Positions 1 to 64,000 of a stretch of DNA of 64,000 bases are shown in pieces (the first letter of the stretch is position 1; each line of letters opens with the position of its first letter). Position numbers and translations under genes: made by a program. The notes beneath the pieces are model-generated. The model did not search any database. It was not told where the DNA came from and was given only the letters and a program-made list of their open reading frames with translations. The stretch comes from a virus. The stretch spans positions 31,566 through 95,565 of the IMG/VR virus record IMGVR_UViG_3300030419_006954; one strand, 5' to 3'.

Positions 1-1
1 C

Positions 2-1414
2 ACTGATTTTTTTACTTTGCTCTCTAAGGCTTACATGGAAAGCGCTGTTAATCAACTCATCGGAAGCACTTTTCCAAAACCCGCTGCAAGCGGTGGTGGA
101 GGCGGCGGCGGTGGTAGAGGCGGCGGCGGTGGCCTCTTGGGTTTTATTGGAAGTCTTTTAACTGGGAAAAACAGCGGGGGTCTTGTTACGGGAGGATCGG
201 GAATAAAAGACGATGTTCCCACTTTATTAACAGGTGGTGAATTTGTTATCAGGAGAAGCGCTGTATCAAGATACGGACCAGAGTTTCTTGAGGCTTTAAA
301 CAGAGGGGGAATTCAAACCATGCAAAGAGGTGGGCTCTTTAGCCCAGGAACTTACGGGCAAGGAGCGATAACGGGACAGAGAAACCTTTTAGATTTTGCT
401 ACGCAGTCAGCCACCCGTGGTCAATTTGATCAACTTAGTGGAGGGGCTGGGTTCGGAGCAGTATCATTGGAACCGATGAGCGCCCGATTAACTATGTTCG
501 GGAGGAGAAACAGTCCACTGTTTCAGAGAGAGCAAGACTCACAAAGAGAGGCTTTTGGACTTTACGTTCGCCAAGTTCAACATGAAGAAGAAATAAGAAG
601 ACAAGACGAAGAAAGAAGGAGAGGTTTTAGAAACTCTATAATAATGGCCGCTGCTAGCGTAGCATTGAACGAATTTGCCACGGGTTTTAGTGAATCAATG
701 AAGGCTAGTAAGGGCACGGACCAAGGCCCACTTAGTAGACTTTGGAGTGCAGTGGGAGCTGGTGTTACAGGCTTTGAAGGTGAAGGAGGGCAAAGATTTG
801 GCGGATTACTAAACTTTGGCCCCAGACCAGAAGGTCTGCTTCCATCACAAATACGCGCTGGCTCAGGGACAACAACCGTTGCTCCCCACACACATAATAG
901 CGGTGGCGGTGTTGTTAACACAGGAGCGCCTCTTTCACCACTGCCCAGCCGCACTCGACCTGTTACCCCACTTACCCAAGAACAGAGAGCAGACATCGCA
1001 ACGGGAGGGAGCGGAGGACTCCATTGGACTAACCCCGATCATTTTTCGAGTGGTGGCTACATTTCTCCCACTGCTGGAGTAGATACGGTCCCAAGCATGT
1101 TGTCGGGTGGAGAATTTGTGATGAACGCTGCCGCCACTCAACGCATGGGTCGCGGAAATCTGGCCGCTCTTAATGCTGGCGGTGGTGCGGGAGGTGGCGA
1201 CGAGGCAATAGTCGCTAGGCTCGATGAGCTTATTGCTGTAACTGATGGAAGCGGAGAAAGCGTTATCAACATTACCGTTAATTCTGACGGCACTGAAACT
1301 CAAGGCGGTAATGGTGACGAGCAGCAGCAGAACCTAGCCATTAAAATTAAAGATGTTGTAAGACAAGTTATTGCTGAAGAGCAAAGATTAGGGGGCTCAT
1401 TAAGAAGGAATTAA
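2..1414 (+). CDS. Tail tape-measure protein, C-terminal part (5' end outside window)
   Basis: The frame is open to the left edge of the window, so only the last ~470 residues are visible; the TTG at 17 is probably not the real start. The protein is Gly-rich, with a poly-Gly run near the N-terminal end of the visible part. It carries two copies of the motif commonly found near the C-terminus of phage tape measures, GG-x(n)-DxVPxxLxGGEFV, at about residues 53-75 and 345-370 of the fragment counted from the TTG. Each copy is followed by a phrase like 'ALNxGG'. The tape measure sets tail length and is threaded in the tail tube. Minor tail genes follow directly. Having two copies of the motif is unusual. 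Confidence 0.75.
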   Translation, partial: TDFFTLLSKAYMESAVNQLIGSTFPKPAASGGGGGGGGRGGGGGLLGFIGSLLTGKNSGGLVTGGSGIKDDVPTLLTGGEFVIRRSAVSRYGPEFLEALNRGGIQTMQRGGLFSPGTYGQGAITGQRNLLDFATQSATRGQFDQLSGGAGFGAVSLEPMSARLTMFGRRNSPLFQREQDSQREAFGLYVRQVQHEEEIRRQDEERRRGFRNSIIMAAASVALNEFATGFSESMKASKGTDQGPLSRLWSAVGAGVTGFEGEGGQRFGGLLNFGPRPEGLLPSQIRAGSGTTTVAPHTHNSGGGVVNTGAPLSPLPSRTRPVTPLTQEQRADIATGGSGGLHWTNPDHFSSGGYISPTAGVDTVPSMLSGGEFVMNAAATQRMGRGNLAALNAGGGAGGGDEAIVARLDELIAVTDGSGESVINITVNSDGTETQGGNGDEQQQNLAIKIKDVVRQVIAEEQRLGGSLRRN

Positions 1415-1417
1415 AAA

Positions 1418-2221
1418 GTGTTTGGGACAAAGCTAAATTATGATTCCCATTTTTTTGTTAATGGGGAAGAAATATCGGGGATAGACTCGATAGAGATTGG
1501 TTATCAAAATTCCGCCAATGTTACTAAACCTCTTGGTTATCATGGGGGAGTCGTAACGGTGGGGGGACCAACCCAACAAAGCTTATCTGTTTCAAGATAC
1601 TTAATTTCCAACACTCCTTTAGAATCTTTTTCTAACGGTCAAAAATTTACAGGAAGCTTGAATTATGAAGGAGGCTCTTATGGTTTTAATAGTGGCTATA
1701 TAACAGATGTTTCTGTTAATTGTGCAGTGGGCGCGATTCCGCGAACAAATTATAATTTTGTCGTGTATGATGAGTTGACAGGAGTAGATGCTTCTGGGAC
1801 ACAGACCAGCGATATATATATTCCAAGCCAAGGATCTATTTCGATCACTTGCGATAATGTAAGCACCAACAGGGTATTGGGATTTGATTACAGGGTAGAA
1901 TCGCCTATAAAACCATATTATACAATAGGCTCAGAAAACCCAGCTGAAGTTAAGTATGTGGGACCGAATACTTACACAGCCTCAGTTCAGTTAGAAGTAG
2001 ATGACGTTTTCCCAGAAAGCGGATATACATTTTTGACTTCTGGAAAAGATGGGAGAGGAGGAAAGTTCAACCAAACTAACGTAATTTTGTCTGTCAATGG
2101 GAGAGACGGGACAAACATAAAAAATTATCCAATCCCCTCCCCTGTTTTAGTAGGCGAACAGTTAAGCGCTTCTGCTGACGGATCTCTACGGTTAACTCTT
2201 AATTATATAGGACACATGTAA
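1418..2221 (+). CDS. Putative minor tail protein, paralogue of the gene at 3176
   Basis: A 267-residue protein with a GTG start three bases after the tape-measure stop; its stop overlaps the next start as TAATG. It is rich in beta-forming residues, Gly, Ser and Asn, with no membrane segment. The phrase 'NCAVGAIP' and the surrounding layout recur in the 364-residue product at 3176, so the two look like distant paralogues. Position right after the tape measure suggests a distal tail or tail-tube-like role, but no named family is recognised. Confidence 0.6.
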   Translation: MFGTKLNYDSHFFVNGEEISGIDSIEIGYQNSANVTKPLGYHGGVVTVGGPTQQSLSVSRYLISNTPLESFSNGQKFTGSLNYEGGSYGFNSGYITDVSVNCAVGAIPRTNYNFVVYDELTGVDASGTQTSDIYIPSQGSISITCDNVSTNRVLGFDYRVESPIKPYYTIGSENPAEVKYVGPNTYTASVQLEVDDVFPESGYTFLTSGKDGRGGKFNQTNVILSVNGRDGTNIKNYPIPSPVLVGEQLSASADGSLRLTLNYIGHM

Positions 2222-3174
2222 TGAGCGAAAGTTTATTTTATAATAGAGACCAAAATATCTCAGGAGCAACAGTCCCAAGCGAACTGGGGGGGCTGACTTT
2301 TACTCCTGTTTATGGGTCTCGGGTAAGCTTTGAGGCAAAAAATCACTCGTATAACACTGATGATTTTTATTATAATTTAATACCGATGTCAGTAAATAGT
2401 TTGACGGCTAAATTTGAAGTCAGATATGATGTTAACGAAAGCGGGGCGAGACAGCTTGCTGCTTTTTTTGAAAGCAAAGAGGGATTTAAACCCTTGGAAT
2501 TTACTCCTGATAATTCTGGAATTTACAAAACTGTTTCTGGTTTTTGTGATAATTATGCGATTAACTTTATAAACAACCAACACTTTGAGGTGGGGGCTAG
2601 TATCGCGGTTGATCGCGCTCCAACCCTGTTAAATTGGTCGGGAGGAAATTTTGCCAACATCCCATTCCAGTCGTGGACTAACTCTACATCTTTTAAGAAA
2701 TATGATGTTGTTTATTCAGGAATCAATGAAAACAAGTTAGACAACTTTTATTATTGCACAGGAGACAATACTTCCTCGGAAACCAATAGTCCTACAGGAA
2801 CAGCTTCTTTGTGGTCACAAAAGTTTTTCTTTGAACCAGACATAGGAATTCAAAATGATGTGAAAATTAAGGCTGATGTTTTAGACTACAGAAATTCTTT
2901 TACCCAACACTTAAAAACCAATGATAACATAGCTACATTTGATATGAGGTATACTTATACTGATATCACCGACAAACAATTAAGATGCATGTTACACTTT
3001 TTGGAGAGAAAGGGAGGATATAGAATATTTGAACATCAGATTCCCTCTGTGTATAATAGACCCAAAGTTTATTATTGTCCTAGCTGGGAACATACATGGA
3101 ATTATTTTAATTCTAACACTTTGACGCTTGATCTTGTAGAAAACCCACTCGGAGTAATACCAACAGAAACATAA
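2221..3174 (+). CDS. Minor tail protein, gpM-like with an inserted small module
   Basis: The 317-residue product ends with the pattern of lambda gpM-type minor tail proteins: a short helix (KQLRCMLHFLERKGG), then 'FEHQIP', then 'YYCPSWEHTW'. The N-terminal half has a second, more diverged copy of this layout (RQLAAFFESKEGFKPLEF). Between them, about residues 140-195, sits a module with the pattern W-xS-x(S/T)-F-xxxDVV...FYYC...P...W, which resembles a chitin-binding CBM5/12-type fold and recurs in the gpL-like gene at 59619. GpM acts at the tail tip below the tape measure, which fits its place here. Confidence 0.6.
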   Translation: MSESLFYNRDQNISGATVPSELGGLTFTPVYGSRVSFEAKNHSYNTDDFYYNLIPMSVNSLTAKFEVRYDVNESGARQLAAFFESKEGFKPLEFTPDNSGIYKTVSGFCDNYAINFINNQHFEVGASIAVDRAPTLLNWSGGNFANIPFQSWTNSTSFKKYDVVYSGINENKLDNFYYCTGDNTSSETNSPTGTASLWSQKFFFEPDIGIQNDVKIKADVLDYRNSFTQHLKTNDNIATFDMRYTYTDITDKQLRCMLHFLERKGGYRIFEHQIPSVYNRPKVYYCPSWEHTWNYFNSNTLTLDLVENPLGVIPTET

Positions 3175-3175
3175 A

Positions 3176-4270
3176 ATGGCTAGAGATATCATAAAAAGCA
3201 ATATCGCCGCAGTTGCAGTAAATCATGGCTCTTCTGATGCTTTTAGCACCTCTGCTCTTGGTCTCAGGCTTTATATGGGAGTTAAAGACTTTAATTATTC
3301 TATTCAGCTCCCACGCCAAAATTTAAAACAAGTAGGAAGTCAAGAACTTGCTTTTAATGGAATGGTTAACCAGCCCGATGTAGAGCTGGGGATTTCTTAT
3401 ATAGCTCAACCCGTAGGTTCAAATGAATATAATGGAAACTTTGTTGGTGAGTCGTCCTTCTTCACCAAATTTAATAATTTCTTTTCGGGCACTGCCGAAA
3501 ATTCTTCTAACTTTTATGTTTTTTTAGATCCTAATCAGCAAGCTGATATTTTTAATACTTTAAAATTTGATGAGTCTTTAATAAACTTATCAGGATTTGA
3601 TTCTATCGCATTCGGAAATTGTTATGCGACTACATATGGAATAAGTTATGCGGTGGGGGGAGCGCCCACCGTTTCTACAAATTATCTTTGTTCTAACGTT
3701 GTATTTGAAAATATAACTGGCACATCCATGCAAATCCCAGCCATCAATTTAACAGGCGGCAATAACGATGGTGTTGGTTTGTGTTCTTTTCAGTTTGAAG
3801 AAAATACTACAGATGATTCCAAGCCTGTTGTATTAAATCCCACAGACACAAACAGTAGCATAACCCTACAAAACTTAGAGGTGGGAGGACAGGCTTTATC
3901 TGGAGTTCATTTCATTCAGTCTGTAGATATGTCTGTAGACTTACCCAGAAGCTCTTCCTATGGTCTTGGAAACGATTTTGCTTACAATAGAAAAGCTCAA
4001 CTACCAGCGAACGGAAGATTCTCAGTCTCCTCTCTTGTCTCAGGATTAAACTCGGGGGTCTTAACAGGAATATTAGATAGCGACCAAAATTATGACTTCC
4101 AATTAGTTTTAGCTTCTGGTTCTAAAAAAATGATTTACCAAATCGAAGACGCTAAATTAAGCACTTATAACTATGGGATGTCTGTAAATCAACAAATGTC
4201 TTTTGACGCCGACTTCTCTTTTAATGTAACTGAAACAAAAGGACTGAAGATTAGCGGGACCATTGTTTAG
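3176..4270 (+). CDS. Putative tail protein, paralogue of the gene at 1418
   Basis: A 364-residue, beta-rich protein starting one base after the previous stop. Its middle ('ISYAVGGAP', then 'SSITLQNLEV') follows the same order as the gene at 1418 ('VNCAVGAIP', then 'GSISITCDNV'), so a duplicated tail-tube-like fold is likely. It has an extra N-terminal stretch of about 100 residues. It is the last plus-strand gene of the left tail block and overlaps the convergent minus-strand gene by four bases at 4267-4270, with no terminator visible between them. The exact function is not recognised. Confidence 0.55.
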   Translation: MARDIIKSNIAAVAVNHGSSDAFSTSALGLRLYMGVKDFNYSIQLPRQNLKQVGSQELAFNGMVNQPDVELGISYIAQPVGSNEYNGNFVGESSFFTKFNNFFSGTAENSSNFYVFLDPNQQADIFNTLKFDESLINLSGFDSIAFGNCYATTYGISYAVGGAPTVSTNYLCSNVVFENITGTSMQIPAINLTGGNNDGVGLCSFQFEENTTDDSKPVVLNPTDTNSSITLQNLEVGGQALSGVHFIQSVDMSVDLPRSSSYGLGNDFAYNRKAQLPANGRFSVSSLVSGLNSGVLTGILDSDQNYDFQLVLASGSKKMIYQIEDAKLSTYNYGMSVNQQMSFDADFSFNVTETKGLKISGTIV

Positions 4271-4653
4271 TCATAATCAATTTTAATGTTCTTGCTTTCG
4301 TAACCCTTTTCCTTTATTCGGTTCGGGTGTTCAGCCCCTCCTCTTTCTTTGGCATAATTGTCATAAAATTTTTCCTTTACGGGGTCAAGACCTCCCGCTT
4401 TTTCAGCTCTCTTGGCGCTTAGTTCTGATGAAAGGTCCATCATATCTCCCATGGTCCCTTTTTTATTATAAGTCGCGTCAATATACTGCTGCTTATTAAA
4501 AGGATCTATTGAATTATCAATGGAGGCGTTGGGGGAGAGAAAAACTCTCTTCCACTCAACACCCCCCTCTGAATAAATATGTTTGTCATTCATCCCTTGG
4601 AATACCTCTCGGTATTCTTTTCTGTCGGGATGCTTGTAGACATAAATCGGCAT
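4267..4653 (-). CDS. FmdB-like small protein lacking the zinc-ribbon cysteines
   Basis: The 128-residue product starts MPIYVYKHPD, close to the MPxYEYxC opening of the FmdB family of small zinc-ribbon regulatory proteins, and continues with a 'F' and 'W-KRVF' spacing typical of that family. There is no cysteine anywhere in the protein, so no zinc ribbon can form. The C-terminal two thirds is charged and unrecognised. Its ATG overlaps the stop of the Hsp20 gene by one base, so the two are translationally coupled. It is the last gene of the minus-strand operon. Confidence 0.5.
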   Translation of the reverse strand: MPIYVYKHPDRKEYREVFQGMNDKHIYSEGGVEWKRVFLSPNASIDNSIDPFNKQQYIDATYNKKGTMGDMMDLSSELSAKRAEKAGGLDPVKEKFYDNYAKERGGAEHPNRIKEKGYESKNIKIDYD

Positions 4654-4979
4654 CAGGTTTCAATTTTAATGTCCCTGCCTTCACAAACCTCTTTTTTAGG
4701 GAGTGTGATGGTAAGCAAACCATTTTCGAGCTTGGAAGAAATATGTTCTTCTGAAACATCGGTAGTCAAATACACCTTAAATTTCTTTTTGCGTTTTTTG
4801 TTTTCAGCATGAACATTTAAAACGCCGTCTATGACTGTTAATTTTATGTCTTTTTTAGAAAAGCCAGCCAGCTCTAATTCAGCTGTATATACATCCCCCG
4901 TATCTGTGACAGCTACATCTGTAGATAGAGTAAATGGGTAGGTAGGGTTTTCGAATAATTTTTCAAATAATGGATTCAT
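4653..4979 (-). CDS. Small heat-shock protein (Hsp20 / alpha-crystallin)
   Basis: The 108-residue product fits an alpha-crystallin domain: 'VYTAELELAGFSKKDIKLTV' early, then a lysine-rich loop, then 'SSKLENGLLTITLPK' as the hallmark C-terminal strand (A-x-x-x-n-GvL-x-I-x-x-P). Such ATP-independent holdase chaperones are common in cyanophages and other large marine phages and probably protect folding virion proteins. The N-terminal arm is short and there is no clear C-terminal IxI anchor. A TATAAATA octamer lies directly upstream on the same strand (4983-4990). Confidence 0.85.
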   Translation of the reverse strand: MNPLFEKLFENPTYPFTLSTDVAVTDTGDVYTAELELAGFSKKDIKLTVIDGVLNVHAENKKRKKKFKVYLTTDVSEEHISSKLENGLLTITLPKKEVCEGRDIKIET

Positions 4980-4982
4980 GTG

Positions 4983-4990
4983 TATTTATA
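4983..4990 (-). promoter_or_regulatory. T4-late-like TATAAATA octamer upstream of hsp20
   Basis: On the minus strand this reads TATAAATA, the octamer recognised by T4-type late sigma gp55. It lies in the 19-base gap before hsp20, in the right orientation. If used as in T4, transcription would start almost at the ATG, so the geometry is awkward. The sequence is AT-rich and the octamer also occurs by chance inside coding regions here, so this is tentative. Confidence 0.25.
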
Positions 4991-4998
4991 AGCAATTT

Positions 4999-6090
4999 TT
5001 ATGCCTGAGCTTTACCCTTAAAAATATAGGCTAAAATATCCTCCACCATTTTAGAATAGGTCATAGTGTCTCCCATTTCTACACCAGCTGTGTTTAATTG
5101 ACCCACCTTTGCTTCTGCTTTCTCCATAGCAGTAACAGCTTCCTCTTCGGTCCAAGTGTAAAAAGTGCCTTGGTTAAATGGTCGGTTTTTTTCGAAAAAT
5201 ACTCCATCAAACACGGGCATTTCGCCTGACGGCTCAATCAAAATAGAATTTTCCTTGGTGGCCCAGTCTTTATGAGAGGTGGAATTTAAAACAATGCTCC
5301 ACTTACCTAAGCAAGTAGCATTAAAGGCGGGAAGATTCCAACCCTCTCCCCCTGACAAGCCTGTTAAGTCAATATCAATTGCATTTAGAAATTCATTGAC
5401 CTCCGCGTTCTTATCTAAGGGAGGAATAATATTAATATTATTATAATGGTTCCCTTCTAGGGTCTGATTTATGATATTTTGCATTTGCTCTGGTTTAAAA
5501 AACGGATTATTAATGCAACAAGAAAGCTGATATTTGTTGTTGTTTCCGTATTTTTTTAGCCAAGCTCTAATTATTTTTTGGGTGTGTTTTCTGTTTTCAT
5601 ATTTTCCCATTAACCCAAAATGAACAACATCCTTGAGGTAGGTTTTGTTGGTTCGATAGAATTCTGGATCTAATCCCAGGGGAATAGACCTAGAGTTGGT
5701 AACTCCTTTATTCTCAAAGTGCTTTGAGGCTTCTCGCGAACTAAAAAAAGTGAGGTCTTGATGAGCACACAAAGCGACTTCTTCGTTGGTGGGTTCATTG
5801 CATTCATAAAAGGTAAAAAGAAATTGATCTTTATTTTTTCTATTCTCACTACCATTAAGATGCCACAGCTTTAAACAAGGAATGTCCTTTTTAAGAAAAT
5901 CCCATCTCTGGTTGATGGCTTTTTCAATATAAGATTTTAGCTCTTCGGTAACATTAAATGCACTAAGGTCTACATTTCCTATAGGAAAAATCCCTATATC
6001 AACATTTAGTTTATGCAGTTCCCTAACAAGATTGTAGGAAACATTTCCGAAGCTTAATCTATTAAGCGGGATTTCTAGAAGGAGCTTCAT
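4999..6090 (-). CDS. Glycosyltransferase, GT-B fold (GT4-like)
   Basis: A 363-residue product starting ATG directly at the SSB stop. The C-terminal half has GT-B features: 'VVHFGLMGKYENRK' (start of the second Rossmann-like domain with a conserved glycine and basic residues) and a 'GGEGWNLPAFNATCLGK' stretch, the usual nucleotide-sugar-binding E-G-x-x-x-P-x-x-E region, with Asn-Ala in place of the last Glu. Similar transferases are frequent in marine T4-like phages. It is separate from the large glycan island, between chaperone and SSB genes, so it may glycosylate a virion protein. The acceptor is unknown. Confidence 0.65.
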   Translation of the reverse strand: MKLLLEIPLNRLSFGNVSYNLVRELHKLNVDIGIFPIGNVDLSAFNVTEELKSYIEKAINQRWDFLKKDIPCLKLWHLNGSENRKNKDQFLFTFYECNEPTNEEVALCAHQDLTFFSSREASKHFENKGVTNSRSIPLGLDPEFYRTNKTYLKDVVHFGLMGKYENRKHTQKIIRAWLKKYGNNNKYQLSCCINNPFFKPEQMQNIINQTLEGNHYNNINIIPPLDKNAEVNEFLNAIDIDLTGLSGGEGWNLPAFNATCLGKWSIVLNSTSHKDWATKENSILIEPSGEMPVFDGVFFEKNRPFNQGTFYTWTEEEAVTAMEKAEAKVGQLNTAGVEMGDTMTYSKMVEDILAYIFKGKAQA

Positions 6091-6455
6091 TAAAAGGGAA
6101 CAAGATCTTCAGACTCCTCAGATTTTTCAGCCTCTGAATCAGAATCAGACTTCTTCCCAGAACTCAAAAACTGGAGATCCTTGCCACGAATATAATACTT
6201 GCTAAAGCTTTTTCCGTCTTTCTCCCAAGAAGACATGCAGAGTTCTCCTTGAACCATAAACTCACGGCCCTTGGTCAGATATTTCTCTGCAATTTCTGCG
6301 GTCTTGTTCCAAAACTCTACGTCGATAAAGCATTTAGTTTTGGCGTTGGCCGTGGATATTCCAACCCTGAGGTTGGCTACTTTGTTACCAGTGTCAGTTG
6401 TGCGGACTTCTGGATCTTTTACCAGATATGCGGCGGCTGTAATTGAATTAAACAT
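6090..6455 (-). CDS. ssb: Single-stranded DNA-binding protein (bacterial SSB type)
   Basis: The 121-residue product has an OB-fold SSB core: 'FNSITAAAYLVKDPEVR', 'VANLRVGIST', 'TKCFIDVEFWNKTAEIAEKYLTKG' and 'FMVQGEL'. A Ser/Asp/Glu-rich linker follows, and the tail ends EDLVPF, the acidic-plus-Phe tip that in bacterial SSBs recruits partner proteins. It covers exposed ssDNA in replication and recombination. A clear Shine-Dalgarno-like AGAAGGA precedes the ATG, one of the few in the window. The start lies inside the end of the sigma gene (8-base overlap). Confidence 0.9.
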   Translation of the reverse strand: MFNSITAAAYLVKDPEVRTTDTGNKVANLRVGISTANAKTKCFIDVEFWNKTAEIAEKYLTKGREFMVQGELCMSSWEKDGKSFSKYYIRGKDLQFLSSGKKSDSDSEAEKSEESEDLVPF

Positions 6456-7056
6456 AATTTCCTTCTTTTTTTACTTTGTTAATGAATCGGTTATGGATGT
6501 TTATACATCCTTGGATACTCATGTCAAGTTTTTCTGCTATTTTTCTCCAAGGAGTGAGCTTATTATTATCTACCCCGTATCTCAAGTCAATTATTTTTTT
6601 GACCCTGATATCTTTTTCTTTTTCTAAGCATTTATTAAACAATGAAAAAGCCTCTTCTTTGTCTATTTCTGTCGCGAAGCTTTCGGAGGCTGGTTCAATA
6701 TAGTTTGGTATTCCATCAAAACAAATCTCCTTATTCTTCTTTTTTTTATTGAGGAGATTTAAGCACTTCCATTTTGTTTGATTGGCTAAATGAGTCGAAA
6801 ACTTAGTTTTACGAGTAGGATCGTAATTTAAAGCTGCCGAATAAATTGTAGAATCTTTTTCTCCTACCAGCTGGTATTTATCCACCACACATTGAGGGTG
6901 AGACATAAACTGATTTACCATAGTATGAAAAATACCCGAGTGTCTGTCTATGATTTCCAAGAGGCTCTCCTCATCGTTTGTTTCTTGGATGTTGGAGATC
7001 AGAGTGTAGTCGCTTTCCACTGAACCAATCCTATCATCTGTATCATCTTTTTCCAA
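6448..7056 (-). CDS. Phage RNA polymerase sigma factor (sigma-70 family)
   Basis: The 202-residue product has a region-2-like helix set ('YDPTRKTKFSTHLANQTKWKCLN', compare the YDPxKGxKFSTYAxWWIR of bacterial sigmas) followed by a basic KKKKK stretch. A C-terminal helix-turn-helix like region 4 follows ('IIDLRYGVD...TPWRKIAEKLDMSIQGCINIHNR'). T4 gp55, by contrast, has no region 4. The TTG start is uncertain: the frame stays open to 7104 but holds no ATG. It probably redirects host RNA polymerase to phage promoters. It is first in a minus-strand operon with ssb, a glycosyltransferase, hsp20 and the FmdB-like gene. Confidence 0.75.
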   Translation of the reverse strand: MEKDDTDDRIGSVESDYTLISNIQETNDEESLLEIIDRHSGIFHTMVNQFMSHPQCVVDKYQLVGEKDSTIYSAALNYDPTRKTKFSTHLANQTKWKCLNLLNKKKKNKEICFDGIPNYIEPASESFATEIDKEEAFSLFNKCLEKEKDIRVKKIIDLRYGVDNNKLTPWRKIAEKLDMSIQGCINIHNRFINKVKKEGNYV

Positions 7057-7070
7057 AAGAATTCGGGGAA

Positions 7071-7089
7071 TATTTATAATATATTTATA
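7071..7089 (-). promoter_or_regulatory. Two tandem TATAAATA octamers before the sigma gene
   Basis: On the minus strand TATAAATA occurs at 7082-7089 and again at 7071-7078, an 11-base step. Both point at the sigma gene and would give leaders of about 20 and 9 bases with T4-type late geometry. They could form a self-activated promoter for the phage sigma factor, or be simple AT-rich sequence. Confidence 0.35.
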
Positions 7090-7096
7090 AAACGTT

Positions 7097-7139
7097 TTAC
7101 GTTAAAGACTAACGTTACCTTTTACCATTACGTTAAAGA
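7097..7139. repeat. Direct repeat TTACGTTAAAGA, two copies 31 bases apart
   Basis: TTACGTTAAAGA is at 7097-7108 and again at 7128-7139. The 31-base step is close to three helical turns, as expected for cooperative protein binding sites. AACGTT hexamers at 7091 and 7111 lie in the same stretch. The site is between the consensus promoter and the sigma gene. Confidence 0.5.
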
Positions 7140-7140
7140 A

Positions 7141-7157
7141 CTAAGAAGCGTTCTTAG
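7141..7157. promoter_or_regulatory. Perfect 7-bp inverted repeat, 3-base centre
   Basis: CTAAGAA-GCG-TTCTTAG. On the minus strand the hairpin is followed by a loosely T-rich stretch, so a weak attenuator is possible. Overlapping it, GTTCT-T-AGAAC at 7150-7160 is another perfect dyad, which favours a repressor operator. Confidence 0.45.
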
Positions 7158-7158
7158 A

Positions 7159-7171
7159 ACCGTTTCACGGT
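7159..7171. promoter_or_regulatory. Dyad ACCGT-TTC-ACGGT at the predicted transcription start
   Basis: Perfect 5-bp arms with a 3-base centre, beginning one base downstream of the minus-strand -10 box at 7173-7178. A protein bound here would cover the start site, so it is a good operator candidate. The same layout (a -10 box touching a dyad with a 3-base centre) occurs at 10330-10351. Confidence 0.5.
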
Positions 7172-7172
7172 A

Positions 7173-7200
7173 ATTATATCGTGGACTCTTATTCTGTCAA
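7173..7200 (-). promoter_or_regulatory. Consensus sigma-70-type promoter for the sigma/ssb/hsp20 operon
   Basis: Read on the minus strand: TTGACA (7195-7200), a 16-base spacer, then TATAAT (7173-7178). Both hexamers match consensus perfectly. Transcription would begin near 7166 and give a leader of about 110 bases carrying the dyads and direct repeats before the sigma gene. A perfect host-type promoter suggests early expression by host polymerase, held by a repressor. Confidence 0.7.
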
Positions 7201-7270
7201 CTAAAATTTTTCGGAAATTTCTTAATTGAGAGTGGACACTATTGCCCCCTAAGTGTAAATTCCTTTGACC

Positions 7271-8242
7271 ATGATTTTTGAAGAACAGATATCCAGAAAG
7301 CCCGATCACTACCCTTGGGCACAAGAGTTTATTGAGGCGATGCATACTGGGTTTTGGACGGATAAAGAATTCAGTTTTAGCAGTGATATACAGGACTTTA
7401 ATGTCAATTTAGACGAAAATGAGAGGGAGATGATTATTAGAACTCTGTCCGCGATTGGCCAAATTGAAGTGGCTGTAAAAAAATTCTGGAGCAAGCTTGG
7501 AGATAACCTTCCCCACCCCAGTTTAACCGACCTCGGCTATGTCATGGCCAACGTGGAAGTGATTCACAATAACGCTTACGAAAGACTCCTACAGATTCTT
7601 GGCCTAGAGGATATTTTTGAAGAAAATTTAAAGCTGGATTTTATCGAGGGCCGCGTCAATTATCTGAGGAAGTATACCCACAGATTTTACAAAGATTCAA
7701 AGAAACAATATGTTTATGCCCTTACTTTGTTTACTTTGTTTGTGGAGAACGTCTCTTTGTTTTCTCAGTTTTATGTAATCAATTGGTTTAATCGTTACAG
7801 AAATGTTCTTAAGGACACTGGGCAGCAAGTAAAATATACCAGAAACGAGGAAAATCTTCACGCTCTTGCTGGTATAAAAATAATCAACACCATTAGAGAT
7901 GAACATCCCGAGCTTTTCGATAAAGAGCTAGGGGAGAGAATCGCAATGGAGGCTAAGGCGGCTTTTGATGCGGAAAGCAAAATTGTAGATTGGATGGTAA
8001 ATGGCTTTGATGAAAAAGGACTTAGTGCAGATATTTTAAAAGAGTTTATCAAAAACAGAATAAACGACTCCCTCGAAAAAATAGGGTTTGCACCTGCGTT
8101 TAATGTTGACACCTCTCTTCTGGAAGATACAATGTGGTTTGAAGAGGAATTGATGGGGAACAACGCCACCGATTTCTTTCATTCTCGACCTGTAGAATAT
8201 TCCAAGAATTCTCAAACATTTGATGCGGACGACCTTTTTTGA
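7271..8242 (+). CDS. nrdB: Ribonucleotide reductase class I, small subunit
   Basis: The 323-residue R2 protein (ATG at 7271 preferred over the TTG at 7265) supplies the radical for NDP reduction. Likely metal ligands are E66, E96, H99, E159, E194 and H197, with the radical tyrosine at Y103 (pattern EVIHNNAY). The first ligand is Glu where E. coli NrdB has Asp84, a variation known in several R2 subgroups. The C-terminus ends FDADDLF, the acidic-aromatic tail that docks on the large subunit. Its stop overlaps the nrdA start (TGATG). The pair would supply dNTPs for phage replication. Confidence 0.93.
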   Translation: MIFEEQISRKPDHYPWAQEFIEAMHTGFWTDKEFSFSSDIQDFNVNLDENEREMIIRTLSAIGQIEVAVKKFWSKLGDNLPHPSLTDLGYVMANVEVIHNNAYERLLQILGLEDIFEENLKLDFIEGRVNYLRKYTHRFYKDSKKQYVYALTLFTLFVENVSLFSQFYVINWFNRYRNVLKDTGQQVKYTRNEENLHALAGIKIINTIRDEHPELFDKELGERIAMEAKAAFDAESKIVDWMVNGFDEKGLSADILKEFIKNRINDSLEKIGFAPAFNVDTSLLEDTMWFEEELMGNNATDFFHSRPVEYSKNSQTFDADDLF

Positions 8243-9888
8243 TGAAGAGATATAAGTGGCTTAACAAAGATTCCCGCGATTTCTTAAAACGGGGGTATTT
8301 GAGAGAAGGAGAATCAGCAGAACAGCGAGGTCATGACATTGCTGTCGCCGCAGAAAAACTTCTAAAAATAAAAGGCTTTTCTGATAAGTTCGAAGAATAC
8401 CTAAGAAGAGGTTTTTATTCTCTATCTAGTCCTGTGTGGGCCAACTTTGGCAGAGATAGGGGCCTTCCTATTTCTTGTAATGGAGTCTTCATAGAAGACC
8501 GTATGGACGCGATTCTTGACAAGCAAGCTGAAGTAGGAATGCAAACAAAGCATGGCTCTGGCACTTCTGGATATTTTGGTGAGTTACGAGGAAGAGGTGC
8601 TGAAATTTCAGCGGGAGGGACTTCAAGCGGCCCAGTCCACTTTATGGAATTATTTGACAAAGTTTCTTCTGTTGTTTCTCAAAGCAATGTAAGAAGAGGC
8701 TCCTTTGCCGCTTACCTACCTGTAGATCATCCTGATATTAATGAATTTTTAAGAATACGCAGCGAGGGTAACCCAATACAAGAAATGTCCTTTGCTGTGT
8801 GTATCACAGACAAATGGATGCGATCTATGATAGAAGGAGATAGGAAGAAGAGATCTGTGTGGGCTTCTATTATAAAAAAAAGATTTGAAACTGGTTATCC
8901 CTATATATTTTTTACGGATAACGCCAATCAACAAGCTCCCAAGCCTTACAAGGATAAAAAGCTGCAAATCCACGCCTCCAATCTGTGTAGCGAAATATTC
9001 TTACATTCCTCAGAAGAAGAATCCTTTGTCTGTTGTTTATCTTCTCTAAACTTACTTGAATGGGACGAGATAGAAAAAACCGATGCTATTGAGACTCTCG
9101 TTTATTTTTTGGATGCCGTAATGGAAGAGTATATCCAAAAAACAGAAGATATTCCCTATATGCAAGCCTCTCACAATTTTGCCAAGAGGCAAAGGGCATT
9201 GGGGGTTGGGGTTCTTGGTTGGCACTCTTTCTTGCAATCTAAACTGATACCATTCGAAGGAATGGAGGCTAAGTTTTTAAACAGGCAAATCCACAGAACC
9301 ATAAGAGAGAGAGCAGATAACGCCACAAAAGAACTATCTGGTTTATTGGGAGAGCCGTTACATTTAGAAGGCTATGGCAGACGCAATATGACAACAATAG
9401 CGATTGCCCCTACAACTTCCAGCTCTTTTATATTGGGTCAGGTTTCTCCATCAATTGAACCCCTAAATAGTAACTACTTTACAAAAGATCTAGCTAAAGG
9501 CAAATTTACTTATAAAAACCCTTATTTAGAGAGTCTTTTAGAAGAAAAAAAGAAAAACACCCAAGCAACTTGGAAATCTATTCTTAGCAAAGGTGGATCA
9601 GTCCAACACTTAGACTTTTTATCTGAAGAAGAAAAATCTGTATTTAAAACATTTGGAGAAACATCTCAAAAAGAGATTGTTATTCAAGCTTCTCAGCGCC
9701 AAAAGTTTATAGACCAAGGCCAAAGCTTGAACCTGATGATTTCTCCGAAATGCCCTCCCAAGCAAGTAAGCGAACTTCTTATCTTTGGGTGGGAGCAGGG
9801 GATCAAGAGCTTCTATTACCAACGTAGCGCCAATCCTAGCCAAGAACTTGCTCGCTCTATTTTAAATTGTTCCTCTTGTGAAGGATAA
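8242..9888 (+). CDS. nrdA: Ribonucleotide reductase class I, large subunit (short form)
   Basis: The 548-residue catalytic subunit. Landmarks: C79 in 'SCNG' and C264 in 'VCCLSSLNL' (the redox pair), the thiyl cysteine C249 in 'SNLCSE' with N247 and E251, tyrosines Y525-Y526 in 'FYYQRSAN' (radical transfer), and a C-terminal C543-x2-C546 tail that takes electrons from thioredoxin or glutaredoxin. It is about 200 residues shorter than E. coli NrdA and has no N-terminal ATP-cone, so it probably lacks dATP feedback inhibition. The ATG at 8242 overlaps the nrdB stop; the TTG at 8239 is less likely. Confidence 0.93.
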   Translation: MKRYKWLNKDSRDFLKRGYLREGESAEQRGHDIAVAAEKLLKIKGFSDKFEEYLRRGFYSLSSPVWANFGRDRGLPISCNGVFIEDRMDAILDKQAEVGMQTKHGSGTSGYFGELRGRGAEISAGGTSSGPVHFMELFDKVSSVVSQSNVRRGSFAAYLPVDHPDINEFLRIRSEGNPIQEMSFAVCITDKWMRSMIEGDRKKRSVWASIIKKRFETGYPYIFFTDNANQQAPKPYKDKKLQIHASNLCSEIFLHSSEEESFVCCLSSLNLLEWDEIEKTDAIETLVYFLDAVMEEYIQKTEDIPYMQASHNFAKRQRALGVGVLGWHSFLQSKLIPFEGMEAKFLNRQIHRTIRERADNATKELSGLLGEPLHLEGYGRRNMTTIAIAPTTSSSFILGQVSPSIEPLNSNYFTKDLAKGKFTYKNPYLESLLEEKKKNTQATWKSILSKGGSVQHLDFLSEEEKSVFKTFGETSQKEIVIQASQRQKFIDQGQSLNLMISPKCPPKQVSELLIFGWEQGIKSFYYQRSANPSQELARSILNCSSCEG

Positions 9889-9904
9889 GTGTAAATTAAA
9901 CAGG

Positions 9905-10321
9905 ATGAAGTCTAGCTTTTCAGATAAAATTTATACTTGCCTTGCGGCTAAGGTAATTAAATTTAATGAAGAAAATACGCCTCGCGTTACCTTAGACCAA
10001 TTAATTAGGGTATATAAGAGAGGGGAAAAAACATCAAGAGTTTTCTTTTCTTTCGACAAAAGCCCCGCTCAGTGGGCCATGGCCCGAGTAAACATGTTTT
10101 TAAGGCTCAGTGCAGATCGTCGTGTCGCAGACGCTTATCGCTTTCAAGACTTAGATATATCTGAAGGAACAGACCGCACCTATCACCAAGAAGAAGCAGA
10201 ACCCTTTTGGAAATTTTCTGAATTAGACTTCACTATGGCTCGTTCTGATTTGTTATTGTTTCACATCACTGATCAGGAGGCGGAAAGCACATTTTACCCG
10301 CCCCCCGTTGAAGAAATTTAA
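9905..10321 (+). CDS. Unknown protein downstream of nrdA
   Basis: About 138 residues from the ATG at 9905; a GTG at 9878 inside the nrdA end would add nine. No family is recognised. It is a soluble, mixed-charge protein with no membrane segment or cysteine motif. The sequence includes 'FSFDKSPAQWAMARVNMFLRL' in the middle and an acidic, Pro-ending C-terminus (PPPVEEI). Position after nrdBA suggests the same transcript, ending just before a new promoter at 10308. Confidence 0.6.
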   Translation: MKSSFSDKIYTCLAAKVIKFNEENTPRVTLDQLIRVYKRGEKTSRVFFSFDKSPAQWAMARVNMFLRLSADRRVADAYRFQDLDISEGTDRTYHQEEAEPFWKFSELDFTMARSDLLLFHITDQEAESTFYPPPVEEI

Positions 10322-10335
10322 ATTCAGCCTATAAT
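10308..10335 (+). promoter_or_regulatory. Promoter for the glycan island
   Basis: TTGAAG (10308-10313), a 16-base spacer, then TATAAT (10330-10335, perfect). It sits at the end of the preceding gene and 17 bases before the first glycosyltransferase start. The start site would be near 10342, inside the dyad at 10335-10351. Confidence 0.6.
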
Positions 10336-10351
10336 CATACCAGTGGTATGA
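10335..10351. promoter_or_regulatory. Perfect dyad overlapping the island promoter
   Basis: TCATACC-AGT-GGTATGA: 7-bp arms with a 3-base centre, beginning on the last base of the -10 box and ending two bases before the first ATG. It could be a repressor operator or, as RNA, a hairpin hiding the start codon. Confidence 0.5.
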
Positions 10352-10352
10352 A

Positions 10353-11225
10353 ATGAAGGTTTTATTTGTATCTGACTTCACCTTAGAGCGCAACCAAGTT
10401 GGTGGCGCACAACTAAGCAACTCCTTTATAATAGAAAAGGGCAAAGAGCTTGGTCATGAGATTGTGGAACACGATTATACGTCGTCCATAGTAGATTTTT
10501 TAGCTACATATGACCTTTTGATTAGCTCTAATGTAGAGGCTATAAACGAAAAATCTCCAGAAAAGCTGGATTTTATTTTTAAGCATCCCAACCACATTAG
10601 GTTAGAACACGATTCATGTTCTTATTTGAGCAATAAGACTAGACAAAAACTATTTGAATCTTCAAAACAAAACTTTTTTCTTTCTCAGTTTCACATTTCT
10701 TTTTTTAAAAGGCTTTATGGTGATTTTTTTAAAAACGTAGAAATTGTTTATGATCCCATAAATACCGATATTTTTAAGCCCAAAAATGTGGAAAAATTAT
10801 ATGATGTAGTTTACTGTGGGTATTTACACCCCCTAAAAGGGCTTAACAGCCTCGTTTCATTCGCGCAGGATAATCCAAACAGAGAAATTAACGTTTTTGG
10901 ATGGGGTGATTTTAACTGTGATGAGTTTTTTAGCAATTATTCTAATTTAAACTTCGGGGGCATTAAAAAATATCAAGAAATAGCGACGATCCTCCAGCAA
11001 ACCAAGGCTGTTTATCACAATCCCACCGTTAACGAGCCGTTTTGCAGGATGGTAGCAGAAGCTCTTTTGTGTGGGGTCGAAGAATTCATAGGCGACACAG
11101 ACAAAATTGGGTCTTACTTAGAATTTCAAGCTGTAGGGCGAGAAAAATTTGAAGAGGGCTGCAATAATGCGGCTGACAATTTTTGGGAAAAAGTAAATGA
11201 AAGGTCTTTATCATGTGTGATTTAA
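10353..11225 (+). CDS. Glycosyltransferase, GT-B fold (GT4-like)
   Basis: The 290-residue first gene of the glycan island. It opens 'MKVLFVSDFTLERNQVGGAQLS', where the GG is the usual N-terminal nucleotide-sugar GT-B loop. The second domain begins 'YDVVYCGYLHPLKGL' and has the E-P-F-C-R-M-V-A-E-A-L pattern (residues ~228-238) that matches the EPFGRxxxEA donor-binding motif of GT4 enzymes. It overlaps the next gene by 13 bases. The sugar and acceptor cannot be read from the sequence. Confidence 0.7.
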   Translation: MKVLFVSDFTLERNQVGGAQLSNSFIIEKGKELGHEIVEHDYTSSIVDFLATYDLLISSNVEAINEKSPEKLDFIFKHPNHIRLEHDSCSYLSNKTRQKLFESSKQNFFLSQFHISFFKRLYGDFFKNVEIVYDPINTDIFKPKNVEKLYDVVYCGYLHPLKGLNSLVSFAQDNPNREINVFGWGDFNCDEFFSNYSNLNFGGIKKYQEIATILQQTKAVYHNPTVNEPFCRMVAEALLCGVEEFIGDTDKIGSYLEFQAVGREKFEEGCNNAADNFWEKVNERSLSCVI

Positions 11226-12055
11226 TTTGCGGAACATATTTCAAACATCAGTGTCGGACGAGAATAAGTAACTATATAGACGAAAGAACACCTGTCTTTG
11301 AGTTCACAGAAGCAGAAGAAGGGCATGAAAATTACGTTTATTGCAAACCAGAATTTATGCAACTTTTAAAAGATTCTAAACTATTAAAAGACGGGCCGTT
11401 TACGTTAATTACTCACAACTCAGATATTAATTTTGATGAGGAGTATGTAGAAGCCGTATTAGAATTTTTTCCTGAGATAGAGCATTGGTATACTCAAAAC
11501 TTGCTTTATAAACATCCGAAGGTTTCTCCCATCCCCATTGGTATAGCAAACCCAAGGTGGTCTCATGGCAATCAAGAGCGCTTCAAAAAAATAATTGAAG
11601 AAAACAACAAAAAAGATAGAGCATACTATGCTAACTTTAATGTCTCTACAAACCCTTTAGAAAGGACTGAGTGTTACAAGCAGCTAGGTATAGAGTCGCC
11701 TACCGATTATCCAAACGCAACCTCTATAGAGGAACACAACAAGTTTGTTAATAAAACCCAAGAAAAATATTTAAGAAATATAGCAAAGTCTTTTTTTACG
11801 GTTTCACCTGATGGTAATGGCAAAGACTGTCACAAAACCTGGGAAGCTTTATATATGAAAAGTATCCCTATTGTTAAGAGGTGGCATGGTGCAGAAAGGT
11901 TTAAAGAGCTAGGAATACCCATGTTAATTGTAGATAACTGGTCTGAGTTTAAAGATTTAGATCTTTGTGAGGATTTATATCTCAGCCTGTGGGGTGAATT
12001 CAAGCCCTCTTTCCTTAACTTCGATCTATTTAAGAAAGGTGAAAAATCTTCATAA
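11213..12055 (+). CDS. Exostosin-like glycosyltransferase
   Basis: A 280-residue product. The C-terminal third reads 'FFTVSPDGNGKDCHKTWEALYMKSIPIV', matching the exostosin/GT47-type layout (S-P-x-G-x-G-x-D-x-x-x-x-W-E-A-L-x-x-x-x-I-P-I-V) seen in many phage and bacterial polysaccharide enzymes. The N-terminal part has no separate recognisable domain. It overlaps both neighbours, so it is translated as part of the island operon. Donor and acceptor are unknown. Confidence 0.6.
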   Translation: MCDLICGTYFKHQCRTRISNYIDERTPVFEFTEAEEGHENYVYCKPEFMQLLKDSKLLKDGPFTLITHNSDINFDEEYVEAVLEFFPEIEHWYTQNLLYKHPKVSPIPIGIANPRWSHGNQERFKKIIEENNKKDRAYYANFNVSTNPLERTECYKQLGIESPTDYPNATSIEEHNKFVNKTQEKYLRNIAKSFFTVSPDGNGKDCHKTWEALYMKSIPIVKRWHGAERFKELGIPMLIVDNWSEFKDLDLCEDLYLSLWGEFKPSFLNFDLFKKGEKSS

Positions 12056-12725
12056 AGTTTACATAATTCACTATACAAAATTGACATCCCGAAAAGCTCA
12101 CATGCTAAATGAGCTTCAGCGGTGGTTTCCCAATATTGAATATGAATTTGTAGAGGAGTTAGATCAAGAAGATTTAACAGATGATATTATACAGGAAAAC
12201 TTTGATTTGCTATCTTTTAAAAATAGGTTTGGCAGAGATATGCTTAGATCTGAAATGTCTTTATGTATGAAATATAAAAAAGCCATTAATGATATTTCTA
12301 AATTACCAGAAGGAGAAGATTTTTTTATTTTAGAAGATGATGTTATATTTAAAGAAGACCCTTTAAACTATATAGAGGCCATGAACCGATTGTGCGACGA
12401 ACATAAACTAAAATATGATTGTGTATTTTTGGGCGAAGCTTGGATAAGGCGTGATGATAACAGAGATATTTTTGGGAAGAAAGATCATCCAGCGACGAAT
12501 GGATTATGCACTGTTTTATATACCAAAGAATCTGTAAAAAAACTAAACAAGTATTTGCAGTCTACCAAAATAACACAACCCCTAGACTGGCAATTCAATG
12601 ATGCTTTCGAGCAGTTGGATTTTGATGTGTATTGGGGCAAAGCTTTAACTAGGCACGGTAGCGTATTGGCTTTAGACGGAGAAGATTTCAAAAATTTTAA
12701 ATCTACCCTGAGAGACACATATTAA
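12039..12725 (+). CDS. Glycosyltransferase family 25-like (LPS-type)
   Basis: About 228 residues from the GTG at 12039 (the frame opens earlier at a TTG at 11967, but homology-like sequence begins 'VKNLHKVYIIHYTKLTSRK'). GT25 features: the N-terminal 'IIHYTKL..RK' strand, 'RSEMSLCMKYKKAI' in place of the usual E-x-G-C-x-x-S-H-x-x-x, and 'FFILEDDVIF' with the DD metal-binding pair. Such enzymes add galactose or similar sugars to LPS-type glycans. Overlaps the previous gene by 17 bases. Confidence 0.7.
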   Translation: MKNLHKVYIIHYTKLTSRKAHMLNELQRWFPNIEYEFVEELDQEDLTDDIIQENFDLLSFKNRFGRDMLRSEMSLCMKYKKAINDISKLPEGEDFFILEDDVIFKEDPLNYIEAMNRLCDEHKLKYDCVFLGEAWIRRDDNRDIFGKKDHPATNGLCTVLYTKESVKKLNKYLQSTKITQPLDWQFNDAFEQLDFDVYWGKALTRHGSVLALDGEDFKNFKSTLRDTY

Positions 12726-12726
12726 A

Positions 12727-13671
12727 ATGCCCGAAAAAATTAAATTAAAGTTTTCATCTCCTTGGGATTCTGCTAAAACCAATAATGCGAGGGTAGAATA
12801 TAATTGGGGAACTCTTCCTGAGTGTTTCGAATTAACCAGTGGAAGCGACTATGATTTTTTGATTGTTTTAAATCATAGCCGAGAAATGTATTGTTCTCCT
12901 AGAGAAAAAAACATAGCCGTGACCATGGAACCTACATGGAGCATTAATTCTCTAAAAAATTTAAATGATTATTGCCAACACATAATAACTAGCGATAAGA
13001 AAATAAAAGGAGAAAACATTAATTATACATACTCTTTTCTTTTTACCCACGACTCCAGAAACAATAGTGATACAAACAATTTATACGGTCCCACCGTTGA
13101 TGACTATTTAAACAATAATTCTTTTCCTGACGACATAGACTCAGCCGATTACCCCAAAAAAATATCTTACATGGTAGCTAGCCATGGAGCGTTAAACGGC
13201 ACTCCCCACCACTCATCATCTAACTACATCTTAAGAGAAAACTTACTTCTGGAAATTCTAAACTCTGATTTAGACATTGATATTTATGGAAGGGGTTGGA
13301 ATATAAACGATTCTCGCTATAAGGGCGCACCTCCTTTAAAAAAAGAGGCTTTAAAGGACTATAAGTATTCCATTTGTATCGAAAACAGTTGCGAAGATTT
13401 TTATATTTCTGAAAAGTTTTTCGATGCCGTTTTAAACAACTGCATACCAATATATTACGGATGCAAAAGCATAGATGAAGCATATAATCCAGATTCTTTT
13501 ATTATATTTGATCCTACATCAAAAAATGTAATAGATAATTTAAAAAATATTATCAATGAACCAATCTCTTGGCGACTAGAAGCTGTGAAGAAGGCTAAGA
13601 ATGAATATTACAACAGACATAATTTACTGAAATATTTAGAAAACTTTATAAAAAATGAAATATCTAATTAA
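12727..13671 (+). CDS. Fucosyltransferase-like protein (GT10 family)
   Basis: The 314-residue product carries the alpha-1,3-fucosyltransferase signature at about residues 215-248: 'YKYSICIENS', then 'YISEKFFDAVLNNCIPIYYG', matching F-x-x-x-x-E-N-S...Y-x-T-E-K-...-P-V-x-x-G, which binds GDP-fucose. The same island encodes GDP-mannose 4,6-dehydratase and GDP-fucose synthase (26096 and 25189), so the donor can be made by the phage. It overlaps the following gene by 17 bases. It has no membrane anchor. Confidence 0.78.
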   Translation: MPEKIKLKFSSPWDSAKTNNARVEYNWGTLPECFELTSGSDYDFLIVLNHSREMYCSPREKNIAVTMEPTWSINSLKNLNDYCQHIITSDKKIKGENINYTYSFLFTHDSRNNSDTNNLYGPTVDDYLNNNSFPDDIDSADYPKKISYMVASHGALNGTPHHSSSNYILRENLLLEILNSDLDIDIYGRGWNINDSRYKGAPPLKKEALKDYKYSICIENSCEDFYISEKFFDAVLNNCIPIYYGCKSIDEAYNPDSFIIFDPTSKNVIDNLKNIINEPISWRLEAVKKAKNEYYNRHNLLKYLENFIKNEISN

Positions 13672-14362
13672 TTACGCGGACCTTGGGTTTAAGGAGGCTC
13701 AGAAAATAAATTCTACCTCTGGTATAGTATGTGGATTTGATTCTGTCATACAATATAGCAAGCCTAATATAGACAAAAAATTTTTAGAAGAAAACTTTAA
13801 AATTTTAGACCAAAAACGTGGGGCTGGCTATTGGCTGTGGAAACCATATTTTATTTTAAAAACCTTGCGAAACACTAATGAGGGGGATATTATATTTTAT
13901 TCAGATAGTGGGGCGCAGTTTATAAAACACATGAATCCTATTTTTGAAAAGATAGAAAAATCTGATAGAGGAGTTCTTATTTTTAGACTTCCAGGCCATC
14001 ACAAAGAAAACGAATACTGTAGAAAGCAGGTAGCAGAAGAAGTGGTGAATTGTGACAAAGAAATAATGGAAAGCGATCAACATATGGCGAGCTTTGTAGG
14101 GCTCCGTAATTGTGTAGACTCAATTGCCATAATTTGTAAATGGCTAAACCTTTGCACAAAAGAACATCTTATTACAGATATGCCTCCCCAAGAGGATGAG
14201 TTTCCCATGTTCAAAGACCACCGTCACGATCAGAGCCTTTTAAGCCTTTTAAGTAAAAAACTAAACTTAGAGACGGCTCCTGATCCATCTCAATGGGGCC
14301 TTGTTCACAAGCAAACAACCGAAGAAGATCATTTTATTTATCACCACCGAAACAGGCAGTAA
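13655..14362 (+). CDS. Glycosyltransferase-like protein ('GYWLWKP' type)
   Basis: The 235-residue product has the conserved phrase 'RGAGYWLWKPYFI' followed by 'IIFYSDSG', which looks like the nucleotide-sugar/metal site (DxD-like) of a small GT-A family found in polysaccharide clusters. Near the C-terminus 'FKDHRHDQSLLSLLSKK' fits the W/R-H-D-Q-S-x-x-S part of the same family. No close assignment to a numbered GT family can be made by eye. It overlaps the GT10 gene and belongs to the same transcript. Confidence 0.55.
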   Translation: MKYLINYADLGFKEAQKINSTSGIVCGFDSVIQYSKPNIDKKFLEENFKILDQKRGAGYWLWKPYFILKTLRNTNEGDIIFYSDSGAQFIKHMNPIFEKIEKSDRGVLIFRLPGHHKENEYCRKQVAEEVVNCDKEIMESDQHMASFVGLRNCVDSIAIICKWLNLCTKEHLITDMPPQEDEFPMFKDHRHDQSLLSLLSKKLNLETAPDPSQWGLVHKQTTEEDHFIYHHRNRQ

Positions 14363-14374
14363 AAAAAATCTACA

Positions 14375-15094
14375 ATGAGTAACTTACCCACCAATATAGG
14401 CAAAGATATACTTTTTTATTCTCATTTAGGTTTAGGCGACAATATAAGCTGCAACGGGATTGCCCACTACTTGGCCGAAAGATACAAAAAAAATATTTTT
14501 GTTGCATCAAAAGAGAAAAATTACAAAAGCTTATCTTTTCTTTACAAAGACTTCCCTAATATAAGCATTATCCCTGTTACAAACGATCCACATGAGGAGC
14601 AAAGGGAAATTATAAAAATTGCAGAGAAGCACAATCTTTATTTAATAAGAACCTTTATTCGCTCCATGAAAGATCCTTGGGATGTGGATTTTTATAACAT
14701 ATTAGATATAGACTATAATATTAAATTTGATTATTGTCGTTTACCATCCATTAGCAATAAGAAAGAAATAATTTCTAAAGTTCTTAAGAAAAACAAAATA
14801 AAAGAAGGAGAAGATTTTGCTTTTGTTCACCAAGATAAATCCCGTGGGTTTACATTTGAATATAAAACGGATTTACCAGTGGTTTTCAACGAATTAGACT
14901 TGAATGTATTTGAAATGTCTTGTATTTTAACCAGAGCCGCCGAACTTCATATGATGGGTAGCAGTTTAATTTGTATTGCTGAATTATTAAAACTGCCGAC
15001 CAATAAACAAAAAGCTTTTTTTTACAATATTAGATCAAACGATGGCGAAACTATAAACATTAACAATAAGAAAAACTGGAAATATTATGTCTGA
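14375..15094 (+). CDS. GT9-like (heptosyltransferase-fold) protein
   Basis: A 239-residue product. It starts with 'LFYSHLGLGDNISCNGIAHYLAERY', a GT-B N-domain with the glycine-rich GLGD loop. It ends with 'TRAAELHMMGSSLICIAELL', the donor-binding helix region typical of ADP-heptose-type transferases. The total length is only about two thirds of a usual GT9 enzyme, so it may be a reduced form. It overlaps the next start by eight bases. Confidence 0.5.
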   Translation: MSNLPTNIGKDILFYSHLGLGDNISCNGIAHYLAERYKKNIFVASKEKNYKSLSFLYKDFPNISIIPVTNDPHEEQREIIKIAEKHNLYLIRTFIRSMKDPWDVDFYNILDIDYNIKFDYCRLPSISNKKEIISKVLKKNKIKEGEDFAFVHQDKSRGFTFEYKTDLPVVFNELDLNVFEMSCILTRAAELHMMGSSLICIAELLKLPTNKQKAFFYNIRSNDGETININNKKNWKYYV

Positions 15095-15395
15095 TACATT
15101 AGGAGGATTAATTGATAAATTGATTACCATCGACATGAAAATGTGGGATAATCAGGAATTTTTATATGAAGTTAGAAGGTTAAGCTTTGATGAGTTCAAA
15201 GAGAAGTTCACACAAACAGAAGAACAAAAAAAATCCTTATTTGAGTCTGTAAAAAAGTGTTGTGACTTAAACGTGCAAAGAAGTCAACTTATAGATGAGG
15301 TGGATGAAAAAATTGTAGAAATAGTTCGAACTTCTTCTGAGGGTGAAAATTTAGACTCAGGCAAATTTATCCAAAGAAAACATAAAACATACTAA
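15087..15395 (+). CDS. Small unknown protein (possibly DUF4254-like) in glycan operon
   Basis: A 102-residue helical, charged protein starting 'MSDTLGGLIDKLITIDMKMW'. The 'LIDKLxIxxxKxW' phrase resembles small proteins often found beside glycosyltransferase genes (DUF4254 type), but the match is only by eye. It has no catalytic motif. Overlap with the upstream gene and a three-base gap to the next show it belongs to the island transcript. Confidence 0.5.
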   Translation: MSDTLGGLIDKLITIDMKMWDNQEFLYEVRRLSFDEFKEKFTQTEEQKKSLFESVKKCCDLNVQRSQLIDEVDEKIVEIVRTSSEGENLDSGKFIQRKHKTY

Positions 15396-15398
15396 AAA

Positions 15399-16250
15399 GT
15401 GAAACATTGCCATTTTTCAATTTTGTATAATGAGTTACCCTTTTTAAAACAAAAGCTACCTTTCTTATACAAACATTTCGGCCAGCTTATATTTTTTGAT
15501 TTAAATGTGGGGACCGAAAATCCTCATTTTTCTTTGGATGGATCTCATGAATTTATAAGAGACTATCCAGACCCAGACAAAAAAATTACACTAATAAACC
15601 AAAAAGACATAAATAACGTAGGGGTTTTTACTGGTGCTGGTTCTATTGAAAAACAAAAGATGTTTGCTGTTGGTTCTCAATATGTGGAAGATGACGTTGA
15701 TGTTTTTTGGTGTAGCGATTTAGACGAATTTTTTAATGAATCTTTTATATATAAAGTCGAAAAAGTTTTGGAAATTCCTGATGTCAACACTGTAGACCTA
15801 GAACATTATCTTTTTTGGAAAGACTTTAATCATATCTTGTGTTATCCACACTCAAATACTCGCAAAATGTATGCGCGAGTTTGCCGCCACAAAAGAGGCA
15901 ATCTTTACGGCCACTGTTCTTTACAAAACCAATTTCCAAAAACTGCTTTTATAGATGATGAAAAATATTATCATTTTGCGTGGCTAGGGGACTCAAGGGT
16001 TTTAAGCAAATTCAATCATTATTCTACTCCCCCGACAGGAAGCACTTCTAATAAAAGAATGTATGAAAAATATTGGGAAAATATATGGCAACCATTTAAC
16101 TCCAAAAGACTCTTTAAAGATGGGAAAGATCTACAGGGATATCCTCACATGCACCCCAACTCCGCAATAGAAATGGGTATTAGAAAATTTGTAGGCTCTC
16201 TTCCCTCTTATGTTAATTATGAGGAGCTAGAAAAAGATTTGAACACCTAA
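15399..16250 (+). CDS. Glycosyltransferase, GT-A-like
   Basis: The 283-residue product (GTG start) begins with 'HFSILYNELPFLKQKLPFLYKHF', a pattern of GT2/GT17-like proteins where the first strand leads to a helix with N-E. It has 'VFWCSDLDEFF' near residue 107, a DxD-type metal site. The C-terminal part is rich in His, Tyr and Trp. Function in the island is inferred to be sugar transfer; donor unknown. Confidence 0.55.
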   Translation: MKHCHFSILYNELPFLKQKLPFLYKHFGQLIFFDLNVGTENPHFSLDGSHEFIRDYPDPDKKITLINQKDINNVGVFTGAGSIEKQKMFAVGSQYVEDDVDVFWCSDLDEFFNESFIYKVEKVLEIPDVNTVDLEHYLFWKDFNHILCYPHSNTRKMYARVCRHKRGNLYGHCSLQNQFPKTAFIDDEKYYHFAWLGDSRVLSKFNHYSTPPTGSTSNKRMYEKYWENIWQPFNSKRLFKDGKDLQGYPHMHPNSAIEMGIRKFVGSLPSYVNYEELEKDLNT

Positions 16251-16259
16251 TGTAACCGT

Positions 16260-16667
16260 ATGAAGTTTTTGCCTCTCGATACCTCCGATAAAAGTAAACA
16301 TCTTTTGCAACATTTTTTAGATAGTGCAGGAACATCTCTTGTTGGCTTTAGATATTACAATACCAGAGATTTTGATGTAATAAAAAATCATATTTTTTCA
16401 TTTCTTTTGTATGATGGAGAAAAATGTGTAGGTTACGGCCACTTAGACAGAGAAAAAGAAAAGGTATGGCTAGGTATTTGTGTCCGAGAAACTTGCACAG
16501 GATTAGGTTATGGCGACATAATTATGAAAAAATTAATTTCACTACACAGCGGAACCATTTTGCTAACCGTTGATTCCACAAACGAGGTAGCTATTAATCT
16601 ATATAAAAAGTATAATTTTGAAATAAACTCCGAAAGAAGAAATATTTATTTAATGAAAAGAAAATGA
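16260..16667 (+). CDS. GNAT-family N-acetyltransferase
   Basis: A 135-residue product. The core motif A reads 'VWLGICVRETCTGLGYGDIIMKKLI', matching the V-x-x-x-x-R/Q-x-x-G-x-G/A acetyl-CoA loop. The C-terminal 'AINLYKKYNFEI' is the standard GNAT motif B (A-x-x-L-Y-x-K-x-G-F). Overlap (ATGATA) with the DegT aminotransferase start suggests they act in sequence: the aminotransferase would make an amino sugar and this enzyme acetylate it. Substrate is inferred. Confidence 0.75.
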   Translation: MKFLPLDTSDKSKHLLQHFLDSAGTSLVGFRYYNTRDFDVIKNHIFSFLLYDGEKCVGYGHLDREKEKVWLGICVRETCTGLGYGDIIMKKLISLHSGTILLTVDSTNEVAINLYKKYNFEINSERRNIYLMKRK

Positions 16668-17758
16668 TACCTCTTTACCAGCCGTTTTTACCCCGAAAAA
16701 GCATAATATATGCAAACGAAGCCATCCGATCTAATTGGATTTCCTCGCTTGGCAAATATTCTTCGTTGGCGGCAGAAAAACTAGCAGAAATTCATGGTGT
16801 AAAGTTTTGCATTCTTACGAATAATGGCACAGCCGCTACACATTTGGTTGCTAAAAGTCTCAAGAAAAAATACCCCACCATTAAGAAAATATACGTTCCA
16901 TCTGCGTGTTATGTGGCAGCATACAATAGTTTACTTTATGACAAAATCGGGTGGGAAGTAGAAGCTGTAGATTTGTCTGAAGAAACCTGGAACTCAGATT
17001 TTAGCTGTATAAAACCAGAAAAAAATTCTGCATTAATGGTCGTCCATAACTTAGGAAACATTGTGGATGTTTTAAAACTAAAAGAAAAATTTAACATTCC
17101 TATTATAGAAGATAATTGTGAAGGTTTTTTTGGTGAATATGGGGGATATCCATCAGGCTCCAAGTCTCTAGCATCTTCTCTTTCTTTCTTTGGTAATAAA
17201 AATATAACTACTGGAGAAGGAGGGGCTTTTCTCACAAATGACGAGTCTATTTATAATTATTCTAACAAAATAAAAGGCCAAGGCCAAACATCAACCCGTT
17301 ACATCCACGATGAACTTGGCTATAATTACAGAATGACAAACGTTCAAGCCGCCATATTGCTCGGCCAACTTGAAGAGATAGACACTATAAAAGAAAAGAA
17401 GAAAAAAGTTTTTAATTATTTTAGGGAAAGATTAAGTCAGATTGAAGGCGTCACAAACCAAGCTATAGAAGCTAACACTAGCCATTCTATGTGGATGATA
17501 GGAGCGCGATTTAACCCAGAAAGATTTAATGTTTCTAAGCTAGAACAAGAATTGGGAGCCAATGGCATAGAGACCAGAAAAATGTTTTATCCTTATACTG
17601 CTCACAAACATTTAAAATTTAAAGGTGCCACCGACATAAGCTCTTTGATCAATTCTCAGGTTTTAATGTTGCCTTCTTATCCAGAACTGAAAAAATTAGA
17701 AATCGACAAAATTTCTTCGACAATAGAGAAGCATTCAAAAACTAAAAACACGAATTAG
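16664..17758 (+). CDS. DegT/DnrJ/EryC1-type sugar aminotransferase
   Basis: A 364-residue PLP enzyme. K179 in 'SFFGNKNITTGEGG' is the Schiff-base lysine, 'NNGTAATH' at ~53-60 binds the cofactor phosphate and 'IIEDNCEGF' supplies the D/E that contacts PLP. Family members turn 4-keto or 3-keto nucleotide sugars into amino sugars, as in GDP-perosamine synthase (PerA). Gmd in this island makes GDP-4-keto-6-deoxymannose, the PerA substrate, so an N-acetylated 4-amino-4,6-dideoxy sugar is a plausible product together with the GNAT gene just upstream. Confidence 0.82.
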   Translation: MIPLYQPFLPRKSIIYANEAIRSNWISSLGKYSSLAAEKLAEIHGVKFCILTNNGTAATHLVAKSLKKKYPTIKKIYVPSACYVAAYNSLLYDKIGWEVEAVDLSEETWNSDFSCIKPEKNSALMVVHNLGNIVDVLKLKEKFNIPIIEDNCEGFFGEYGGYPSGSKSLASSLSFFGNKNITTGEGGAFLTNDESIYNYSNKIKGQGQTSTRYIHDELGYNYRMTNVQAAILLGQLEEIDTIKEKKKKVFNYFRERLSQIEGVTNQAIEANTSHSMWMIGARFNPERFNVSKLEQELGANGIETRKMFYPYTAHKHLKFKGATDISSLINSQVLMLPSYPELKKLEIDKISSTIEKHSKTKNTN

Positions 17759-17763
17759 ACGTT

Positions 17764-18324
17764 ATGAAAACTCCAGCATTTTGGCCTGAAAAGGGCCACT
17801 TAAATTTAAATCAATACTATTATATCAAAACATTGGTAGAAGGTAAAAACATCGAATATGCTTTAGAAACAGGATTCCACACGGGTAGATCAGCCTTGTC
17901 TATTTTGAATAATTGCAAAAATTTAAAAAGGATGATTAGTATTGACAACAATTTTGTTCATGAAAGAAAAAAGCTTCTTGAAGAAAAATTTCCTCACTTT
18001 AAGGGGGTTGAATCCGATTCAAAATTAGCTTTAACGGAGGAGTTTTTTGAAACCAATTACCCCGAAGGAATAGACTATTGTTTGGTGGACGGCGATCACT
18101 CTTATTATGGATGCCTGAGTGATTTAAAATTAGTTTTGCCGCATATGAAAAACGGAGGTCTTATTGTCATAGACGACTATGAATCGGGGCCACCAGACGG
18201 ATGTCCTATACCAGAGGTTACAGCCGCATGTGATCATTTTTATGGAGAGAACGCCGACAAACTATCAAGAGAAAAATGGCACAAATCGGGCAAAGGATTT
18301 TGTGTATTCACAATTAAGGAATGA
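17764..18324 (+). CDS. Class I SAM-dependent methyltransferase (Methyltransf_24-like)
   Basis: The 186-residue product has motif I 'ALETGFHTGRSAL', 'MISIDNN' as the acidic end of strand beta-2, and 'IDYCLVDGDHSYYGCLSDL', which is the D-G-x-H-x-Y-x-x-x-x-x-D-L phrase typical of Methyltransf_24. It ends at a four-base overlap with the next gene. It probably methylates a sugar hydroxyl in the island glycan, but the acceptor cannot be read. Confidence 0.72.
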   Translation: MKTPAFWPEKGHLNLNQYYYIKTLVEGKNIEYALETGFHTGRSALSILNNCKNLKRMISIDNNFVHERKKLLEEKFPHFKGVESDSKLALTEEFFETNYPEGIDYCLVDGDHSYYGCLSDLKLVLPHMKNGGLIVIDDYESGPPDGCPIPEVTAACDHFYGENADKLSREKWHKSGKGFCVFTIKE

Positions 18325-19034
18325 AAAAACAAAAAGTTTTAATCATAGGGAACAAGCAATACTCTAATTTTAAATTAGACAATATTGTGGACACCTTTGA
18401 TGTAATTTACAGATTTAATCTTGCTTGGCCTAATAAAAACAACGGCACAAAATTCGGTAAGCTGGCAATGTGCGGTCACATATATCAGAATTTTATAGGG
18501 CAACCCGCCGCCAAAGAGCAAATAATGAAGAAATACGGCGAGTATGATCCTGTATATTTAAGCAATTGGTATGACTATTTTCAAGCGAATAAAGAAAACT
18601 TTGAGGAAATTTTTCATCAAAATGAAAACAATTGGGCACAATGGAACAAGATGCTTGGAACATATGGCAGTCCGCATAGATTTTCTAGAATGGCGACGAC
18701 GGGATATTCGACTATTTTCAGAAACTTATCGAATCCAGACAACAAAATTTATGTTTCTTGCTTTACCCTATGTAGCGACGAAACAAGAAAAACAGTAGGA
18801 ATGACGGATAAAATTGCGAAAAAGGAGAATGAAGGCGGCGGGTGTCATTCGTTTTCAGATGAAATAAAAATACTAAATTGGCTCCACAACAATAAAAAAA
18901 TTGACGCCTCTCTGTGTATGATTAATGACATTGAAAAGCTTGACTTTAAAATCAACAAAGACAGCATCGGTCCCTCTAAAGAAATAGTAGAGTTAATTAA
19001 AAAAACCCATAATCAAGATGGCGACACAAGGTAA
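18321..19034 (+). CDS. Possible sialyltransferase-like (GT29/GT42-like) protein
   Basis: The 237-residue product starts 'KVLIIGNKQYSNFKLDNIVDTFDVIYRFNLAWP', which resembles the L-sialylmotif opening of sialyltransferases (V-x-x-G-N-x...I-D-x-x-D-x-V-x-R-x-N). A later 'RMATTGYSTIFRNL' resembles the second motif (P-x-T-G-x-x-x). The match is by eye and partial. No CMP-sialic-acid synthesis genes are in the window, so another donor is possible. Overlaps the cupin gene by 17 bases. Confidence 0.45.
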   Translation: MKKQKVLIIGNKQYSNFKLDNIVDTFDVIYRFNLAWPNKNNGTKFGKLAMCGHIYQNFIGQPAAKEQIMKKYGEYDPVYLSNWYDYFQANKENFEEIFHQNENNWAQWNKMLGTYGSPHRFSRMATTGYSTIFRNLSNPDNKIYVSCFTLCSDETRKTVGMTDKIAKKENEGGGCHSFSDEIKILNWLHNNKKIDASLCMINDIEKLDFKINKDSIGPSKEIVELIKKTHNQDGDTR

Positions 19035-19365
19035 AATTTGGGGGAAAACCCAAGACATATTTAAAAACTCTAACTTTGAGCTTCACAGAATAGAAATCAA
19101 AAAAGGAGGTTATTGTTCTACGCATCAGCATGAACACAAATTTAATGCTTTCTATATTGAGAAAGGTAAACTAAAAATAACCATATACGAAACAGATTAT
19201 GATTTAGTAGATGAAACTATTGTGTCTACAGGCGAGCTAACAACAGCCAAACCTGGGGCGTATCATAAGTTTGAGGCTCTAGAAGATACAATTTGTTATG
19301 AACTTTATTGGGTAGAGTTAAACCACAACGATATAAAAAGAAAGGATGTCGGAGGGCGTAAATAA
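19018..19365 (+). CDS. Cupin-fold protein
   Basis: A 115-residue product. It has the first cupin motif 'GGYCSTHQHEHKFNAFYIEKG' (G-x5-H-x-H-x3,4-E-x6-G with His spacing slightly altered) and the second 'AKPGAYHKFEAL' (P-x-x-x-x-H). One small beta-barrel with a likely metal site. In glycan clusters such cupins are isomerases, epimerases or redox enzymes on nucleotide sugars, but no specific role can be assigned. It overlaps both neighbours. Confidence 0.7.
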   Translation: MATQGKIWGKTQDIFKNSNFELHRIEIKKGGYCSTHQHEHKFNAFYIEKGKLKITIYETDYDLVDETIVSTGELTTAKPGAYHKFEALEDTICYELYWVELNHNDIKRKDVGGRK

Positions 19366-20254
19366 AACTATGAAAAAAGGCATGAAGGACAATATAGAGC
19401 GGAAGCAGCCCTCTATAAACGAAGTCGTCATGCATGAAGGGTTTCCCTTGTTTAGCTTTTTAGAGCTGAATATTAATGAAATCTGCAACAGGAAGTGTCC
19501 CTTTTGTCCGCGATCCGATCCTAAAAGCTATCCCAATCAAAACATCCATATGGATATAGAGATAGCTCGAAACATAGCCCAACAACTTGAAAGTCTTAAT
19601 TTTACTGGAATTGTAAATATAAGCGGGACTGGGGAACCTTTACTAACTAGATATATTCCAGACATTGTAAAGGAATTTGGCGACAGAGGAATACATGTAG
19701 AAATAGTTACCAACGGAGATGTTCTCGCAAACAAAAAAAAGGGTCCACCGCTCATAGAAAAACTTTATAGCTCTGGCCTTAAACAGTTTGTGGTTAGTAT
19801 GTATGACGGCCCCGAACAAATTGATTTTTTTAATTCCTTGTTTTCCAGTTGTGGTATAGACAAAAGCCTTTATTCTTTAAGGGACAGGTGGTATGATGAG
19901 TCAGAGGATTATGGGTTATTATATACCAACAGAGCGGGGAATATAGGTTTTGAATTCTTGTCAGAAATAGCTAAAGCAAAACTTATAAAATCAGGAAAAT
20001 CTGCTTGCTTTTATACTCATTATGCTATGATGATTGACTGGAATGGGGACGCATTAATATGTTGTCAAGATATGTATAACAGAACCGTAAATTTTGGCAA
20101 TGTGATGACTAAACCCTTGATTGATATATGGATGGATGGCAAGCTCATGGAATTTAGAAATAAACTTAAAAACGGAGAGAGGTCTTTGTCTCCTTGCAGC
20201 AATTGCAATGCAAACGGTCAGATATTTGGAGCTAATCACGCATCAGCATGGTAG
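19346..20254 (+). CDS. Radical SAM enzyme with SPASM-type C-terminus
   Basis: The 302-residue product (ATG 19346; ATG 19370, after the cupin stop, is an alternative giving 294). C47-x3-C51-x2-C54 in 'EICNRKCPFCPR' binds the radical SAM [4Fe-4S] cluster. 'NISGTGEPLL' is the GGE-like SAM-binding segment. The C-terminal third has 'DALICCQDMYN' and 'CSNCNANG', cysteines expected for an auxiliary SPASM or twitch cluster. Such enzymes oxidise or rearrange peptides or aminosugars. It is directly followed by a PLP aminotransferase, so the pair may dehydrogenate and then aminate one substrate. Confidence 0.82.
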   Translation: MSEGVNKTMKKGMKDNIERKQPSINEVVMHEGFPLFSFLELNINEICNRKCPFCPRSDPKSYPNQNIHMDIEIARNIAQQLESLNFTGIVNISGTGEPLLTRYIPDIVKEFGDRGIHVEIVTNGDVLANKKKGPPLIEKLYSSGLKQFVVSMYDGPEQIDFFNSLFSSCGIDKSLYSLRDRWYDESEDYGLLYTNRAGNIGFEFLSEIAKAKLIKSGKSACFYTHYAMMIDWNGDALICCQDMYNRTVNFGNVMTKPLIDIWMDGKLMEFRNKLKNGERSLSPCSNCNANGQIFGANHASAW

Positions 20255-21405
20255 TAAAAAAAGCTCATAAATGCTTTATTGTGGATGAATATGGTGTCAA
20301 GTTTATAGACACTACAATGGGTTCAGGTTCACAGATAATAGGTCATAATAATCCTCTAATAAAAAAGATCGCTAGGCAGATTAATAAAGGGACAATATAT
20401 ACTATACCCAATCATCACACAGAGACTGTTAATCATTATCTAAAAGAGCATATAAATCCAGACTTAAGTGATAATTATATTTTTTGTAGCTCTGGCACAG
20501 AGGCTAATATGAGAGCCATAAGATTAGCTAGAGCACATACGGGTAAAAATATAATTGGCAGATTTCATGGTGGTTGGCATGGAGGTCTCGATGGGTTCTT
20601 ACAAGAGCACCCTGACAAAAATGGAGTGCCAGCAGATGTTAACAATCTTTTTAAAGTTTTACCATACAACGATGACAGTTGTTTTGATTTGATTACATCT
20701 GACATGGCCGCGATTATTATTGAGCCAGTGCAAGGATCTAACCCTAGATCTGATATAAAAAGTTTCTTACAAGCTTTAAAAAAACATTGTGAAGATAAAA
20801 ACGTCTTACTTATACTAGATGAGATAATGACGGGCTTTAGATTATCTGCAAAAGGTGGCGCTGGCATCTTTGATGTAAGACCTGATATAGTTACTTATGG
20901 AAAAGTTTTGGGTGGAGGATTCCCAATAGGCGCTGTTGGCGCTAAAGAAGAAATATTCCAGAGCAAAAATGTTTTTTTTGGTGGAACTTTTTCTGCCAAT
21001 CCATTGAGTATGTATGCAGCTAAACTTATATTAGAAACTATTATTAATAAAAAATACATCGACTATGACTATCTCAATGAGTCGGGCTTTCTTTTTAGAA
21101 ATGAATTAAATTATTTTTTTGATAATGAAAATTTAAATATTAGCGCGATTGGTTGCGGACCAATAAATCGTTTGATCTTTACCAATAAGTTCATAAAAAA
21201 TAGAAAAGATAGAGATCTTTTTGAAAATAGTAATGAACAAGTAGAGTTCTCTAGGTTATTAAAAAATCAAAAAGTTTTTGTAAATTCGAATGGGCTATAT
21301 CATTTTTCTATGGCCCACACACAAAAGATTATTCAGAATCTCATCACCATAATTAAAAGAGTATCAATGCAGGTAAGCGGCCATGAAAACAAGAAAGCAG
21401 TATAA
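20248..21405 (+). CDS. Class III PLP aminotransferase (HemL-like)
   Basis: A 385-residue product. 'FCSSGTEANMRAIRLAR' is the phosphate-binding loop of glutamate-1-semialdehyde-aminomutase-like enzymes. D191 in 'LILDEIMTGFR' pairs with the PLP nitrogen and K219 in 'TYGKVLGGGFPIGA' is the Schiff-base lysine. It is about 40 residues shorter than HemL. It overlaps the radical SAM stop by seven bases. A role in heme synthesis is unlikely in this setting; an amino-sugar or amino-acid-sugar step is more likely. The DNA here is notably AT-rich (about 30-32 % GC in two 60-base lines counted by hand). Confidence 0.82.
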   Translation: MVVKKAHKCFIVDEYGVKFIDTTMGSGSQIIGHNNPLIKKIARQINKGTIYTIPNHHTETVNHYLKEHINPDLSDNYIFCSSGTEANMRAIRLARAHTGKNIIGRFHGGWHGGLDGFLQEHPDKNGVPADVNNLFKVLPYNDDSCFDLITSDMAAIIIEPVQGSNPRSDIKSFLQALKKHCEDKNVLLILDEIMTGFRLSAKGGAGIFDVRPDIVTYGKVLGGGFPIGAVGAKEEIFQSKNVFFGGTFSANPLSMYAAKLILETIINKKYIDYDYLNESGFLFRNELNYFFDNENLNISAIGCGPINRLIFTNKFIKNRKDRDLFENSNEQVEFSRLLKNQKVFVNSNGLYHFSMAHTQKIIQNLITIIKRVSMQVSGHENKKAV

Positions 21406-22144
21406 TAACTCACTAGAATACAATGGACAGGCTTATGCTGATAAATTCGTTTTGAATTGCACAGACTTTAAGCGGGATGGTTATTTTTTAGAGCTAGGCT
21501 CTAGGGATGCCATTCAAAACAATAATTCTTATATCTTAGAGGAGAGCTTTGGGTGGATCGGGATAATGGTTGAGAGAGAGTCTGGATATGAATTAGAATA
21601 CGCAACCCATAGACCTAATAGTCTCGCGATTATAGAAGACGCAACTCAAATAGACTATAAAAAACTATTCAAGGATAACAATCTTCCTCTTAATTTAGAT
21701 TTTTTGCAATTAGATTTAGAGGTAAGGGACAACACATCCTTAGAGACCTTTTTAAAGATTAATAGTGAATTACTCGATGATTATAAATTCGCAGTAATAA
21801 CAATGGAGCATGATATTTATACGGAGCTGGAAACTGCCGCCGATATGAGGATTAAATCAAGAGAGATTTTAGAGAGTAGGGGTTATTATTGTGTTTTTAA
21901 AGATATTGTAGACTCTTCCCCACCAGAGTATATCTCTTGCCCCTACGAAGATTGGTGGGTTCATCCAGACCTAGTTAACATGAAATACATAAAATATCTC
22001 CTCAAAAAAAACCAAGACAAATATTTGACTGTAAATACCCCCACCCCGATAGAGGGAAATGCGTCTGCGCTTCATATTTGTTCCCATTGCGGCGTTTCAG
22101 GCACTCCTATTAAATGTTTTAAGGCTGCGGAGACAGAATATTAG
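21383..22144 (+). CDS. FkbM-type methyltransferase-like protein with C-terminal CxxC
   Basis: The 253-residue product has 'GYFLELGSRDAIQNNNSYILE' (motif I of FkbM-like proteins, where E-x-G-x-x-D-G is expected), 'MVERESGYE' after strand beta-2 and 'LDFLQLDLEV' as the post-motif. A short C-terminal tail holds 'HICSHCGVSGTPIKC', possibly a small metal site. FkbM enzymes O-methylate sugars or polyketides. Overlaps the upstream aminotransferase by 23 bases. Confidence 0.62.
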   Translation: MKTRKQYNNSLEYNGQAYADKFVLNCTDFKRDGYFLELGSRDAIQNNNSYILEESFGWIGIMVERESGYELEYATHRPNSLAIIEDATQIDYKKLFKDNNLPLNLDFLQLDLEVRDNTSLETFLKINSELLDDYKFAVITMEHDIYTELETAADMRIKSREILESRGYYCVFKDIVDSSPPEYISCPYEDWWVHPDLVNMKYIKYLLKKNQDKYLTVNTPTPIEGNASALHICSHCGVSGTPIKCFKAAETEY

Positions 22145-22155
22145 TATTAAGTAAA

Positions 22156-22941
22156 ATGAAATTAAAAATTTTTCCCAAAATTGATAATGCAGAAGTTCAG
22201 ACGGAACCTTTTGATCATGTGATTATAGATAATTTATTGCCCCAAGACTTCTACAAAGAGGTATCGGAAGAACTAGACGGGGCGAATCTTGACAACCATT
22301 GTGAAAAGGGAGATTACGGAACCAAAGGACGGTTTGGGGTGGACATAACAGATTATTCCGCTTGGAAGAATTCGGGATGTAAGAGTTCTACAACAATCCA
22401 TCAGAATAATTATAATTTAATATCGCAAAAACTTCCCAATGTTCATGTTTTTGTTAACTTTCTTTTGGAAAATGAAAAGAGTTTTTATTCTGCAATCGCC
22501 TCTAAATTCCCTACAGAAAGAATTACAGATGATTATTTTTTTCATTTACACCTAAATAAAGATAGCCTTGGGTATAAAATACCCCCACATGTCGATGGCA
22601 ATAATATTTTTACAATTTTATTTTATACCCCGCAAACGGATGTGAACAAAATGTTCGGGCTAGATTTATACGGAGAGGGCGGCGCAACACCAGTTTTAGT
22701 TGACCGACTTCATGAAGAGCGGCATAAAGGTCCAACTGAGAATCTGCAATTAGTTAAGCATGTCGATTTCCTACCTAATAGAATGCTGATCTTCGCCCCC
22801 TCATACGGTGGGGTCAGACCAGCTACTTGGCATGGCGTAAATCAACTATCTTATGAATTAACTGGGACAAGGAATTCTTTTCAGATGTTTTTTTATCCAA
22901 ACGAAAACACTGAAGGACACTGGCGAAATTCAAAAATTTAG
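22156..22941 (+). CDS. 2-oxoglutarate/Fe(II)-dependent oxygenase
   Basis: The 261-residue product has the facial triad H145-x-D147 in 'PPHVDGNNIF' and H226 in 'PATWHGVNQL', with an Arg about 13 residues further ('GTRNSF') to bind the 2OG carboxylate. The double-stranded beta-helix fold is implied by the spacing. It likely hydroxylates a sugar, lipid or protein side chain. Large marine phages often carry such enzymes with unknown targets. Gaps to its neighbours are 11 and 3 bases, so it is in the operon. Confidence 0.8.
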   Translation: MKLKIFPKIDNAEVQTEPFDHVIIDNLLPQDFYKEVSEELDGANLDNHCEKGDYGTKGRFGVDITDYSAWKNSGCKSSTTIHQNNYNLISQKLPNVHVFVNFLLENEKSFYSAIASKFPTERITDDYFFHLHLNKDSLGYKIPPHVDGNNIFTILFYTPQTDVNKMFGLDLYGEGGATPVLVDRLHEERHKGPTENLQLVKHVDFLPNRMLIFAPSYGGVRPATWHGVNQLSYELTGTRNSFQMFFYPNENTEGHWRNSKI

Positions 22942-22944
22942 AAA

Positions 22945-23880
22945 ATGTTAAATTTAAATATAGAAAATAACCCCTCTTTCTATCGTGACTACAGGGAAGG
23001 TTTGCAATATTTGCGAGACCTAGACGAAAGCGAATATGAATATCCTGAACACCAAACGATATTCCATGTGTATTCTGAATTTAAAAACCCCGAAGAGCTT
23101 ATGGCTCTTAAGTCCTATTTGGCTACGCAAAATTTAGAAAAAACAAAACTAATTGTATGGTCTGATTATGACATATCAAGTCAGGAAAACATACAACCTT
23201 ATAAAGATTTAGTATATTTTAGAGTTTATAGAGCAGAAGAACTAGCCAAGGACACACCTCTTGAAAATTCTAAAATTTCAGCTTACGATTTTCCAGATGG
23301 TGATCTTAACCACTGGATGCGTAGCGGGATAATGAGATTTCTGGTTCTTTATAAATTCGGCGGGATTTATTACGACATGGATACAATTCTCTTAAGAGAT
23401 TTTAAGCCTATATTAAATCAAGACTTTGCCTATCAATGGGGAGGTTCCACAGATTTTCCCAAGGAAAGGAGAGACTTACCTGATTGTCATGGCCCATGTG
23501 CGGCTATTATGGGATGCAAATATAAAAGTGATTTTATTGAGGAGTGTATGCACAGATTGTTGGTAACCCCCCCTGTTGGTGGCACTTGCTATGACGAAGA
23601 CATGCTTTCTTATGTATACAGAGAGACTAAATTTACGGTATTCCCCTCTTCATTTTTTGACACCCAATGGCTTATGAGCAAAGTTAACATGGAAGATGCC
23701 GTTAAAGCAAATAAAGAAATGTTTGATGTGCCAGTAGAGGATAAAGCTTGGTTATTTCTAGAAGCATTTGCGTGGCACTGGCACAACAGCTCTAATAAAA
23801 ACAAAATCCCCGTTAAGGGTTCCAAATTTAATCTTCTAGAGGAGATAATCAACAAAAAACTAAAAGAGAGGGGTATTTAG
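22945..23880 (+). CDS. GT32-type glycosyltransferase (DXD sugar-binding)
   Basis: The 311-residue product contains 'RSGIMRFLVLYKFGGIYYDMDTILLR', the signature of the Gly_transf_sug / GT32 group (R-x-x-x-L-x-x-x-G-G-x-Y-x-D-x-D), where DMD binds metal and nucleotide sugar. 'IFHVYSEF' near the start and a late W-x-W-H (FAWHWHN) also fit. It probably adds mannose, galactose or another hexose to the glycan. Start ATG is three bases after the oxygenase stop. Confidence 0.8.
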   Translation: MLNLNIENNPSFYRDYREGLQYLRDLDESEYEYPEHQTIFHVYSEFKNPEELMALKSYLATQNLEKTKLIVWSDYDISSQENIQPYKDLVYFRVYRAEELAKDTPLENSKISAYDFPDGDLNHWMRSGIMRFLVLYKFGGIYYDMDTILLRDFKPILNQDFAYQWGGSTDFPKERRDLPDCHGPCAAIMGCKYKSDFIEECMHRLLVTPPVGGTCYDEDMLSYVYRETKFTVFPSSFFDTQWLMSKVNMEDAVKANKEMFDVPVEDKAWLFLEAFAWHWHNSSNKNKIPVKGSKFNLLEEIINKKLKERGI

Positions 23881-23882
23881 CG

Positions 23883-24782
23883 ATGTCAAAAAAAGCAATT
23901 ATTACTGGAGGCGCAGGTTTTATTGGATCTAATTTAGTAGATGCTTTACTTGATCTCGGTTATGAGGTTACTGTAATTGACAATCAATCTAGTGACGCTC
24001 ACGATAAATTTTATTGGAACCCTAAAGCAGATAATCATATTTTAGATATATGTGATTATGATAGCATAAGGCCATTATTTAATGATATTGATTTGGTATT
24101 TCACGTTGCTGCTGAAGCTAGAATACAGCCTACTTTAGAGAACCCTATTTTGGCTGCGAAAAGCAATTTCTTAGGGACATGCATTGTTCTTCAATGCTCA
24201 AAAGAAGCGGCAGTCAAAAGAGTTATTTATAGCTCCACATCGTCTGCTTATGGGTTGTCTAACGAAACCCCGAACATAGAGACTATGCAGAAAGACTGCC
24301 TTAACCCATACTCTGTAACAAAAGTCGGAGGGGAGGAACTTTGTAAGATGTATACAGATTTATTTGGACTAGAAACAGTTTGTTTTAGATACTTTAATGT
24401 TTACGGAGAAAGACAACCGATTAAAGGGCAATATGCTCCCGTTATAGGTATCTTTCTTAGACAAAAATCTAACGGAGAACCTATGACAATTGTGGGAGAT
24501 GGCGAGCAAAGGAGGGACTTCACACATGTAAGTGATGTAGCGAAGGCGAATATTTTAGCTGGGGACTTATCCAATAAAAAAATTGTAGGAGAACTAATTA
24601 ATATCGGAAGTGGTAAAAACCATTCTATTTTAGAAATAAAAGATTTAATTAAAGGGGATCATGTCCACATTCCGCCGCGAAAGGGGGAGGCTAGAATTAC
24701 ATTAGCAGACAACACTAAAGCTAAAGAAATTTTAGGCTGGTCTCCCCAAATAGAACTGGAGGATTGGATCAAAATTAAATGA
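23883..24782 (+). CDS. NAD-dependent nucleotide-sugar epimerase/dehydratase (GalE-like)
   Basis: A 299-residue extended short-chain dehydrogenase. 'ITGGAGFIGSNLVDAL' is the GxxGxxG NAD loop, 'VIDNQSS' follows strand 2, 'SSTSSAYG' contains the catalytic Ser and 'NPYSVTKVGGE' the YxxxK pair. The C-terminal half fits UDP-sugar epimerases ('VYGERQP', 'RRDFTHVSDVAKAN', 'INIGSG'). Whether it makes UDP-galactose, UDP-GalNAc or another sugar is not decidable from these motifs. Overlaps the next gene by four bases. Confidence 0.85.
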   Translation: MSKKAIITGGAGFIGSNLVDALLDLGYEVTVIDNQSSDAHDKFYWNPKADNHILDICDYDSIRPLFNDIDLVFHVAAEARIQPTLENPILAAKSNFLGTCIVLQCSKEAAVKRVIYSSTSSAYGLSNETPNIETMQKDCLNPYSVTKVGGEELCKMYTDLFGLETVCFRYFNVYGERQPIKGQYAPVIGIFLRQKSNGEPMTIVGDGEQRRDFTHVSDVAKANILAGDLSNKKIVGELINIGSGKNHSILEIKDLIKGDHVHIPPRKGEARITLADNTKAKEILGWSPQIELEDWIKIK

Positions 24783-25192
24783 AAATTGGTTTTACCGCTG
24801 GGGCTTTTGACTTATTACATGCAGGGCATGTAATAATGCTTGAAGAATGTTCTTCCTTTTGTGATAAACTAATCGTAGGGCTACATGTTGACCCCTCCGT
24901 AGAACGGGATAGCAAAAACCCTCCCGTTCAGTCCATGGTAGAAAGATATATACAGTTAAAAGCTATAAAGTTTGTTGATGAAATAATTCCCTACCAAACA
25001 GAAAAAGATCTCGCGGATTTATTAAAATCTATTAAAATTGATATTCGTTTTGTAGGATCTGATTGGAAAGGTAAAAACTTTACAGCGAAGTCTTTATCCA
25101 CAAATGAAGGGAAGCATAAAATAATTTACAATACCCGAGATCACAGTTATTCTTCTTCAGAGTTGAGGCTTAGAATCAAAAAGAGCTTATGA
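24779..25192 (+). CDS. TagD-like nucleotidyltransferase (cytidylyltransferase)
   Basis: The 137-residue product has the HxGH motif in 'GAFDLLHAGHVIMLEEC' and 'LIVGLHVDPSVER', with 'VGSDWKGK' in the middle and 'RDHSYSSSELR' near the end, corresponding to the RTxGISTT/S nucleotide-contact region. This layout is closest to glycerol-3-phosphate cytidylyltransferase; a heptose or other polyol phosphate is also possible. It activates a substrate for transfer in the glycan pathway. Four-base overlaps on both sides. Confidence 0.75.
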   Translation: MKIGFTAGAFDLLHAGHVIMLEECSSFCDKLIVGLHVDPSVERDSKNPPVQSMVERYIQLKAIKFVDEIIPYQTEKDLADLLKSIKIDIRFVGSDWKGKNFTAKSLSTNEGKHKIIYNTRDHSYSSSELRLRIKKSL

Positions 25193-26109
25193 AAAAAATT
25201 TTAATAACAGGCTCAAAGGGCTTTTTAGGCCATCACCTAGTCAAAAAACTAAAAGGCAGCTACGAGCTTTTAACTCCAAATAGTGCTGAGTTAAATATCC
25301 GCGATGGAGAGGCTCTCCAGACCTACATATGGATTAATTCTCCCAACATTATTATCCATCTCGCCGCAGTTTGCGGGGGCATTGGAGCGAACCAAAAATC
25401 TCCCGCCGATTTTTTCTTGGATAACTCTTTAATGAGTTTAAACATCTTGTCAGCATCCAATTATTTTAATATAGAAAAACTGATAACATTGGGCAGCGTA
25501 TGTTCTTACCCGAAGTTCACTCCCGTCCCTTTTAAAGAAGAAGATCTTTGGGATGGCTATCCTGAGGAAACTAATGCTCCTTATGGGATCGCGAAGAAAA
25601 ATTTATTAGTGGGCTGTCAGGCTTTTAGAGATCAGTATGACGATAATTTTATTCACTTGATTCCTGTTAACATGTATGGAGAGCATGATAACTTTGATCC
25701 CGAAAGTTCTCACGTTATACCTGCGTTGCTCAAAAAATTCTCAGAAGCAAAACAAGCCAATAATCCCTTTGTGGAAGTTTGGGGAGACGGTTCAGCCTCT
25801 AGGGAATTCTTGTATGCTGGAGATTGTGCGGAAGCGATTGTGTTAGCTTTAGAAAATTACGATAAACCAGACCCTGTTAACATCGGGACGGGCTCGGAAA
25901 TAACTATTAAAGACTTGGTTCAAAAAATTGCTTTAATAGTTGGCTATGAAGGAGAAATCAGATATGATACCACTAAACCCAACGGACAACCTCGTCGCTG
26001 TCTAGACACAACTCGCGCTAAAGAATCTTTTGGGTTTGAAGCCCAAACCTCTTTAGATGAAGGATTAGAAAAAACTTACAAATGGTATTTAGAAAATGTC
26101 AAAAAATAA
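25189..26109 (+). CDS. fcl: GDP-L-fucose synthase
   Basis: A 306-residue epimerase/reductase. Landmarks of this family: 'GSKGFLGHHLV' (NADP loop), 'HLAAVCGGIGANQKSPADF', 'LGSVCSYPKF' with the catalytic Ser, 'NAPYGIAKKNL' (YxxxK), 'NMYGEHDNF', 'SSHVIPALLKKF' and 'WGDGSASREFLYAGD'. It turns GDP-4-keto-6-deoxymannose (made by the next gene's product) into GDP-L-fucose with NADPH. It overlaps gmd by 14 bases. With the GT10 gene at 12727 it completes a fucosylation route. Confidence 0.92.
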   Translation: MKKILITGSKGFLGHHLVKKLKGSYELLTPNSAELNIRDGEALQTYIWINSPNIIIHLAAVCGGIGANQKSPADFFLDNSLMSLNILSASNYFNIEKLITLGSVCSYPKFTPVPFKEEDLWDGYPEETNAPYGIAKKNLLVGCQAFRDQYDDNFIHLIPVNMYGEHDNFDPESSHVIPALLKKFSEAKQANNPFVEVWGDGSASREFLYAGDCAEAIVLALENYDKPDPVNIGTGSEITIKDLVQKIALIVGYEGEIRYDTTKPNGQPRRCLDTTRAKESFGFEAQTSLDEGLEKTYKWYLENVKK

Positions 26110-27151
26110 AAAAGTATTAATAACTGGTGTTACGGGACAAGATGGTAGTCACATGGCTGATTACCTAATAGAAAACACAGATCATATTGTTGTAGGAGGC
26201 ATAAGAAGATTAAGCGTAGATAATCACGGAAATATTGGTCATTTAAAAAATCATGACAGATTTTCTCTTGTAGATCTAGATATAACTGATCCACAGAATA
26301 TTGAACGTGTTATAGCTTCTGAAAAACCAGACTACTTTATCAACTTAGCGGCCAATTCATTTGTTGGATGCAGCTGGGACATGGCTACAAACCATATGCA
26401 GACAAACTGCATGGCGGTATTGCATCAGCTAGAGTCTATCAGGAGGCATGTGCCGCATTGTCGCTATTATAACGCAGGAAGCTCTGAGGAGTTTGGTGAT
26501 GTCCAGACTGTCCCACAATCAGAATCTCATCCATTGCGTCCCAGAAGCCCTTACGGAGCCTCTAAGTGCTCTGCTCGTCATTTAGTAAAAGTGTATAGAG
26601 ATTCCTACGATCTTTATGCGGTTCAGGGTTGGCTATTTAATCACGAAGGCGTCCGCAGAGGAGAAGAATTTGTTACGAGGAAGATCACAAAAAATGTCGC
26701 CAGAATTTTAGCACAATATGAAATCGGCAAAGTGATTGTCCCGATGCAATTGGGTAATTTAGACGCGAAGAGGGATTGGAGCGATGCTGAAGATTTTGTC
26801 AGTGGAGTTTGGCGCATGTTAAATCAACCAAGAGACAAGCCTAAGGACTATGTTCTATCGTCTAACGAAACTCATACGATTAGAGAATTCGTAGAGGAGG
26901 CTTTTAATTTTGTAGGATTTCACAGAAATGCTTGTGAGTGGGTGGGGGAAGGTCTTGAAGAAAAATACATGCACGGGCGAGATTGCTTTGTAGAAATTAA
27001 TTCAGATTTTTATAGACCAGCGGAGGTTGACTTGCTTCTGGGCGACTCGACAAAAGCGCGTGATGAGCTTGGCTGGCAACCAAAAACCACATTTATTCAG
27101 CTTATCAAAAAAATGGTTGACAAGGATGTGGCGTCAGCTATTACTTGGTAG
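26096..27151 (+). CDS. gmd: GDP-mannose 4,6-dehydratase
   Basis: A 351-residue product. 'ITGVTGQDGSHMADYL' is the diagnostic Gmd NADP loop. 'GSSEEFGDV' stands in for the usual STSE-L/M-YG, 'SPYGASKCSARHL' provides YxxxK, and 'FNHEGVRRGEEFVTRKIT' is the highly conserved Gmd segment. It converts GDP-mannose to GDP-4-keto-6-deoxymannose, the branch point to fucose and perosamine-type sugars. One 60-base line counted by hand (26461) was about 48 % GC, higher than most of the island, so its history may differ from its AT-rich neighbours. Confidence 0.93.
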   Translation: MSKNKKVLITGVTGQDGSHMADYLIENTDHIVVGGIRRLSVDNHGNIGHLKNHDRFSLVDLDITDPQNIERVIASEKPDYFINLAANSFVGCSWDMATNHMQTNCMAVLHQLESIRRHVPHCRYYNAGSSEEFGDVQTVPQSESHPLRPRSPYGASKCSARHLVKVYRDSYDLYAVQGWLFNHEGVRRGEEFVTRKITKNVARILAQYEIGKVIVPMQLGNLDAKRDWSDAEDFVSGVWRMLNQPRDKPKDYVLSSNETHTIREFVEEAFNFVGFHRNACEWVGEGLEEKYMHGRDCFVEINSDFYRPAEVDLLLGDSTKARDELGWQPKTTFIQLIKKMVDKDVASAITW

Positions 27152-27498
27152 TGCCGAAGTCTAAAGGCCCGAATAAACGGGATATCATTTTTCGTCTTAT
27201 AGAAGTCCCCGACAAAGGGAGGCGACCATTTTTCGCGAGGGAGATGAAGTTGCTTAACGATCTCTGTGATCGCTATTCTTTGGAGTTTATGGATATTGTG
27301 AACTTCGGCAAAAAGTTTGACTCTCTCGCTTATCTCGTTAGCGCGAAACTCAAGGACGCGCTGGATGAAAAGTTCAGAGCCTTCAATTTTAAGGTTGATT
27401 TATCCAAGTATGAAACCTATGATATAGGTGAGAAAATAGGCGAAGATGCGGTTATTTCGCAATCCCCCAAAACAATAAAAGATTTTTTAGATGAGTAA
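27151..27498 (+). CDS. Unknown protein between gmd and recA-like gene
   Basis: About 115 residues from the GTG at 27151, which overlaps the gmd stop as TAGTG (a TTG at 27145 would add two). Basic N-terminus (KSKGPNKRD), then a mixed helix pattern, and an acidic end. Overlaps the recombinase gene by eight bases and so opens the replication operon. T4 places its recombination mediator UvsY near its recombination genes, but no UvsY-like sequence is recognised here. Confidence 0.55.
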   Translation: MPKSKGPNKRDIIFRLIEVPDKGRRPFFAREMKLLNDLCDRYSLEFMDIVNFGKKFDSLAYLVSAKLKDALDEKFRAFNFKVDLSKYETYDIGEKIGEDAVISQSPKTIKDFLDE

Positions 27499-28603
27499 AG
27501 AGATTCAACCACAAGAACTTCTTGGCAATTATTTGAAAGCGCACAAGGAAGACCACTATAATTTTGAAGACAGCATAGATTATAAAATTTCTAGCGGCTC
27601 TCTTCAATTTGATATGCATCTGGAGGGGGGCTTTGGACCTGGGCTGCATCGTTTCACAGGAGTCAACGAAGGCGGCAAAACTTCAGAATCTTTACAGGTT
27701 ATGAAAAACTTTCTGAAGGGACTCCCCAAATCACGGGGGTTATATGTAAAAGCGGAAGGGCGACTAGGGCCAGAGCTTCAAAAGCGTTCTGGCGTTAAGT
27801 TTGTTTTTTCTCCTGAAGAGTGGGTAGATGGAACTTGTTTTGTTTTTGAAAGCAATATTTATGAAACAGTAATGGGTCTAATACGGCAACTCATTACTAA
27901 TAATGAGGACAAGGTTAAATATTGTTTTATTTTAGATTCTGTGGACGGCTTAATCCGCAAAGACGACTTAGACAAAAATTTCGAAGAGAGCACCAAGGTT
28001 GCTGGTGGTGCGGTTGTAGCCTCTAACTTCTGCAAGAAAACAAGCACTGCTCTGGGTAAGCGGGGGCACATGGCTATTTTTATTAGTCAAGTCCGCGCCG
28101 ACATTAAGCTTGATCCTTATTCCAAGGCTCCCGTGCGCCAAACTACAGCCACAGGAGGGAATGCCCTCTTACACTTTGCGAATAACATTATGGAGTTCGA
28201 ACCCCGCTTTAAAGGGGATTTAATTTTGAAAAATCCCTCCGTTAAAACAGTGGACGCAAAGAAGAATCCGATTATTGGTCATCATGCGAAAGTTACCATT
28301 AAAAAATCCGCTCACGAAAACACCAACACGACTCTTTCTTACCCTATTCGTTATGGGCGCATAGATGGCACCTCTATATGGGTGGAGAAGGAAATTGTAG
28401 ATCTCCTCTATGCGTGGGAATTTGTGGAAAAGAAAGGCGCGTGGATTAAGCCTACCGATGATTTTAAGGAGCTGCTTGATTCCAATGGGTTTGGGTTTCC
28501 CGATAAAATTCAGGGCGACAACAATCTCTTTAAAACCATTGAAGATAACAAAGAATTGTCTGCATTTTTGATAGACTATTTCAAGGAACAGATAAATGCA
28601 TGA
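27491..28603 (+). CDS. RecA/UvsX-like recombinase
   Basis: A 370-residue RecA-fold ATPase. Walker A 'GVNEGGKTS' at residues 57-65, Walker B-like 'YCFILDSVDGL', then 'MAIFISQVR' (the sensor Gln after beta-4) and 'RQTTATGGNALLHFAN' (loop L2 region with the GG). UvsX-type proteins coat ssDNA and drive strand exchange in phage replication and repair. Its stop overlaps the start of the nuclease gene (ATGA). Confidence 0.88.
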   Translation: MSKEIQPQELLGNYLKAHKEDHYNFEDSIDYKISSGSLQFDMHLEGGFGPGLHRFTGVNEGGKTSESLQVMKNFLKGLPKSRGLYVKAEGRLGPELQKRSGVKFVFSPEEWVDGTCFVFESNIYETVMGLIRQLITNNEDKVKYCFILDSVDGLIRKDDLDKNFEESTKVAGGAVVASNFCKKTSTALGKRGHMAIFISQVRADIKLDPYSKAPVRQTTATGGNALLHFANNIMEFEPRFKGDLILKNPSVKTVDAKKNPIIGHHAKVTIKKSAHENTNTTLSYPIRYGRIDGTSIWVEKEIVDLLYAWEFVEKKGAWIKPTDDFKELLDSNGFGFPDKIQGDNNLFKTIEDNKELSAFLIDYFKEQINA

Positions 28604-29007
28604 AGTTTATTGACTCATATGGCAAACAGAGAAATCTAAAGAACGCAAAGAAGTATTTAATAGATTGGGACAAGCCTAGCCGCAGCAAGTTCCAAACCCA
28701 AGTTAAAAGGTTTCTAAGAAGGTATTGGAAGAATGATATTGTGTTCGAAGAGTTTAGGGTCGTAGGCACTCGCCTTACCTTAGACTTTTATAATGCCAAT
28801 AAAAAGATAGCAGTTGAAGTTCAAGGAGCGCAGCACACAAAATTTGTTAAGTTTTTCCATAAAAATCGCTTCAAGTATAGAGAACAACTCAAAAGGGATG
28901 AAAAAAAGCTCGACTTTTGTAAAGCCAATGATATAAAGTTGGCAGAAGTTTATCCACAGGACAAAATAGTAGCCTCATTATTCAAAAAACAGGATATTTA
29001 TTTATGA
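28600..29007 (+). CDS. PD-(D/E)XK-type endonuclease-like protein
   Basis: The 135-residue product has 'RLTLDFYNANKKIAVEVQGAQH', where D-x(n)-E-V-Q matches the D...E-x-K/Q catalytic arrangement, followed by 'FHKNRFKYREQLKRDEKKLDFCKANDIKLAEVYP', a layout like DUF559/Vsr-related nucleases (K-R-D-x-x-K-x-x-x-x-x-x-x-G). Basic N-terminal region likely binds DNA. It sits between recombinase and helicase genes and could trim branched or damaged DNA. Confidence 0.65.
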   Translation: MKFIDSYGKQRNLKNAKKYLIDWDKPSRSKFQTQVKRFLRRYWKNDIVFEEFRVVGTRLTLDFYNANKKIAVEVQGAQHTKFVKFFHKNRFKYREQLKRDEKKLDFCKANDIKLAEVYPQDKIVASLFKKQDIYL

Positions 29008-29237
29008 ATTTAGAAGAAAATGACGAATTCTCTATCCCGTCTGAGATGGTAGAAAAAATTTACGAGCTGTCAGGAGGGGTGGATAAATATAAAGGTGTGA
29101 TATTGGCGGTTTCTTCTGAAAATGGCAAACCTTTAATATATTGTAAATTTGATTGTGGGATGACTGAGTTTGCTTTAACTAAAGCTCTTGAAAACCATTT
29201 CACATCTCCTCTTGAAAGAAGGGAAGAAGACCGATGA
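29004..29237 (+). CDS. Small unknown protein in replication operon
   Basis: The 77-residue acidic product overlaps both neighbours by four bases, which is the main evidence that it is real. Sequence 'IPSEMVEKIYELSGG' then 'VDKYKGVILAVSSENGKPLIYCKFDCG' looks like a compact alpha/beta protein with two cysteines. No family recognised. Confidence 0.55.
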   Translation: MNLEENDEFSIPSEMVEKIYELSGGVDKYKGVILAVSSENGKPLIYCKFDCGMTEFALTKALENHFTSPLERREEDR

Positions 29238-30751
29238 TTTATAACTTTGAGCTAGAAAAGCAGCTATTGGCAGGTTTGATTAAAGAGCCTGACACTCTGG
29301 CAGAAATATCCAATTTTATTGGCACCTCCGATTTTTATTCCAAGCAAAGCTCTTTGCACTCAGCTATCTTCAGGATTGTTAAACAAGCTATAGATGCAGG
29401 AGATGAGGTAGACGAAGTTATTATAGCCCAAAGGGTTAACGACGTAGGGTTGTCATTTGAAGATAATTTAAACCCCTCGGATTATATTAAATCTTTAGCC
29501 CTCAGGAAAGTCCCCAAAGGCAACACCCTCAAAACAGCTAAGGAATTAAAAAAATATTCAATCAGGCGCGAAATCTTGGATTCTTCTCAAGATATCGCCA
29601 AAAAGATGAAAAACATGGCTCCTGAGGCGTCCTATAGAGCCATTATAGAAGCCGCTGATTCCGCATATAATTCCCGCATTAACCTCTACGAGATGGGCAA
29701 TGACACGCCTGAAAATATTTACGAGGAAATGGAGGCTCTTATAGAAGAGCGCGGCAACAATCCCGTTACAGAGTTCGGGATGATGGGTCCGCACCCTAAA
29801 GTCAACGAGATTTACGGCTCATTGCTCCGCGCAGGAAACATTACCGTTATAGTAGCCAGATCGGGAGTTGGTAAAACAAATTTCTGCATGGATTACAGCA
29901 CGAAGGTGAGTCTCAAGTATGATGTTCCAGTTTTGCATTTTGATAATGGTGAGATGAGCAAAGAAGAGCTTATTATGCGCCAGTGCGCTGCCCTTTCAGG
30001 GGTCTCCATGCATCTACTGGAGAGTGGTAAATGGAGGCAAGCTGGCGAGAAAGTAGTAGATAAAGTCCGCTCGGTTTGGCCAGTGGTTAAAAACTTAAAA
30101 TTTTATTATTATAACGTGGGAGGAATGGATGTAGACTCCATGGTTAATACTCTTAAAAGATTTTATTATTCTAAGGTAGGTCGAGGCAAGTCGATGGTAT
30201 TTTCCTTTGATTACATCAAAACCACCTCAGAAAATATCGCCAACAAGTCAGAGTGGCAGGTAGTGGGAGAGATGGTGGACAAGTTTAAGAAGTGTGTGCA
30301 GAAGGAAATTCTTCATGACGGGAATCCCGTTATTCCTATGATTACTTCTGTCCAGTCCAACAGATACGGCATCACCAACAACAGAAACTCTCAAAACATT
30401 GTAGATGACGAGTCTATTGTTTCTCTTTCAGATCGCATCACCCAATTCTGTTCCCACATGTTCATTTTGCGGAACAAGACCACTGATGAGATAGAGACTG
30501 AAGGGGGCAGATTTGGCACCCATAAACTAATTAACGTCAAAGCCCGACATTTAGGGAGCGATATCGCTGGTGCCATTGAACCCGTTAGGATCGGAGATGC
30601 ACTCCGCAAAAACTCTATAAATTTAGAATTTAATAATTTTAATATTGCAGAAAGGGGAGATTTGAGAGATATCGCGAGAATGCTCGATGGTGAAGAAGAT
30701 TTAGATGGTGATGGAGCCCAACAAACAATCCCAGATTTCGATGAGTTCTGA
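29234..30751 (+). CDS. DnaB-type replicative helicase
   Basis: The 505-residue product starts with the DnaB N-terminal domain ('LEKQLLAGLIKEPDTLAEI'). The C-terminal RecA-like motor has Walker A 'ARSGVGKTNF' at 208-217, 'DNGEMSKEELIMRQCAALSGV' (the E-M-s/g-x-x-x-L segment after motif 1), 'FSFDYIK' as Walker B and a late 'FILRNKTTDE' before 'INVKARHLG'. It unwinds the fork, presumably with the primase encoded next. Confidence 0.9.
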   Translation: MIYNFELEKQLLAGLIKEPDTLAEISNFIGTSDFYSKQSSLHSAIFRIVKQAIDAGDEVDEVIIAQRVNDVGLSFEDNLNPSDYIKSLALRKVPKGNTLKTAKELKKYSIRREILDSSQDIAKKMKNMAPEASYRAIIEAADSAYNSRINLYEMGNDTPENIYEEMEALIEERGNNPVTEFGMMGPHPKVNEIYGSLLRAGNITVIVARSGVGKTNFCMDYSTKVSLKYDVPVLHFDNGEMSKEELIMRQCAALSGVSMHLLESGKWRQAGEKVVDKVRSVWPVVKNLKFYYYNVGGMDVDSMVNTLKRFYYSKVGRGKSMVFSFDYIKTTSENIANKSEWQVVGEMVDKFKKCVQKEILHDGNPVIPMITSVQSNRYGITNNRNSQNIVDDESIVSLSDRITQFCSHMFILRNKTTDEIETEGGRFGTHKLINVKARHLGSDIAGAIEPVRIGDALRKNSINLEFNNFNIAERGDLRDIARMLDGEEDLDGDGAQQTIPDFDEF

Positions 30752-31775
30752 AGACTTCCAAGGTGTTCTGGAGTCGATAGGATACAATCTAATTGACTGT
30801 GGAGACCATTGGAGAACACAGGCTTTATATCGAGATGGTGACAACAAAACTGCTGTAAAGATTTACAAGAACACAGGTGTATGGATGGATTTCGTAGAGA
30901 ACAAAGGGTCGATGCCTTTCGAAGCATTGATCCGCTTAACAGTCAAAGATGATAAACAAATAAAAGAGATCATTGGCAGCACCAAACTAGAAACTTCTAC
31001 TCTTTATTCTCCAAAAGAAACAATAGAAATGGAAAAAATTTACCCCACATCCTCTCTAGACCGACTTTTCCCAAATTATAATTTTTATGAAAAAAGGGGT
31101 ATTTCTAAAGACACCCAGCAAGCCTTTCAGGTTGGCTTGGCTGGAGTTGGCAAAATGTATAGGAGGATGGTTTTCCCTGTCTTCAATGAACATGGCCAGA
31201 TAATTGGCTTCTCTGGCAGGAAAGTAGATTCCAACAATGATTATCCCAAGTGGAAACACATTGGTAGACGCAATAACTGGGTTTATCCCGCCTTGAACAA
31301 AAAGACGGGTGTAGACGAAGAAATAACAACACAAGAGCAAGTGGTTCTAGTAGAAAGCATAGGAGATGCAATGGCATTGTATGAACAAGGTATTAAAAAC
31401 GTTTTGGTTATTTTTGGTCTATCTGTTAACAATAATATCGTTAACTATCTTAGTGGTAAGCCTATTAATCATATTTTTATTTCGACTAACAATGACGCGG
31501 CTAGTCAAGAAAATAGAGGCTTTATTGCGGCCATCAAAAGCTTCATAAAGCTTTCTAAGTATTTCGACCTAGACAGGTTGACTGTAAAATTCCCCCCGAA
31601 ACCCTATAATGATTTTGGTGACGCTCATTTGGCCGAATACGACCTTACTGCTTGGCTTGGCAAAGATATAGATAAAGCTGCACAACTAGATTACATCTTA
31701 GAGTTTGTTAGAAACAACCCATCTTGCTTCACTAAGAAAGAAATAAAAACATCCTTAATACTTAGTGATGCCTGA
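30741..31775 (+). CDS. DnaG-like primase with TOPRIM domain, no zinc-binding cysteines
   Basis: About 344 residues from the ATG at 30741 (in-frame ATGs at 30705 and 30711 would lengthen the overlap with dnaB). The N-terminal domain has the 'WRTQALYRDGDNKTAVKIYKNTGVW' layout of CHC2-like domains but lacks the Cys/His zinc ligands. The TOPRIM part reads 'VVLVESIGDAMALYEQGIKNVLVIFG', where E and the later 'NDAA' take the metal. It would make RNA primers for the polymerase downstream. Confidence 0.82.
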   Translation: MSSEDFQGVLESIGYNLIDCGDHWRTQALYRDGDNKTAVKIYKNTGVWMDFVENKGSMPFEALIRLTVKDDKQIKEIIGSTKLETSTLYSPKETIEMEKIYPTSSLDRLFPNYNFYEKRGISKDTQQAFQVGLAGVGKMYRRMVFPVFNEHGQIIGFSGRKVDSNNDYPKWKHIGRRNNWVYPALNKKTGVDEEITTQEQVVLVESIGDAMALYEQGIKNVLVIFGLSVNNNIVNYLSGKPINHIFISTNNDAASQENRGFIAAIKSFIKLSKYFDLDRLTVKFPPKPYNDFGDAHLAEYDLTAWLGKDIDKAAQLDYILEFVRNNPSCFTKKEIKTSLILSDA

Positions 31776-32793
31776 ACTCCAAACGCCGTTATCTGCTAGT
31801 AGAATAAAAACGGCGCAGTCGTGTTCATGGCTCTATTGGTGCAAGTATAAGCTAAAGCTACCAGACAGAAGTAATGACGGAGCCCGAAGAGGCTCTATTT
31901 GCCATTTAGTTTTTGAAGTTCTGGGGGTAAAGGGAAGGAAAAAATATTATAATAAAATAATAAAAAGCCAAGATGTTTTTGCTGTCCCTTCTATAAAGCG
32001 CCTTATTCTAAAACACGCTGTTAGGGAAGGCGTAGACGATTCTGAAAATGTAGAGCTGATGAAAGATATGATCTTCAATGGTCTTTCGTATGATTTTTTT
32101 GGCGATGATTTAGGAAAGCCTACAGAGGAATACTCAGAGAAGGATTTTGATATCATAAAAAATGATGGCAATATAAAATACAAAATAAGAGGCTTTATAG
32201 ATAAGCTATTTTTATATAAGAAAAAGAAATTTGCTATAATACGAGACTTCAAGACGAGCAAAGAAGTCTTTAAAGGCAAAGACCAGACCGACAACCTGCA
32301 AGACCTCATGTATAGCCTTGCGGTTAAAAACCTGTTCCCCGAGTATTCTGAGAGAGTTAGCGAGTTTCTCTTCCTTAAGTTCGACTTAGACCCCGATGCA
32401 GCAAAATCAGGTGTTGTCCGCATGAAGGCTCTTGACGAGAACGAGTTAGAGGGTTTTGAAATGCAACTCTCTGAGATACAAAAATATCTAGATAACTTTT
32501 CAGAAAAAAACGCTAAACAAAATTTTGCTCTTCACCAAGGATTTCCCAAAGACAACTCCTTTAGCGGGAAATTGCTATGTGGATTTGCCACAAAAAAGGG
32601 AGAGTTAAAAAAGGATGGCTCTCCCAAATGGCACTGCCCCATGAAGTTTGATTTTTTCTTTTATGAGGTTTGCAACTCTAATGGAGATGTTGTGAGGGCA
32701 TATTTTGAGGATGAGTTCTCAGAAGATTTAGTCCCCGAGGGCGGTAGCTATGAGATGAAATATTATCAAGGTTGCCCCGCACATTCTTCTTGA
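31768..32793 (+). CDS. PD-(D/E)XK exonuclease (RecB/Cas4-like)
   Basis: About 341 residues from the ATG at 31768. 'SASRIKTAQSCSWLYWCKYKLKL' matches the N-terminal S-x-S-x-x-x-x-x-x-C-P-x-x-x-x-x-x motif of RecB-like nucleases, 'RRGSICHLVFE' supplies the GxxxH, 'RGFIDKLF' the D and 'IIRDFKTSK' the D-x-K. Several C-terminal cysteines (LLCGF, WHCPMKF, YEVC, GCPAH), with those at the N-terminus, could bind a Fe-S cluster as in Cas4/AddB, but this is uncertain. Likely role: recombination-linked end resection. Confidence 0.75.
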   Translation: MPELQTPLSASRIKTAQSCSWLYWCKYKLKLPDRSNDGARRGSICHLVFEVLGVKGRKKYYNKIIKSQDVFAVPSIKRLILKHAVREGVDDSENVELMKDMIFNGLSYDFFGDDLGKPTEEYSEKDFDIIKNDGNIKYKIRGFIDKLFLYKKKKFAIIRDFKTSKEVFKGKDQTDNLQDLMYSLAVKNLFPEYSERVSEFLFLKFDLDPDAAKSGVVRMKALDENELEGFEMQLSEIQKYLDNFSEKNAKQNFALHQGFPKDNSFSGKLLCGFATKKGELKKDGSPKWHCPMKFDFFFYEVCNSNGDVVRAYFEDEFSEDLVPEGGSYEMKYYQGCPAHSS

Positions 32794-32811
32794 CCTTTCA
32801 GGGAAAAGGTC
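32792..32811 (+). promoter_or_regulatory. Hairpin in front of the polymerase PHP gene
   Basis: GACCTTT-CAGGGA-AAAGGTC: 7-bp perfect stem with a 6-base loop, no T-run after it, so not a terminator. It starts at the stop codon of the nuclease gene and ends 13 bases before the next ATG. GGAG directly abuts that ATG (32821-32824). Position recalls the translational operator hairpin of the T4 DNA polymerase gene; this is an analogy only. Confidence 0.45.
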
Positions 32812-32824
32812 CAATATACAGGAG

Positions 32825-33562
32825 ATGACTCCAGTATTCAAGTCAACCTATTCTATCGGGAAGAGTATTCTAACTCTGGATAAGGAAGGGACGGAGGACG
32901 GTCCAGATAGCATCATTGAGATGTGCGAAGAAAACTCTATCAAGTCTCTTGTGCTTGTAGAGGACTCCATGACAGGATTTGTGACTGCCCACAATCGCTG
33001 CAAAGAGGCTGGGATTGATTTAGTCTTTGGATTAAGAATTACCTGCTGCAATGACACTTATGATGATGATGACTCTGATCACAAGATTATAATTTTTGCC
33101 AAGAACGATGAGGGGTGCCGCTTACTCTATCGAATTTATTCATACGCCCACACAGGGCAAAACGGCAAAGTAGATTTTGCGTTTCTCTTCAGCCTTTGGA
33201 ATGAGAACATTGAATTAGTTATTCCTTTTTATGATTCTTTTATATATAATAATAACTTTCACTTCAAAAAGTGTGTCCCCGATTTCTCCACCATACTCCC
33301 GACTTTTTGGCTGGAAGCGAACGACTTACCCTTCGATGGATTGTTAGCTGAGAAGGTATTAAAGTTCGCCCAAGGAATGATGAGGCCAGTTAAGCGGGTA
33401 AAAACTATTCTATATAAAAACAGAGACGATGCTGAAGCTCTTCAAACTTACAAGATTCTCTGTAACCGAAATTTTGGCAGAGCCGCCTCTTTAAGTAGTC
33501 CTAACCTTAATCACTTCGGCAGCAAGGAGTTCTGCCTTGAATCTTATTTGCAATATGAATGA
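32825..33562 (+). CDS. DNA polymerase III alpha, separate degenerate PHP domain
   Basis: The 245-residue product aligns by eye with the N-terminal PHP domain of DnaE: 'PVFKSTYSIGKSIL' in the place of F-V-H-L-H-x-H-S-x-Y-S, 'SIKSLVLVEDSMTGFVTAHNRCKEAGIDLVFGLRI' in the place of A-V-A-L-T-D-H-x-x-x-x-G-...-G-I-K-P-I-x-G, 'IIIFAKNDEGCRLLYRIYS' for L-L-A-K-N-x-x-G-Y-x-N-L-x-x-L-x-S, and 'LNHFGSKEFCLESYLQYE' as the exit. The metal-binding His residues (HxH and TDH) are replaced, so it is probably structural, not catalytic. It overlaps the exonuclease gene by eight bases. Confidence 0.72.
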   Translation: MTPVFKSTYSIGKSILTLDKEGTEDGPDSIIEMCEENSIKSLVLVEDSMTGFVTAHNRCKEAGIDLVFGLRITCCNDTYDDDDSDHKIIIFAKNDEGCRLLYRIYSYAHTGQNGKVDFAFLFSLWNENIELVIPFYDSFIYNNNFHFKKCVPDFSTILPTFWLEANDLPFDGLLAEKVLKFAQGMMRPVKRVKTILYKNRDDAEALQTYKILCNRNFGRAASLSSPNLNHFGSKEFCLESYLQYE

Positions 33563-34187
33563 GTCATTACTTAGATTTAACAAAAAGCAAAGATATCTTG
33601 TTTTTGACACTGAGACGGAGGGGTTGAATTTAGTTACCTCTAGGCCGTGGCAAATCGCTTGGTTGGTAGTGGAGGGAGACACAATTCTTTCGCGTCATGA
33701 CAAGTTTATAGATTGGCCTGACTTAAACGTTTCTGAAGGTGCAGCCAAAGTCACAGGCTTTTCTCGCAAAGAGTATGAAAAGAAAGCCGAAGCTCCCGAC
33801 CAAGTGTGGTGCCAATTTTCTGCCCAACTTTATAATGAAGACAACTTAGTTATCGGGCAGAACCTTTTGGGCTTTGATGTTTACATAATTAATGTGTGGC
33901 GCAAATTGATGGGTATGCAAAGTGATTACTCTTTTGTAAACAGAATTATAGACACTAAATCCTTGGCGACAGCTATTGCTAAACAAATCCCCGTAGAGAA
34001 GCAGAACTTTCTACCTTGGCAGTATAGGTTGCTAAACTACAGGGAAAGAGGCTTAAAAACCTCTCAAGCTACTCTTCTGAAAAAATACAGCATCCCCCAC
34101 GATCCGAAGAGGCTCCACGATGCCCTCTATGATATTGAAATGAATTTTAAGGTTTTTCGCAAGCAGCTTTTTGAGTTGGAGATATGA
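33555..34187 (+). CDS. DnaQ-like DEDDh 3'-5' proofreading exonuclease
   Basis: About 210 residues from the ATG at 33555 (the TTG at 33537 lies in the PHP gene). The four metal ligands are visible: D18 and E20 in 'VFDTETEG', D108 in 'IGQNLLGFDVY' and D193 in 'LHDALYDIE', with H188 as the catalytic His (DEDDh type). It would proofread for the polymerase. It lies between PHP and core genes with a four-base overlap to the core start (ATGA), the same order in which PolC carries these domains in one chain. Confidence 0.88.
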   Translation: MNESLLRFNKKQRYLVFDTETEGLNLVTSRPWQIAWLVVEGDTILSRHDKFIDWPDLNVSEGAAKVTGFSRKEYEKKAEAPDQVWCQFSAQLYNEDNLVIGQNLLGFDVYIINVWRKLMGMQSDYSFVNRIIDTKSLATAIAKQIPVEKQNFLPWQYRLLNYRERGLKTSQATLLKKYSIPHDPKRLHDALYDIEMNFKVFRKQLFELEI

Positions 34188-36739
34188 ATTCTACTAAATA
34201 TACAGGCTATAAAACCCCTTTTCCTGTGGGGGTTAAGCTGCCAGAAATCAAAATTGAAAAAAAATATTACGAAGAGGTCTCTTGCGTAGACCTGGAAGAT
34301 AACTTCCAATTCCTCAGGAAGCTATGCTTCAAAAGGGTCAAAGAAAAAGGCATAGACCAACTGGAGAATGCTCAAACCTATTATGACCGCATCAAGGAAG
34401 AGTTGTCTATCTTCAAAGACTTAGGGTTTGTTGATTATATTCTTCTGAACTGGGATATTCTTAACTATTGCAAGGAAAACGATATCCCCACAGGTGCAGG
34501 AAGGGGCAGCGCGGCGGGGTCTCTAGTCCTGTATGTTATTGGCGTTACCAACATTGACCCCATTGAACATGATTTATTTTTTGAGCGCTTTGTTTCTAAA
34601 AGCAGAGCTAAAAAGATAGAACATGAAGGTGAAACTTATTTAGACGGCAGCTTGCTCGCTGATGTAGATAATGACATCTCTTATGATCGACGCGCCGAGG
34701 TCATTAAATATATTGAGAAAAAATTCGAAGGGCGAACTTCCAAAATTCTCACTTTAAACACTTTAAGCAGTAAGCTCTGCATGAAAGAGTGCGGTAAAAT
34801 AGTTGAAGAACTAAGCGAGGGAGAGGTAAACCAAATTAGCGACACAATCCCCAAACACTTTGGGATAGTCGCCAAGCTAGACACGGCCTATGAGGAAAGT
34901 GAGACTTTTAAGGCTTATGCTGATAAATACCCCAAAGTCTTTAGGATAGCGCAGAAGCTCCAAGGACTAAACAAAAATACAGGGGTTCACCCTTCAGGTA
35001 TTTGCATTTCTTATTATGATTTAGATGATATCATGCCGCTACAAACCACTAATGACGGGGCGTTGGTTTCTGGTTATGACATGAATGATGTGGCTAGCCT
35101 AAGCGTTAAGTTTGATATCCTTGGTTTAAGGACTTTATCTGTAGTTCATGATGTCTGTAAGCAAATAGGGATAGATGCCTCTGAGATCGACCCCCATCAC
35201 CATTCCATCTATGCAGCCTTGTCTTGTCTGCGGTCTCCGCAAGGGCTTTTTCAGATCGAAGCAGACACTAACTTCAAGGTATGCCAACAAATAGCTCCAC
35301 GCGATCTTGAGCAACTTTCTGCGGTGGTCGCTATTGCTAGACCTGGGGCACTAGACTTTAAGGATAGATATGCAGAATATGCGCGAACAGGTGAATCTCA
35401 GTCGGTTCATGAATTTTTTGATGACATTCTTAGTTATACGGGTGGCATCCCCTTGTATCAGGAGCAGTTAATGAAAATGGCTGTTAAAGTAGGATTCAGT
35501 CTGGATGAATCCGAGCAGCTTCGACGCATCGTGGGCAAGAAAAAGGTGGATCAAATGCCAGCGTGGAAAGCGAAGATCGAAGAGAAGATAGAAAAGAACA
35601 ATCTCGATCCATCCATCGGAGACGTTTTATGGAGCGTGGCAGAAGACTCTGCTAATTACTCTTTTAACAAATCTCACTCTATTAGTTACGCTTATCTTGC
35701 AGCTTGCACGGTGTATCTTAAATTTAACTACCCCAAGGAGTTCTTTTTAAGTCTTTTAAAATACACTAAATATGAGCCTAATTCTCATGAAGAGATAGCT
35801 AAAATTACCCAAGAATTAGGTAATTTTGGCATAAAGCTTTTACCTCCCGATCTTAATAAGTCTGATATTGATTTTAAGATTGAAGAAGACAACATAAGAT
35901 ATGGCCTTAATTCTATCAAAGGCGTTTCCACCAAGGTTTTGGAGTCTTTATTAGAATTTAGAGAGGACTCGTTTGCTAACAAGTATGAAGTATTTTTATC
36001 CGCGAAGCAAGCTGGGTTAAACATAGGGACTCTCTCTGCCTTAATACAAGCAGGACTTCTTGATTCGTTTGTTTCTAGCAATCGGTGTCGATTAGTTTTA
36101 GAGGCTCAAACCTTTAACATTCTTACTGACCGAGAGAAGAGGAACCTGATTGCGTTAGGTCCGAAATACGACTACGACATCATCACAGCCATTCATGCGG
36201 CTAGGAAAGAGGAAATGGTGGGTGATGATAACCGCCAGATGTTTACAGAGAAGCGTTTTGGGACATTCCGCAAAAAATTTAATCCCTATAAGGAAATATA
36301 TGGGATGAACTCAAAACACATCAAATATGCCAATTGGTATTTTGAAGAGAAACTTCTTGGCTATAGCTATTCTCACAACATAAGGCAGGTTTTTAGTTAC
36401 GAAGATGATTTTCACTCATCTGCGGTCGTGAGAGATTTACCTGATAGAGCAAACGTTAAGTTTGTGGGTATTCTGACCGACATTATCCGCAGGACTAGTA
36501 GAAATGGCAACAAATACGCCCGTCTGGACCTGCAAGACGAAGTGGGAAAAGTAGATGGTTTATTTCTCGACGGTCAACGTGCGCCACGCCTTACTAATTA
36601 TCTGGATTCTGGCAAGAAATTACCGAAAAAGGGGGAAATTATGATAATTTATGGGTCAAAGGGCGACGATGTTGTTTTTGTTGACAAACTCTTTCCATTA
36701 AAGGATAAAATCTACATGAAGTTATCTGAACTTAAATAG
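34184..36739 (+). CDS. DNA polymerase III alpha catalytic core, lacking PHP domain
   Basis: An 851-residue family C polymerase. 'GAGRGSAAGSLVLYVIGVTNIDP' (residues ~104-126) is the conserved palm segment. The catalytic aspartates are D160 and D162 in 'ADVDNDI' and D311 in 'VKFDILGLRTLS'. An insertion precedes the first pair. Helix-hairpin-helix and OB-like regions follow ('VKFVGILTDIIRRTSRNGNKYARLDLQD'). PHP (245) plus core (851) gives about the length of full DnaE, so the split is at the PHP/palm border. No beta-clamp-binding motif could be picked out by eye and no clamp gene is in the window. Confidence 0.9.
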   Translation: MNSTKYTGYKTPFPVGVKLPEIKIEKKYYEEVSCVDLEDNFQFLRKLCFKRVKEKGIDQLENAQTYYDRIKEELSIFKDLGFVDYILLNWDILNYCKENDIPTGAGRGSAAGSLVLYVIGVTNIDPIEHDLFFERFVSKSRAKKIEHEGETYLDGSLLADVDNDISYDRRAEVIKYIEKKFEGRTSKILTLNTLSSKLCMKECGKIVEELSEGEVNQISDTIPKHFGIVAKLDTAYEESETFKAYADKYPKVFRIAQKLQGLNKNTGVHPSGICISYYDLDDIMPLQTTNDGALVSGYDMNDVASLSVKFDILGLRTLSVVHDVCKQIGIDASEIDPHHHSIYAALSCLRSPQGLFQIEADTNFKVCQQIAPRDLEQLSAVVAIARPGALDFKDRYAEYARTGESQSVHEFFDDILSYTGGIPLYQEQLMKMAVKVGFSLDESEQLRRIVGKKKVDQMPAWKAKIEEKIEKNNLDPSIGDVLWSVAEDSANYSFNKSHSISYAYLAACTVYLKFNYPKEFFLSLLKYTKYEPNSHEEIAKITQELGNFGIKLLPPDLNKSDIDFKIEEDNIRYGLNSIKGVSTKVLESLLEFREDSFANKYEVFLSAKQAGLNIGTLSALIQAGLLDSFVSSNRCRLVLEAQTFNILTDREKRNLIALGPKYDYDIITAIHAARKEEMVGDDNRQMFTEKRFGTFRKKFNPYKEIYGMNSKHIKYANWYFEEKLLGYSYSHNIRQVFSYEDDFHSSAVVRDLPDRANVKFVGILTDIIRRTSRNGNKYARLDLQDEVGKVDGLFLDGQRAPRLTNYLDSGKKLPKKGEIMIIYGSKGDDVVFVDKLFPLKDKIYMKLSELK
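36681..36711 (+). promoter_or_regulatory. Weak candidate promoter for the clp gene
   Basis: TTGACA (36681-36686) near the end of the polymerase gene, with AT-rich -10 choices GATAAA (36704-36709, 17-base spacer) or TAAAAT (36706-36711, 19-base spacer). The clp ATG is at 36751. The -10 is poor, so low confidence. Confidence 0.25.
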
Positions 36740-36750
36740 TGTAATTAATT

Positions 36751-39180
36751 ATGATGGGTCTAACTGATTTCAATTTAACACCAAAAGCAAAAAAAGGATT
36801 AAAAGATGCCAAAAAATTTGCAGAGGCCAATGGGCACACCCTTGTAACTACTGAGCACCTAATTTATGGGTGCTTAGTTAATCTATCAGATAGCTGTTCC
36901 TTAAAACTCAAAGGATATGGGGTTCCTCTTGAACAAAAAGAATTTGTTAAAATCTTTAAGGACTATGCTTCAAAAAACACAAAGATTTTTGAATCTACGC
37001 AGGGTCAAGGGGGCTGGCACGAAGATGTTAATGAAGTAATTCTTTTCGCCAAAGAGTTTTCCGACCAGTTCGACAGTTACTTTATTGGTGTCGAGCATAT
37101 TTTGTATGTGATTTTAGACATGGAGGGGCCGTTTATCGCGCATTTGCGAGAAAACGCTATTGATCCTCTTCACGCGAAAGATGTAATAGAGACTCATGTT
37201 TTAGAAAGCAGCATCCCCCCCACGGACCAAATAAAAAATATTTTACAGATTCAGGGTAAAAGAAATTTATCCTTCCACGAAGAGGAGCAGCGTCCCGTAA
37301 GTCATTTAAGCAAGTATTGTATCAATCTTAATCAACGCTTTATAGATAAACGATCCTCTAAAATTTCAGGCAGAGACGACGAGACTGACGAGCTAATAGA
37401 AATTCTCTCCAAAAAAAATAAAAGTAACGCTATTTTGGTCGGGGAGGCTGGAGTCGGTAAAACTGCGATTGTGGAGGGGTTAGCCCAACGTATAGTTTCT
37501 CAAACGGTGCCTCCCCACATGTCTCTTATGCAAATCTGCGGGGTTGACATCAGCGCCATGGTTGCTGGCACTAAATACAGGGGAGAGTTTGAGGAGAGAT
37601 TTAAGTCCCTTATCTCAGAAGCAGAAAAAGAACCTAATATAATTTTATTTTTTGACGAAATACACACAATCATCGGAGCGGGTAATTCCGAAGGGGCCGT
37701 AGACGCATCTAATATGTTAAAACCCGCTTTAGCAAGGGGTGACATAAAATGCATAGGCGCTACTACCTCCCAAGAGTATAAGAAGTTTTTTGAGAAGGAT
37801 ACTGCCATGAAGAGGAGGTTTGAGAAAATCGTGGTGGAGGAGCCCTCGAAAGCAGATACTAAAAAAATAGTAATGGAGGCTCTCCCTTTTTATGAAGATT
37901 TCCACCACGTTGATTACAAAGAAGAAGATATTGACACCATCCTAGACCTGTCTGAAAAGTTTTTAAGCAATAAAAGGTTTCCCGACAAGGCTTTTGACTT
38001 AGTGGATCAAATTGGAGCGAGGACTAGGATCAAGTATGTTCCCGTTTCTTCTAAAATGGCTTCTGCAAGAAAAAAATTCTGTGATTTCTTAGTCAAGAAC
38101 GGGGAGGACAAAGAATTGAATGAGGAACAATTTACCGTTCTCTTAAAAGATTACTTACAAGAACTGGCGGCGAGTGGGAAACCAAAAGGTCGTAAGCAAA
38201 AAATACGGCAGAAGGATATAGTTGCTGTCTTTACTGAAAAAACAGGGTTGTCACCAAAGACTATCGCTAAAAACAATTCCGCGTTCATTAATTTCCCAAA
38301 ACACATGAACAGTGAGATATTTGGCCAAGAAGAGAACATCGAGACCATTCATAACGCCCTGTCCTGCGCTAAAGCGGGGTTAAATGACCCACAAAAACCG
38401 CTTTCTAACTTTTTGTTCATAGGGGGCACCAGTGTGGGCAAAACTTTTACCGCTAAGAAAATAGCTAAATATTTTTATGGCAATGAAAAGTCCTTTCTAC
38501 AAATTAATATGAGCGAATACCAAGATAAAACTGCTATTTCTAAGCTCATAGGAGCCAACGCAGGTTATGTAGGTTACGAGGATGGAGGGCTTTTAACAGA
38601 GTTTGTTCGCAATAATCCCAATTGTGTGGTGCTATTTGATGAGGTGGAAAAATGCGATCCTAAAATTTTGGATTTGCTACTACATATCTTGGACGAAGGT
38701 TATGCTACAGACAACTTAAATAGAGAAATTGATTTTCGTCGAGCGGTCATTGTGATGACTTCCAATATAGGTCACACTGAAAAGTCTAAACGCAGCATGG
38801 GATTTGTCCCCAACCAAGAACCTGACTCTGAGGTTTACAAAAAGTCCCTAGAAAAACACTTGCGCCCTGAACTATTAGCCCGACTAGACGAAATACTTTT
38901 CTTTAACGAATTAAGTGATACTCACCTCCTTAAAATTATCAACCAAGAACTTAAACATATTACAAGTCGCCTCCTAGATAGAGGAATCGAGTTAAGTTAT
39001 AATTCTAGCGTTAAAAAGCTTATCTTCAATAAAGTCAAAAAGCAAAACAGTCACGCTCGGCAGATTAAAAACCTAGTAAAAAGCACAATCCAAGTGCCTT
39101 TGTCTGATTTTATTGTAAAAAATCGAAAAATAGAAAAAATCTCTCTTAAAGTAGTTGACAAATCACTCGCGTTTGTATAA
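36751..39180 (+). CDS. ClpA/ClpC-type AAA+ unfoldase
   Basis: An 809-residue Hsp100 protein. N-terminal Clp repeats ('[12 protein letters not shown]' and '[12 protein letters not shown]', residues ~31-42 and 111-122), D1 ATPase with Walker A 'GEAGVGKT' (231-238) and Walker B 'LFFDEIHTI' (299-307), D2 with Walker A 'GGTSVGKT' (558-565) and 'VLFDEVEK' (627-634). There is no long coiled-coil M domain as in ClpB. 'SMGFVPNQ' (MGF at 683-685) sits where ClpA/ClpC have the IG(L/F) loop that docks ClpP. The phage may therefore direct host ClpP to chosen proteins, or use the unfoldase alone in assembly. Confidence 0.88.
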
Positions 39181-39181
39181 T
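39155..39181 (+). promoter_or_regulatory. Consensus promoter for the small gene at 39191
   Basis: TTGACA (39155-39160, perfect), a 15-base spacer, TATAAT (39176-39181, perfect), overlapping the end of the clp gene. Transcription would start only about three bases before the ATG at 39191, so the mRNA would be almost leaderless. Confidence 0.7.
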
Positions 39182-39190
39182 ATAGCACAT

Positions 39191-39415
39191 ATGAAACGAG
39201 TAAACACTAGGGTCATGAAAGCGATCCGCAATACTAAAGGTAGGTTTTTCGGCCTCTATACTTCGCAGGGGGAGACCTTAAACGCCCAGCTGTCAGGAGA
39301 AACCGATAACTACGTTAGGGTTTATGACCGCAATGCTCGCGAAGATCGCACATTTGCCAAAACTAGCATTTGTGGAGTGCGTATTGCAGAACAAAATTTC
39401 GGTAAGGTATTTTAA
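39191..39415 (+). CDS. Small unknown protein, insulated single-gene unit
   Basis: The 74-residue basic protein starts at ATG 39191 (a TTG at 39155 lies inside the clp gene and the promoter). It begins 'MKRVNTRVMKAIRNTKGRFF' and then has a short beta pattern ('FGLYTSQGETLNAQLSGETDNYVRVYDR') that could form an SH3-like barrel, which would suit RNA or DNA binding. It is flanked by a perfect promoter and a strong intrinsic terminator, so it is expressed alone and probably at a high level. No family recognised. Confidence 0.75.
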   Translation: MKRVNTRVMKAIRNTKGRFFGLYTSQGETLNAQLSGETDNYVRVYDRNAREDRTFAKTSICGVRIAEQNFGKVF

Positions 39416-39458
39416 TATAAAGACTTGCTAGATCGCAATATATCTTACTGATTCGGGT

Positions 39459-39497
39459 AAAACTGGTCCTCTTGAAAAAGGGGGCCAGTTTTTTATT
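39459..39497 (+). terminator. Strong rho-independent terminator with GAAA tetraloop
   Basis: A 15-bp stem (39459-39473 with 39478-39492) closed by a GAAA loop (39474-39477), with only two G-U pairs, followed by a T-run (TTTTTTATT, partly inside the stem). It is the clearest terminator in the window and ends the unit begun at 39155. Confidence 0.9.
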
Positions 39498-39504
39498 ATA
39501 AGTA

Positions 39505-40569
39505 GTGAAAATTAACTCTCTATTTACCGACAAGGCTTACTCTTTTGCGGAGTCGGGAGACCCAAAAGACGATTGCAAGTTCGCTGTCAAGGCTCTAGAA
39601 AAACTTAAACCAAATTTAAAAGTAGAAAAAATAAATTTGCTAGGTGTGGAAGATCATTTTGATGTTTTTATTCTCCAGACCCCCGAGAGGCACATGTTTA
39701 AATTAAAAATTTCTCTCAGCGACACACAAAAAGTTCTTAAAAAGGAAGCAACTGCGTTAAGAAGTTGTGGTTGCAAGAACACTCCTGCCCTCATCGCTTA
39801 CGACACTGTTAAAGTCGGGGAGGAAGTGACCTGTCTACTTACCGAAGTTTTTAATGCTGAAAGTGTCAGAGACCATGGTCGATCCATCATAATAGAAAAC
39901 CTTGACGATTTATTAGATGCGTATTCCTTAGTTTTTGATAACAAGCGCGTAAAAAACAGCTACAAAAATGTTTTAAGTTCTTCTTTGGAGGAATTTATCC
40001 CCACAAATTGCCTTCCTAAAGACACAATTGGAGCCTTTCAAAGCTACACCAATTATCCCCTTTGCGAAAAATTTCTTCTCACCTTAAAATCAGAAATTTC
40101 GGCAGCTGCCCAAGAACTTTTCCCCATTTTTAATCATAAATGTCACGCCTCCCTTTCTCTAGATTCGTTATTTCACGGGCCACAAGGATTTTATTTTGAT
40201 TCCTTATCTACCTTATGCATGGGCCATCCCTTCGTAGATTTTGTTGATTTAATATTAGAAATGGGAGTGGAAACAAAGAACGAGAGCATCTTGTTGGATA
40301 GGTTTTGTGAGAAAATAGGATTTCCCCGCGAGGACAGTATTTATAATCGCATTTATCACTTACAACTAAGAAAAAAGCTTGGTGAATTAATAATTGCTTA
40401 TATAAAAGAGGTTTACCTGTATGATTCTTTTCGGTATCAGAAAATACTTTTTATTGCTGATACCTTTTCCCACTGCTACGAGAGGTTTTGTTCTATTGAT
40501 ATCTTCGAAGAAAATAGGGATTTTATCATGAAAACCATATGCGAGCCCATTTTTGGTGTAAAAGCATAG
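39505..40569 (+). CDS. Kinase-fold (APH-like) protein with altered catalytic loop
   Basis: A 354-residue product (GTG start). The N-lobe pattern 'DVFILQTPERHMFKLKIS' has the strand with the ATP-site Lys, and 'LLTEVFNAESV' the hinge, as in aminoglycoside phosphotransferase-like kinases. In the C-lobe the expected H-x-D-x-x-x-x-N loop is 'HASLSLDSLF', with Ser where the base Asp should be. 'GFYFDSLSTLCMGHPFVDFVDL' keeps the later metal-binding and structural Asp residues. It is probably a pseudokinase or a much-changed small-molecule kinase. First gene after the terminator. Confidence 0.5.
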   Translation: MKINSLFTDKAYSFAESGDPKDDCKFAVKALEKLKPNLKVEKINLLGVEDHFDVFILQTPERHMFKLKISLSDTQKVLKKEATALRSCGCKNTPALIAYDTVKVGEEVTCLLTEVFNAESVRDHGRSIIIENLDDLLDAYSLVFDNKRVKNSYKNVLSSSLEEFIPTNCLPKDTIGAFQSYTNYPLCEKFLLTLKSEISAAAQELFPIFNHKCHASLSLDSLFHGPQGFYFDSLSTLCMGHPFVDFVDLILEMGVETKNESILLDRFCEKIGFPREDSIYNRIYHLQLRKKLGELIIAYIKEVYLYDSFRYQKILFIADTFSHCYERFCSIDIFEENRDFIMKTICEPIFGVKA

Positions 40570-40571
40570 GT

Positions 40572-41405
40572 ATGCCACTGCCCACACCAAACAATGGAGA
40601 GAAGCGTTCTAAGTTCATGGATCGCTGTATGAGTGACTCCAAAACAAAAGCCGAATTTAAAGACAATAAACAGAGGGCTGCGGTTTGTTCGTCTCAATTT
40701 TCAAAAGCAGAAAGTAAAGCTTCTGTCACTACAGGGGAAGAGGGGGAGACTCGATGTTATTTTTCAGCAGCAGAGGATAAAAATAAGCCACTTAATAAAC
40801 CTTTTCGCACCCCCAAAGGTCCGAAGAAGTTCTCTGTTTATGTCAAAAACGAGAAAGGAAACATTGTAAAGGTTAACTTCGGTGATCCAAACATGGAAAT
40901 AAAGAGGGATGATCCTGCTCGCCGCAAAAGCTTCAGAGCTAGGCATAACTGCGACAACCCAGGTCCGAAGTGGAAAGCTCGCTACTGGTCTTGCAAACAG
41001 TGGAGGGCTGGCAAAAAAGTAGAAGGTTCCTCAGGGGGAGAATATGAATGGGACGGCGAAACCTTCTTTGATCAAGAGGAAATAGAAGAGGCTTTAGCTA
41101 AGAGAGGGTTATGGGAAAACATTAGGCGCAAGAAAAAGAGGGAGGGTAAGGACTACAAGCCAGCTAAGGTGGGAGATTCTGATAGACCCGATCCCAAGTC
41201 TTGGGAAAAAGCACAGGGAGAGGATGACCCTGACGCTCACTATTTTGAGACTAAAGAAAAGGCTTTAAAAGACGCTAAGAAACTCGGACTAGAGGGATTC
41301 CACAGCCATAAAACCGACGATGGAAAGACTCTTTACATGGCTGGTCCTAATCATGAGGCGTTCATGAAGCGCCATAAAGAAGTAATCAAAAAGAAAGATG
41401 GGTGA
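40572..41405 (+). CDS. Conserved phage protein, MPLPTPNxGE N-terminus
   Basis: About 277 residues from the ATG at 40572; an earlier in-frame start at 40539 lies in the upstream gene. The opening 'MPLPTPNNGEKRSKFMDRCM' and 'QRAAVCSSQF' form a phrase that is frequent in phage proteins. A middle block has 'RRKSFRARHNCDN' and 'YWSCKQW'. Later 'GLWENIRRKKKREG' recalls DUF5872-like segments. It is basic, with many Lys and Asp. The role is unknown, but these blocks are often met near structural or head-maturation genes. Confidence 0.6.
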   Translation: MPLPTPNNGEKRSKFMDRCMSDSKTKAEFKDNKQRAAVCSSQFSKAESKASVTTGEEGETRCYFSAAEDKNKPLNKPFRTPKGPKKFSVYVKNEKGNIVKVNFGDPNMEIKRDDPARRKSFRARHNCDNPGPKWKARYWSCKQWRAGKKVEGSSGGEYEWDGETFFDQEEIEEALAKRGLWENIRRKKKREGKDYKPAKVGDSDRPDPKSWEKAQGEDDPDAHYFETKEKALKDAKKLGLEGFHSHKTDDGKTLYMAGPNHEAFMKRHKEVIKKKDG

Positions 41406-41718
41406 GCAAAATAACAGTAGACGGTCTGTAGACAGTAAATTTTTAATCACTTTAGGGGTTGGTCTTGCGATTCAAGCCGCAGGAATTGTTTGGTGGGCTA
41501 GTAATCTACAAAGTTCTGTGCAACATAACGATTACCAGCTCCAGATGTTAAAAAAGGATGTCGATGCTCACGCAATTTTTGTCCGCGACTGGCCAGCGGG
41601 AAAATGGGGTAGCGGAAGTCTCCCAGATGACGTAAAACAAAATTTAAAAATAGAAGATCTGGAGAAGCAAATGGAGAAGGTAATGAGCAAGCTATATAAT
41701 GGCAACCATGTGCCTTAA
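41398..41718 (+). CDS. Small single-pass membrane protein (possible holin or spanin)
   Basis: The 106-residue product has a short charged N-terminus, one membrane helix at about residues 14-37 ('FLITLGVGLAIQAAGIVWW') and a heptad-like C-terminal region ('YQLQMLKKDVDAH', then 'IEDLEKQMEKVMSKLY'). This layout suits an inner-membrane spanin or a simple holin, but no endolysin was identified nearby, so function is open. Overlaps the upstream gene by eight bases. Confidence 0.55.
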   Translation: MGEQNNSRRSVDSKFLITLGVGLAIQAAGIVWWASNLQSSVQHNDYQLQMLKKDVDAHAIFVRDWPAGKWGSGSLPDDVKQNLKIEDLEKQMEKVMSKLYNGNHVP

Positions 41719-41722
41719 GTAG

Positions 41723-41750
41723 TTGAATTCTGGGGTTTGATAGATACAAT
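41723..41750 (+). promoter_or_regulatory. Candidate promoter for the gene at 41756
   Basis: TTGAAT (41723-41728), a 16-base spacer, TACAAT (41745-41750). The ATG follows six bases later, so the transcript would be leaderless. It lies in the 37-base gap between two genes. Confidence 0.45.
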
Positions 41751-41755
41751 CTTAC

Positions 41756-42235
41756 ATGATTGTTCAGTATTATAAGCCTAACTCTAAGAATACAGGCTGC
41801 GCTTTTAGTTTTGATATTGGGTCTAATATAAAAAATGGCGAACCCTGTGTCTATGTTAGGGCTGTAAAGCAGCATTCATGGAATCAATCCAAGCGGACAG
41901 GTTCCTTTTCAGAGAACGCGAAAGACCCAGATAAATCTGTCTCCATAAAGCTTAACGAGGTCGAAGTAGGAGGTTTTATCTACGCTATCGAAAAGTATAC
42001 TGAATTCTCTGCCTTTCATTCTTTTGAGGATAACAAAACTCAAATCTCCTTTAAGCCCTACAAGAAAAAAGATGGCAGTGACGCTTTCTCGTTTGGGGTC
42101 ACTAGAAACTCTGTTAATAAATTTGGGATAGGCGTGGAAATGTCTGAAGCTTATGTTCTGCGCGAATTTTTAACATTTTATTTACAAGAACTCTATATTA
42201 CTCGGTTACAAAAGAAAACCGAAAGAAGTTCATGA
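41756..42235 (+). CDS. Unknown beta-rich protein, possibly ssDNA-binding (PC4/Whirly-like)
   Basis: A 159-residue product. The layout of four beta strands ('CAFSFDIGS', 'PCVYVRAVKQ', 'KTQISFKPYKK', 'AFSFGVTRN') followed by a helix ('EAYVLREFLTFYLQELY') recalls PC4/Whirly-type ssDNA-binding proteins found in phages. No diagnostic motif is present, so the assignment is weak. It ends in a four-base overlap with the glycosyltransferase gene. Confidence 0.45.
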   Translation: MIVQYYKPNSKNTGCAFSFDIGSNIKNGEPCVYVRAVKQHSWNQSKRTGSFSENAKDPDKSVSIKLNEVEVGGFIYAIEKYTEFSAFHSFEDNKTQISFKPYKKKDGSDAFSFGVTRNSVNKFGIGVEMSEAYVLREFLTFYLQELYITRLQKKTERSS

Positions 42236-44124
42236 AAAAGAAAACCGTTCTAATCCACTCTAATTTTTGTAGAGCTTTTACTGGGTTCGGCAAAAACAAA
42301 AAAAATATTATGCGGTATCTTTTTGATACTGGAAAATATAATTTAGTAGAGCTAGCTAATGGAATCGAATGGGAAAACCCCGTTACGAAAGGTGTTCCGT
42401 GGACATGTCGAGGCTCTCTTCCTCCTGCCGCCGAGTTAAATAACTTAAATGACGAAGAGAAAAGAGGGGCTGGATATGGGAACAAACTTGTAGATCAAGC
42501 TATAAAGGAATTTAAGCCTGACGTTTATATCGGAATAGAAGATATTTGGGCCTTTAATAATTTTCACACAAAATCATGGTGGAATAAGATCAATACTATG
42601 ATTTGGACTACACTTGATAGTCTTCCTCTTTTACCTCAAGCAGTGGAGTATGCACCGAAGATAAAAAACTATTATGTTTGGTCTTCTTTCGCTGAAGAAG
42701 CATTTAAGAAAATGGGATACGACCATGTAAAGACTCTCCGAGGCTCGTTGGACACCTCTAATTTTTTTAGTTTTTCTGACGAAAAAAAAGCGCAGCTTAG
42801 AGAGGCCCATGGACTAAGCAATGAATATATAATAGGTTTTGTTTTTCGTAATCAGTTAAGAAAAAGCGTCCCTAATCTTTTAGATGGTTTCAAGATCTTT
42901 AAAGAAAAAGAGCCAAAGGCGAAGCTTCTTCTGCACACTCATTGGGCAGAAGGCTGGGATATACCACGGTTACTTCAAGAAAAAAATATAGATCAGCAGG
43001 ATGTTTTGACCACTTATGTTTGTTCTAAGTGCAGCACTTATGAAGTTCACTCCTTTTCAGGTCAAGGACAAGACTGTAAAAAATGTGGTTCTCAAGGGAC
43101 TGTCAACACGACCCACACAAGCAAAGGTGTTACCGAAGACCAATTAAACGAAGTTTATAATCTTATGGATGTTTATTGCCACCCATTCACCAGTGGTGGA
43201 CAAGAGATTCCCATCCAAGAGGCCAAGCTAACTGAACTTATAACTTTGGTTACTAATTATTCCTGTGGGGAAGATACTTGCACTGACGAGTCAGCAGGAC
43301 TTCCGCTTGAGTGGAGTGAATACAGAGAACCTGGGACGCAATTTATAAAAGCTTCCACCTCGGCCCAAAGCATCGCAGATCAATTAACTAAAGCATGGGA
43401 ATTAGGAGAAGATGACAAAAGAGAGTGGGGGCGCAGGGCTCGCCAATGGACGATTGATAATTTTTCTGTTGAAGTTATCGGAAAACAATTAGAGGAGATA
43501 ATCGACGCGATGCCCCCAGTAGACTATGATTATGATAGCGCCTCCCTTATGAAGTTAGACCCAACTTATGAACCGAAAGCGACCTACCCATCCCACAAAG
43601 ATTTCATTATAGATATCTATAATAACATTCTGAAAGACGAGGTGGATGAAAACTCACAAGGAGTAAAACATTGGGTAGGTCAATTAATGAGGGGAAAAAC
43701 ACCACATGAAATTGTGAATCATTTTAGACAGGTGGCACTAGAGCAGAACCAAAAAACAAATACCCCTGACCTAGCGGATCTTCTGGGTGACGAAGATAAA
43801 GGCAACAGAATAGCTGTCGTAATACCTCAAAGTGAAACAGATGTATTGTTAATAAATTCGCTATTGAAGAATCTCAAAAAACAATATAATAAACACAATA
43901 TTTATATTTTTACGCAGCCGCAATACTTCCCTTACATAGACGATAACCCTCATGTTCACAAAGTGTTGCCCTATTCTCCCTCTTTAGAAAATTCTTTTTT
44001 ATTGGAGGGGGCAGGAGATCATGGAGGTCTTTTTGAAATTGTTTTTTACCCCCATACAACCACCCAGAAAAACATGTCTTTTATACATAACGCTTTAGAT
44101 AAACATCAATTTTCTTTTCGCTAG
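42232..44124 (+). CDS. Multidomain glycosyltransferase with zinc ribbon, DUF4214-like domain and GT9-like half
   Basis: A 630-residue product. Residues 1-260 form a GT-B start with 'IGFVFRNQLRKSVPNLLDGF' (second-domain opening). C264-x2-C267 and C282-x2-C285 make a small zinc ribbon inserted before the donor site 'YCHPFTSGGQEIPIQEAK'. Residues ~456-505 ('DFIIDIYNNILKDEVD...HWVGQLMRGKTPHEIVNHF') fit DUF4214. From ~525 a new fold begins ('RIAVVIPQSETDVLLINSLLKNL') that looks like the first half of a GT9 enzyme. The next gene seems to hold the other half. Confidence 0.65.
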   Translation: MKKKTVLIHSNFCRAFTGFGKNKKNIMRYLFDTGKYNLVELANGIEWENPVTKGVPWTCRGSLPPAAELNNLNDEEKRGAGYGNKLVDQAIKEFKPDVYIGIEDIWAFNNFHTKSWWNKINTMIWTTLDSLPLLPQAVEYAPKIKNYYVWSSFAEEAFKKMGYDHVKTLRGSLDTSNFFSFSDEKKAQLREAHGLSNEYIIGFVFRNQLRKSVPNLLDGFKIFKEKEPKAKLLLHTHWAEGWDIPRLLQEKNIDQQDVLTTYVCSKCSTYEVHSFSGQGQDCKKCGSQGTVNTTHTSKGVTEDQLNEVYNLMDVYCHPFTSGGQEIPIQEAKLTELITLVTNYSCGEDTCTDESAGLPLEWSEYREPGTQFIKASTSAQSIADQLTKAWELGEDDKREWGRRARQWTIDNFSVEVIGKQLEEIIDAMPPVDYDYDSASLMKLDPTYEPKATYPSHKDFIIDIYNNILKDEVDENSQGVKHWVGQLMRGKTPHEIVNHFRQVALEQNQKTNTPDLADLLGDEDKGNRIAVVIPQSETDVLLINSLLKNLKKQYNKHNIYIFTQPQYFPYIDDNPHVHKVLPYSPSLENSFLLEGAGDHGGLFEIVFYPHTTTQKNMSFIHNALDKHQFSFR

Positions 44125-44126
44125 CG

Positions 44127-45278
44127 ATGTCTCACCTTTTAGAAGAATACGCCAAAAATTTAGGAGTAAAAATTTCACTTCCTATTGTTAATGATCATTT
44201 TTTTCCCTTAACGGCAGACAAATACATTACGCTTTCTAATGACGACAATGTAGAATCCAAGCACTACCCGTATTACGATATCGTATTACATTTGCTTCAG
44301 CCCTTTCTGCGGCACAAAAATATAAAAGTTGTCCAGCTTGGCGGCAAATCTAAAATAGAAGGAGTTGACGCTGCTTTAAATCTCTCTTTCAAACAACAAA
44401 GTTTTATCTTATCTGGCTCTTTGCTCCATGTTGGTTCGGACAATGTGCTGAATCATCTTGCTAGCGCCAAGAACATCCCCACCGTTAATATATTTGGGAA
44501 TACGTTTCCTAAAATTAATCGCCCCATTTTTTCTAGGTCTTCTTTTAATATTAACTTAGCTCCTGTGTGGGACAAGAAGCCGTGCTTCAGCCATATAGAC
44601 CCCAAAAAACAAATAACTACGATTAAGCCTGAGAAGATAGCTGGCAGCATATTAGATTTATTAAAAATAAAGAAAGATAGCCTGACTTTTGAAACTCTTC
44701 ACATCGGGGAAAAGTTTAAACAAAAAATTGTTGAGGTAGTTCCAACGGTTTTTAACTCTCTTAATCTTCTACAAAACCAAGTTCCACTCATAAGGGCCGA
44801 TTACGGTTTCGAAGAGGGTGCTTTTTTAAAATTTTGCGAAAGCTATAGAGTCTCTGTTTACTTGGATAAACTTATCCAACCGCAAGCCTTAAGAAACATA
44901 GCTGCCAACATCCAAACCCTTTTTATCTTCGTGGACGCTGGGTGGGACACTATCCCAGATAATTATTTTAAAATCTTAAAAAACCTAAACATTGAGCCTG
45001 TTCTTCTGGTCAAAAATGAAAAAGAGATTTCAGCGATACGCAATAAGTATTTTGATATTTCTGTGAGACCCTACCGCTCTGAAAAAAAACCGTTGTGTCC
45101 CATAAGTGGTAGTTCTCGGTTTCTCTCTGAGAAACGTATAGTCGAGGGCGCTAAAGAGTATTTAAGTTACGCTCATTGGGAAAAAGGTCTTGACAGGGAC
45201 AATAGAGTGTTGGATACTCCTGAATATTGGAAAGAATCAGATCACTTTTATATTTATGAGCCAAACGAAAACAGCTAA
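44127..45278 (+). CDS. GT9-like C-terminal half with extra domain
   Basis: The 383-residue product starts two bases after the previous stop, in another frame. 'GSLLHVGSDNVLNHLASAKNIPTVNIFGNTFP' is the donor-site region of GT9/heptosyltransferase-like proteins (H-x-G-x-D-x-x-x-x-H-x-A-x-A...P-x-x-x-x-F-G). The matching N-terminal half is at the end of the preceding gene, so the pair may be a split enzyme. Residues beyond ~220 form a separate alpha/beta region of unknown role ('IRADYGFEEGAF', 'TLFIFVDAGWD'). Confidence 0.6.
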   Translation: MSHLLEEYAKNLGVKISLPIVNDHFFPLTADKYITLSNDDNVESKHYPYYDIVLHLLQPFLRHKNIKVVQLGGKSKIEGVDAALNLSFKQQSFILSGSLLHVGSDNVLNHLASAKNIPTVNIFGNTFPKINRPIFSRSSFNINLAPVWDKKPCFSHIDPKKQITTIKPEKIAGSILDLLKIKKDSLTFETLHIGEKFKQKIVEVVPTVFNSLNLLQNQVPLIRADYGFEEGAFLKFCESYRVSVYLDKLIQPQALRNIAANIQTLFIFVDAGWDTIPDNYFKILKNLNIEPVLLVKNEKEISAIRNKYFDISVRPYRSEKKPLCPISGSSRFLSEKRIVEGAKEYLSYAHWEKGLDRDNRVLDTPEYWKESDHFYIYEPNENS

Positions 45279-46032
45279 AAAGAAGGCGGCGAAGAAGTTT
45301 TACGGACCCGATGTTTACAAGCGTAACGGCCACGGGTTGTTAGAAAACGTGGAGTATATCTTTAACGAAGATGGTTCCGTAAACTGGAGGGCGATGATCA
45401 AAGAGGAGTTTCTCTATCCTAATAAGGGTTGGTTCGATTCTCGTAATCAACCTGTGCCGACATCTCCAGAGGGTTTAGAAGATAAGCAGCTACTTATTAT
45501 GCTCGGAGGTATCAAGGAGCTAGCTAAAATGCGCGGGTATTCTACGGTTGCTTTTGATGTAGTTCACTCTTCAGATGGTTATGTCACTGCTAAATGCATG
45601 ATAAACTGGAATAAAAACTACGAAACACAAGATGAGGTTGTTTATGAAGACTACGCGAATGCCACTCTTTCTAATACAGACAACTTCTGCGCTAAGTTCT
45701 TAGAAACAATTGCCTGTAATCGCGCTTTTGTTCGTTGCGTTCGCAACTACTTGAATATCCACATTGTAGGCGCAGATGAAATAGATAAATCTCAAGCCAC
45801 TGCTCAATCCTATGAGTCCGATGCTGTCGCTAGTCCTATCACCCCTGTGGACCTGTTGGAAAAGACTCTCAGGGAGAAACACAATGTTGACTCTTTTGAG
45901 GGATGCAAGAATGTTCTCAGAGATTTATGGAAGAGCGAAAGCTACAGGAACGAAAAGGCTAAGGAGTGGTCTTGCTTCAAAGACATCCCCGCTAAAGAAG
46001 CTCGTAAGCTAATTGTTGTATTGAATAAATGA
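45256..46032 (+). CDS. Possible Rad52-like single-strand annealing protein
   Basis: About 258 residues from the ATG at 45256, inside the previous gene's end (23-base overlap). A Lys-rich start (KTAKKKAAKKF) is followed by 'VEYIFNEDGSVNWRAMI' and 'GGIKELAKMRGYSTVAFDVV', then 'FCAKFLETIACNRAFVRCVRNYLNI'. The last phrase is placed like the A-x-K-x-A-x-T-D-A-x-K-R-A segment of Rad52/Sak annealing proteins. A C-terminal small helical domain follows. The assignment is by layout only. Confidence 0.4.
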   Translation: MSQTKTAKKKAAKKFYGPDVYKRNGHGLLENVEYIFNEDGSVNWRAMIKEEFLYPNKGWFDSRNQPVPTSPEGLEDKQLLIMLGGIKELAKMRGYSTVAFDVVHSSDGYVTAKCMINWNKNYETQDEVVYEDYANATLSNTDNFCAKFLETIACNRAFVRCVRNYLNIHIVGADEIDKSQATAQSYESDAVASPITPVDLLEKTLREKHNVDSFEGCKNVLRDLWKSESYRNEKAKEWSCFKDIPAKEARKLIVVLNK

Positions 46033-46487
46033 TTAAGAGATTAACAAATCCTGCTGAATTCAAAATAGCTTTAGATGACATTTTCGATCTTTTCGGATAT
46101 GAAAATGAAAATGAAGGCCATCAGCTTTTAAGGCATAACAAAGAATACATTTCAAACGCATTTGCTGATGAATCTGTATTGGTTTGGGATTTTTTTGTGT
46201 GGGCTAATTTAAACGAACATAATAAATACGACGCTACAATCGCTTTTTCAAACCAAAAAAACGAAAAATTCGGAGAGGAAATTTTCTCAGAATACATTTG
46301 GATGTCAGCAAATCCCAATGTGGGCTACAAACTTCTAACCACAGCGTTAAAATTCGCCAAAGAAAAAGAGTTTAAATATGTCACCATGACTTGCGCGATG
46401 GGGCATCCAAAAGCCCAAAAGATAGGTCGCTTCTATGAAAAGATGGGTTTTGTAAAAGACTCTGAAACTTATATAGCCAAGCTATGA
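46029..46487 (+). CDS. GNAT-like acetyltransferase
   Basis: A 152-residue product. The C-terminal half has 'EYIWMSANPNVGYKLLTTALKFAKEKEFKYVTMTC' and ends 'IGRFYEKMGFVKDSETYI', matching GNAT motif B (F-Y-x-K-x-G-F). The acetyl-CoA loop is poorly kept (NPNVGYKLL). Such small GNATs are common in phages as host-modifying factors. Four-base overlap with the gene before and after. Confidence 0.6.
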   Translation: MIKRLTNPAEFKIALDDIFDLFGYENENEGHQLLRHNKEYISNAFADESVLVWDFFVWANLNEHNKYDATIAFSNQKNEKFGEEIFSEYIWMSANPNVGYKLLTTALKFAKEKEFKYVTMTCAMGHPKAQKIGRFYEKMGFVKDSETYIAKL

Positions 46488-46681
46488 ATAATAAAATAGC
46501 TAGAGAATTAAGAAAGCTTTGCAACCCTGTAGACCAAGTATCTACAAGAGTTTACCGCCGTTTAAAAAAACAATATAAGAAACTACCCCACCATGCCCGA
46601 AGAGACTTTATCGACCTCCTTAGAAAAACAACCTTCAAATTGGACGAAGAACAAGGTTGGAGCCTTTTGGATAAAGACTAA
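46484..46681 (+). CDS. Small basic unknown protein
   Basis: The 65-residue product is basic and helical (15 Lys/Arg in the first 45 residues: 'RRLKKQYKKLPHHARRDFIDLLRK') and could bind nucleic acid. The start overlaps the previous stop by four bases. Its last 89 bases overlap the next gene in another frame. Confidence 0.5.
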   Translation: MNNKIARELRKLCNPVDQVSTRVYRRLKKQYKKLPHHARRDFIDLLRKTTFKLDEEQGWSLLDKD

Positions 46682-46823
46682 AGAAAATGGTCGGAGTTAC
46701 CTTTCAGGTAATATCGAAATCAATGGTAAGTCGGTGCCTTGTTTAATCTTTAAAAATGACTATCAAGAGGGTAACACCCCGCACTTTCATATTTACGCTG
46801 TCGATCAAACAACAGCTAAATAA
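46593..46823 (+). CDS. Small DUF736-like protein
   Basis: The 76-residue product reads 'GAFWIKTKENGRSYLSGNIEINGKSVPCLIFKND' and ends 'TPHFHIYAVD', the layout of small DUF736-type phage proteins (G-A-x-W-x-K...L-x-G...I-x-F-x-N...P-x-x-x-I). ATG 46593 lies inside the preceding gene; no closer start is in frame. Its stop overlaps the convergent gene by eight bases (46816-46823). Confidence 0.55.
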   Translation: MPEETLSTSLEKQPSNWTKNKVGAFWIKTKENGRSYLSGNIEINGKSVPCLIFKNDYQEGNTPHFHIYAVDQTTAK

Positions 46824-47109
46824 TTTCGTTTTCTTCTCTTTCTTCTCGGACTGATTCTGGCTGATATTGTTCACGCCAGTCTTGATAATCTGCTTCTGAT
46901 TCCAGAGCGAGCTTTTCATCATCGCTTAGGGTCATGCCATCGTCCTCTATTAAGAGATACGATCCTCCTTGATCGCTTTCAGAGACTTCCCAACCATACA
47001 TGAATTCTGATTCATCTTCTTCCTTCTTAGGTCGCCCCAATTTTTCCTCCCAAAGCTCTCTGCTTCTTTGTTCGGCACCATCAATATTTTCGAATTTTAA
47101 ATATCTCAT
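46816..47109 (-). CDS. Small acidic unknown protein after the fibre genes
   Basis: The 97-residue very acidic product ('KKEEDESEFMYGWEVSESDQGG', then many Glu) overlaps the fibre gene by four bases. The N-terminus 'MRYLKFENIDGAEQRSRELW' resembles small proteins at the end of phage tail-fibre operons. It may be a fibre chaperone or an added virion part. Convergent with the plus-strand gene ending at 46823. Confidence 0.5.
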   Translation of the reverse strand: MRYLKFENIDGAEQRSRELWEEKLGRPKKEEDESEFMYGWEVSESDQGGSYLLIEDDGMTLSDDEKLALESEADYQDWREQYQPESVREEREENEII

Positions 47110-48086
47110 GCGTAATTAACCTCGTTATATATTGCGGCATTTGTCTCTAATGCAAGTTTAAGGTCATCATCTAATGCCGCTTCCCCCGATCCCGCGCTTG
47201 AATCAAATACATAAACTTCTCTGATTATTCCATTAAAGGGATTGTTGTTTATTCTTCTACAACCAATTCTAAATCTATCCGATCTCCCGATATGTTTATC
47301 TTCGTTTACGTCTCTAGTGGTTTCGGTCCCGCTCACTCTAAGTATCATGGATTTTCCATCTCCTCCTGCGGCGGTTGATCTTTGCCTGTCGTAGTATGAA
47401 CCAACTATTGTGCGTGTATATGTTGGATAACCACTAGCACTATCTTCGTCATAAGAATCTACAGCTAACCTGTAACTTCCACCAGATAAATAAATCATTT
47501 CTGCTCCATCATTAAAATTATCTAAATTAGTAATGAGACCGCCAGCTCCTGTAAAATCAAATACTTCACAAGCCATAACTAAACTAAAATTATCGTCAGT
47601 ATTAGGTAATCTGTATTGGTTTACTTGCAAATAATCTCCAGAAGCGCTATATCCCCCAGAGGTAACACATTTAAGCCCTCTGTTAAACACTCCAGAAGAA
47701 ATTAACTCAGGCTGTCTACTTGTAGTTGTTTGGACTGCATCTGGTGCAGTTGGATATCCGCTCCAAGATCCTCCACCTTGTTGAGTGCTTGTATTGCCAC
47801 TTTGGTTATACCACTTAGTAACGAAAGCTGAGTTGCTTCCTACAAAATCTCTAAGGGTGCTCCCTGCGCTAGTCAAGCTGTTAAGGGTTACTTCTTTTTG
47901 ATTGTAAAAATAAACATCTGCTTCGGTGCTATCAGAATCTCTTCTAACTCTTATAGCAGCTCCAGTGTAAGCAGCACGAAGCAGCCTTAATCCATAGGCT
48001 AGCCTTGCGGTGGGCATACCGCTTATATCTAGAGGAGTTTCTACATGTTTTTCGAATATCCCCGACATTGAGGGTCTTATAATCAT
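47106..48086 (-). CDS. Tail fibre / receptor-binding protein, AbfB-catalytic-like fold
   Basis: The 326-residue product has 'AYGLRLLRAAYTGAAIRVRRDSDSTEADVYF' followed by 'FVTKWYNQSGNTSTQQ', the opening pattern of the alpha-L-arabinofuranosidase B catalytic-like (concanavalin/LamG) domain that phages reuse as a tail receptor-binding domain. The rest is a beta-sandwich-like sequence ending 'GIIREVYVFDSSAGSGE', typical of LamG ends. It overlaps the giant fibre gene by four bases and could be attached to it. Confidence 0.7.
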   Translation of the reverse strand: MIIRPSMSGIFEKHVETPLDISGMPTARLAYGLRLLRAAYTGAAIRVRRDSDSTEADVYFYNQKEVTLNSLTSAGSTLRDFVGSNSAFVTKWYNQSGNTSTQQGGGSWSGYPTAPDAVQTTTSRQPELISSGVFNRGLKCVTSGGYSASGDYLQVNQYRLPNTDDNFSLVMACEVFDFTGAGGLITNLDNFNDGAEMIYLSGGSYRLAVDSYDEDSASGYPTYTRTIVGSYYDRQRSTAAGGDGKSMILRVSGTETTRDVNEDKHIGRSDRFRIGCRRINNNPFNGIIREVYVFDSSAGSGEAALDDDLKLALETNAAIYNEVNYA

Positions 48087-51000
48087 AATAAATTACCGAA
48101 AACTCCATAGGTGTTTGTGGCTAATCTAACTATAGATCCAGGTTGATATCCAGATGCCAAGGTCACAGTTCCATTAGCAGTCCCATTAATAATCATACTG
48201 CTCGATCCAACAATATCTACATCTTGTCCAGTATTCAAGACTGATACATTGAAACCCGCGCCTAGATCACTAGAGATTGTTATTTGATCAAATGAAGCAG
48301 AGGTTCCGTTAATAAAGTTTCCATTATCACTAGCTGCTAAAGTGAAGTCGGCACTTTTTTCCGATAAATTAAAGCCACCCTTTATCGCCCCATCCACTTC
48401 AAGAGCAGTAGAAGGTGAAGCTGTTCCTATACCGACTTGGCTGTCTGAATCTACAGTCAGTGCGGTGGTTCCTGCTGTAGAAAGGCTAATTGTATCAGCG
48501 CCAAAATCAATACGGTTATCCGTATCTCCATCATGAAAAATTGTATCTTGAATATAGAGACTGGCGAAAGTCGGGGAACCGCCAGCAGCAACTCCTCCGA
48601 TGTCAGACAAGACCTCTGAGGTAGAGCGACTTTCAAGGCCGTCAGCTGTAAATCTAGCGTATTCGTCATCAGCTACGCTGGCACTGTCTATCTTTACTGC
48701 GTTAGTATTTGAGATCCCGAAGGTGAGGGAAGCTTGCCCTCCGATGTCAGACAAAACTTCAGAAGCGGACCTTCCCTCCACTTGAGTGCCGTCTATTCTG
48801 AGGAAGTCGTTATCTACCAAGGTGTTATTCGCTTGGATTACATTATTATTACTAATACCGACATCCAAACTAGCTGCTGCCCCAGTTAAACCAGTAGCTA
48901 GCGCTCCAATATCGCTCAGAACTTCTGAAGTTGACCTACTCTCTAAACCCGCAGATGTAAATCTAGCATACTCGTCATCAGCTACGCTCGCGCTGTCGAT
49001 CTTAACGGCATTGGTGTTAGATATACCGAAAGTCAGCGATGCTTGCGCCCCGATGTCACCGAGAACCTCAGATGTTGAACGACTTTCTAGTCCTGCCGAA
49101 GTAAACCGTGCGTATTCATCGTCAGCGACCGAAGCGCTGTCAATTTTAACAGCGTTAGTATTTGAGATCCCGAAAGTAAGAGACGCTTGTGCGCCGATGT
49201 CACTTAAGACTTCGGAGGCGCTTCGCCCTTCTACTTTTGTTCCATCTATACGAAGAAAATCGTCATCTGAAAGCGTATTGTTAGCTTGTATGAGATTGTT
49301 TTCGCTAATTCCGACATTTAAACTGGCGGCTGCTCCAGTCAAACCAGTAGCTAATCCACCGATGTCACTTAAAACTTCAGAAGTAGAACGGCTCTCCAAG
49401 CCGTTAGCGGTAAATCGTGCGTATTCATCATCTGCTACTGAAGCGCTGTCGATCTTTACAGCATTCGTGTTTGAGATTCCGAAGGTCAGCGAGGCTTGCG
49501 CTCCGATGTCACTAAGAACCTCAGATGTTGAACGGCTCTCTAAACCGTCAGCAGTAAACCGCGCATACTCGTCGTCAGCAACGTCTGCGCTGTCAATTTT
49601 AACAGCGTTTGTGTTTGCTATTCCGAAGGTAAGCGAAGCTTGTCCTCCAATGTCTGAAAGAACTTCTGAGGCCGATCTACCTTCTACTTGAGTTCCGTCT
49701 ATTCGGAGAAAATCATTATCAACAAGTGTGTTGTTTGCTTGTATAACGTTGTTATTACTAATCCCTACATCCTTTGTCGCGGCGGTCCCGAGTCCCAATT
49801 CAGAGGTCGTTACGTCTCCCGATAATAAGTAAGGAACATGATTGTTTGTTATTCTATTTCCGACGCCCGTTCCCAAGAAGTCGCCCAAACCAGAAATATT
49901 TCCTCTTACATCAAGCTTAGTAAGAGGGGAGTTAGTTCCGATCCCCATATTACCTTCTACTATTAATCCGTTAGAAGGCGCAGCGGCAGATTGATAAGAA
50001 CTGCCCACACTAGCATTCCCAGCTACTCCCAGATTGTTAGTGGCGGCGTAATAACCAATCGCTAGATTGCCTTCGACGCTTAATCCCTTAGCAGGAGGAG
50101 CCTGTCCTACGAAAGATGGGCCGATTACGCTGCCTGTCGTGAAGGAGGCTCCCTGCACATGAAGGTCGTATGCAGCGTTGGGGGAGCTTCCTATCCCCAC
50201 GCTATCTCCAAACAGCCCTGTGACCCCAGAGATATGAGGTCCAGTAGAGGTTATGGAGGTAGTTGTCGTGCTACCACGATCTGTAACCGCCTGAAGAGTA
50301 TCTGTTTCTGATGTAGAAACAGCGTTCCCGTTTACAAAAAGTCCGCTTGTGGAATCAACATAGACTCCATCTTGGAAGTGGAGTCCCAATGTATTAGCGC
50401 CTGATGAAAGAGCGGGGGTTGTGGAACTATCCGAGAGAACAAATGCACCGTCATGTCCAGCTTGGACGCGAGAGTAATTACCAGCGGCCAGAGCATTGTC
50501 TGCCACTACCTCATTATATGTGCCAGCGAGAATTACTGAAGAGTCACCTGAGAGGGTATTAACTAATCCTCCTGCATTAAAACTGTATTTTCCTGAGAGT
50601 TTATTGACCCTGCCCCCTCCTTGGACGCTATAAGTTGAAGCTGGTTCTACTTGGTTGCCATACCCACCCATGATCACCGCTCCATCTGATCCGTTTAATA
50701 TATGGTTACGAGCACCACCGCCCACAAACCCAAACTGTGAATCAGTAATTATTCCTGAATAACCTCCTGCGATGGCAGAGACTAAAGACCCTGAAGTAAT
50801 GAGGTTATTGAAACCTCCACCAATAAAGGCAGCATCAGTAGAATAAATATCATTATTATATCCCCCCACACTAGTAGAATAATCAGACCCAGTAACACAG
50901 TGTCCTGATCCCCCGCCGACAAGACAAAAATCACCACCACTGATATCGTTAATCGCTCCACCCACTATACTGTCCCAGTTCCCAGAAATAATGTGTCCGC

Positions 51001-53530
51001 TACCCGCGACCACAACGCAGCCAGTAGAATAAATATTAGAGTCGTAAGCCGCTATCACAGCATTATCATAAGCGACTTCATAAGCTGAATTACTGGTGGC
51101 TTGACTTGCTAGTTTACCAAATACAATTTTATCAGAAGATACATCTGTATCTAAAATATAACCTCCCGCAGCTGTTTTTATCTGGGTATTTCCTTCGACA
51201 ACTAATTGTTTGCTGGATGAATTTGTATCAATTTTAACCTTGGTGGTTCCCGCCGCATCTTTAACGTCAACAATTGCGTTTTTGCTGCTGTCAATTTCTT
51301 GGACAAGTTTAGCCACTTCGTCCACATCCTTAAGTGTAACTTTTGGATTATCGTTGGAGTCTAATTCTACTACATACCTATCCTCGTCTCCAGCGGTGTT
51401 TAAAACAGTGAGCTTTCCTCTCTTGTTGGAATCGCTTTCGAGTTTGAGGCTAGCGTTGGCAGAGGAGTCTTTGATGGTAAGCTTACCCATGTCGTTGCTG
51501 TCTACTTCAGCGACATATCTTTCTTCATCGCCACCAGCATTTAAAATACTTAACTTTCCTCTTCTGTTAGAATCACTTTGTGCTTTGACGCTTGCGTTTC
51601 CATCTGTGTCGTTAAGTTCAAGCAGACCAGCAGCGTTAGAGTCTCCTCCTAAGGCAGCAATAACATTGCCTGTATCACCGTGGTCATAAACATTTATTCC
51701 CTGATCATCAGCGCTCTGAGTGACAACGCTTACTGGAGCAGTAGGAGTATCTGTTTGGAAGCCCACCCTATCAGTAGAGCGGTCAACATATAAAGTCTTG
51801 GTATTGACATAGAAATCACCATCATCTGTTATCCTCGCTCTTTCCGTTCCTGCTGTAAACCAAGCGATTGTGTCATCAGAAGGGAAACCAAAATAAGTAT
51901 TTGTATCCCCTTGGTGTTGGATATAGCTATTCATTTGGATGACACTGCTGCCACCCATTATAAGGCTTGTGGTAGCGGTGTTATCATTATCGAGAACCTC
52001 AGTAATAGTGCAAGAGCAGCCCCCACCCCCACCTTCTCCTGAAATAAGATACATGTTACCGTGTGGGTCGCTCATCCTGCCACTCACTCCAGTGCCTACA
52101 ATATAATCTGATTCTAGGTATCCTGACCCACCTGTATTTGTGATCTTTAAGTTGGCTCCGTCCCCCCGAATTGTGTTGCTGCCTCCGTCCCAAATCGGAT
52201 TCGGTCCACCCGCCTTTATTGTCGCCGCCCTGTATGGTCCCACATTCCATATTTCTTTGCTTTTGCCGATTCTACTAGATGCGACAATTTTGAAATATGT
52301 ATCTTGTGTAAAATCAACACCATCCCGAGTGTTGGTGTTATTGGCTACTCTTATATGTTGGCTTGGGAGTTGTTGCAGTCCGTAGCTTCCTAGAAAAGTT
52401 CCCCTATTTGTTGAGAAATTTTTCGAGTTACTCGCAAAAAAACCTGCCTGATAGAATTGGCATGTGCCTCCTTTGTTGTCAGTTACTATTCGAAAATCAA
52501 AAGCTCCCGAGATGCCTGTGGTGTTTATAAGGTTATTACTAAAAAACTTTTTAGTTTCCGTCGCGTCTGCTGTGGACATACCCGCTGTATCAGGCACACT
52601 AATATTATCTGGGGATTCATTTCGGGAAATCCCCCCCGAGGCTTTAACATCTATTGTAGTAATATGGGGTGTGTTGACTCCATAAAGTTTAACAACATTA
52701 GTTTGAACCGTTGCATCTTGGTTAACCACATCAATTTGAATGCCGAGTTTATCTCGATATTCCCCGAAGACATCTTCATTTTGTTGTTCGGTAAATGTAA
52801 AATTTGTATTTCCATAATTGCGGAAATTGCGGAAAACCATATTCCCATCAATATCTAATATACTTATGCGTTGTCCGCTAATAATGGGGTCTGCGGCTAG
52901 TGCTGCGGCGGTATTTAAAACCTGCCCAGCTGTGTTCTGTAGTTCAGTTCGTATCGTGATGTCGCGCCCATTGACAAAAATTCCGCTTCCTGATGATACG
53001 GCGTTAAAATTTCCAGTATTTGGAGTGAAAGAGTTTTCAAATTCGTAAAACTCTTTAGTGGTGAAATTCCCCTCATAATAACCAGAGGTAGAAATTTCTG
53101 ATGTTGTTGTCCCGACGCCGATCTTAATAACCCTCTGCTTCGTGGGGTCGGAGGTTTTTTCATAAATACCATAAATTGCCCCGCTGTAGTTCGTTCCCTT
53201 TAGGAACTCATATGAGTTTTCACCCCCAGTTATATCAACAAACCCAGTTCCCTCTCCCCTGATGTCGCCGTTAGGAGTAGCTCCTCCTAAAACCGTCCCA
53301 GTTGACATGAATGCGGTGGTGGGGAGAGTGCCGCTAGGATCGTCTAGAGGGAGAGTAACACTTGGTCCCACAACATTTATAAACCTTACATTATTCCATC
53401 CTGAAGCAGCAGCTTGAGAATTCAAATATCCCCCCGCTCCTGTCGAACCTGTAGCTAAAAACTGTCCGCTTTCAGCATAAATATATGCTCCTTCATCTTT
53501 GGTTATTTTATATGGAAGATAGGTGGGCAT
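48083..53530 (-). CDS. Giant tail fibre protein with internal repeats
   Basis: A 1815-residue fibre. From N to C: a beta-rich start that may bind the tail tip; a block of 'SDSNKRGKLTVLNTAGDEDRY'-type repeats; a YadA-head-like region of GG-x-x-N-x-I units ('SIVGGAINDISGG', 'AFIGGGFNNLI'), roughly DNA 50400-51100; then eight copies of an 'SEVL(S/G)DIG' unit in two alternating types (DNA ~48590-49770); and a C-terminal beta domain. The pattern suits a trimeric fibre. The repeats are nearly identical as protein but differ at many synonymous positions. No intramolecular chaperone (S74) motif is visible. Confidence 0.85.
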   Translation of the reverse strand: MPTYLPYKITKDEGAYIYAESGQFLATGSTGAGGYLNSQAAASGWNNVRFINVVGPSVTLPLDDPSGTLPTTAFMSTGTVLGGATPNGDIRGEGTGFVDITGGENSYEFLKGTNYSGAIYGIYEKTSDPTKQRVIKIGVGTTTSEISTSGYYEGNFTTKEFYEFENSFTPNTGNFNAVSSGSGIFVNGRDITIRTELQNTAGQVLNTAAALAADPIISGQRISILDIDGNMVFRNFRNYGNTNFTFTEQQNEDVFGEYRDKLGIQIDVVNQDATVQTNVVKLYGVNTPHITTIDVKASGGISRNESPDNISVPDTAGMSTADATETKKFFSNNLINTTGISGAFDFRIVTDNKGGTCQFYQAGFFASNSKNFSTNRGTFLGSYGLQQLPSQHIRVANNTNTRDGVDFTQDTYFKIVASSRIGKSKEIWNVGPYRAATIKAGGPNPIWDGGSNTIRGDGANLKITNTGGSGYLESDYIVGTGVSGRMSDPHGNMYLISGEGGGGGCSCTITEVLDNDNTATTSLIMGGSSVIQMNSYIQHQGDTNTYFGFPSDDTIAWFTAGTERARITDDGDFYVNTKTLYVDRSTDRVGFQTDTPTAPVSVVTQSADDQGINVYDHGDTGNVIAALGGDSNAAGLLELNDTDGNASVKAQSDSNRRGKLSILNAGGDEERYVAEVDSNDMGKLTIKDSSANASLKLESDSNKRGKLTVLNTAGDEDRYVVELDSNDNPKVTLKDVDEVAKLVQEIDSSKNAIVDVKDAAGTTKVKIDTNSSSKQLVVEGNTQIKTAAGGYILDTDVSSDKIVFGKLASQATSNSAYEVAYDNAVIAAYDSNIYSTGCVVVAGSGHIISGNWDSIVGGAINDISGGDFCLVGGGSGHCVTGSDYSTSVGGYNNDIYSTDAAFIGGGFNNLITSGSLVSAIAGGYSGIITDSQFGFVGGGARNHILNGSDGAVIMGGYGNQVEPASTYSVQGGGRVNKLSGKYSFNAGGLVNTLSGDSSVILAGTYNEVVADNALAAGNYSRVQAGHDGAFVLSDSSTTPALSSGANTLGLHFQDGVYVDSTSGLFVNGNAVSTSETDTLQAVTDRGSTTTTSITSTGPHISGVTGLFGDSVGIGSSPNAAYDLHVQGASFTTGSVIGPSFVGQAPPAKGLSVEGNLAIGYYAATNNLGVAGNASVGSSYQSAAAPSNGLIVEGNMGIGTNSPLTKLDVRGNISGLGDFLGTGVGNRITNNHVPYLLSGDVTTSELGLGTAATKDVGISNNNVIQANNTLVDNDFLRIDGTQVEGRSASEVLSDIGGQASLTFGIANTNAVKIDSADVADDEYARFTADGLESRSTSEVLSDIGAQASLTFGISNTNAVKIDSASVADDEYARFTANGLESRSTSEVLSDIGGLATGLTGAAASLNVGISENNLIQANNTLSDDDFLRIDGTKVEGRSASEVLSDIGAQASLTFGISNTNAVKIDSASVADDEYARFTSAGLESRSTSEVLGDIGAQASLTFGISNTNAVKIDSASVADDEYARFTSAGLESRSTSEVLSDIGALATGLTGAAASLDVGISNNNVIQANNTLVDNDFLRIDGTQVEGRSASEVLSDIGGQASLTFGISNTNAVKIDSASVADDEYARFTADGLESRSTSEVLSDIGGVAAGGSPTFASLYIQDTIFHDGDTDNRIDFGADTISLSTAGTTALTVDSDSQVGIGTASPSTALEVDGAIKGGFNLSEKSADFTLAASDNGNFINGTSASFDQITISSDLGAGFNVSVLNTGQDVDIVGSSSMIINGTANGTVTLASGYQPGSIVRLATNTYGVFGNLL
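48590..49770 (-). repeat. Coding tandem repeats in the giant tail fibre
   Basis: Eight SEVL(S/G)DIG units. Type A (three copies) carries DFLRIDGT(Q/K)VEGRSASEVL; type B (five copies) carries YARFT-x-x-GLESRSTSEVL. Order from N-terminus: A-B-B, A-B-B, A-B. The A-B-B-type period is built of ~48-residue (144-base) units. Neighbouring copies keep the protein while codons differ. Confidence 0.8.
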
Positions 53531-53536
53531 GTGAAT

Positions 53537-56500
53537 TTATCCTATTGTTAGTCGATTAAGAAATGATGCGTCCCAGACGTTTCGCTCATCATATACAACA
53601 AAAATTCCTGAACAGGCTTTTTGGGAATCAAAATAAGCGTTTCCACCATCTCCACCTTTATTACCTAGTGCAGTTACACAAAAATTAAAAACACCCACTT
53701 GCCGTAGATCTGAGAATTGTCCTCCTGTTGCGGTAGAAGGGTCGATAGACTTATTCCAAGTAGCGCCATTGGGGTGGGTTAGACTCATATGGTATCCCGT
53801 GCTATTGTCCACCTGTCCCCACATTCCACTAATAGTGAAAGTTTGGGTGGTGGGGTCGGGCTCACCAGTAGTCAGGGAAGCTATTTGGGGGGTGGGAAGG
53901 GTTTCGTAGGTAATCCCATTTACCGTTTGTGCCCGTTGGTAACTAAAAGTATTAGCCTCGCGTTCTATACTTATATCTTCTTCTATTAGTTTGAATTTAC
54001 CTGTGTCATATTTAGAGGCCGTCACCAAATATTCATTTGGGTTTTCCTCTTTCATAGTGAGCACCTTATAAATGAAAGGAGTAGTATCTTGGATGTCGAA
54101 TTTAGCCACGCTTCCTAGTTTTACATACGGCAATAGGTGAGGTTGATCGAAACCAGAAATAACACTACCGTAGTTATTAAATCCTGCTCCCGTCAATTCT
54201 TCTTCGGTGCTGAGAATATTGCCAGTAACATATAAAGGCTTTAGTTGATCTAGATGGTTGAGTGCTGATAACTCAGAATCTAATGCTCCAGCTGTAGTGT
54301 GACTTGGAACGAACGCAGCGTTGTCAAATGCCCCTGAAAAAAGATGAACGTCTGAGGGGTCTGTGGATCTTTTGTCCCCGACCATCGTCATCTCTACTAG
54401 GTATCCTGTCCCGATATCAGCTATGGTTTGGCTACCAGTCCACTGAGAAATAAAATCTCCAGAACCCAAAGCGAAGGCTCCTGTTCCTTCTGACGATCCT
54501 GATGCAAAAACCCATCCTGTTACTCCTTTGTTGAAATAAAGCATCTTGCCGCTTATAGGAGAAGGAATTCCCGTATAAAGGGCATACTGATTATATCGCG
54601 TGTCATATGATTCGTTACAATCAGGATATCCTTGGGTGTAGCCTGAAAAGCCATAGTTTCCTGCATACCTTACCCACTCTTCGCTTTCGCCAGTTACTGA
54701 TAATTCGTAGTAACGTTCTCTTTTCAGATAGCCTAATCCTGTTGTTATATCCAGAGAAGAGTCCCTTCCTGTAGGGTCCATTATTGTCAGCACACCACTC
54801 ATATCCGCATCGACAAAAGTATTAGTCATCCTAATTGTTTCTGCGGTTGGATCAACTGCTAGAATTTTACCATAGTTAGTTATATTTGTTTTAAGGTCAT
54901 CCTCGATAAGCACAAGATCCCCAGGCTTACACAACAAGCTTTCGAGTCCCGCTGTAAATGCAACCTGTTGGTTTTCTTTTATTTTAGAAAAAATTTGATG
55001 TTGAGCGACACGCCTCGCCATAGCGCGTGAGGTTATACCTACTCCTTCGATGCGTTTTTTGAATATTCCCTTCTCTTTAATGCTCTCTTCATCTTCCACC
55101 ACTTCGATTTTAGGCACGAAATTATCAAACCTATCTCTATAACCCACTTCAATGCAGTTAAACTGCTCGTCCCTTCTATTATTTGAATAGAAAAACAATC
55201 CGTCTTTAACGTTGTCGTTAGTAAAAAGATTTACAGGTGTTCTCGGTTGGTCATCTACAAAATTTATCTCTGAACTACCAAAAAACACCCTCCCCCTAAA
55301 CAGGGCGGCTATAAGCGTTATCGCGTCAAAAATTTTCTGTCCCTTATCAAAAACAATATTAGAAGAAAACCTTGGTTCTTTCCCACCTCTTCCATCAGTC
55401 ACCCCTTCGAAATAACCATTTTCGTCTACAGCATCACAAAATCTTCCTATTGTATATAATTGCCATTTGTTTATGTCTGTTACATCTATATGGGCTCCCA
55501 TCCCATAACGATAGTTAGTGAGCAAATCATATAAAATCCAAGCGGGGTTATCAGTCCACTCTAAGTGTTCCTTAAAACTTCCGTCCCAGTCTCCATCATA
55601 AACAAGTTTGTCTTTTTTAGATGTGCTAGTGAATTGTTTTTGAGTATTGTAATATCTTTTGTCCCTGCCGTCCCGATGGGTTGGAAAATAATTAGAAGGA
55701 ACTTTTACCTTTTTTAATTTAAGATCGTAAGTGCGGGTGGGAATGCTACCAAAAGAACGAGAATCTATCTTGGTTCCTATGATAGCAGAAAAGGGGTAAG
55801 GTAACGGCACATCAATAATCTCAGTGACTTTAGTGAGCTGGACTGCTTTAGCTATTAAAACAGAATTAGTTTCAAAGGATAATTTAGTTACTTTTATATA
55901 GCGCTTTTCTGTGCTGTCTTGGTCTATTACGCCAGCTTCAATTCCTCTTTCTCCGTTTGCTGTCAGTAGAAGTTGCTTGGTGGCAACTGTGGGGGGAAGA
56001 GCGAATCCTGCATTCAGGTTGGGGTCGTTCTGTGTTAAATTAACAACATATTCCTTCTCCGAATCTATTTCGTAGTCGGGGTTGCCGATATCAATAAGCG
56101 TAGGGTTATCAATCAATGCCACCACTCTGTAAAGATATGTCTGATAAGGAGTCTCTAAGCCCTCGTTTCCTTCTTCATCAAGCCCCAGAGTTCCTGTTTC
56201 TACTTTTAAATTTAAAACAGTTGGAAATTTTGTGCCTATCTTGGCGTCTTTAGTTGCTTGATCTGCTAGCGCGGCGATATTCTTATTATCTTTGATTAAT
56301 GTGTCACTCAATTGCCCTATATTTATAGTAATAAAAGCTCTGGTAACATTTGGGTTGTAAACGGTATGGACAACAGGCACTGCATCTTCGTCCCAATCAC
56401 CGAAAGATTTTCCCGCCCAATCAGAAAAATTTTCATCTCCGTCGTTGCCAAGTCTATAATCGTCGCTGCCCTCGTTTTCAGGGAGTAGGTTTTGATCCAG

Positions 56501-58471
56501 CGTCGTATTAAAATTGTTTGCGTCTAGTCCTCCCACCCTCTCCCATGTGAGCGAGTGCGTGTTGGGAGTGATGCGTTGCGGGGCGTTTCTTTGGGGGATT
56601 TCGGGTGGGTTGGGGTGATTGCGATCTGGAGTAGCAGTTCTTGTAGCACTAAACGGCCCAAAAAGCTCTCTGCTGTAAGGGTGATCTATAAATACAGTTC
56701 TAAAATGGTTAAAAGGTGGCTGAAATTGCTCACCTTTTCTTATTTCAGCTAATACATTACTAAAATTAAATTTTAAATCTGATTTATTCGATGAATTAGC
56801 TATTCTACTAGACAACTTAGTTTTAGCGTATCTAAAAGATTCTATATCTTGAAATGTATCTATGATATCTCTAGAAAACGAAAATACATTAAGGATTCTA
56901 GTTCCCACATACTCGCTCCACTGTCGCCAGTCGGGTGCCCTCAAGTTGGCTCGCCGCGCTGTTATATCTAACGGAACTTTGTAAATTACACATCCATGCA
57001 TAGTTCCCTCTAAGTTCCCATTAGGCTCAATAACAGGACAAGTAATATCAAATATTTCGACTCCTTTGGATTGCAAGTCCGTATTCACACTCCATCCCAG
57101 TTCTGTCCCATAAGGTATAGTGCTCATATGATGCATACGCTGATCGGCGGGAGTAGCACCCGCAGCAGCTACGAGGTTTCCAACAAGTTCGGTGTTCTCA
57201 ACTGGATAGTTTGAGATAGGTTGCTGGACCCCATTTATCGTCGTCCCGTCCTTTCTATTCGCCATTATAACAATAAAGGCGTGTGCGATACCCCTATTAT
57301 GTATTGGCATCGTTTCTCGTTGTGCCACAAGACGGTCGTCAGGAGCTGCATACGACCCCAATAACTGCCTCACTAGGTCTTCGGTCCCCAGGATTTCGGT
57401 CGCTCCCCCTCCTCCTGACCAACCTAAAACTCCCAGCGCTTTTTTTGCTAGCCGCCTTTGAAGAACATTGCCATCGTCTCCTTCATTATCAGTAACTAGC
57501 TTTTTTATCTTGAAGATCTCGTCGCTTATAAAACTTGCTACCTTGGTGTAAGTTCCAGGGAAATACTCTTCTATACTTGTTCCACCTCCATTAGATGCAG
57601 CTTTTAATGCTTGGGCTTGCATACACACTAAAAACGATTCGTTTTTCTTCCGCGTTGATGCACTTTGTGAGTTAAGAGCATCGAAGAAATATAGATTATC
57701 CAAATTGCGAGCTATTGCCGCATGATTGCCTTCAGCTGTTACTGTTGTCCATAGCGGAGCAAAATACTTGTTTTGAGATATCCTTGGTTCAGTTACCGCA
57801 CTATTTATATGGTTCCCGTATTTCAGTTTAGTGCCCCCCGTTGATCTAAACCACATGTCAAATGTCCCACGGCCACCCAGAAAACTGCGCCAGTATTCTT
57901 CTCCTTCATCTGTTACTGTTGTTTCGTTCTGGAACATGAACACGGCCCTATCGGGGCTCAAGGTTGGCTCTAGGTCGTTGGGGCGTTGAGCCCGACGGAA
58001 CGCTGTTCCCCAATACCACCACGAACTGAGTCGCGTAAGGGGTCCAGACCCCTCTCTGGTTGCGGCGCGAGATTCCTTATGATCTAAGGCTCTAAAATAG
58101 TATCGCGGCATCTTCCACGGAGAGTTCGTGGTGGTATTATCCAAACGCATATTGAAAGAGTCAGCCGTTTCTGCTTCTATCTCAGTTACCCTATTGGTTC
58201 GATTTGAAGAAGCAGGTTTGTTTGAAACAGCGACAGGTGTATCATCAAAATAGATACCTTTAAATATACCCAACCCGTCCAAACTTACTCCGTCGCGATC
58301 TACTAAACCCTCGATAGGGCCATCACTTACCAAATCAAGAGTTTCTGCATAACTGTGGGACGCCCCATATTGCAACTCTCCAAGGACAGGGGGTTTGTAA
58401 ACGGGTGGTTTAGCCCGTCTGCTGCCCCCACCCGCTCCTGCGATAGCTATCTTTTTTAAAATGTGGCTCAT
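53537..58471 (-). CDS. Tail tip/host-specificity protein, gpJ-like
   Basis: A 1644-residue product, longer than lambda gpJ (about 1130). The start 'YGASHSYAETLDLVSDGPIEGLV' and 'IFKGIYFDDTPV' is the hallmark of gpJ-type tip attachment proteins. The mid part 'KIFDAITLIAALFRGRVF', 'FNCIEVGYRDR' and 'RRVAQHQIFSKI' matches the hub domains, and a fibronectin-III-like stretch lies near the C-terminus ('TQTFTISGMWGQVDNSTGYH'). An inserted region at residues ~100-560 is not in lambda. It follows gpI, as in lambda, and precedes the fibres. Confidence 0.85.
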   Translation of the reverse strand: MSHILKKIAIAGAGGGSRRAKPPVYKPPVLGELQYGASHSYAETLDLVSDGPIEGLVDRDGVSLDGLGIFKGIYFDDTPVAVSNKPASSNRTNRVTEIEAETADSFNMRLDNTTTNSPWKMPRYYFRALDHKESRAATREGSGPLTRLSSWWYWGTAFRRAQRPNDLEPTLSPDRAVFMFQNETTVTDEGEEYWRSFLGGRGTFDMWFRSTGGTKLKYGNHINSAVTEPRISQNKYFAPLWTTVTAEGNHAAIARNLDNLYFFDALNSQSASTRKKNESFLVCMQAQALKAASNGGGTSIEEYFPGTYTKVASFISDEIFKIKKLVTDNEGDDGNVLQRRLAKKALGVLGWSGGGGATEILGTEDLVRQLLGSYAAPDDRLVAQRETMPIHNRGIAHAFIVIMANRKDGTTINGVQQPISNYPVENTELVGNLVAAAGATPADQRMHHMSTIPYGTELGWSVNTDLQSKGVEIFDITCPVIEPNGNLEGTMHGCVIYKVPLDITARRANLRAPDWRQWSEYVGTRILNVFSFSRDIIDTFQDIESFRYAKTKLSSRIANSSNKSDLKFNFSNVLAEIRKGEQFQPPFNHFRTVFIDHPYSRELFGPFSATRTATPDRNHPNPPEIPQRNAPQRITPNTHSLTWERVGGLDANNFNTTLDQNLLPENEGSDDYRLGNDGDENFSDWAGKSFGDWDEDAVPVVHTVYNPNVTRAFITINIGQLSDTLIKDNKNIAALADQATKDAKIGTKFPTVLNLKVETGTLGLDEEGNEGLETPYQTYLYRVVALIDNPTLIDIGNPDYEIDSEKEYVVNLTQNDPNLNAGFALPPTVATKQLLLTANGERGIEAGVIDQDSTEKRYIKVTKLSFETNSVLIAKAVQLTKVTEIIDVPLPYPFSAIIGTKIDSRSFGSIPTRTYDLKLKKVKVPSNYFPTHRDGRDKRYYNTQKQFTSTSKKDKLVYDGDWDGSFKEHLEWTDNPAWILYDLLTNYRYGMGAHIDVTDINKWQLYTIGRFCDAVDENGYFEGVTDGRGGKEPRFSSNIVFDKGQKIFDAITLIAALFRGRVFFGSSEINFVDDQPRTPVNLFTNDNVKDGLFFYSNNRRDEQFNCIEVGYRDRFDNFVPKIEVVEDEESIKEKGIFKKRIEGVGITSRAMARRVAQHQIFSKIKENQQVAFTAGLESLLCKPGDLVLIEDDLKTNITNYGKILAVDPTAETIRMTNTFVDADMSGVLTIMDPTGRDSSLDITTGLGYLKRERYYELSVTGESEEWVRYAGNYGFSGYTQGYPDCNESYDTRYNQYALYTGIPSPISGKMLYFNKGVTGWVFASGSSEGTGAFALGSGDFISQWTGSQTIADIGTGYLVEMTMVGDKRSTDPSDVHLFSGAFDNAAFVPSHTTAGALDSELSALNHLDQLKPLYVTGNILSTEEELTGAGFNNYGSVISGFDQPHLLPYVKLGSVAKFDIQDTTPFIYKVLTMKEENPNEYLVTASKYDTGKFKLIEEDISIEREANTFSYQRAQTVNGITYETLPTPQIASLTTGEPDPTTQTFTISGMWGQVDNSTGYHMSLTHPNGATWNKSIDPSTATGGQFSDLRQVGVFNFCVTALGNKGGDGGNAYFDSQKACSGIFVVYDERNVWDASFLNRLTIG

Positions 58472-58513
58472 TTAATATATATAATATTGCTTACTCAAAG
58501 ACTCGCGAAGTTA

Positions 58514-59212
58514 TCATTCAAACCAGAATCCCCTAGCGTATCCTGCGTCTGGGTCTGGTTCTGGCCAATCTGGATCGGGATCTGGATCTGGACCGCCCTC
58601 ATTTGGTATTCTGTTCGAAACTAGGGTATCCGCATTGGATGCCTGAATAAGACTCCCTTCTGGGTTGGAGTATAAGGGGTAAGATTTAATCGTAGCTTGC
58701 ACTACCTGAGAGCCAACCTTTAGACGCCCATATCCAACAGGGACAGGTGCTCCCTGACTGGCTACATTAACTCTATTAGTAAAAACCAAAGAGCCTTTTG
58801 TGGCGGCAGCTTCTATTTCCAAAGCTTCCACTTCAGGTTTGGGTGTTAACGCATAAGCTATAGCGGCGAATATTACGGCGTTCGCGATATTGGCTAATAA
58901 CGTTCCAGAAGCCAAAAACTCAAAAACAGCGACGAAGATGGAACCGAGGGGGCCACATCCTACAATAGCGGGAACTAAATCAATTGTTTCAGGATAAGTC
59001 ATCTCATCCATTTGCTTCCCCACCTCGATTCTTTTTTTGTTTACGATTATGTCGTAAACAAATCCATTTCTCTGCAATTCTATTATGCGACTTAAAAATC
59101 CATTTTTACTGCAATCAATAGCATGTAGAACATGTTTAGGGTTTTCTATCTCAAAGCTAAGGTGTTTCCCATATTCTCTACCCAGAATCCCATGTAAGTT
59201 TACAATTGTCAT
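58514..59212 (-). CDS. Tail assembly protein, gpI-like, with Asp-Pro repeats
   Basis: The 232-residue product starts 'MTIVNLHGILGREYGKHLSFEI', typical of lambda gpI. It then has a hydrophobic segment (residues ~85-125, 'SIFVAVFEFLASGTLLANIANAVIFAAIAYAL') followed by 'KGSLVFTNRVNVASQGAPVPVGYGRLKVGS', the conserved gpI C-terminal part. The tail ends with an unusual Asp-Pro-rich stretch (PDPDPDPDWPEPDPDAG). It overlaps the gpK-like gene by four bases. GpI is needed to form the tail tip and is not kept in the mature lambda tail. Confidence 0.8.
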   Translation of the reverse strand: MTIVNLHGILGREYGKHLSFEIENPKHVLHAIDCSKNGFLSRIIELQRNGFVYDIIVNKKRIEVGKQMDEMTYPETIDLVPAIVGCGPLGSIFVAVFEFLASGTLLANIANAVIFAAIAYALTPKPEVEALEIEAAATKGSLVFTNRVNVASQGAPVPVGYGRLKVGSQVVQATIKSYPLYSNPEGSLIQASNADTLVSNRIPNEGGPDPDPDPDWPEPDPDAGYARGFWFE

Positions 59213-59616
59213 AATGCAGCCTTAATCCTTTCGAGTTTATTTACATCTGCTTCGATGGTTTCGGGCGTATAAATATTAATTTTTTTGCTATTTAAACTAT
59301 AAATTAAAAACGGCTGACAACAATTGTCTGCCATTTTAACATCAAATTCTGACTCAGCTTCGTCGCCATGGATATGACTATGAAAAACGGCCACCATTTT
59401 GTATTGTTCTTTGAACAGCAGGTAGTTGAGTGGGTTAATTAAAAAATAAGAGCGAGGATCGGTGGATATATTTTTTTCCTGTTGTATCACATACTTTTTT
59501 GTTTGTTCGCAAAAACCCAAAAACCCACAAATTTCTCTTTTAAAATTTTTATGAGCTATCTCTTTGATTTTATGGAGCGCGTTCTGCTCTCCTTCGATGT
59601 GGTTTATGTCTTCCAT
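59209..59616 (-). CDS. Tail tip protein, gpK-like JAB/MPN peptidase domain only
   Basis: The 135-residue product has a JAMM site: Glu in 'KREICGFLGF' and H-S-H in 'VAVFHSHIHGDEAESEFDVKMAD' with Ser and Asp at the usual spacing (H-x-H-x(n)-S-x-x-D). Lambda gpK has this domain plus an NlpC/P60 domain; here only the JAB domain is present. It probably cuts or binds a tail-tip partner. It lies between L- and I-like genes, in the lambda order. Confidence 0.8.
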   Translation of the reverse strand: MEDINHIEGEQNALHKIKEIAHKNFKREICGFLGFCEQTKKYVIQQEKNISTDPRSYFLINPLNYLLFKEQYKMVAVFHSHIHGDEAESEFDVKMADNCCQPFLIYSLNSKKINIYTPETIEADVNKLERIKAAL

Positions 59617-59618
59617 AA

Positions 59619-61832
59619 CTAAAGTGTATTTTGACCGTAACTAAACCCGTCTGTTCCTGGGTATCCCCCGAATCTTGGATAGGGAGAAGTAGGGTTGTCG
59701 ATTAGTGTAAGCTCTGTATCCTCGTATGATTCGGTAATTGCCTCAAATTCTCCACTCCCTGAAAGGTGATACCCTCCTGTGTGGATATCTACTAGTCCAT
59801 TAGCAATACTTGAGTCTCCTGTTGTTCCATCCCACCATGCCACTAAACTATTTTGCGCGTATAACATCGGGGCGGTTCCGTCTGGTGTTCCATCTCCAGT
59901 TCCACCCGTTAGGGTTGACCATATACCCGTGCATTCTTCATAGGGTCTAGGCACATGGTCAAAATACTGCTTCCCTTCGTCCTGAGATGTTATGGAGGTC
60001 GGACTCTTGAATAAAAAGTCCAATTCTTCATCGCTAAGGGCTCTGTTCCACAAAGCCCACGGGCCTAACGCTCCGTTTATCGAAGGTTTTTCCATAAAGA
60101 TATTTAAGGCCCCGTTAGTATACCCATTTAGCCCATAATAATGGTTAGAGGCACCCAACCTAAAATATTCAGGCAAACCATTGTTTTTTGGGTCGGCTGA
60201 CCCATCATCTCTCGTAAATACCGCAGGGTCTGCGTTTCTTTCCGCGATACTCGCGAAGTCACCCAACCCTTCCTCAATTGGATCTGGATTTGCGTTCTGT
60301 GTCCAACCATCTAGCCAAGTGGGTGAAAGTGTAGTTTGCACCTCAGATGGTCTCGCAAAAATTTCAAGGTGAGTATCTCTGTCGATACCCTCTCCGTTAA
60401 GAAAACTCTCTATCCCTGTGCTGTGTCTGGTCACATATTGCTTCCAGTCTCGTTGACTACTACCAATTTCCTGCAAATAAGCTAAAGATTGGTTCCTATA
60501 AGTGTTATCTATTGGGTCATTAGATGTCGGACTCATTAAATATCCCATATGATAAGCGTGTATTTCCGTTCCTGGCCAAGCTGGGTCATCTGGATAGGCA
60601 GCGTCAGCAAACACATCAGCTCCGATATTTATATGCCGACAAGTGGGCCATACTCCGTCAGATCTTGAGGAGGTGGATAAAACCGAGGCCCCATAAGCAG
60701 TATTCATGTTAAGGTTAGCCCACCCCACTATCGTAAATGCCCCTGTCAAGTAACCTGTGATTTGCCCCCCCGTCGCTTGGAAAAACCCTGTATGTTGCGG
60801 CGATGAATAGCCGTCCCACGTTTCCTCATCAGCAGGATCAGGATTAAAACCGATCCCTGAAATTTTTACTGCGTTAAAACTGTTTGTGACAGGCGCTTCT
60901 CCCTGAAAGCCAACTAAATTAAAACTATTAAATCTTTTTTGACAGGCGGGAAATTTTTTCGTGCATCCATCTTTTTGCCAATAAGTGGGATTTCCTTCTG
61001 GTGATTGGGCACTATTACCGCTTACGCAAACATAGACGGTTTTAAGAGGTTGTCCGTATTCGGCGGTATTGGTAGAGACTACAATAGAAGGGCTATTAAT
61101 AAACACAATATCCCCCCTTTGATAAGTGTGCGAAGCGTTCCACTCATAGCTAGGATCGTCTAGAGAAAATATTGGAGCGTTATTAGAGGACATATTAGGA
61201 ACTACTCCTGACCCAGCAGGATCGACAAACGGTGAACCATCATCCCTTTCTATGGGTATTCCTTTATATTGACATCCCTCCCCCCTATATTGCCAATAAC
61301 AAAACTTAGCTACTACCCCCCGCGAATTAACGCTAAAATTCTCTAAATCGAGCGGAGAATTTAATTCAAATTCCACAAACACCTTGGACTCTTGGACCTT
61401 CCTGCCCATAATCCACTTTTCTTCTGTGAGTTCGGCGGTTGGGTCTGCTCGACCAAAAGGGTTCCCTCCGTCGAAATTCTCATCATCTAAAAATTTTACC
61501 GAAACTCTTTTTCTTATGATTTTAGCATTAATTAAATCCTTGTGGTTTTGAAGAATATTGGTAATAATATTGTTCGTATTAGCTACGCGGATTGTGGGGC
61601 GTGGTAATTTTCCATCTCCAAGGATATCAAACCCCTCAGTCTCCATGGCTATGGGCAGATACTGAACTCCTTGCCAAATTATTGATTTATCAAAATTAGT
61701 TCCCCCATGAAACCCCAAAAAATCACTAGGTTTATTAATGCGGTCGGGAAAAACTTTAAACAATTCTAATATCGCCGTGGGCTGTAAATCTAATAGACTA
61801 GTAGCTACTTTGTTTTGTCCTTCTGCCGCCAT
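59619..61832 (-). CDS. Minor tail protein gpL-like with inserted modules and Fe-S cysteine set
   Basis: A 737-residue product, about three times lambda gpL. The first 190 residues fit gpL ('VSVKFLDDENF', 'EEKWIMGRKVQESKVFVEFELNSPLDLEN', 'AKFCYWQYRGEGCQYKG'). C178-x8-C187 and C290-x6-C297 ('DGCTKKFPACQKRF') match the spacing of the four cysteines that bind a [4Fe-4S] cluster in lambda gpL as I recall it. About 100 residues, including a CBM5/12-like module ('W-NASHTYQRGDIV...VYVC...P-x-YW'), lie between the pairs. A LamG-like domain follows (residues ~340-620). It probably gives surface-binding ability to the tail tip. Confidence 0.8.
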   Translation of the reverse strand: MAAEGQNKVATSLLDLQPTAILELFKVFPDRINKPSDFLGFHGGTNFDKSIIWQGVQYLPIAMETEGFDILGDGKLPRPTIRVANTNNIITNILQNHKDLINAKIIRKRVSVKFLDDENFDGGNPFGRADPTAELTEEKWIMGRKVQESKVFVEFELNSPLDLENFSVNSRGVVAKFCYWQYRGEGCQYKGIPIERDDGSPFVDPAGSGVVPNMSSNNAPIFSLDDPSYEWNASHTYQRGDIVFINSPSIVVSTNTAEYGQPLKTVYVCVSGNSAQSPEGNPTYWQKDGCTKKFPACQKRFNSFNLVGFQGEAPVTNSFNAVKISGIGFNPDPADEETWDGYSSPQHTGFFQATGGQITGYLTGAFTIVGWANLNMNTAYGASVLSTSSRSDGVWPTCRHINIGADVFADAAYPDDPAWPGTEIHAYHMGYLMSPTSNDPIDNTYRNQSLAYLQEIGSSQRDWKQYVTRHSTGIESFLNGEGIDRDTHLEIFARPSEVQTTLSPTWLDGWTQNANPDPIEEGLGDFASIAERNADPAVFTRDDGSADPKNNGLPEYFRLGASNHYYGLNGYTNGALNIFMEKPSINGALGPWALWNRALSDEELDFLFKSPTSITSQDEGKQYFDHVPRPYEECTGIWSTLTGGTGDGTPDGTAPMLYAQNSLVAWWDGTTGDSSIANGLVDIHTGGYHLSGSGEFEAITESYEDTELTLIDNPTSPYPRFGGYPGTDGFSYGQNTL

Positions 61833-61872
61833 ATTTAAGTTTACACTTTATTGTATATAATAATATAAAGAA
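61833..61872. promoter_or_regulatory. Short divergent promoter region
   Basis: A 40-base AT-rich gap between the gpL-like gene (minus) and the plus-strand gene at 61873. TTTACA (61840-61845) with TATAAA (61864-61869) 18 bases later is a possible plus-strand promoter; the minus strand holds AT-rich -10-like choices but no clear -35. Confidence 0.35.
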
Positions 61873-62586
61873 GTGAAAATTACACATCTAAAAGACCCAA
61901 TATCAGCTTGGCCTTATTTTCATTCTTTTTGTATTCGATCTAAACCTTACGACTTTTGTGACATTGGATCTTCGACACTGCGAGAAAGAGAAATAAAAAA
62001 ATCCTTTGATAATTTTTCTTCCACTTGCGATGTTTATTCTGCGGAAGAGGGTAATAAAGTTGTGGGTTTTGTTTTTATAAAAAAAGAAGAGAATTGCTTA
62101 GATGTAAGCTTTCTTTTTGGCGTCAGAAAAAACTTCACTAGCCCCAAATTAATTCAAGGGGCGCATAAAATATTTGAGATCGCCTTACAAAACCATAATA
62201 AGAATTATTTAAAAAGCGAGATCAGGCGCAATTATAAAGTAGACTCTTATAAAAAATGGATAGAGAGATACGATAAAAACGCTATAATCTTTAACGATAA
62301 GGAAAATACTGTAGTTTGGTGTAAATCAGAGAAAATGAGTGTAATATTTAAAGTTGTTGGAACAAATAAGACAACAAAACATTTAATGGGCAAAGAAGCT
62401 TCGTTAGGTTATACCCGTAAGGGGCCGCGCCATGTGGTGCGGGAGCTTTTTTTCGGAGATGAACGTTATATTTTAGATGAAAAAAGCGTTGACTTCCTTC
62501 CAGACTGTGTTTTAATTCACGGGCTGTTGTCAGACGATAAAGAAAACGTCGGAAGAGTAGCACTTAAATTCGAACCACAAAAATGA
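61873..62586 (+). CDS. GNAT-like protein with extra C-terminal domain
   Basis: A 237-residue product (GTG start, AAAGAAG just upstream). Residues ~60-140 look GNAT-like ('NKVVGFVFIKKEENCLDVSFLFGVRKNFTSPKLI', then 'SEIRRNYKVDSYKKWIERY', like the end of the fold). The acetyl-CoA loop is weak. A second, unrecognised domain occupies residues ~155-237. First gene of the right-hand plus block. Confidence 0.5.
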   Translation: MKITHLKDPISAWPYFHSFCIRSKPYDFCDIGSSTLREREIKKSFDNFSSTCDVYSAEEGNKVVGFVFIKKEENCLDVSFLFGVRKNFTSPKLIQGAHKIFEIALQNHNKNYLKSEIRRNYKVDSYKKWIERYDKNAIIFNDKENTVVWCKSEKMSVIFKVVGTNKTTKHLMGKEASLGYTRKGPRHVVRELFFGDERYILDEKSVDFLPDCVLIHGLLSDDKENVGRVALKFEPQK

Positions 62587-62786
62587 GCGAAAAAGCAGTT
62601 ATTTATAGGGTCTACACCCGCAAGGGTCAATTTCACCATTGTTACAGTTCTGCCTTGGAAGGGGCATTAGACTGGGCGATTGATTGCGCCAAAGTAGTTG
62701 GCGGTTCCGTCAGGGAGGTTTCTCCCGAAGGGGTAGAAGAAGAAATATACGCTTGTTCCAAAGAAGCACATGCTGGGACTAATTAA
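62583..62786 (+). CDS. Small unknown protein
   Basis: The 67-residue product 'AVIYRVYTRKGQFHHCYSSALEGALDWAIDCAK' then 'GGSVREVSPEG' looks like a compact alpha/beta protein. It overlaps the gene before by four bases and the next one by 17. No family recognised; location in front of a possible spanin pair suggests the lysis region. Confidence 0.5.
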   Translation: MSEKAVIYRVYTRKGQFHHCYSSALEGALDWAIDCAKVVGGSVREVSPEGVEEEIYACSKEAHAGTN

Positions 62787-63024
62787 ATCTCTTATAAAAT
62801 CTGTAGAGCTTTTTTTAACTTTAAAAAACAAAAAGTTCTATTATGATTTACATAAAGAACACAGAAGAGCAGAAGATGAACTTATCAAAGAAATTGAAAA
62901 GCTTAGGGATAGGGGGGGCAACAATAATGCTGATCGGGCTGACCTCTTGCGGAAGCGGCTCCTTTCCGAACGTCAGCAATTTGAACATTTATCAGCCTTC
63001 TACTCTAAGACTGAAGAAGAATAG
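62770..63024 (+). CDS. Possible inner-membrane spanin-like coiled-coil protein
   Basis: An 84-residue product with a hydrophobic, amphipathic N-terminal helix (MLGLIKSLIKSVELFLTL) and a charged coiled coil ('YYDLHKEHRRAEDELIKEIEKLRD', then 'DLLRKRLLSERQQFEHL'). A classical single membrane helix is not clear, which is the main doubt. A lipoprotein gene is nested in another frame in its second half, the arrangement of Rz/Rz1 spanins. Confidence 0.5.
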   Translation: MLGLIKSLIKSVELFLTLKNKKFYYDLHKEHRRAEDELIKEIEKLRDRGGNNNADRADLLRKRLLSERQQFEHLSAFYSKTEEE

Positions 63025-63154
63025 TCCGATTCAAACAAAAGATGGTATTTACACCCCCCAAACTGATGAGGTATGGCATTCCGATGCGCGGTATCGTGAT
63101 CTAGAGAGGGAAGTATATTTTTTACCGAGACATCAAATATTAAGAGACAAATGA
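62876..63154 (+). CDS. Small outer-membrane lipoprotein (Rz1-like o-spanin candidate)
   Basis: A 92-residue product from the ATG at 62876 with AGAAG upstream (an in-frame ATG at 62843 is less likely). Its N-terminus is a lipoprotein signal: 'KKLKSLGIGGATIMLIGLTSC', lipobox L-T-S-C with Cys25 as the lipid-bearing residue. The mature part is short with a Pro/Asn-rich start. It begins inside the coiled-coil gene in the +1 frame and extends past it. Together they could join inner and outer membranes in lysis. A lipoprotein implies a host with an outer membrane, or a Gram-positive surface anchor. Confidence 0.6.
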   Translation: MNLSKKLKSLGIGGATIMLIGLTSCGSGSFPNVSNLNIYQPSTLRLKKNSPIQTKDGIYTPQTDEVWHSDARYRDLEREVYFLPRHQILRDK

Positions 63155-64000
63155 GCACCCCTTACGTCTTTATCCCCTCTAAAGAAGAAGCAAGGGCTGA
63201 AATAATCGCAGCTAAAGAAGCACTTGAGAAATATGGCATTGATGATTGGCGCACTTCCATTCATCCAGAGGAGCCAATTGATTGGGCTGCTTATTTCGAG
63301 GCTGCTCAGAAGCAATTAAACAAGTCAGGGAGTGGTCAACATGGGGGGACTATTTTGTTGAGTGACTGGTATCCATTGAAAAGAACTCTTGTTTTAGATA
63401 GTCATGTAGAATTAAAAGGTGCATTTAGAGCAAAGCACCATCTTGGAAGCTCTTGTGGTTTTCTGGCCGAGGAGGGATTCGAAGGTGAATGGGTTCTTGA
63501 GTGGAAACAACCAAAGAAAACTGCATTTTACAGCAACTTTGGAGCAGGGTTACGCAATATCCATATCAAATCACGCAATGGTATTAATGGAGTTTATTTT
63601 CGTGGCGCTCAACAGTCTGCGGGAGTAGATAATTTAGTTGTGCGTGGATTTGGCGAGGGGGCGATTGGGGTCAGGCTTGGAGGGGACACCTATTCGGTTC
63701 GTGATGTATTTAGCGATGCGACTTCTGACCCTGGATCATTTCCGAGGGATGGGGCGGTGGCGTATGAGCTTGGATCAAACAGGGTATATTCCCTCAGATT
63801 GGAGAACATAACATCCCACAATTGCGAGACAGGACTTAAGTGGGGAGATGCTCATCAAATAACCATTGAAAATTATGAGACAGAGTTGACCACGACCCCA
63901 TTAGTATGCACATATGATGCGCGAGGAATAAATATTAGAAACGGCTGCTTCCGTCACACAAAAAACCTCCTCAAATTGGAGAAAATCCGTTGGCCTTCCG
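63151..64000 (+). CDS. Right-handed beta-helix tailspike-like protein, 3' end outside window
   Basis: The frame from ATG 63151 stays open to the right edge (283 codons visible). A helical N-terminus ('VFIPSKEEARAEIIAAKEALEKYG') leads to 'GGTILLSDWYPLKRTLVLDSHVELKGA', the usual start of a Pectate_lyase_3/right-handed beta-helix domain, followed by repeated short strands ('GLRNIHIKSRNGINGVYF', 'VDNLVVRGFGEGAIGVRLGG', 'LRLENITSHNCETGLKWG'). Such proteins are often polysaccharide-degrading tailspikes. The ATGA overlap with the lipoprotein stop shows one operon. Catalytic residues cannot be judged. Confidence 0.7.
   Translation, partial: MSTPYVFIPSKEEARAEIIAAKEALEKYGIDDWRTSIHPEEPIDWAAYFEAAQKQLNKSGSGQHGGTILLSDWYPLKRTLVLDSHVELKGAFRAKHHLGSSCGFLAEEGFEGEWVLEWKQPKKTAFYSNFGAGLRNIHIKSRNGINGVYFRGAQQSAGVDNLVVRGFGEGAIGVRLGGDTYSVRDVFSDATSDPGSFPRDGAVAYELGSNRVYSLRLENITSHNCETGLKWGDAHQITIENYETELTTTPLVCTYDARGINIRNGCFRHTKNLLKLEKIRWPS

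Follow-up and report, generated by a model that had tools for sequence, protein, structure and literature searches.

A small phage gene with a promoter embedded in clp and a predicted terminator merged with the promoter of the next gene: a probable insulated, leaderless unit in an uncultured phage group

Leaderless genes of bacteria have been surveyed by means of a characteristic mark, a TANNNT box some 12 bp ahead of the start codon (PMC3160421), and phage transcripts have been described as "often leaderless" (PMC5312081). At the protein level, the WYL domains of PafBC bind single-stranded DNA (PMC11804915) whereas RspWYL1 binds single-stranded RNA (PMC6547453). The locus analysed here shares features with each of these systems. 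It is contained in bases 31566-95565 of a virus record of 95,565 bases, and this stretch of 64,000 nucleotides is referred to as the window. A gene for a small protein carries a TANNNT box at about the surveyed distance, with the first T 13 nt before the start codon (12 nt in most genes at the left end of the record) and with no Shine-Dalgarno sequence. It differs from the surveyed genes in that its promoter is nested in the coding sequence of the upstream gene, and in that the terminator downstream contains a further promoter of this kind. As in the leaderless phage transcripts a 5' UTR is not expected, but here the arrangement is kept across a whole group of uncultured phages and is merged with terminators.

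We estimate at roughly 65% the probability that the small gene is an insulated, leaderless and autonomous unit with a probable nucleic-acid-binding product. According to this model, a sigma-70-type promoter (TTGACA-17-TAATAT) embedded in the last codons and the stop codon of the upstream clp gene would initiate transcription at or beside the A of the ATG, yielding a leaderless mRNA for which a Shine-Dalgarno sequence is not needed. The transcript would end at a terminator with a GAAA loop which at the same time serves as promoter of the next gene, likewise leaderless. RNA born upstream would carry both arms of the hairpin and stop; RNA from the inner promoter would start past the hairpin (within the loop itself in some relatives), so that the hairpin could not form. 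The outcome would be insulation without spacer DNA, and the product would be a small, basic Sm/WYL-like SH3 barrel that binds single-stranded nucleic acid. Neighbouring genes could in this way be transcribed independently in very little space, with the same bases serving in the stop codon and -10 box as well as in the terminator loop and -35 box. The features are listed in Table 1.

Table 1. Features of the clp-small gene region (window coordinates)
Feature	Position	Strand	Remarks
Clp-type double AAA+ ATPase gene, 809 aa	36751..39180	+	phrog_4871, 692 bits; AAA_2/ClpB_D2-small
-35 box TTGACA of the small gene	39155..39160	+	spans clp codons ..V-D-K; kept in 56/67 distinct relatives
-10 box TAATAT of the small gene	39178..39183	+	17-nt spacer; first three bases are the clp stop TAA
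Predicted transcription start	39190..39191	+	at the ATG or one base before; placed ~7 nt downstream of the -10 box
Small gene, 74-aa basic protein	39191..39415	+	ATG start; predicted Sm/WYL-like SH3 barrel with N-terminal helix
Predicted intrinsic terminator	39459..39492	+	15-bp stem, GAAA loop (39474-39477), then T's; hairpin kept in relatives
-35 box TTGAAA of the next gene	39472..39477	+	within terminator loop and loop-closing pairs
-10 box TATTAT of the next gene	39494..39499	+	end of T-run, 5 nt before GTG
Downstream gene, 354-aa protein	39505..40569	+	GTG start; predicted leaderless

Setting and conservation of the small gene

The small gene forms the end of a replication module, in which it is preceded by genes for a DnaB-like helicase, a DnaG-like primase, a PD-(D/E)XK nuclease, a PHP protein, an exonuclease, DnaE and the Clp-type ATPase. 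The gene that follows it is of unknown function. An HNH homing-endonuclease-like gene (window 28600-29004) lies immediately 5' of the helicase gene, and the phage also encodes an Hsp20-like small heat shock protein (window 4656-4979, - strand). Among annotated phage records DnaE and Clp have distant relatives only (<60% identity), and a tblastn search of 50,697 phage records with the small protein gave no match at E <= 1, which indicates a phage group without a close cultured member. The record represents an uncultured tailed phage, and the small protein a family without a cultured member. Searches of the window for tRNAs and for Rfam families yielded none.

Four matches to the small protein were obtained in a genome collection, all of them in metagenome-assembled bins of unrelated taxa. 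A search of 388 genomes of the phylum of G001 returned only the bin already known, and Hfq was not found in 59 genomes of that phylum. Since relatives were binned alike with Verrucomicrobiales (one bin), Flavobacteriaceae and Lokiarchaeota, the bins are poor evidence of the host. PSCyt2/PSD1 and DUF1501 genes are typical of Planctomycetes and Verrucomicrobia. Such genes occur at the end of a phage contig of a close relative (L004, 7667-9858), where they may be a hint to the host or auxiliary genes.

The initial annotation described a 74-residue basic protein, and the ATG-started reading frame does encode one, with a pI of 10.2. We discarded an 86-aa frame from TTG 39155, since its extension overlies the promoter and lacks conservation. 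A scan recovered 39 relatives; with a profile the number rose to at least 99. The protein is 47-97% identical to its relatives across many phages, with GRFFG, G27, NA, DRN, R53 and K57 invariant, and all of the 78 unique members are basic (pI 9.7-11.9). Relative to close relatives dN is 0.01-0.2 and dS ranges from 0.5 to saturation (L044: dN 0.08, dS 1.7); the low dN at high dS argues that the frame encodes a real protein and is under purifying selection.

In nearly all divergent relatives the small gene is found 3' of clp, in L039 with two small reading frames between them. In L009, L010, L057, L059 and L060 it has been relocated behind an outer-membrane-like gene, where the terminator is kept and the clp-linked promoter is not. 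The protein tree, built from few columns, did not separate the order of promoter gain and loss. Frame, promoter and terminator, whose absence from related phages was to have counted against the initial annotation, are all kept in relatives. Being kept beside clp across divergent phages, the small gene resembles a core gene more than one that changes fast in conflict with the host.

Predicted fold and likely role of the protein

An SH3-like fold had been suspected, and structure prediction returned a small SH3 barrel with high confidence. The AlphaFold model, derived from 26 sequences, has a pLDDT of 92.7 and consists of a helix (residues 3-13) followed by five to six strands. In a Foldseek comparison with solved structures, in which no match fell below E = 0.001, the WYL domain of BrxR ranked first (E 0.003) and Hfq/LSm proteins were also matched. 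Among viral models one match reached 3e-5, and the next was named "WYL domain containing protein". Sequence comparisons assigned no family: Pfam and PHROG searches with 26 members gave scattered weak matches only, a profile search of the PDB nothing significant, and in the Pfam scans of these members the Hfq family PF17209 was not matched. No member reached the cut-off of the WYL family PF13280, and the hhalign comparison of profiles gave a probability of 27%. The family is new by sequence, and its predicted fold is a known one.

The model shares with the WYL domains (PF13280) of BrxR (7qfz), PafBC, DriD and RspWYL1 a short helix and a five-stranded Sm/SH3-type barrel, as predicted from the AlphaFold model and its Foldseek comparison. 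Strands beta3 to beta5 can be aligned in register, YV.VYDRN....R.FAKTSI.GV with WYL.A.......R.F.L.RI; the W-Y-L signature itself is absent from strand beta3, which reads YVRVYD instead. Unlike the WYL proteins, the phage protein stands alone with its 74 residues and has no DNA-binding domain. With Hfq/LSm it shares the N-terminal helix and five strands, a similar size and the basic charge, and the TM-score is up to 0.79 (target), whereas identity in the structural alignments is 7-21%.

Given the WYL-like fold, the basic charge and the place beside replication genes, we favour binding of single-stranded nucleic acid, serving replication or phage mRNA, over the other roles. It is proposed tentatively, at somewhat less than even odds. 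The nucleic-acid-binding function suggested initially agrees with a basic SH3-like protein; the strength of expression is inferred.

The main rival role is that of a Clp adaptor or regulator, a small protein overproduced from its own promoter that steers the ATPase to chosen substrates. That divergent relatives, L039 included, nearly always have the gene behind clp, and that promoter and clp end are physically interlocked would suit such a function, but phages of the L009/L010/L057 group keep the two genes apart, the first 50 fold matches contain Sm/WYL-like barrels instead of ClpS or SspB, and the protein is strongly basic. An adaptor is therefore considered unlikely. Still less can be said for the early host-takeover or anti-defence factor of the initial annotation, for example a sponge for WYL ligands or a mimic of WYL regulators, a role that found no support. 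A stand-alone promoter and terminator and a fold similar to the WYL domain found in regulators of defence systems (PMC9122601) would be in line with it, yet the gene lies outside the cluster of small, early-type genes at the left end, which have another type of promoter. It is located beside replication genes, no defence-related neighbour was seen, and an identity of 47-97% is unlike that of typical fast-evolving anti-host genes.

The promoter within clp and predicted leaderless starts

The initial annotation saw a perfect TTGACA/TATAAT promoter, of which the TTGACA stands. The TATAAT at 39176-39181 was rejected as -10 box since it is only 15 nt away from TTGACA and is not conserved. The -10 box conserved in relatives, TAATAT, ends 7 nt 5' of the ATG and makes the promoter a good one (10/12), not a perfect one, with the -35 and -10 hexamers and the spacer (within 16-18 nt) of the sigma-70 type. 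Recognition by sigma-70 is assumed.

Promoter-like sites number 48 in the window against 40 +/- 7 expected. A consensus match alone is therefore at chance level, and only conservation can decide on the signals. Among 67 distinct upstream regions, 56 contain a promoter (score >=9/12, ending 4-10 nt before the ATG), compared with 1.7 +/- 1.3 and a maximum of 5 in 200 rounds of shuffling, and in 55 of these 56 it ends 5-10 nt 5' of the ATG. L086 was counted among the negatives because an upstream ATG was taken as start; it has TTGACA-17-TAATAT 8 nt before ATGAGTACACG.

The relation of the promoter to clp differs among the relatives. The clp stop codon, TAA or TAG, makes up the 5' half of the -10 box in 34 relatives; another 12 have TGA as clp stop, and there it falls within the -35 box, which is read in another frame. 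For the Asp residue encoded by TTGACA, GAC is used in 36 of 36 relatives (the 34, plus two closely similar ones whose clp frame continues across the -10 box), whereas the same clp reading frames elsewhere use 222 GAC and 408 GAT (35% GAC). The occurrence of one word in two reading frames and the invariant GAC indicate that it is conserved as DNA and not as protein; the relatives counted are kin and not independent, but the change of frame is still beyond protein constraint. To this extent the words, their spacing and their dual coding are apparent from sequence and conservation. The weakest explanation, that the promoter-like words are due to chance or coding constraint and that the small gene is the last cistron of a DnaE-clp operon, might draw on the chance-level number of such sites in the window and on the MNKTN group, where the gene is right behind clp without a promoter, but it is improbable in view of 56 of 67 against 1.7 expected and of one DNA word in two frames with invariant GAC.

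The promoter is absent from the MNKTN group (L029, L106, L113, L115), in which the small gene directly follows clp, from the L009/L057 group, in which it is behind another gene, and from L039; with three groups lacking it, it is not indispensable. In L010, where the small gene has moved away, the end of clp contains no promoter.

Transcription normally starts about 7 nt after the -10 box. With the -10 box ending 5-10 nt before the ATG, there is virtually no space for a 5' UTR, and a leaderless mRNA is predicted for the small gene. Such starts appear habitual in this phage. Words resembling a Shine-Dalgarno sequence occur near at most 17 of 111 starts, as compared to 6-14 of 111 further upstream, which is near background, and the same geometry recurs at the left end of the record (L041 1-6700, - strand). 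There, at least 13 small genes have their own promoter, CTTG(C)...TATACT/TATAAT, 6-8 nt before the ATG; 12 of 13 are exactly 6 nt away (0.14 in shuffles). This promoter type, TTGCGG ... TATACT, is unlike that of the small gene. The locus may serve as a natural test case of whether phages of an uncultured host translate leaderless mRNAs.

In most intergenic regions of the left end, a GC-rich stretch is flanked by paired inverted repeats of the type CGTAACTCGTTGATACTCAACGAGTTACG, amounting to about nine copies of a 101-nt repeat.

The predicted terminator and the promoter of the next gene

The 15-bp terminator with a GAAA loop was recognised correctly in the initial annotation. Its hairpin, which contains GC pairs, has a predicted stability of -22.2 kcal/mol (z = -6.4 relative to shuffles, 0 of 200 of which were as stable) and is followed by T's; the T-run, TTTTTTATTAT, lies partly inside the stem. 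The window as a whole is not enriched in terminator-like sites (17 versus 16.7 +/- 4.3 in shuffles), and the only count above shuffles is that of 1..20000, with 27 versus 15 +/- 4. Promoter and terminator alike are convincing through their conservation in related sequences. No terminator is found in the L015/L017-type group.

The next gene would be transcribed from TTGAAA, which is separated by 16 nt from TATTAT, 5 nt before the GTG. Hairpin and promoter share sequence in 32 of the 37 relatives that have both elements, and a distance of 4-7 nt separates the -10 box from the start. The hairpin loop of L072, L085 and L123 even contains the start codon of the next gene, along with its -10 box, as can be seen by eye in L014 and probably in L109, so that the 3' arm and the U-run encode the first residues of the protein.

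From these arrangements a conserved merged terminator-promoter can be proposed, in which one and the same GAAA-loop hairpin closes a transcript, provides the -35 box for the next leaderless gene and stops only RNA coming from upstream; we give this proposal an even chance. If it is true, RNA born in the loop would be blind to its own terminator, which would permit back-to-back insulated genes with almost no intergenic DNA. A literature search, thin on subscription journals, revealed no description of a merged terminator-promoter. In this layout known parts are combined in a new way; it is unusual, very compact and strongly conserved. Promoters embedded in terminators could be searched for systematically, and we suggest that they might be reused as compact insulators.

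The initial statement that almost no other gene in the window has its own signals is partly right, but the next gene is an exception through its promoter in the terminator, and a further case is a 12/12 promoter at 7200-7173 on the - strand. In this region (window 7200-7154, - strand), TTGACA-16-TATAAT is found 4 nt before GTG AAA CGG TTC TAA, possibly a leaderless leader peptide of four codons 5' of a sigma-factor-like gene. The latter (6448..7056, - strand) has weak PHROG matches, the best with E 7e-5. Near several start codons the words TATAAATA or GTGTAAATA occur (window 4979 and 7056 on the - strand, L041 7457 and 8295, and record 26002), which, alongside the sigma-like gene, resemble late promoters of the T4 type.
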